Positions 1-25,707 of a DNA stretch of 25,707 nucleotides are shown piece after piece. Within the stretch, counting starts at the first letter, position 1. Each line of letters opens with the position of its first letter. The notes beneath the pieces are model-generated. The model searched no databases and was not told the origin of the DNA. It saw only the letters and a list, made by a program, of their open reading frames with translations. Source of the stretch: a virus; IMG/VR virus record IMGVR_UViG_3300008050_000276, positions 1 to 25,707 of that record; one strand, given 5' to 3'. Both the position numbers and the translations under genes were made by a program.

Positions 1-87
1 AGCTTTTCCCATACCTATGATAAACATAAATACAACAACTAAAATGAGCACTATAACTCCTGCTTGATCTAAGTTTTTATTTTTCAT
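1..87 (-). CDS. Small single-helix membrane protein, 3' end outside window
   Basis: An ATG at 87-85 opens a frame that stays open for 29 codons to the window edge, so the gene is incomplete. The peptide begins MKNKNLDQAG and continues into a hydrophobic stretch (VIVLILVVVFMFIIGMG) that would form one transmembrane helix with a short polar N-terminus. The start codon shares one base with the stop of the thioredoxin-like gene (TAATG), the junction type seen repeatedly in this window, and this supports it as a real coupled gene. It belongs to the run of small membrane proteins at the end of the locus. A role in lysis or envelope modification is inferred from position only. Confidence 0.6.
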   Translation of the reverse strand, partial: MKNKNLDQAGVIVLILVVVFMFIIGMGKA

Positions 88-458
88 TACTGAAACTTAT
101 TAAAAATTAATTCGTCTATTTCTTTTTGAACTCCTTTCTTCTCTATAGGAAGTTTAAAAGTAATGTCTGCTGCAAATCTAGTGATTTCTTTTCCATTTTC
201 AAAAATAATTAAGGTCGGAAGTGAAAAAACTAAGTATTTCTTTTGGATATTTGAATATTTTAACACATCAATCTTATATACCTGACAGTCATTTAGTTCA
301 GTTAAATAAGTACATTCATTCCCTTTATTCCACTCAGCCCAAAACTCTACTACAGTAATACCTTTAGCAATGTTATTCTCAAACTCTGCGTCACTTATAA
401 AGTCTTGTGCAAATAAGCTAGAAGATACTAATAATAATAAAGATAGAAGCTTATTCAT
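87..458 (-). CDS. Exported thioredoxin-fold protein lacking the CxxC active site
   Basis: This 123-aa protein has an N-terminal signal peptide (MNKLLSLLLLVSSSLFAQ, probable cleavage near residues 17-18), so it should act in the periplasm or envelope. The rest follows the thioredoxin fold: beta strand VVEFWAEW (36-43), then the usual active-site position, then strand VYKIDV, and the cis-proline loop SLPT (79-82) before LIIFENGKEI. The expected WCGPC is replaced by W43-N-K-G-N-E-C49, so the dithiol motif is absent. Cys49 and Cys58 remain and could form a disulfide. A normal disulfide oxidoreductase role is therefore unlikely; a binding or structural role is inferred. The start overlaps the preceding gene by 8 nt and the stop overlaps the next start (TAATG). 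Confidence 0.75.
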   Translation of the reverse strand: MNKLLSLLLLVSSSLFAQDFISDAEFENNIAKGITVVEFWAEWNKGNECTYLTELNDCQVYKIDVLKYSNIQKKYLVFSLPTLIIFENGKEITRFAADITFKLPIEKKGVQKEIDELIFNKFQ

Positions 459-729
459 ATAACTTTTCCTTTATCATTTTAATATCGTCTTTGATCTCAG
501 AGACATCATCTTGAGTTGTCATAATAGTTTGACGAACAAGTTGATCTTTCATATCAAATTCCATTCGAGTAATCTCTGGATCTGGAGGCTCTGGTAATTT
601 CTTAGCCTCAGCTATGTCCGCTTGAAGTGCAAACCACATTCCTACAACAGTAGCAATACCAAATGCTATTCCTGCTAAAGTCTTAATGCTTACATTAAGA
701 GATGTATCTTCATTTAATTCTTTTCCCAT
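451..729 (-). CDS. Small membrane protein, one TM helix plus C-terminal coiled coil
   Basis: A 92-aa protein with a polar N-terminus, one hydrophobic segment at about residues 16-36 (TLAGIAFGIATVVGMWFAL), a proline-rich hinge (LPEPPDP), and a charged C-terminal helix likely to form a coiled coil (DDVSEIKDDIKMIKEKL). This layout recalls small phage lysis-cassette proteins (holin or spanin accessory types), but no family-specific residues are visible. Its ATG shares a base with the stop of the upstream 75-aa gene (TAATG), and its end overlaps the thioredoxin-like gene by 8 nt, so the three are probably translated together. It has the same plan as its upstream neighbour and may be a diverged copy or partner. 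Confidence 0.7.
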   Translation of the reverse strand: MGKELNEDTSLNVSIKTLAGIAFGIATVVGMWFALQADIAEAKKLPEPPDPEITRMEFDMKDQLVRQTIMTTQDDVSEIKDDIKMIKEKLYE

Positions 730-956
730 TACTTATCTTTTATTTGATTAGCAGCTAATATAAGCTCTATCGCATGTAGCCTAGCAGAAATCTCTGATAA
801 CATAACCTTTAAGTCTGTATCTGATTGTTCTAACTGATATACTCTAGATTTTATCTTTGTGCACTCGTTGTTTAGATTTACCCACAATCCAAACGCTGTA
901 GCCAGTAATACTGCTACACCTATAATTAATTCTATCGCACCTACAGTTAATTCCAT
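729..956 (-). CDS. Small membrane protein, one TM helix plus coiled coil
   Basis: A 75-aa protein beginning MELTVGAIELIIG, with a hydrophobic helix at about residues 5-26 (VGAIELIIGVAVLLATAFGLWV), then a long amphipathic helix with heptad-like spacing (KIKSRVYQLEQSDTDLKVML and onward) suited to a coiled coil. The frame is open back to a TTG at 974, but that start would overlap the upstream gene by 14 nt. The ATG at 956 lies 4 nt after the upstream stop behind an A-rich leader (TAAAAAATAAAATA), so I chose ATG. The stop overlaps the next ATG (TAATG). It sits between a holin-like gene and a protein of the same architecture, so a membrane or lysis role is plausible but unproven. Confidence 0.72.
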   Translation of the reverse strand: MELTVGAIELIIGVAVLLATAFGLWVNLNNECTKIKSRVYQLEQSDTDLKVMLSEISARLHAIELILAANQIKDK

Positions 957-960
957 TATT

Positions 961-1173
961 TTATTTTTTAGCAAATTTTTCTACACCACTTATACCAAAG
1001 GAACCTAGTACAACCCAAACAAAAGAATCGTAAACAAATTCGTTTATTACTAAATCTTTACCAATCCATCCCGTTACAAGATCTGCTACCATTATAAGAC
1101 ACATTATAGCAAACGCTACAAATCCTACAATAGCTTTCTCATTCCAATCATTACTGTCTTTGAAAATCTTCAT
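961..1173 (-). CDS. Holin-like small membrane protein
   Basis: A 70-aa protein with a charged N-terminus (MKIFKDSNDWNEK), a first hydrophobic helix (AIVGFVAFAIMCLIMVADLV, about 14-33), a short loop with TGWIGKDLVINEF, a second hydrophobic segment (VYDSFVWVVLGSFGISG, about 47-63) and a lysine-rich tail (EKFAKK). Two helices with a basic C-terminus and about 70 residues fit small phage holins, and position just after the virion genes fits a lysis gene. The ATG lies inside the end of the preceding 48-aa gene (23-nt overlap). It could also be a structural or superinfection-exclusion membrane protein; no biochemical signature separates these. Confidence 0.65.
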   Translation of the reverse strand: MKIFKDSNDWNEKAIVGFVAFAIMCLIMVADLVTGWIGKDLVINEFVYDSFVWVVLGSFGISGVEKFAKK

Positions 1174-1297
1174 ACTCTTCGTCTTCTTTACGTTTCTTTT
1201 TTCTACTATATTTCTTTTTATTTTTCTTAATCTTAGGAGCTGTAGCTTCCCAAATTTCGTCTGGTGTTAAGTTCACCCATTTATAATTCTTACTCAT
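1151..1297 (-). CDS. 48-aa highly charged hypothetical protein
   Basis: A short frame not covered by a longer gene starts at ATG 1297-1295 and ends at TAA 1153-1151. It encodes 48 residues: a neutral N-terminus (MSKNYKWVNLTPDEIWEA), then a strongly basic block (residues about 22-38, mostly Lys/Arg), then an acidic end (EDEEYEDFQRQ). Its start shares one base with the stop of the outer-membrane protein gene (TAATG), and without it there would be a 123-nt gap in an otherwise gapless stretch, which together argue for a real gene. Its 3' end overlaps the holin-like gene by 23 nt. I do not recognise a family. The basic block might bind nucleic acid or lipid head groups; that is speculation. Confidence 0.62.
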   Translation of the reverse strand: MSKNYKWVNLTPDEIWEATAPKIKKNKKKYSRKKKRKEDEEYEDFQRQ

Positions 1298-2316
1298 TAG
1301 AAAATTAAATAATTAATACCTGCTTTACACTCATAGGATTTTATATCCCAATACTTAAGATGTCTTCCTTCTAAGAATATCCCTAAGTGTTTATTTATCT
1401 TACTCCCTATAATTACTCCTGTATCCCACTCTACTTTATTATCCCCATATGTATAAGAAAAATCATTTAATCCTTTATGTATAGGATATAGAGAGCACCA
1501 TGTGTGTAACCATAGGTTATCTTTATATTTATAATAATCAACTCCTATTACACCAGACACTTCCTGCTGTAAGCCCATAGCTCTTAATTCTTGCCTGTTA
1601 TATTCGTTTACAGCCTTAGTAAAATGATAAGTATAAAACTCTACGTCTGACATAGAAACACATTCACCATTCCTAGTCCAACATTCATTTTCATCACTAT
1701 AAAAACCAAAGTCATTAGCTAACTGCCACCAGTGTTTATTCTCTGGAATTGCAAACCATGCCTGTACAGGAGAGTAGCCATATACAGGGTGGGAACGATG
1801 GGCCACGCCTATTGTAAAATCTAAACCTCCTAGATTTTTACGTAGCCTAAACTCGCCCTGTGTGTACTTTAAATCTATTAAGCCATCATCTATATAAGCA
1901 GCTCGTGCTGTAAAATGGTTTGATATGTATCTTACTTTATATTCATGCTGACTAAACTCCATACCTCTATCACGAAGGGTAGAGTATTCTAATAAATACT
2001 CTAGACCAGGTGCATTAGATACAGTAGCATAATCACTTATAGAATTCTCTGCTCCCGTGTAAAACCTACCTTGCTTAACTTGATAATCAAACCTAGCTAT
2101 CTTTCTAAGCCCTACAGTTAAATTAAAGTTAGGCTCACTGATTTGTGTAATCTCTACAAGCTGTCCTGAACCTGCTACCCCATCAACCATAAACTGTTGA
2201 TTCTCTGCAAAAGGAGAACCTGTACTTACACTAGCATAGAATGTAGAAAATCTAAATATCTGTGCCTGTGATATAGTAGTAAGTAATAAAAGTATGTATA
2301 ATATATTTTTACTCAT
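1297..2316 (-). CDS. Phage-encoded outer-membrane beta-barrel-like protein with signal peptide
   Basis: A 339-aa protein with a clear signal peptide (MSKNILYILLLLTTISQA, cut before Q19), followed by alternating amphipathic strands rich in aromatic and Arg/Lys residues (for example LTVGLRKIARFDYQV, HEYKVRYISNHFTARAAYI, GGLDFTIGVAHRSH, GVIGVDYYKYKDNLWLHTW). The C-terminus ends in SYECKAGINYLIF, an aromatic last residue as is usual for BAM-assembled barrels. I infer export and insertion in the host outer membrane. From memory, closely similar proteins occur in other marine Bacteroidetes phage contigs next to tail and lysis genes; I could not search. Possible roles are receptor masking, superinfection exclusion or help in lysis. 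The ATG overlaps the preceding stop by 4 nt (ATGA), and the stop overlaps the 48-aa gene (TAATG). Confidence 0.78.
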   Translation of the reverse strand: MSKNILYILLLLTTISQAQIFRFSTFYASVSTGSPFAENQQFMVDGVAGSGQLVEITQISEPNFNLTVGLRKIARFDYQVKQGRFYTGAENSISDYATVSNAPGLEYLLEYSTLRDRGMEFSQHEYKVRYISNHFTARAAYIDDGLIDLKYTQGEFRLRKNLGGLDFTIGVAHRSHPVYGYSPVQAWFAIPENKHWWQLANDFGFYSDENECWTRNGECVSMSDVEFYTYHFTKAVNEYNRQELRAMGLQQEVSGVIGVDYYKYKDNLWLHTWCSLYPIHKGLNDFSYTYGDNKVEWDTGVIIGSKINKHLGIFLEGRHLKYWDIKSYECKAGINYLIF

Positions 2317-2621
2317 GATTGATTAAATGTTACTAAATGTGCTCCTCTAGATACACTATCAGATGTTATAGCTCTAAGAGCAAATCTTTTATTTGTTACA
2401 GATGAATCTGTTGCTGTAAAAATACAAAAAGGATACCCTCTTTTATAAACTATAGTTCCAGATACTACACCACCAGATCCAGTAAATATAATTCTAGCTG
2501 CACCACTAGTGGCTGCATAGTTAGTTTCAAAAGTAGAAAACTCTTTTTTAAATTTAACTTTTCTTTTTGCAGGCCTGTAAGCTAATTGCTTACCTCCCGA
2601 CATTCCGTTTCCATACCCCAT
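2313..2621 (-). CDS. Small beta-rich hypothetical protein, probable virion or fibre accessory
   Basis: A 102-aa protein starting with a Gly-rich, polar N-terminus (MGYGNGMSGGKQ), then a basic stretch (RPAKRKVKFKKEF) and a beta-rich body (AARIIFTGSGGVVSGTIVY and onward). It has no signal peptide and no transmembrane helix. It begins 3 nt after the 120-aa gene and overlaps the outer-membrane protein gene by 4 nt (ATGA), so it belongs to the same transcriptional unit. No family is recognised. Position at the end of the fibre block suggests a small tail or fibre accessory protein. Confidence 0.6.
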   Translation of the reverse strand: MGYGNGMSGGKQLAYRPAKRKVKFKKEFSTFETNYAATSGAARIIFTGSGGVVSGTIVYKRGYPFCIFTATDSSVTNKRFALRAITSDSVSRGAHLVTFNQS

Positions 2622-2624
2622 AAC

Positions 2625-2987
2625 TTATACAGCTGTTACTTCAAATGTAGGTCCATGGCCTTTTTTATGAAGAAGGATTGCATTTGCATCTCCTCCAGCA
2701 TCCATTAATACTGAAGTTATATTACCATAAAATACATCTCCTCCAGATAACTTAATATCTGTAGCAATAGTAACACCGTCTACTATCATACTTGCTATAA
2801 TAATATCAACATTAGTACCTGTACCATCTGCTTTGATTCCGTAAAAGTCTCCTGTTACAGCTGTACTAGTTGCTTTACCTTCAGGTATAACAGTAACACC
2901 ATGCCGAGCATAGTCTAAATCCATTTGCTCGTCTATTCTTTTTTGCAGATTAACTATTTGTACTGCTAAATCTCTATTTCTATCCAT
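2625..2987 (-). CDS. Small coiled-coil plus beta-domain protein, probable fibre accessory
   Basis: A 120-aa protein with an N-terminal helix suited to a coiled coil (NRDLAVQIVNLQKRIDEQM) followed by a beta-rich domain with repeated short hydrophobic strands (VTGDFYGIKADG, VDIIIASMIVDG, VFYGNITSVLMD). Trimeric coiled coil plus small beta tip is a common layout for phage fibre or spike subunits, but I do not recognise the family. The ATG has an A-rich leader (TAAATAAAATAAA) almost identical to that of the 220-aa gene at 23777, with no Shine-Dalgarno sequence. The upstream gene stops 10 nt before this start. Confidence 0.62.
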   Translation of the reverse strand: MDRNRDLAVQIVNLQKRIDEQMDLDYARHGVTVIPEGKATSTAVTGDFYGIKADGTGTNVDIIIASMIVDGVTIATDIKLSGGDVFYGNITSVLMDAGGDANAILLHKKGHGPTFEVTAV

Positions 2988-2997
2988 TTTATTTTAT

Positions 2998-3327
2998 TTA
3001 ACACGTTTCACAATATTGTGCATCGCACATTTCTTTTAATTCTTTTTTATACATATCAATTTTAACTTGATTCTTTTCTGCTAATGCAGCTTGATACATA
3101 GTATAGATTGTATATATCTTTAAAGCTCTTTTAGATTTAGTATGATGACAATCTGCTAAATCAATAGACAATAAGCTATTCTCTGCACATTGAAATAATT
3201 CCATATCAATACAAGACCCATCATCTATGCCTGCTTCTGCATCATAGTTCCCAGCTGTACTATCTGTACAGCCTGGGGACTTAAGCTTTAATGTAAATGA
3301 TTCTAAATGTTCGTAAGTAGAAGACAT
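2998..3327 (-). CDS. 109-aa Cys-rich protein with a GCxD...DGSC module
   Basis: Residues about 18-39 form a GCTDSTAGNYDAEAGIDDGSC module, a short Cys-bounded repeat common in flavobacterial secreted proteins. The remainder is helical and Cys-containing (ELFQCAENSLLSIDLADC, then ALKIYTIYTMYQAALAE and a final CDAQYCETC). The same module occurs at residues 179-200 of the giant protein encoded just upstream, so the two may interact or share a receptor or assembly partner. The start shares a base with the giant gene's stop (TAATG), implying coupled translation. There is no signal peptide, which fits a virion component rather than a secreted host-type protein. The function is unknown. Confidence 0.7.
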   Translation of the reverse strand: MSSTYEHLESFTLKLKSPGCTDSTAGNYDAEAGIDDGSCIDMELFQCAENSLLSIDLADCHHTKSKRALKIYTIYTMYQAALAEKNQVKIDMYKKELKEMCDAQYCETC

Positions 3328-6300
3328 TAATAAATAGTTTTAGTTGTTAAAATTTCACCTTGCTCTGTTTTAAGAGTGTATTTTATAGGATAATTATCAT
3401 TAATTGATCTTCCTCCTCCACCACAAGGCGGGTTATTTACTTTAATACCCACTTTAGTGTCTCCTGTAACATTAAAAGTTAAAATAGTTTGTGAATTATG
3501 AGCGAAACTAGTTTGCCCTACCATTACTTCATTACTAGATATATTAATAACATTAACAGATGCACATTTATAAGCATCAGGATTCTCCTGTACATATGCA
3601 GTATCTATTTCTAAGAATAATTCTGTAAACTCATCTTCATCTTCTTGAATATAATGCACACAATGTTCTGTTATTAAATCATTTGAGGCCCAGTTACATC
3701 CTACAGGACATCCTCCAATTCCAACCGCATTAAGCGGTATAGAACCTCCAGGAGTATTTGTAGCTCCATAAGCTATTTCATGGTGTGTATAAGGACTGCC
3801 CACAGGCCCAGAATTTATTTGCAGTAAAGTTTGTGTCCAAACTTCTGCTTCATCTACTCCTAAAGGTAATAACCAAGTACAAGCAGGTAATCCTAATAAA
3901 GGAACACTATAATGAGCAACTCCTCCTTCAGCAGATACTGATAATATATTAGGAGATTGTAACATTATATTTTGTTGAGTAGAATATATAAGCCATTCTA
4001 GTCTAGAGAGTTCTACATTATCAAGATTAGATACATTAACCCAAACATCAATTCTTAAATCTCCTTCTGCAATTTCAGGGTATGTACATAAATCATTATT
4101 TATAGTCCAAGCAATCCCTGATAATAATGATGTATCCGTCCAATCTATTGCCGTTTGATCTGTACATACTTCAGTAGCTTCGCACACACTAAAATTACAA
4201 ACTTTACATTCATGCTCTCCCCCATATACTCCTATATCACTTGGAGTTAAGCCTTGATTTTGTATAGAGTTTATATATGTATCCGCACAGCATACATTTT
4301 CAAAGATACCATCACAATTACTAAAGTTACATAAAGAATTATCTGTGTTATAAAGAGGGCTGTCCCCATTTATAGTATCATTTATAATACTTACATCAGT
4401 AATAGTATCTCCATTTGCTGTAAATCCAGTATTAATAGCATCCGCTGAAGTACACATTCCCACTACCTCTGGAGGAGTGAAAGAATCTAAATCTATTACA
4501 AACTCTTCGTATACTCCACTTGCATTAGTTTTAGGAGTTATTTTATAAACCCAATATGCTGGCCTCGTATTATTTTCCCAATTAGTAACTGTAGTACCAT
4601 CTGGGTACTCAATACTCTCACCAGCTTCTCCGATATTTTGAGCTTCAGTATATCTATTTCCCTTATTTAAAAGTTCAGTAGAACCTGTCATAGGATTATA
4701 AACTACTATGGCAGTTGGATTCATTATATGCTCAAAGTAAGTCATATTTGTTTCTGTCGCTACACCACCTGTGGAAAGTCCAACTCCGTCTGGAGTATTA
4801 ATCCAGAATCTTTCAACTTTTTCTATCTTATCTGCATACTCAGCAAACAATACATTAGGATCATAAGTTGATAATTCAATATCTGCATCTAATCTAAAAT
4901 AGAATTGAGGTTTATATATATATGTAGCGCCACTAATAGGTGGTAAATACTGTATAGGATCCCCAAACGTTGTAGAATCTGTTAATAAAACTTCATTAGG
5001 AGTTATATATCTATCCCATCCACATAAAATAGAATATGGATTGTCTGAGGATGCGCATCCTTCGGGATTTTCTTCTTGGTAAATATCGTAAGGACTAAAA
5101 ACTCCACCTGAAGCTATACTTTGTGGAACTAAAAAGTGGCTTGCATCAATCACATTAAAATATCTACCTGTCTTAACATACTCTTCTGTTAACCCACTAA
5201 AGATTACTTCTCCATTATATCCTACATTATCTACATATATTTTTTTATGATTATTTTTTATTACTTGACATTTTTCTGTGAAACTTCTATTTTTTAAAGT
5301 TACAGAATAAAGATCTCCTCCTGAATAAAAACTCTTAAGATATTCATAATCAGTGCAATCTGTTCCAGGACAAGAAGTAGATACTACACTTTCATGACTG
5401 TGTTGCTGCCATGTAATATGAGTGAATGCTGCAGGAGTTGAAACTCCTTGTCCTGTAGTACATTCTTCATAAGTCTCAGGGACAGCTACCATTACAGCTT
5501 CTATATAAGGAGCTAGATTTCCAACTACATCTACTTCTGAATCAATACTAGGATCTTCAAATACTGCATATTCACAACATCCGCTATCGAAAACAGGCTC
5601 TCCTTCTGGGATCTCACCCAAAAGAACTCCATCACAGTTATGCAGGTAATTTTCAGCTTCTGGATCAGTACAGTATGTACACACATATGAAGACTCCGCT
5701 AGAGCGGGAGACACACACTCTGAGGGATTACAAGGATTTGAAACAGTTTGTTGATAAGACGCACTAGATCCTACCATACATTGCTGCATACACTCATCCC
5801 ATACATATCCATCACAACATCCATATGTATCTCCATTATCACAATCAGCTGGACAAGCATAATCTTCTGGTGCTAACAATCCACACCCACATCCTAAATC
5901 TTCAGAACATTCTGATCCATCAGGAAGACATGTTCCATCTCCCTCACATTCACAAAGGAATTCTCCTTCACAGCATTGTCCAGGAAGAGGATCTGGTTCA
6001 TTACATACTCCGCATATATTTTGATTATAATTTGCTTCAGGTACACAGTTTTCACAACTTCCTACACAATCTCCACAGTCATCTGAATATGCAAACCCAT
6101 TAGCAACTCCAGCACAATCAGCACATGTTGAATTATCGCCATCGCAGACATCACATTCATCAACTTCAGCAGAACCAAATGGTTCTCCTAAACAATCTAA
6201 ACAAGAGTTATCTCCATTACATACATCACACTGGTCATATACACCAGCACAAGTATCATCTGGATCGTTGTTGTCTTGAACATAACATCCTGCACCTGTA

Positions 6301-9300
6301 CATCCTCCTGTATTTGTTATTGGATTGTTAGGACATAATACTAGTGACATATCATAATTCCCTAATCCATCTCCATCAGCATCATAGTAGTAAGTCATTT
6401 GAGTAGCAGGTTCACAGCAGTGCCCCCCAGATGTCCCTTCATCAGTTGTTGAAGTTCCTCCACATACTTCTGCGCAGTCAAGAACATTTCCATCACAATC
6501 ACATTCTTCCGCAGGAATACCAGAACCACCACATACACCACATTCATCTATAGTTTCTGTACAGTTATCTCCACAACTAAGACTCCATCCTGAAGGAAGC
6601 TCTGGATTACTCGCATCTGTATTAGTAGGACATTTCATTTCATAGTAACAAGATGAACAATCTCCTGTATTTCCTCCTTCAATAATAGCTGCTCCAGGAT
6701 TATAATATGGATTAACAGCGTAGCATTCTCCAAAACCATCTCCATCTGTATCTGGATACATTTTTAATTGTACATTATCTGTTGTACATCCTGGACAATA
6801 TCCTGCTGCTACAGCAGCAGCTATAACATCTCCACTACAGTCACATGTATTATCAATAACAGATGTAGAGGCATATAAATCCCAAGGTCTTGTTCCATCG
6901 CAATCACACACTCCATTAGATTGAGTAGAAGCAGGAACATTTCCTAAAAAGTCTCCATCACAATCACAAGCAACAGTAGTTGGAAGTCCTCCTCCACAAT
7001 CACAATATTTAATAGGATTAGAAGATCCTACAGAACCTAACCACCATTGAGCATCATCCATAATTCCAGCTAAGCCAGTGTCGAAAAGTTCATCTACAGC
7101 TGCACCAGTTATTTCTTTTATTTCCGTACCTGCACAATTACAATATGGAGACTCTGGGAATATAGTATTATCTCCATAATTCTGCATAAATCCTGCAAAC
7201 CCTACAGGTAACTCCTCTTGTGTAATGGCGTGATAAAACGCAGTTGGCGTGCCGCTTACCCCCGCAGTACCACAGCTTCCGCACCAACCTTCCATAGGAA
7301 CAAGTCCTCCCATACCATTACATTCACAATGTAAAAATGTAGCGTGTCCAGTACCATCCTCATCGGGATGAATGGCATCATTAGGTATAGATAATGGCCA
7401 AGTTATATTGGCAGGAGAAATATCTAAAGTACCTGCTGGGGAAAGCCCATATATAGTGGTTATATTCGATGTCCATCCTACAGGAACACCATTACAACCA
7501 GTGTTTATATTTGCATCAGGATCGTAATTACAAGAACCTACTACCGAGCATCCAGGGAAAGTACATAATACTGTATCTAGTTCTGGATAACTAACTACCC
7601 CTTCTGGGAGAGGGGATACACCGTTACTTGCAGCAGCATCACCACAAACTAAACAGTCAGGAACATTAGTATTATATTGTATATAATTCTCTGCTAAATA
7701 TTGTCCCTGAGCTGCAGCACCTTCGTCCACTAGAACATCAGACCAAAAATTAAATTCATTTTGATTAGTACTACTAGTCGAGCACCCCCCAACATCTGGC
7801 CCACAAGGGCCATAAGGATATGAGGTTAATGTTCCCTCACACCCACAAAGAGGATTAGGCGGATTACACATTTGATAGGCATGGTAACTACAATCTGAAC
7901 AATAGTTACAATCATCCACATTCAGACAACCACTTGTTCCTGGTGATAACTCACTTTCATCTATGAGTTGATCTTCAAACTTAGACCTATCAAATCTAAT
8001 TGTACGATCTGTATTTAATGAGGCTAAAGAATATTGAGTATCTTTTGATGGCGCTATGTGGTGTTCGTTTCTTACTCCCTCACTACTTGTTAAAGTCTTC
8101 ATTCCCAATGCGTATGAAGAATTCTCGTAACTATCTTGATTTACTATTCTTCCTACATAAGCTGGGTATTCGTCTAAGTCTTCTCTACTAGCTATTCCTA
8201 AATAAATAAAACCATCTGTACCTCTGTACATTTTAGTTATATCAAAATAAGGGCTTCTAGTTGATAATGACTGAATTGGCAAATGCTTTTCTCCATTCTC
8301 GGAATAGCTATCTTCAAAGTCTGCTGGCCAAAGGGCAGGGTCAGAATGTAAGAAAGGTGGAACTTCGCTAACTTGAGTATTAATTATACTACCACTGTCA
8401 TCTCGTACTAAATTAATTTTATAAATTCTATCTCCAAATCCGCTTTCATAAAAATCTTCTCCCAGATATTTAGGGCCGTTGCTATAGGCGCCACTATAAT
8501 TAAGATTCCAGTTCCCATAGTACGATATTACAATATATAATACACTAGCATCTGCACTAAAGCACATATCTTTAATAGTAAAAGGATAATAATTAACAGC
8601 ATCTATAACTTTTAATTCCTCTAAATATCCTTGTATAGTAGCTGTGTCTCCAGGGTACATACCAGAATCCCCCCAAAGCTCTGTATTATAATGAGAGGCT
8701 AAATCTATATTGCAATTATACGCGTTACCTTTAATAGCTTTATCTCCAGTATAAGGAAAAAGCATATTAGTAGTCGAATAAGTCCAAAGATCCTCTACTG
8801 AGCTATTATCATTTCCAGCATCAAAAGTATTTGAATCGCTATTACCTACTCCTGTTGTATTGTATATATACTCTGATATAACTTTTTCAATTAATATAGT
8901 TTTATCAAGCACTATATCTCCCTTCTCAAAATCAAAACTTCCTATAGAAATAAAATTACCGTATATATTAGTCTTTCTTGCTTTTTCGTCTTCTGAATTT
9001 GAATGCTTCGCATGCTCAAAATTAATAGCTAAATTATCCTTTCCATCCGTAGTAGTTAATATAGTCATTTTAGAAATAGAAGGAGAATGCCATCCCCCTC
9101 CAGTACCATAATCTCTGGAATCTATCATACTAGCATAATCATATGCTGGTAAATAATCAGGTATTATGGTACTAAGAGTATCTATAAAAATACTTTCACT
9201 AAACCTTAATACTGCCGACTCCCCCAGACTGAACCTAATATCATGGCTAGTATAGTGACCAAGAGGATTTATAATATCTTCCCAATCTGCAGTACTCTCT

Positions 9301-12300
9301 ACTTTAAACCCACTATCAACTTTATGTAAGCCAATTTTAGCATTTCCTACACTACTATTTAGATGAGTTACATGAGGATTTGGATTATTTATATATAATA
9401 GCCAATTATGAGTCCGACCATTAATCACGTGTAATCTGGAATTATCTAGGGGGCTATCATAAAATTGACCCTCATCACCATAGAATTGAGAGAACTCTGG
9501 CCAGTTATGTAGTTGCCCTATTCCTACAGGCCCCATGGTAACACTAGATACTTTAGGGACAACTGTAGGATTACTATAAGAATCAGAATTTACAGGAAAT
9601 AGTAGATTGTGCCACATTGAGTAACTATAATCCTCTACTATTGTACCCATATCAATATTTGTAGGAGATACAGAAGCCGTATCGCTCCTGTCAAACACTA
9701 TTTTTTTTATGCGTCCCCCAATTGGTGGACTAAGATCCCCATTCGTTGTGAATAAGTATATTGATCCAGGACGTGTAGGATCCCTTAAGAAAAGTGAATT
9801 ACCTAGAATATAATCAGATCTTGAATATCTATTTCCTCTATACCAAAGATCGTCAACTTTAACATTTAGTAAATCCTCATGCGTAAGGGGATTATCGTGA
9901 ATTACAGTATAATGATTATTGACATACACACCTCTCCAACTATCAGCAGATATATCATTATCTATAATATTCCCATCTCTACCTATAATCAATTTACGTC
10001 TTTGTGAAGCCATATCTTTATCTGGGACAGAAGCTACAAATAATAAAAGATTTCCATCTGTTGTGAATATTGAAGCGATCTCTCCACTATGAAGATTCAT
10101 TATGCCTGGATAAGGATGTCCTGTAAAGATGTCAAGATCGTCTAAAACAATATTATCTAAAACCCGAATAGTATCATCAGAAGTATTATATACTGTAGGA
10201 TGTTCATTTTGGTAAATGTCGAATGAGTAAGTATCTTCTGCAAATTGAATAGAAGATACTATTGATCCTGGATCAGATGAAGCTAAATTAGAATAAATAT
10301 TATGTTTAATACCTGTATAAACAGAAAAACTGTTATGTAAAGAAGGAGATATGTGTTTTACGCTAGAAAGGGTATTAATAGTAGTAAAAGACGTAAAGTC
10401 CATAATACCTAAAACTGTATCTGCCATTATAATTCTCCCATACTCTTCACTCTCATCTTCTCCAAAAACCCACACATTATTTTCATGATCTAATTCTATT
10501 TTAGATAGAATAGAAGATAAAGGATTTTCTAGTATTAAAGCATCTGATATTATCATTTGAGCTTTAGCAGCTCCATCTCCTTCCATTATTGTAGATGTAT
10601 TATAAACTACTACATAGCGATCATCAACACCTTCTCCTTCTACAATAGCATATAAAAAGTTATCTAACCTACTAAAGCAGGCAGATATAGGCTTCATACC
10701 TTGAAACTCTGAAGTCTTCTCGTCATTTATTACACCACCTGGAATATGTATTTCTACCCCTCCATCAGCAGGAGGTATAAATATACCTGTAGATGTAACT
10801 GACATTATAATAAACCCGTGAGCCACCCCGTAAGCAACTAAAAATACACCATCTGAGTATTCTTCCATACTTCCTGATGAAGGAGAATATTCAGCTAGTT
10901 CTACATTAAAGTGAGTACTATAATCTCCTGATACATATCTTCTTCTATTTCCTCTAACTATAGGAGTTTGAGATAGAACTTCATCTACATTTAATCTGCT
11001 TGGAGATGTAAGAGGATCTGTAGTAACTTCTACATGTTCTCCGCTAACTATATTAAATGTATTAGTTTCAAAGTTATATCCGTTCCCCGCTATTGTATGT
11101 ATATTTCTAGAATCCTGTGAAAAGCTAAATCCTTTTAAATAACTATACATTAGAGTTGGGGTTGTCTCATCAAAACTACCTATAGTTAAAATTCTATTAT
11201 AAAGAGTTCTTCTTACATCGAGATCGAATATATAAGGATGAATAAACTCAGCCGACGAATCCTGCCCCCAATTGGATGGAAACATACCAATAGCTTCTGC
11301 GTTTTGCCCATCCTCTCCTTTAGGAGTTACTGTATTATATATTAAATATGTTCCACTATAAACATCAAAATGGAGAAGTTTATTAAATCTTGCTCCCTTT
11401 ATAACAGTATTATCTTCATTGTGAGATAGAACATTAGAAAATGCATTTGTTAATGATATAGGAGTAGACTTATAGTATCCTTTATCCCCCACACTACTTC
11501 CTGATACTGAATTTATTATACCAGTTGTATAACCAGATGAAGAAAATTGCCTTCTATTTGTCTCATTGTCATTAATTACATCTTTTTCTGCATCCTCCCA
11601 ATCAAAGCTTCCGTAAAGATTTCCAAAACTACTACCCCCAAAAGCATCGGCTTGAATTAAAGTTTCTCCTAATGAATTCCCTAAAGCAGACCCAAAAGGC
11701 CCACCTTCTCTACAATCAATAATTTCACCCCCAGAACTATTATAATTAGGTAAAGTTGAATCTACCCAATTTATTCTAATGAATCCTCTATTATCTACAA
11801 TTGTATATGCTGAAATATTTTGATCCCCAAAAGTAATAATATTAGTATTAATACTTTGTACATTTTGAACTGCGCTTTCAGGAGATTCAGTATTCCAAGA
11901 CGGTGTTAAAGAGTCTTGTGGATTTAATTTATTCCCAAGTCTATCATAAATAAATAATTTATCTAAAAATGCAAAGGCAGTAAAAAGATTAGTGCCTCTC
12001 CCATTTGTAAATATAGAAGAAGAGGTGCGAACTAGATGATCATTATCAGTAGAACTATTTGTAGCATGTATACTATTTAGTTCTTCAAATCCTGAAACAT
12101 CATATCCAAGATGAGGCCCCCATACTCCAGAGGCAGTATAACTAAAATATTCATTGTTATAATTAAATTGTATTAATGTAGAAGGACTATCAATATTGGC
12201 AGGTAAATCTCTAGAGTGAATAATATTATCTTGCAGTTTAGAATCTGAGATAGCACTATTTTGTTTAGAGGCACACGAACCGTCACTGATAGTTGCGTCT

Positions 12301-12872
12301 GGATTGTAGTTCTCTGCTGTAGCATCTATGCATCCATAAACCATAGAATTTTTAATTCTAGGATTTCCGTATAGTTTATACGTATCTTCTATTAACTTTG
12401 TATAAGTAATAAGACCATTTCCTAATATTGAGCCGTCTTTAGTTATATTTACATCTGATAAAAAGATATAATTATTTTTAACATTAAGAGGATTCATAGG
12501 ACTATTCCTCGAAGAATTTTTAAATCCTAAAGACTCTCCTATAAAATGTATTAAATAAGAGATAGCCATATTATTAGATGGGCTATTACTTAATGTGTAC
12601 TCCCCATTTATAGTAAATTTAATGTCCAAAGATTCTGTCGAGGATACCTCAAAGGATAAATCTAAATTTCCTGATCTATTATTTGTTCTTGAGGAATGAT
12701 ATAAAGTATTAAAGAATAATTGCCATTGCGCTAACGCATTCTGCACTTCCCCTATATACTTAGTTTCACTAATAGCATTATAGTATAATACTACAGAAGT
12801 ATTGGTTCCTGCAGAAACACTATTAATAGCAGTTAAAAGTTTTTTATTATAGTTTATCGTAGAATTTAACAT
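3327..12872 (-). CDS. Giant 3181-aa adhesin-like virion protein with degenerate matrixin head and Cys-rich stalk
   Basis: The largest gene in the window. Residues 40-172 look like a matrixin (M10-type metzincin) domain: helix YIGEVQNALAQW, strand LDIKFT, site helix IHFIGESLGFKN (108-119), SPMNPL Met-turn (124-129) and a terminal helix ending KLYG. The catalytic Glu and two of three zinc His are replaced (H109-F-x-x-E113, N119), so it should be inactive. Residues 179-200 are a GCxD...DGSC module. Residues about 200-1640 are beta-rich with propeller-like repeats (for example DGFIYLGIA). Residues about 1644-2434 are Cys-rich with CDCDG, DECGVCGG and DxDGDGxG motifs resembling flavobacterial secretome modules. 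Residues about 2435-3181 form a further beta region. No signal peptide. It is probably a tail fibre or adhesin for host binding, inferred from size, modules and position after the fibre gene. Confidence 0.85.
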   Translation of the reverse strand: MLNSTINYNKKLLTAINSVSAGTNTSVVLYYNAISETKYIGEVQNALAQWQLFFNTLYHSSRTNNRSGNLDLSFEVSSTESLDIKFTINGEYTLSNSPSNNMAISYLIHFIGESLGFKNSSRNSPMNPLNVKNNYIFLSDVNITKDGSILGNGLITYTKLIEDTYKLYGNPRIKNSMVYGCIDATAENYNPDATISDGSCASKQNSAISDSKLQDNIIHSRDLPANIDSPSTLIQFNYNNEYFSYTASGVWGPHLGYDVSGFEELNSIHATNSSTDNDHLVRTSSSIFTNGRGTNLFTAFAFLDKLFIYDRLGNKLNPQDSLTPSWNTESPESAVQNVQSINTNIITFGDQNISAYTIVDNRGFIRINWVDSTLPNYNSSGGEIIDCREGGPFGSALGNSLGETLIQADAFGGSSFGNLYGSFDWEDAEKDVINDNETNRRQFSSSGYTTGIINSVSGSSVGDKGYYKSTPISLTNAFSNVLSHNEDNTVIKGARFNKLLHFDVYSGTYLIYNTVTPKGEDGQNAEAIGMFPSNWGQDSSAEFIHPYIFDLDVRRTLYNRILTIGSFDETTPTLMYSYLKGFSFSQDSRNIHTIAGNGYNFETNTFNIVSGEHVEVTTDPLTSPSRLNVDEVLSQTPIVRGNRRRYVSGDYSTHFNVELAEYSPSSGSMEEYSDGVFLVAYGVAHGFIIMSVTSTGIFIPPADGGVEIHIPGGVINDEKTSEFQGMKPISACFSRLDNFLYAIVEGEGVDDRYVVVYNTSTIMEGDGAAKAQMIISDALILENPLSSILSKIELDHENNVWVFGEDESEEYGRIIMADTVLGIMDFTSFTTINTLSSVKHISPSLHNSFSVYTGIKHNIYSNLASSDPGSIVSSIQFAEDTYSFDIYQNEHPTVYNTSDDTIRVLDNIVLDDLDIFTGHPYPGIMNLHSGEIASIFTTDGNLLLFVASVPDKDMASQRRKLIIGRDGNIIDNDISADSWRGVYVNNHYTVIHDNPLTHEDLLNVKVDDLWYRGNRYSRSDYILGNSLFLRDPTRPGSIYLFTTNGDLSPPIGGRIKKIVFDRSDTASVSPTNIDMGTIVEDYSYSMWHNLLFPVNSDSYSNPTVVPKVSSVTMGPVGIGQLHNWPEFSQFYGDEGQFYDSPLDNSRLHVINGRTHNWLLYINNPNPHVTHLNSSVGNAKIGLHKVDSGFKVESTADWEDIINPLGHYTSHDIRFSLGESAVLRFSESIFIDTLSTIIPDYLPAYDYASMIDSRDYGTGGGWHSPSISKMTILTTTDGKDNLAINFEHAKHSNSEDEKARKTNIYGNFISIGSFDFEKGDIVLDKTILIEKVISEYIYNTTGVGNSDSNTFDAGNDNSSVEDLWTYSTTNMLFPYTGDKAIKGNAYNCNIDLASHYNTELWGDSGMYPGDTATIQGYLEELKVIDAVNYYPFTIKDMCFSADASVLYIVISYYGNWNLNYSGAYSNGPKYLGEDFYESGFGDRIYKINLVRDDSGSIINTQVSEVPPFLHSDPALWPADFEDSYSENGEKHLPIQSLSTRSPYFDITKMYRGTDGFIYLGIASREDLDEYPAYVGRIVNQDSYENSSYALGMKTLTSSEGVRNEHHIAPSKDTQYSLASLNTDRTIRFDRSKFEDQLIDESELSPGTSGCLNVDDCNYCSDCSYHAYQMCNPPNPLCGCEGTLTSYPYGPCGPDVGGCSTSSTNQNEFNFWSDVLVDEGAAAQGQYLAENYIQYNTNVPDCLVCGDAAASNGVSPLPEGVVSYPELDTVLCTFPGCSVVGSCNYDPDANINTGCNGVPVGWTSNITTIYGLSPAGTLDISPANITWPLSIPNDAIHPDEDGTGHATFLHCECNGMGGLVPMEGWCGSCGTAGVSGTPTAFYHAITQEELPVGFAGFMQNYGDNTIFPESPYCNCAGTEIKEITGAAVDELFDTGLAGIMDDAQWWLGSVGSSNPIKYCDCGGGLPTTVACDCDGDFLGNVPASTQSNGVCDCDGTRPWDLYASTSVIDNTCDCSGDVIAAAVAAGYCPGCTTDNVQLKMYPDTDGDGFGECYAVNPYYNPGAAIIEGGNTGDCSSCYYEMKCPTNTDASNPELPSGWSLSCGDNCTETIDECGVCGGSGIPAEECDCDGNVLDCAEVCGGTSTTDEGTSGGHCCEPATQMTYYYDADGDGLGNYDMSLVLCPNNPITNTGGCTGAGCYVQDNNDPDDTCAGVYDQCDVCNGDNSCLDCLGEPFGSAEVDECDVCDGDNSTCADCAGVANGFAYSDDCGDCVGSCENCVPEANYNQNICGVCNEPDPLPGQCCEGEFLCECEGDGTCLPDGSECSEDLGCGCGLLAPEDYACPADCDNGDTYGCCDGYVWDECMQQCMVGSSASYQQTVSNPCNPSECVSPALAESSYVCTYCTDPEAENYLHNCDGVLLGEIPEGEPVFDSGCCEYAVFEDPSIDSEVDVVGNLAPYIEAVMVAVPETYEECTTGQGVSTPAAFTHITWQQHSHESVVSTSCPGTDCTDYEYLKSFYSGGDLYSVTLKNRSFTEKCQVIKNNHKKIYVDNVGYNGEVIFSGLTEEYVKTGRYFNVIDASHFLVPQSIASGGVFSPYDIYQEENPEGCASSDNPYSILCGWDRYITPNEVLLTDSTTFGDPIQYLPPISGATYIYKPQFYFRLDADIELSTYDPNVLFAEYADKIEKVERFWINTPDGVGLSTGGVATETNMTYFEHIMNPTAIVVYNPMTGSTELLNKGNRYTEAQNIGEAGESIEYPDGTTVTNWENNTRPAYWVYKITPKTNASGVYEEFVIDLDSFTPPEVVGMCTSADAINTGFTANGDTITDVSIINDTINGDSPLYNTDNSLCNFSNCDGIFENVCCADTYINSIQNQGLTPSDIGVYGGEHECKVCNFSVCEATEVCTDQTAIDWTDTSLLSGIAWTINNDLCTYPEIAEGDLRIDVWVNVSNLDNVELSRLEWLIYSTQQNIMLQSPNILSVSAEGGVAHYSVPLLGLPACTWLLPLGVDEAEVWTQTLLQINSGPVGSPYTHHEIAYGATNTPGGSIPLNAVGIGGCPVGCNWASNDLITEHCVHYIQEDEDEFTELFLEIDTAYVQENPDAYKCASVNVINISSNEVMVGQTSFAHNSQTILTFNVTGDTKVGIKVNNPPCGGGGRSINDNYPIKYTLKTEQGEILTTKTIY
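5570..7940 (-). repeat. Cys-rich, Asp-rich modular region of the giant protein
   Basis: This part of the 3181-aa gene encodes about residues 1644-2434. It is dense in paired cysteines with imperfect repeats: CDCDG or CxC units (several between about 6480 and 7020), DECGVCGG / QCDVCNGD / DECDVCDGD units (about 6120-6550), and two calcium-loop-like units DTDGDGFGE (near residue 2041) and DADGDGLGN (near residue 2163). These repeats also create recurring DNA words such as ccatcacaatcaca. Similar strings are common in secreted proteins of Flavobacteriia; disulfide and Ca2+ stabilisation is inferred from that resemblance. Confidence 0.75.
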
Positions 12873-12883
12873 AATACTTTAAA

Positions 12884-14410
12884 TTATTTTAATGGGATTA
12901 TTTGGAATGAATATAGATTTATATCTCCTACTGCTGTTGCTGCAGTAACATCTACGCTAACTGTAATAGTTCTTTCCCAGTCTATATCTAAAGTGTTAAT
13001 TACACCAACAGCTTGAGTAGTTCCTACGAGCCCTTTAGAATACGCAATAGTTTTCATTGTATCTGAATGTAGTAGGGTGGCTTCTAAAACTCCAAATTTA
13101 GCATTAGGTGCTGCTTCTGCATTTGAACTATCTAATACTGTATTTCCATCCACCACTAATTTTACTGTTTTATCATTAGCTGTTGCTGCAAAAGCACAAG
13201 ACGCTACCAATTTAAAGGAGGTTCCTACTGGATAATCACTTAAATCTACATTTATAGCCATTAAGGTTTCCTCAGTTGCTGCAGCTGCAACTCTTTCTCC
13301 TGTAGTAGTATTATCTGTTAAAACTGATTTAACTTTAATTGCATCTAAATCTACAGGAAGATTATTCTCTATAAACCATCTGCTATCTCCATCAGTATAT
13401 AACTTAATAGATCCTCCATCAGAAGATAATCTAAAAGAATTAGCTCCTTGTATACTATCAGTACTAGAAGATTTAATTAAAATAGAATTTTTAACAGAGG
13501 ATTTATATTCATCTTTAATTCTATATTTTACAAGTTTAGGATGTTTAAGAGACGCTATAGTAGGAAGTGTTAATGTTACGCCCCCTCTTCTACAATCTAC
13601 TCCAATTAAACCTTTATCTGCTTCTGTTAATGTATATGAAGTAAAAGATACAGGAGTTCTATTATATGCTGAAGTAGCTTCAATAGCATTTTTAAGCTTT
13701 AAAGGGCTTACCACAGAATCGTCAGTAGCTAATTCTTCTATTTCTAAATCTGTAGATTTTTTTAATATACCCGCTTTAGACTCAGTTGCATCAATTACAT
13801 TTGTATTTACTATAGCAAACTGATTACCTACTTCCCCATAAGTTCCTCCAGCACTATCTGATAAACATATTAAAATATCACCTGCTTGAATTTCAGGACC
13901 ATCAGTAGCAAAACTAGTGTGATCAGTATCAATAAGAATCACATCTCCAGCAGAAGCCGCAGGATACCCATTAGATCCATTTCTTCTTTGCACTGTTTTT
14001 AATGCAGACTTTAACTGAGTATCTACAAATTCTTTATCTACTAAGTCATTATCTGAAAATATACTTTTACCAGAATAAGACAGATTATTACTTAGAGCAA
14101 TACTACCATCGCTTCTAAGCACATTTGACACCGCTTTATCTACATAAGATTTTGTAGATAAGTGATTAGCATTTGTAGGATTCTTTCCTTTTGCAGGCTT
14201 TGAGAAAGATGGGGCATCTTTTAAAACCGTTTTTGCTAAAGTATTCTTATTAATACTTTTAATTTGCCCTGCTAATCTTGAGAGTTTAGCCTCAAGTTCT
14301 CCAAGTAAAGACTTTTTAGTTATTGTTTTTACCTTTCCATTTTGCAAAACAGTTAGCCTGTCTGCATTATTACTCTTGGACGCTTTTGGAAGTTCAGATA
14401 TTTTTGCCAT
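12884..14410 (-). CDS. Tail-fibre-like structural protein
   Basis: A 508-aa protein. The N-terminus (MAKISELPKAS...ADRLTVLQNGKVKTITKKSLL) is a short motif I recognise from many phage fibre and appendage proteins, probably for attachment to the virion. A coiled-coil-prone helix follows (residues about 35-60). TKSYVDKA (87-93) and VDKEFVDTQL are fibre-type repeats, and a segment at about 210-245 (SKAGILKKSTDLEIEELA...SPLKL) matches the phage tail-fibre repeat style. A beta module starts at about residue 257 (YTLTEADKGLIGVD), and the C-terminus is a beta-rich tip ending INLYSFQIIPLK. There is no signal peptide. The ATG follows an A/T-only leader with no Shine-Dalgarno. It lies 11 nt upstream of the giant adhesin gene, so the two are probably co-expressed parts of the host-contact apparatus. 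Confidence 0.78.
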   Translation of the reverse strand: MAKISELPKASKSNNADRLTVLQNGKVKTITKKSLLGELEAKLSRLAGQIKSINKNTLAKTVLKDAPSFSKPAKGKNPTNANHLSTKSYVDKAVSNVLRSDGSIALSNNLSYSGKSIFSDNDLVDKEFVDTQLKSALKTVQRRNGSNGYPAASAGDVILIDTDHTSFATDGPEIQAGDILICLSDSAGGTYGEVGNQFAIVNTNVIDATESKAGILKKSTDLEIEELATDDSVVSPLKLKNAIEATSAYNRTPVSFTSYTLTEADKGLIGVDCRRGGVTLTLPTIASLKHPKLVKYRIKDEYKSSVKNSILIKSSSTDSIQGANSFRLSSDGGSIKLYTDGDSRWFIENNLPVDLDAIKVKSVLTDNTTTGERVAAAATEETLMAINVDLSDYPVGTSFKLVASCAFAATANDKTVKLVVDGNTVLDSSNAEAAPNAKFGVLEATLLHSDTMKTIAYSKGLVGTTQAVGVINTLDIDWERTITVSVDVTAATAVGDINLYSFQIIPLK

Positions 14411-14423
14411 TTTATATTATTTT

Positions 14424-15218
14424 TTATTCAAAAATTAAAGTATTGCCATGCTCGTCAGATATATGTTCCCGATTTTCATTGGTTATTATCGTATCTTCTA
14501 TATCTGACTGGCCCAAAGGTGTATTAATGGAATTAGAATAATTACGATCTATGTTTTTATACACAAAATTTAAATCTACAGCTATTGTATCTAATATAAG
14601 ATTATATTTACTTATAAGATCATAGGAGATTGGTTTCCCTTCTTTCATAGCATTGCTTCCACCAGTTACTTTTGCAGTATTAAATTGTATTCCTTTAGAG
14701 CCTTTTATTAGTTTACCGTTAAAGTTAGCCCCCACATTATTGAATACTACTTTAATGCTATTATCGGTTGTACCATAGGCTAAAGAGGTAGAACCTGCAG
14801 GATAATGATGAGGAGAAACATTACTTCTTCCTTGTAGTATTCTTTGTATAAGTACAGCTGAAGGTATACTTTCATATACTGTAAACTTAGAGATAGGGAT
14901 AGTACGATTATATACATCAGTTATATAAATAACAGCTATATTAGGTATAGAACTCTTGCCTGAAGAGAGAGAATAAGAACGTAAACCTGTAGATATATTA
15001 TTTAATACAACCATTGCAGGATCTCTATGATCTAATGAGGTTACCATACTTATACGCTCTTCTAAGTATTTAAGCCAACTACTTATCACAGCTAGCTTTA
15101 GAGGAATTGATTTATTAATATTTCCTTTAGAGTATCGCTCTGCAAGCTGCAAAGAATATTCTTGATACTTCATTTTTGCAAATTGCAACTTATTATATAA
15201 TTCATTTTGGCTTATCAT
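14424..15218 (-). CDS. Hypothetical structural protein with N-terminal helical domain
   Basis: A 264-aa protein. Residues about 1-60 are helical (NELYNKLQFAKMKYQEYSLQ, then KLAVISSWLKYLEERISMV), similar in style to short helical attachment domains seen in other Bacteroidetes-phage tail proteins. The middle is beta-rich (IPNIAVIYITDVYNRTIPIS, SIKVVFNNVGANFNGKLI). The C-terminus is again helical (LISKYNLILDTIAVDLNFVY). No enzyme motif, signal peptide or membrane helix is visible. It stands between the large metalloprotease-like gene and the fibre gene, so a tail-tip or baseplate adaptor role is the best guess. I do not recognise a named family. Confidence 0.65.
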   Translation of the reverse strand: MISQNELYNKLQFAKMKYQEYSLQLAERYSKGNINKSIPLKLAVISSWLKYLEERISMVTSLDHRDPAMVVLNNISTGLRSYSLSSGKSSIPNIAVIYITDVYNRTIPISKFTVYESIPSAVLIQRILQGRSNVSPHHYPAGSTSLAYGTTDNSIKVVFNNVGANFNGKLIKGSKGIQFNTAKVTGGSNAMKEGKPISYDLISKYNLILDTIAVDLNFVYKNIDRNYSNSINTPLGQSDIEDTIITNENREHISDEHGNTLIFE

Positions 15219-15227
15219 AAAAATATT

Positions 15228-18200
15228 TTATCTTGCAAAATTAGACATTTTATTTAGAATATCCTTACATTTGTTGAATTTTTCTGTTTTATCTTTTTTG
15301 TCTTTTGACACTGAAGGATAACTCAATTTATAAGAATTTCTTTCTTTTTTAGAGTAACTGTAGTAACACCCGCTTTGTGGGCTTATTACAACATGATCTG
15401 AATATAACACATTAGAATCAAATTTCATAAGATTTAATCCTATAGAATTATAAACTACGTAGGTGCTTACAGCAGATGCTGTTCTAGTTCCTTCGCACTC
15501 TGAACAATCTACAGTAGCAAGTTCGTCTACACCTTGAACACATGTCTGCGCTTCACTACTCCAAGAACCAAAACAACACTCAGCTGGATCATAATAAATA
15601 ACATTAATTTCGCCATTATATTCAAACATAGGACCATATGTATAAGGATCTGTAGGTAGTACAGACTGCGCCCCTTCACCCAAAAACTGGGCGTACTCGT
15701 TGTTACAAACTAATACATCTAGTGATAAACAATGAGATATAATATTAAGTCCAGGAGTAGTTAAATCTACTTCTCCTAAAATAGTGCTTGCGCCTCCTGT
15801 AGGATCTGAAATATCACTAAGAGTAGGAACCACATATTCCATAGCTGCTTTACCTTTTAATAAAAAGTCATGTACTTCATTAGTATCGCTATACTCAGTA
15901 TTACGTAAATCAATTTCGTCTGCATATTCCATAGCCCTATTGTATATACTATATCTACTTTCTACTACAGCTTCCATTCTAGCTATTTGATCAGGACTAA
16001 ATACATAAGCTCTTGCAGCAGAAATATTACTTGACTTTAGATTATCTGGCTCAAAAGGAGCAGCTAGATTGTCTTCATAAATTTTTATCTGACTCCCAGA
16101 AGTATAATGCATAATATTTCTAAATATACCACTCTCCATATTTGCTCCTAAAGATTTTTGATTATGTAAACTAATTTGAGCATTATTACTTTTTGTATAA
16201 TGGTCTGTAGCGTCTTGTGCTACAGAGCCTAAAACTCTAAAAGGATTATACAAAGATGCTCCTGGATCTGTACTTCCAAAGAAAAATTTTAAAACAATAC
16301 TAGGGCTAAACCAAATGTGGGAATCTATATAACTTCCTTGTGCCATACAATCTGCATCACCATACCCATATAAATATTGACTGCTTCGCCCTGCTTTATT
16401 ATTAAAAGAAGAGAATGTATATGTAGGTGTAACAGCTAGATCTCTACCTGTATCAGATATTCCGTCTCCTTCTAAAGCCCATCCTCGAAACCAAATATTA
16501 GAAAAAGAAGTTGACTGTGCAGAACCTTGAGTTGACCCAAAAGCAGTATTAGCAAAAGCAGTATTATTAAATTTGAATTCTAATGGTATTGCAGACTGAG
16601 CATGCAGCCCTGTATACCCCCAATAAGGTATTTCTATATTAGGATAATCACAATTATTATTTATACATTGTTTATCTAATATATGATGCTCAAAAAATAC
16701 TCCTCTCCCGTGCGGAAAAGAATGCAATCTAGCCCCATATCGTCTAACTGCAGGAAAATGGTTATCAAACTCTAAAGTGTTAGCATATACTTCCACAAAG
16801 GATCCGTGAACTTTCTGGTTCCCACAGAACGAAGAAGTTTTATTTACTCCAAAGAAATGATCTTTATTAAAATAACTATTAGAACCATCATCATTACTAG
16901 TCCTAGTCATTAAATTACCATAGTAATTACTCTCTGGGTCTTCATTCCATTTAAAGTCTAGATATGCATAAAGCATATATAATTTATATGCGTCTGTCCC
17001 ATTATCTGTAGGAACTTCTCTATAGGTATTCCAGTATCCATAAGCAGACCCATATATATCTGTACTATCCACTACATTACTGCCGTTTTTAAAAGTTAAA
17101 TCTTCAGTTTTAGCATTTATAGGAGTATAGGTAGCTAAATTTAATGTCCAAGGAATTTCACCATCTATCACATCTCCAGGAGTCTCATAATAATAATGTT
17201 GTTCTGTATGTAAGCAAGGACATAAAGGATCTCCATTATCATCAACTGCATCATATATTTTTGATACAGGCCAATTACTTGGGTATTTAGGAAATCTAGG
17301 ATCTAACCAATTAAAATTAATATACCAAAAAGGATCAAATTCATCTGTTTGTAGGTACTCTCCCGTACCCTCTCCAAACTCATCTACAGCTTCTTGTAGT
17401 TTACAAAAAGGAATATAGGTAGTAATCTGAGGTCCTTTTCTATTGTCAAAAATTTCAGTTTCTACAAAGTCAGGTAAAGATAAGATTCCTGCTGCCTCAA
17501 GAGCATCTAGATGAGATTCCGAATCTACAAGGTATCTTTTTTTACGTAAAGGTCTTGTTTGTATATTCTGAGCATAAATATCAGTATCAGGATCTACGTT
17601 AGTATTAGTATAATTTGCATCAGTTATATAATGATGTGCTCTATGTGTAGCATTATTATATATGTCATCAGAGTGTAAAGGAAATAACTTTATATAGTCT
17701 CCACTTCTGAAAGATGTCCATACAAACTTACCAGAAGCATCTCCTACATAAGCATTATATGCATTATAGGTTATCTCGTTATTACCTAACAAATACCCTA
17801 GAGCCTCCATTAAAACATCTTTAGCCTCTTGATACTCTGAAGGGTATCCTATATAATAATAATCATGTATAGCTTCATTACTATTAAAATAAGTATCTAA
17901 AGCCCAATTATAAGTATCACTAGGTTCACCAACAGAAGGGTTAAAATCGTCATAATGGTTTACAATAGTCAAATCTCTATTTACATCTAAGGCTTTTTCT
18001 GTATAATTTGCCCCACTACCATTCCAAAGCTTCCAAGACCAAGGATCACCAAAACTAGTACTAGTATGTTTATATATAGCATAAACATCTGCAAAAATAT
18101 TAAGCCCCTCCATGAAATAGTCAACTTTATATATATAAAACTGATTTGACCCACTTCCTATTGTATCCCCTGGATCAGGTAAACCTAACCAACTTAAAGT

Positions 18201-19826
18201 AGTTAAATTGGGCATTGCGACAGATCGAGACGATCTCAAAGAATCCTCAGTAACTGGATTGATAACCATCTCCTTAGATCCATCCTCATGTGTTATATAA
18301 CTTCCTCCCCAAAAAGAAGGTACTCTATTTATAATTGCAAAAAATTCAGTTAAATCAAGAGCGTTGTCATTACCAGGAATTCCTAAATAATTATTTATAA
18401 CAGACATTGGGTTTTCAGAATCTCCTCTATTAAATTCTATTTTTCTTTCGAAAAATCCAGTTGCTAATCTAGCTCCGTTATTATATATATTTTCAACATA
18501 TACCATTTCATTCTCAGATATTTCTTCAAAGTCAGTAGTGTCTTCTGTATCTTGATCTATATACTCAAAAGGAGGAATGAAAGAATTAGTAGTATTTTCA
18601 AAAAAATCAAGTTTAAAACTACTCCCTTCTTCAGGGAATAAAGGACTGACAAATGCTAATCTAGCTTCTGCCGCCTTACTCCCTCCTCCAAATATATGTT
18701 GAAGACCTAGCGAGTGTCCTAATTCATGGCCCCAAACTGTAGCATCAGACGATCCAAAAGTAGTTACTCCTGCGGGGGCCCAAGAAGAAGTAGATTGAGG
18801 GAAACTAGCTTTACCCCCAGGAGCACTACTTATTACTAAATTAATACCTGGGAATCTTACAAAAACAGGAGACCAAGGCCCTGGCTGCTCAAATTCTGAA
18901 GTATACCCAAGATCCATTCCTTGAGCTGTTAATACTGGATAACCTTCATGAACTTCAGGGCCTTTTAATTCTCTTACAAAAAAAGATTCATTATCAAAAG
19001 GGTGACCATCATAATAATTAGATGCTACCGCAAATACAGAAGGATTAGTGGCATACTCTTCACTTTGAAACATCATAGGCCAATTAAAAACTACCCCATA
19101 TTCTCCTCCCCAAAAGTATTCATCTCTTTCATTTCCCTCATCTAATACAGGAATAGAATAGTAGTTTTTAAAGTTATAATCTTTACCTGCCTCATCATAG
19201 TACGATGTTACCCCATCTGCAGAAGATATAAAAGATGCATTAGGATCCGATTTAGTTATACGTGAATTTACAGCACCCGCATTAGAAGTGGGTGCCTCTT
19301 GATAAGAGCTTCCTCCCCAATTTATATCTTGCCACCAATGCGAGATTCTTCTATTTTCTTTAAATAAAGGGTTTATCCACGATTTAGGAACTTTCTGAGG
19401 TATTTTAAGTCTAAGCTTAGACTCTATTCCGTGACTTTCATCGTCTTGAGCAGGATGATCTCCATATATCCCTGCAAGCATATCATTGATAGCTTCTACA
19501 ACTCTGGCAGCATATTCTCCATATCCTTCAGAATCCCCAGGCTCACTATATGCTTTATTATACCAAGCACGTTTTATAAAATGAACCCAGCAAGGGATAT
19601 AGATTAATTCATTTTCATTATAAGTTACATAAGGAGCGCTTCTTTGTTTTCTAGCAAAAGATCTATTCTTTATTATTTTTTTAAACTCCTCTTGTACAGT
19701 ATGTGTTAAACCAAGAATCTCTTCGTTTGTTACATCAGTATCCAAAGTTTGACATGAACCTGAAGATCCTTGACTGATAAACTCATCCCCACAACAACGA
19801 TTTTTTAAATGATTATCTTTTGCCAT
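15228..19826 (-). CDS. Large M43-like metzincin metalloprotease with an ~860-residue insertion, tail-associated
   Basis: A 1532-aa protein with an intact zinc-protease signature HELGHSLGLQH at residues 367-377 (His367, His371, His377 as ligands; Glu368 catalytic). Preceding pieces also fit the M43/pappalysin core: IPCWVHFI (77-84), INLVIS (328-333) and GKASFPQ (338-344). Further parts of the core appear much later: GDGISDT (near 1117), Met-turn NIMHY (Met1239) and FSPDQIARM (1276-1284). About 860 residues therefore separate the zinc motif from the Met-turn, against well under 150 in ordinary M43 enzymes. The C-terminal ~170 residues are Cys-containing and end in a Lys-rich helix (FNKCKDILNKM). 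No signal peptide, so it is probably a virion protein that cleaves or binds host surface protein. Start and stop of neighbours overlap (TAATG at 19826). Confidence 0.82.
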   Translation of the reverse strand: MAKDNHLKNRCCGDEFISQGSSGSCQTLDTDVTNEEILGLTHTVQEEFKKIIKNRSFARKQRSAPYVTYNENELIYIPCWVHFIKRAWYNKAYSEPGDSEGYGEYAARVVEAINDMLAGIYGDHPAQDDESHGIESKLRLKIPQKVPKSWINPLFKENRRISHWWQDINWGGSSYQEAPTSNAGAVNSRITKSDPNASFISSADGVTSYYDEAGKDYNFKNYYSIPVLDEGNERDEYFWGGEYGVVFNWPMMFQSEEYATNPSVFAVASNYYDGHPFDNESFFVRELKGPEVHEGYPVLTAQGMDLGYTSEFEQPGPWSPVFVRFPGINLVISSAPGGKASFPQSTSSWAPAGVTTFGSSDATVWGHELGHSLGLQHIFGGGSKAAEARLAFVSPLFPEEGSSFKLDFFENTTNSFIPPFEYIDQDTEDTTDFEEISENEMVYVENIYNNGARLATGFFERKIEFNRGDSENPMSVINNYLGIPGNDNALDLTEFFAIINRVPSFWGGSYITHEDGSKEMVINPVTEDSLRSSRSVAMPNLTTLSWLGLPDPGDTIGSGSNQFYIYKVDYFMEGLNIFADVYAIYKHTSTSFGDPWSWKLWNGSGANYTEKALDVNRDLTIVNHYDDFNPSVGEPSDTYNWALDTYFNSNEAIHDYYYIGYPSEYQEAKDVLMEALGYLLGNNEITYNAYNAYVGDASGKFVWTSFRSGDYIKLFPLHSDDIYNNATHRAHHYITDANYTNTNVDPDTDIYAQNIQTRPLRKKRYLVDSESHLDALEAAGILSLPDFVETEIFDNRKGPQITTYIPFCKLQEAVDEFGEGTGEYLQTDEFDPFWYINFNWLDPRFPKYPSNWPVSKIYDAVDDNGDPLCPCLHTEQHYYYETPGDVIDGEIPWTLNLATYTPINAKTEDLTFKNGSNVVDSTDIYGSAYGYWNTYREVPTDNGTDAYKLYMLYAYLDFKWNEDPESNYYGNLMTRTSNDDGSNSYFNKDHFFGVNKTSSFCGNQKVHGSFVEVYANTLEFDNHFPAVRRYGARLHSFPHGRGVFFEHHILDKQCINNNCDYPNIEIPYWGYTGLHAQSAIPLEFKFNNTAFANTAFGSTQGSAQSTSFSNIWFRGWALEGDGISDTGRDLAVTPTYTFSSFNNKAGRSSQYLYGYGDADCMAQGSYIDSHIWFSPSIVLKFFFGSTDPGASLYNPFRVLGSVAQDATDHYTKSNNAQISLHNQKSLGANMESGIFRNIMHYTSGSQIKIYEDNLAAPFEPDNLKSSNISAARAYVFSPDQIARMEAVVESRYSIYNRAMEYADEIDLRNTEYSDTNEVHDFLLKGKAAMEYVVPTLSDISDPTGGASTILGEVDLTTPGLNIISHCLSLDVLVCNNEYAQFLGEGAQSVLPTDPYTYGPMFEYNGEINVIYYDPAECCFGSWSSEAQTCVQGVDELATVDCSECEGTRTASAVSTYVVYNSIGLNLMKFDSNVLYSDHVVISPQSGCYYSYSKKERNSYKLSYPSVSKDKKDKTEKFNKCKDILNKMSNFAR

Positions 19827-21433
19827 TATACAATAGAATTTATTATTTTTTTGATTTTATTAAAAGTATTAACCATCTTTGTGGAAGATATTCGAGTATT
19901 TGTGCTTCTAGTTACTTTCTTTTGGTGGCCCAAATTACTAGATATAATCTCATGAAAATTATCTATAGGTACTACCCCATCTATGTAGAAGTCTTCACAA
20001 GGATCATGCTCTGCTGTAATAACATCATCATCTTCCTCTATAATATCATCAATAATATCATCAATAATATCATCATCTATAATATCATCATCAATAATAC
20101 CATCATCAACATCAGAGGGTTTTGTAACCTGAGAGTGGAGTAAATGAGTTAGTATACTTGAAGGTTTAATTTCATTTTCCTGCAATAAAAAATTTGCTCG
20201 AATTCTTTTTACTTGCTCACAAGTTAATTCATATCTTTCTGTAGAAGGTAAAATGGGATTTTGTCCAAATAGATTATCTACAAAATATGGGTGTGCCATT
20301 AAATTATACCCCTCATAAGTTGTGTCTTTATCGTACCTGGGATTAGCACATCTCATACTTATTATATTAGTATCTCTAAAAGTTAAGTACTCTGAAAACA
20401 ATATATGAGGTGTATCATCACAACAATCTCCTATAAATCTATTACCATCAAATCCACATTGAGTCTTATCATCATTAAAACATGCCTCCGTCCAAGCAGT
20501 AGTATCCAACATATCATTATCTGATAGAGTATAACTTTCATCACCAGAATATAAAATACTACTATAAAATTTAGTATGAAATAAACTTAATAAATTAAAA
20601 CTCATAGCAACTGCATGAATTATAGAAATATAATCACCATTAGTAGGAATATCATCTGCCGCTACTACTATAAGTCCACCAGCTTCCGCATATATTGGGA
20701 ATGGAAGTTCAGTATTTTCATATGAATACCCAACCTCCACTGGTAATGCATAAAAAGGAATTACTATACCAAAGTCTTCTGGTTTTTCTGTTATTTCAGC
20801 AGTAATAGAATTAACTATATCAGAATATTTCAAATCTAATTCTATCCCTAGAGACCAATCTCCTTCTTGTGAAGTCGCTACAGCTTCCCCACAAACTGCA
20901 TTTACTAAATAAATATTAAAATATTTATATGGATCCCAACCAATTTCTTTTTTTAAACTCTCTATAGGATAACCAGTATCATACCAAGACCATTCATTAT
21001 GAATTTGAATACCTTTATCTCTATAAAGAAAAGTACGACTTTCTCCTCCAAAGTCTCCATATGGAACTATATAATTATATGTTTTATTTTGCCAATCATG
21101 TCTAGCTATTCCAGGTTCAAGTAAAGGTTGATTATCTGGGCCTAGAAAAGCTGGTTTAAAGCTGATATTATATTGACTATAATATGCATTTAAGTTACCT
21201 AATATTTTATGTATTCCATCTACAGGAATATTATTTTCTATTTTATCATATACTATATGAAATACAACAGGTATTATTAAATTTTTTACATTTAATGGTG
21301 AATCTTTAAAATTATTATTATCAATATAAAACTTAAGATCCTCATTATATTCACGAAATTGTCTTTCATGGCTATCTAAAGATGCTCTAAACTTCTGTTC
21401 AAACCCATAATTTACTTCGTGATATAAGGCCAT
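19826..21433 (-). CDS. Inactive M43/pappalysin-like pseudo-metalloprotease
   Basis: A 535-aa protein whose order of landmarks follows the M43B family: IIPVVFHIVYD (53-63), LNAYYSQYNISF (81-92), YFNIYLVNA (171-179), AGGLIVV (251-257), active-site helix IIHAVAM (271-277) with a following LSLFH (282-286), a DDTP element (339-342), NLMA in place of the NYM Met-turn (377-380), and LTCEQVKRIRA (403-413). In the HExxH motif Glu is Ala274 and the second His is Met277, so catalysis should be lost. An acidic Asp/Ile repeat linker (about 441-470) joins it to a basic C-terminal tail ending NTFNKIKKIINSIV. No signal peptide. Probably a binding protein of the tail, derived from a protease. Coupled by TAATG junctions to both neighbours. 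Confidence 0.75.
   Translation of the reverse strand: MALYHEVNYGFEQKFRASLDSHERQFREYNEDLKFYIDNNNFKDSPLNVKNLIIPVVFHIVYDKIENNIPVDGIHKILGNLNAYYSQYNISFKPAFLGPDNQPLLEPGIARHDWQNKTYNYIVPYGDFGGESRTFLYRDKGIQIHNEWSWYDTGYPIESLKKEIGWDPYKYFNIYLVNAVCGEAVATSQEGDWSLGIELDLKYSDIVNSITAEITEKPEDFGIVIPFYALPVEVGYSYENTELPFPIYAEAGGLIVVAADDIPTNGDYISIIHAVAMSFNLLSLFHTKFYSSILYSGDESYTLSDNDMLDTTAWTEACFNDDKTQCGFDGNRFIGDCCDDTPHILFSEYLTFRDTNIISMRCANPRYDKDTTYEGYNLMAHPYFVDNLFGQNPILPSTERYELTCEQVKRIRANFLLQENEIKPSSILTHLLHSQVTKPSDVDDGIIDDDIIDDDIIDDIIDDIIEEDDDVITAEHDPCEDFYIDGVVPIDNFHEIISSNLGHQKKVTRSTNTRISSTKMVNTFNKIKKIINSIV
20039..20110 (-). repeat. Short tandem repeat encoding an Asp/Ile-rich linker
   Basis: Imperfect tandem copies of the unit atcatcaata (plus strand), with variants, inside the 535-aa gene. 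On the coding strand they give repeated IIDD and DDII units at about residues 441-467. The unit length keeps the reading frame, so the tract can expand or contract by slippage without frameshift. It acts as an acidic spacer between the pseudo-protease domain and the C-terminal tail. Confidence 0.8.
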
Positions 21434-22092
21434 TATATACTTTTTAATGTTTCTAATAAACTGTAAGCAACACTAATTTGATCTACATCTGTGTCATCAC
21501 AGTCTTCACATCGAAAATCTGCAGAAGTAGCTAACTCATCTACCATTTGTTGAGTTAAACATACATTATTAAATTTAGTTGCTTTTCCTGGAAACTGATC
21601 TCCGTCTGTATTTACATACGTAGGAGTTACCATGTAGATGGCATCTTCTAATACTTTCCATTCAGTTAAATTGTCTAGGATATATAGGGATTGAGCACTT
21701 GTTAAATTATAAGATCCATATAGAGTTGTTACCTCAGAAACAATTTGCTGCCATACGAGAGCAGCAGAAATTTTTAATTTAAATTCTTTTAAGGATGTTT
21801 CTAATGGAGTTACATATTCTCCAGCCCCTGTATCTTGAATTAAAGAATCCTCACCTATAAATATAGAAGAGTTATTTACTACAAGTTCTAAAATAGTAGT
21901 ATCTGTTTCACTTATAGGTACTTCTAATAATACAGTAGTAACAAGTATAATACTACCTGAGTCCGCAGAAGCATTAAATACTCCCCATCCTCCGACATTT
22001 GTTTCAGGATTATAATCTCCTGTAATATCTTTAATCATTAAATCCGCACAGTCATTGGCGGTATATACTTTAAGTTTTAAGTCTAAAGGCAT
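21433..22092 (-). CDS. Hypothetical phage structural protein (219 aa)
   Basis: A 219-aa protein beginning MPLDLKLKVYTANDCADLMIKDITGDYNPETNVGGWG. The segment DxTGxYxxxxNxGGWG (23-37) is a pattern I associate with structural proteins of Bacteroidetes phages, though I cannot name the family. A beta-rich N-terminal half (to about residue 100) is followed by a helical half (LKISAALVWQQIVSEVTTLY) and a Cys-rich end (FRCEDCDDTDVDQ). No signal peptide or membrane helix. It is the first gene after the strong terminator and the first of the coupled adhesin operon; its stop overlaps the next ATG (TAATG). A base-of-fibre or tail adaptor role is inferred from location. Confidence 0.65.
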   Translation of the reverse strand: MPLDLKLKVYTANDCADLMIKDITGDYNPETNVGGWGVFNASADSGSIILVTTVLLEVPISETDTTILELVVNNSSIFIGEDSLIQDTGAGEYVTPLETSLKEFKLKISAALVWQQIVSEVTTLYGSYNLTSAQSLYILDNLTEWKVLEDAIYMVTPTYVNTDGDQFPGKATKFNNVCLTQQMVDELATSADFRCEDCDDTDVDQISVAYSLLETLKSI

Positions 22093-22103
22093 AGGTAGGT
22101 ATT

Positions 22104-22138
22104 AAAAAAGGGCAGACAGATTAAGCTGCCTGCCCTTT
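22104..22138 (-). terminator. Strong rho-independent terminator after the head/structural block
   Basis: On the minus strand the sequence reads AAAGGGCAGGCAG, a 6-nt loop (CTTAAT), then CTGTCTGCCCTTT followed by more T (six T in a row at the end of the stem, 22109-22104). The 13-bp stem has a single G-U wobble. It lies 23 nt past the stop of the 309-aa gene and 11 nt before the ATG of the 219-aa gene. It should end or attenuate the head operon, so that capsid and structural genes are made in excess of the adhesin genes. Confidence 0.9.
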
Positions 22139-22161
22139 GATTATTATAAGTAAGTTAACTA

Positions 22162-23091
22162 TTAAGAGTCTCCGTGTACATTTGCACTAGCATCAGTATA
22201 TCCTAATACCTCATCTAGCTCATCTGCTCCTGTTACAGGAGTATTCGGCATAGCTAAAACAATTTGACATCGTCCTGCCCCTGCCCCTGCAACTGCATAC
22301 TTAGGGTCTTCTAATGGAGTATCTATAACTGATATATCATAATTAGTAGCAGCTACTGCATTAAGAGAAATTAAGTGGTTGTTACTAGGAATACCTTGAC
22401 GGTAAGGAGCGCCTGATGCACCCATTCCAAACCATTCTAGTTCTGCAACTTCTTCACCTGCTCCAGAACCATGAACTACACCAGTAACAACGTTTGTTGC
22501 TGTTGAAGCAAATCCGTCGATTGTTACATCAAACAATACCATAGTGTAAGCATGAAGACCTAAACTCCAGTCTTGAGCTTTACCAATAAGAGTCATACCA
22601 TCAGTACCTACAGCTGCTGCTGTAACTTTATCTTTACAACTTTCTTGAGCATTAACTTTAGCTACAAACTTAGCCATAACTTCTCCAGCTGTAACTGTAT
22701 CACCAGTTGTATACTCAAAGAAGTATTGATCAGATTGATTAGAGAATAACTCTGTATTGTGCTTGAAGTTAATTCTCATAGTGTAACGAGTATTTGGAGT
22801 ATCGTCACATAAATCTAAAGTAGTTATTTGCTCTGTTCTTCCTGCATAAGCAAGACCTTTTACGTTAGCTGCTTTAAATTTAAATGTAGGAGATTTACGA
22901 ACATTACCTGCCGCATCTTTTATAGCTACATAAACTTCAGTATCGTCAGCAATTACTGCACTACCATCACCGATAGAGCTACCATCTTTATTTAATATAC
23001 AAATTTGATTTGCAGCTGCGTCTGCCAAAGTATCACTATGGTCAAAACTAGTACCAACAAATACGTGTAATGAATTATCTGTTTTAAACAT
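22162..23091 (-). CDS. Beta-rich structural protein, possible tail-tube or major virion component
   Basis: A 309-aa protein without signal peptide or membrane helix, rich in Ala, Gly, Thr and Val with alternating strands (TRYTMRINFKHNTELF, QYFFEYTTGDTVTAGEVMAK, YTMVLFDVTIDGF). The segment TAGEVMAKFVAKVNA resembles helices of phage structural proteins that follow a strand pair, and AELEWFGMGASGAPYRQGIP is a further conserved-looking block. It is the last gene before a strong terminator and directly follows other virion genes, as expected for an abundant structural protein. I cannot tell a tail-tube protein from a head decoration protein; a fold prediction would separate them. Confidence 0.65.
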   Translation of the reverse strand: MFKTDNSLHVFVGTSFDHSDTLADAAANQICILNKDGSSIGDGSAVIADDTEVYVAIKDAAGNVRKSPTFKFKAANVKGLAYAGRTEQITTLDLCDDTPNTRYTMRINFKHNTELFSNQSDQYFFEYTTGDTVTAGEVMAKFVAKVNAQESCKDKVTAAAVGTDGMTLIGKAQDWSLGLHAYTMVLFDVTIDGFASTATNVVTGVVHGSGAGEEVAELEWFGMGASGAPYRQGIPSNNHLISLNAVAATNYDISVIDTPLEDPKYAVAGAGAGRCQIVLAMPNTPVTGADELDEVLGYTDASANVHGDS

Positions 23092-23114
23092 TTGTTTTCT
23101 ATTTTAAAAATTAA

Positions 23115-23777
23115 TTATATTGTGACTGCTGCTCCGCCTATCCACTTAACATAAACGCCTACTTTAGGTGTTCCTGTCATTGAAGAGCAATCTTCTTTAG
23201 TACATACGTGGAAAAAAGTTGCATCTGTTCCTCTGTCTACAGGTAAATTACCAAATACAGACTCGCCAACAACTCCTGCGCTAGATGCATCTAAATCAGC
23301 ATCTGGTTTAGAAACATCGCCTGCAACATCTGCACCTACAATTTCTGTACCTGCTGAAGCAGCATCGTCAGCTACTGCTGCACTGTGCACTTCAAGAGCT
23401 ACATCTCCGTGAGCAGAAGTTGCAACCTCTACAACAGTTAAACCTGCCTCAATTACTACACATCCCGCAGGAAGTTTTTTAGATAAAGATGCAGATACGT
23501 CGTTATCATCAGATGTCGATAAACTAACTACCTCGTACATTTCGTGAACTCCTACGCCAGAAGAAGCCGCATTTGCAATTGATTTCCCAATTGCTCCTGA
23601 AGACTTATGAGAAACTAAATCACCTACAATAGTTTGATCACTTGCATCAGATTGACTGACATGATCTCCTATCAAGGTGTTAAAGTCCTGCGCTCGAACG
23701 GGAGTATTACCAACAGCACCTCTTACATTTTTAAGAGGTCCTACATTGGCATTTGTTATTTTTGCTGTTCTTGCCAT
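23115..23777 (-). CDS. Beta-rich virion protein, possible head decoration protein
   Basis: A 220-aa protein whose N-terminus (MARTAKITNANVGPLKNVRG, then TPVRAQDFNTLI) resembles the start of structural proteins in other marine phages; VRAxDFNTL in particular looks conserved. The body is Ala/Ser/Val-rich beta sequence (LPAGCVVIEAGLTVVEVATS, GDVALEVHSAAVADD) and ends KVGVYVKWIGGAAVTI. No catalytic motif, signal peptide or membrane helix. It sits between the connector-like gene and the 309-aa structural gene. Head decoration or head-fibre is the best guess from order and composition. Its ATG follows the A-rich leader AGAATAAAATAAA. Confidence 0.62.
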   Translation of the reverse strand: MARTAKITNANVGPLKNVRGAVGNTPVRAQDFNTLIGDHVSQSDASDQTIVGDLVSHKSSGAIGKSIANAASSGVGVHEMYEVVSLSTSDDNDVSASLSKKLPAGCVVIEAGLTVVEVATSAHGDVALEVHSAAVADDAASAGTEIVGADVAGDVSKPDADLDASSAGVVGESVFGNLPVDRGTDATFFHVCTKEDCSSMTGTPKVGVYVKWIGGAAVTI

Positions 23778-23783
23778 TTTATT

Positions 23784-24446
23784 TTATTCTATTTCGTTAA
23801 GTTCTATTTTACTTGATTGGTATCGTGGTTGCTCTACATTTTCTAAAGCTTCAACGACAGCCATCTTGACAATCTCTCTATGTGTAGGTTCTGATAAAAT
23901 ACAATCCGTACTATCTGTTAGACTAACAGGAGTAGGAATTTTAATATATCTAAGAACATAAGTACTAATCTCTATACCACTATTTCCTGGTGAAGAGATA
24001 AGTTCAACTCTTCCTCCGTTAATATCTAATCTATAGACAGTGGTTGGAGTTGGCTTATTAAAAGGATCATCTATGATCTTATTATAACGATCATGAGTAA
24101 TAGGTTTAACAGTTACTCTGGCTCCGTTAGATAAAATACATTCTTCGTTTATACTATGTCTGTAATCTTTAGGAAGAGTTGCAAAGAAACCACCTGGTTT
24201 ATCACCAGTTGTAAAATCAGAAGTTTCTTCATTAGAAACTAACTCTCTTAAATCATCTCTACGTTTTTGATCTTCCTCAAAACTAGTACGTCTAATATTA
24301 TGCCCAAATACACGTTTGTTTACAAATTTATGCTGAGCTATATTTATAAACCTATCAATTTCTATGCTCATAAATGAAGGTAAATCACCAGAATCACCTT
24401 TATCCATCAATAATTTAAACTCACTATGCATTTCGGCTACCGTCAT
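23784..24446 (-). CDS. Head-tail connector / ring-like protein
   Basis: A 220-aa protein with an N-terminal helix MTVAEMHSEFKLLMDKG, then EIDRFINIAQHKFVNKRV, then FEEDQKRRDDLRELV (about residues 53-67), a beta part with LPKDYRHSINEECIL, a VTVKPITHDRYNKI segment followed by DPFNKPTPTTVYRL, and a C-terminal helix (THREIVKMAVVEALENV). This order (helix, AQxxFV, KRxxDL, LPxDY, DPFNKP) matches the connector or ring proteins I know from crAss-like and other Bacteroidetes phages, which join portal to tail. Position right after the capsid region fits. It begins 1 nt after the previous stop. The exact ring type is uncertain. Confidence 0.72.
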   Translation of the reverse strand: MTVAEMHSEFKLLMDKGDSGDLPSFMSIEIDRFINIAQHKFVNKRVFGHNIRRTSFEEDQKRRDDLRELVSNEETSDFTTGDKPGGFFATLPKDYRHSINEECILSNGARVTVKPITHDRYNKIIDDPFNKPTPTTVYRLDINGGRVELISSPGNSGIEISTYVLRYIKIPTPVSLTDSTDCILSEPTHREIVKMAVVEALENVEQPRYQSSKIELNEIE

Positions 24447-24447
24447 A

Positions 24448-25317
24448 CTATTTACCTATAGATAGTTTACCTTTTAAATCTAAATACACTTCCTGATTGT
24501 CAGGATTTTTTAAATATTCAATCGTTTGCTCAAGTGTATAACCTACAACATCTCCACCAGGAAGAACATATTTAGTACCACTTTTTGTAAGAACTCTTGA
24601 CGATAAACAATCATCAATAAATGCTCTCATTACAAATGTAGGATCTTCTACAGTAGCTAAAAACTCTTGAGGATCTTCAGTTACTATTTTATCAAGTTGA
24701 GACTCAATAAAATCTACAGAAGCATCATCTCCTGCTCGTTTACCAATTACCTTAAGAACATCTCTCATTTCTGTAGTGTTCATATTACTAAATACTTTAT
24801 ACGCTTTACGCTTAAGTTTAGATTTCTTATTTTCTACTTTAGCTTCTTGCTCAACTGAAGTCATTACATATTCAGCGAATGGAGAATCAAATCTTTCCAT
24901 TTCAGAGTTTGCAATTCTTTGGTGCGCTTTTAAAACAAAGTAGGTTAGTTCATCTTTTGGATTTGCTAAGTCTAACTCTTTTCCTTCTTTAGGTACATCT
25001 ATATAGAATTTATTCCAATAGTCTTTATTGTATCTAGAAAGAGTTCCTTGAGACATATTCATTTTTTTCTCAAGTCGACGTTCGTCTTCGTCAGTTAGTC
25101 CAGTATTCAGAACTCCAGTACCACGTTGAGATTGAACTGTTAATCTCTCAAAACATTTAGAATAACGGATGCTCCCGTCGTGATCTTCGGGAAGCCATCC
25201 ATTTTTCTTAATAGGTTTTAACGTAACTCTGTCATTTTTAAAAACACTTTCATTCTCCTTAACCATAGTAGTAGAAGTAGATACTTCTTCTTTGGTAGCT
25301 TTTGTTGCTTTTGCCAT
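24448..25317 (-). CDS. Hypothetical 289-aa protein next to the capsid gene
   Basis: The N-terminus is low-complexity and basic (MAKATKATKEEVSTSTTMVK), then VTLKPIKKNGWLPEDHDGSI, a charged helical middle (LTDEDERRLEKKMNMSQGTL) and Lys-rich helices (VEQEAKVENKKSKLKRKAYK). The C-terminal third carries VDFIESQLDKIV and a globular end. It has no signal peptide, no membrane helix and no enzymatic motif. Position after the capsid gene and the flexible charged N-terminus are compatible with a head-interior, cargo or assembly protein. I do not recognise a named family, so the role is inference. Confidence 0.65.
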   Translation of the reverse strand: MAKATKATKEEVSTSTTMVKENESVFKNDRVTLKPIKKNGWLPEDHDGSIRYSKCFERLTVQSQRGTGVLNTGLTDEDERRLEKKMNMSQGTLSRYNKDYWNKFYIDVPKEGKELDLANPKDELTYFVLKAHQRIANSEMERFDSPFAEYVMTSVEQEAKVENKKSKLKRKAYKVFSNMNTTEMRDVLKVIGKRAGDDASVDFIESQLDKIVTEDPQEFLATVEDPTFVMRAFIDDCLSSRVLTKSGTKYVLPGGDVVGYTLEQTIEYLKNPDNQEVYLDLKGKLSIGK

Positions 25318-25350
25318 CTTCTTTTGTGTTTATATTAATTTATCTATTTA

Positions 25351-25707
25351 TCAGACAGTAGAGTTGTAAATCAATTCTGCACAAGACATTGGGTTTGCAA
25401 TAAGCACACCTTGTTGAGCTTGAGCGAATAATTGGTAACCATCTACTGCAGATGCAGATCCTTTAGAGAACGCAGTGTTCGGACCAAGTGGAGAAGTAGA
25501 ACCAGCTACGTGCCACATTAATTCTTTACGTCCTTTAGGATATACTCGACGAATGTTTTTCTCACCACCTGAAGTACCCATGTTAAGGATAGTATAACGG
25601 TAAGATTCAGTATAACCACCTTTAGGGTGTGCAATACGGTTACGAACTTCGTTATCATACATTGGTAAGTGTACTAAAGTAAAGCGGATACCTTGTGGTC
25701 CCATAAA
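25351..25707 (-). CDS. Probable major capsid protein, C-terminal fragment
   Basis: The frame is open to the window edge (the codon before the first visible Met is TTT, so that Met is probably internal) and ends at 25351, giving about 118 visible residues. The visible part contains GIRFTLVHLPMYDNEVRN, SYRYTILNMG, RKELMWHVAGS, DGYQLFAQAQQGVLIANP and a final MSCAELIYNSTV. The pattern of a strand-rich domain ending in a GxxIxNPxxCxEL segment fits the C-terminus of HK97-fold major capsid proteins of crAss-like and related phages as I remember them. Location next to connector and structural genes agrees. The N-terminal part lies outside the window, so this is moderate confidence only. Confidence 0.6.
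   Translation of the reverse strand, partial: FMGPQGIRFTLVHLPMYDNEVRNRIAHPKGGYTESYRYTILNMGTSGGEKNIRRVYPKGRKELMWHVAGSTSPLGPNTAFSKGSASAVDGYQLFAQAQQGVLIANPMSCAELIYNSTV

Follow-up and report, generated by a model that had tools for sequence, protein, structure and literature searches.

What might a phage gain from encoding three metzincin-type protease folds in a single locus when only one of them retains a complete zinc-protease site? This question is raised by three proteins encoded on the reverse strand (as are all the features of the window described below) of a 25.7-kb window, which constitutes the whole of the IMG/VR virus record IMGVR_UViG_3300008050_000276: a protein of 535 aa (A; 19826-21433), one of 1532 aa (B; 15228-19826) and, separated from B by two small genes, a giant protein of 3181 aa that is probably a fibre or adhesin (C; 3327-12872). 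A first-pass annotation had noticed the motifs HELGHSLGLQH in B, HAVAM in A, and HFIGE followed by an Asn at the third-His position together with SPMNPL in the head of C, and had read them as one intact and two dead metzincins, the latter from different subfamilies. All of these motifs are where it placed them.

One end of the window (25351-25707) is occupied by an incomplete major capsid protein gene, which runs off the contig; the C-terminal part that it encodes shows at most 41% identity to the major capsid proteins of Crassvirales. The window additionally encodes a crAss-type auxiliary capsid protein (22162-23091; Pfam crAss_AuxCP, 7e-9). The crAss-type major and auxiliary capsid proteins are found in the conserved order seen in Crassvirales, and these two matches identify the window as part of the genome of a crAss-like phage. 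When bacterial genomes were scanned with the capsid fragment, no relative from which a host could be assigned was recovered; based on its Crassvirales relatives the host is very probably a member of Bacteroidota.

When viral contigs were scanned with A or B as a single query, no matches were obtained because the module is too variable, and a tblastn search with the A and B proteins of the window and its relatives against 50,697 GenBank phage records likewise returned none. Related loci were instead reached via the capsid protein, the capsid fragment recovering 60 loci, most of them 87-100% identical to it. In sufficiently long contigs these display a recurrent gene order, namely capsid, 289-aa, 220-aa, 220-aa, auxiliary capsid, 219-aa, A, B, 264-aa, 508-aa, C, 109-aa, 120-aa and 102-aa, and the arrangement from A to C is shared by about 20 related contigs, such that the same trio is present throughout. 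A chance origin of the motifs can be rejected, since these syntenic relatives keep the HExxHxxxxxH signature in every readable B and lack HExxH in A and C.

Sequence profiles as well as structure prediction place A with the pappalysins. A profile of 21 A proteins recovers from the PDB mirolysin (5e-6), ulilysin and PAPP-A as the only significant matches, with other metzincins far behind. The A protein of the window has no match in Pfam, and Pfam M43 matches 5 of the 21 A relatives. However, the window protein matches the NCBIfam family TIGR03952 (BF0631; Bacteroides metzincin lipoprotein) with its N-terminal part (3.9e-7), while in one relative the match to the same family (2.9e-9) spans the active-site region. 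The AlphaFold model, with a pTM of 0.69, a mean pLDDT of 59 and low confidence past residue 280, matches mirolysin in the VIA comparison with a Z-score of 19.4 (rmsd 2.8 over 228 aa), the families that follow having Z-scores of about 11. The fold, predicted to span residues 48-440, shares with the pappalysins (the M43 family of ulilysin, mirolysin and PAPP-A) and with TIGR03952 a GD..DTP-type loop (GDCCDDTP, residues 335-342; 20408-20431) and a Met-turn region (NLMAHP, residues 377-382; 20288-20305), and many members of the family retain a GDC.D loop and a Met-turn followed by an F(T/S)xxQIxxxR helix.

What sets A apart from the pappalysins is its active site: in the window HAVAM (residues 273-277; 20603-20617) stands in place of HExxH, and HExxH with its catalytic Glu is missing from all 22 distinct A relatives. 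In three of these (L010, L028 and L041), which form one group with a support of 100/100, all three zinc-binding His residues are kept and Ser or Thr replaces the Glu. Thus, by profile and by model, A is a predicted pappalysin fold from which the catalytic Glu is gone family-wide. Three A counterparts (L052, L058 and L059) are about 960-1090 aa long versus the usual length of about 480 aa, and their active-site region has diverged further.

B shows the opposite condition. Its active-site helix HELGHSLGLQH (residues 367-377; 18696-18728) conforms to HExxHxxGxxH, and HExxHxxxxxH is kept in 19 of the 19 B genes whose site can be read (a count that leaves out the partial copy in L019, where the site cannot be judged); H367, E368, H371 and H377 are invariant across 17 aligned members. 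This complete zinc-protease site suggests that B is apparently active. The B profile has its best PDB match in myroilysin (2.9e-6), followed by fragilysin, MMPs and astacin. The active-site helix is matched by both Pfam M43 and Pfam M10, and the B counterpart of L178 scores above the gathering cut-offs of both. The intact site reported by the first-pass annotation stands, but the core of B to which it refers appears not to be contiguous, as the Met-turn of the window protein is about 860-870 residues downstream of the HExxH helix. Across the family this distance varies between 529 and 956 residues, for which there is no counterpart in the pappalysins. The distal part of B nevertheless carries their landmarks: GDGISDT (residues 1120-1126; 16449-16469), for which relatives have DLLSDTP, resembling the GD..DTP of pappalysins, and the Met-turn NIMHY (residues 1237-1241) followed by an FSPDQIARM helix (residues 1276-1284; 15975-16118 for both). 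An MxY Met-turn is found in 12 of 15 aligned relatives, one or the other of the GDGISDT and DLLSDTP motifs precedes it in several, and a subset has an FSPDQIxRM-type helix. The distant Met-turn, the GD..DT motif and the FSPDQIARM helix make a pappalysin-like domain that is interrupted by a very large insert of 529-956 residues the best reading of these motifs and alignments. Tolerance of a 500-950-residue insertion by a metzincin catalytic domain would be unusual for the fold.

The third fold occupies residues 1-170 of C (12363-12872). AlphaFold predicts residues 1-205 with a pLDDT of 82.8 and a pTM of 0.82, and in the VIA comparison all 50 of the 50 matches listed are M10 or MMP structures, including karilysin, with Z-scores of 8.6-9.6 and rmsd values mostly of about 3 over 115-126 residues (2.9 over 120 aa for the best). 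Foldseek places myroilysin and MMPs at the top, with E-values of 7e-3 and above, and a viral structure library yields viral MMPs. Although moderate in strength (Z 9.6, Foldseek E 7e-3), these matches are uniform. The head shares with the matrixins (M10, MMPs, karilysin) the predicted fold, an IGxxLG helix and a SPMNP Met-turn; in the window these are represented by HFIGESLGFKN (residues 109-119; 12516-12548), in which Asn119 takes the third-His position, and SPMNPL (residues 124-129; 12486-12503). It differs from them in lacking the HExxHxxGxxH zinc site and the catalytic Glu, and in being fused to a fibre-like protein of 3000 residues. The C head of the window has no match in Pfam. HExxH is missing in 12 of 12 family members, most of which keep the IGxxLG helix and a SPMNP-like turn. 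The C head is hence, on the structural matches and the alignment, a predicted matrixin fold from which the catalytic residues are absent family-wide. Directly 3' of it lies a repeat unit, GCIDATAENYNPDATISDGSC (12273-12335), and an IMG/VR scan with the C-head alignment gave results dominated by a GCTDP repeat. Further along C, residues ~1500-2400 contain about 80 cysteines per ~900 residues in an otherwise cysteine-poor protein.

With A grouping with the M43 pappalysins and the C head being M10-like, the two dead domains belong, as had been proposed, to different subfamilies and are not the products of one recent duplication. A comparison of the C-head profile with those of A and B aligned the helix alone (E 0.05 and 0.42, respectively). 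We also considered whether A and the C head might be functionless remnants of proteases undergoing loss. The Met-turn is indeed gone from the C heads of L168 and L172. However, A is dead in every one of its 22 relatives and C in every one of its 12, their frames are open in all relatives, and the dN/dS is below 1 (0.54-0.83 for A; 0.37-0.83 for A and C together), which makes this explanation very improbable. Recent decay can be rejected for the same reasons, and a catalytic loss common to all relatives argues for reuse. Accordingly, going by these alignments and models, A and the C head represent pseudoproteases of long standing, conserved next to a protease that is itself conserved and appears active, and this suggests that the virus particle has retained dead proteases as structural or binding components. 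The reuse in virions of catalytically dead enzyme folds is known in general; in the open-access literature that we searched, neither a phage pappalysin nor a phage pseudoprotease module is described. Conserved pseudoproteases beside a live protease would offer a natural setting in which to test how enzymes that have lost catalysis acquire roles in structure or binding.

The pattern of divergence across the locus points to where such roles might be exercised. Measured against the window, the capsid fragment has a median identity of 94% and the adjoining gene one of 78%; the values fall to 23% in A and 22% in B (with two A or B entries that were unaligned being scored as 1), are 23% in the 264-aa protein, 32% in the C head and 46% in the 508-aa fibre protein, and climb again downstream of the A-to-C module. 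A hypervariable island within a conserved virion block is, we infer, the pattern of host-contact genes, and the variability of the module together with its position would fit a role in host contact. Our preferred reading, which we hold with slightly better than even confidence, is that of a conserved, hypervariable host-contact module, belonging to a clade of uncultured crAss-like phages, in which the live B would serve as a virion protease, A as its partner or as a sister head, and the C head as a docking domain.

The same variability is what would be expected if A and the C head were themselves receptor-binding domains that use their old substrate clefts to hold host proteins, which B then cuts: both belong to the hypervariable stretch, where receptor-binding proteins are typically encoded, and A, which has kept its whole fold along with the Met-turn and the GD..DTP loop, may retain such a cleft. 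The C head, however, fits poorly with this. It is better conserved than A or B, and it is always N-terminal in the giant protein or, as in L071, encoded by a separate 252-aa gene adjoining the rest of C, and fibres are usually docked on the virion by their N-terminal domains. We regard this alternative as possible but rather unlikely as a whole. For the C head, its N-terminal position fits a structural domain that docks or caps the giant fibre at its base, and by analogy with other fibres host binding would be no likelier than docking on the virion. For A, a partner or scaffold for B and a host-binding domain are equally good readings of the sequence.

As to B, a comparison with the cultured Cellulophaga phage phi14:2, also a member of Crassvirales, is instructive. 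Profiles of three upstream genes match, in unchanged order, its g088, g089 and g090; next in phi14:2 come g087, g086 (a pectate lyase) and g085 (a tail protein), which are annotated on the basis of mass spectrometry as proteins of the virion. The equivalent place in the window is held by a 219-aa protein immediately upstream of A (21433-22092), A, B, a 264-aa protein (14424-15218) and a fibre-like 508-aa protein (12884-14410; phrog_910 tail collar fibre, 7e-4; relatives 33-48% identical), the positions of these three smaller genes being conserved. Like B, the phi14:2 pectate lyase is encoded by a large enzyme gene two genes past the auxiliary capsid gene, within the virion block. It differs in that the phi14:2 enzyme cleaves a polysaccharide while B is protease-like, and no pseudoenzyme partner is noted in phi14:2. 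The presence of a virion pectate lyase at the equivalent place leads us to propose that B would fill its slot as a virion enzyme acting on a host surface protein, trimming or digesting such proteins at adsorption or entry. Virion enzymes of Bacteroidota phages are commonly viewed as polysaccharide lyases; a protease apparently in the lyase slot would imply that the host bears protein receptors or is coated with protein.

Alternatively, B might act off the virion, being secreted or released at lysis to act on nearby cells or the extracellular matrix. A precedent exists in Listeria, where the phage-origin metzincin Mtz is secreted (PMC8235301). We consider this improbable for B, as its gene is within the virion gene block and its N-terminus as translated has, by eye, no obvious signal peptide.

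The same Listeria system bears on the relationship between A and B, since Mtz comes with a dedicated TIMP-like partner, Tim, and it thereby resembles what B and A might be, namely a metzincin with a dedicated partner gene (PMC8235301). It differs in comprising a secreted protein and a lipoprotein that act on the cell wall, and in that the partner is TIMP-like and not a dead protease (PMC8235301). In our loci A is directly 5' of B in every case, with the stop of A and the start of B overlapping or at most 8 bases apart in 19 of 20 loci, and the two diverge at a similar pace; this would fit A serving B as a partner without catalysis of its own, or as a sister head that binds the substrate to hold or present it. 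The overlap of the frames is by itself no proof of a complex, because tight spacing is common across the operon. These observations, along with a weak similarity between the N-terminal regions of A and B (profile comparison, P 1.7e-4), would also be consistent with A being a dedicated regulator of B, such as an inhibitor, chaperone or latency partner, that arose from a dead copy of the fold and keeps B off until adsorption. One locus (L072, 1334-8859 in reverse complement coordinates) has two tandem B genes, each with an intact HELGH site, and one A. This is at odds with a dedicated regulator, and even with the Listeria precedent we find such a function for A doubtful. Beyond the preferred reading of the module as host-contact apparatus, a more specific proposal may be advanced tentatively, with somewhat less than even confidence: protease folds would here be standing host-contact parts, with B and A an old enzyme-pseudoenzyme pair, a dead matrixin capping the giant fibre, and B opened up by insertion.

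Two further proteins are encoded downstream of C. A 339-aa protein (1297-2316) has a signal-peptide-like start and looks like an outer-membrane barrel by eye, with no match in Pfam and PHROG searches. It is 91% identical in L071, where the adjoining genes are 37-52% identical, and hence it may move by recombination. The other (87-458) is a thioredoxin-like protein (Pfam PF00085, 8.5e-9), likewise with a signal-peptide-like start.
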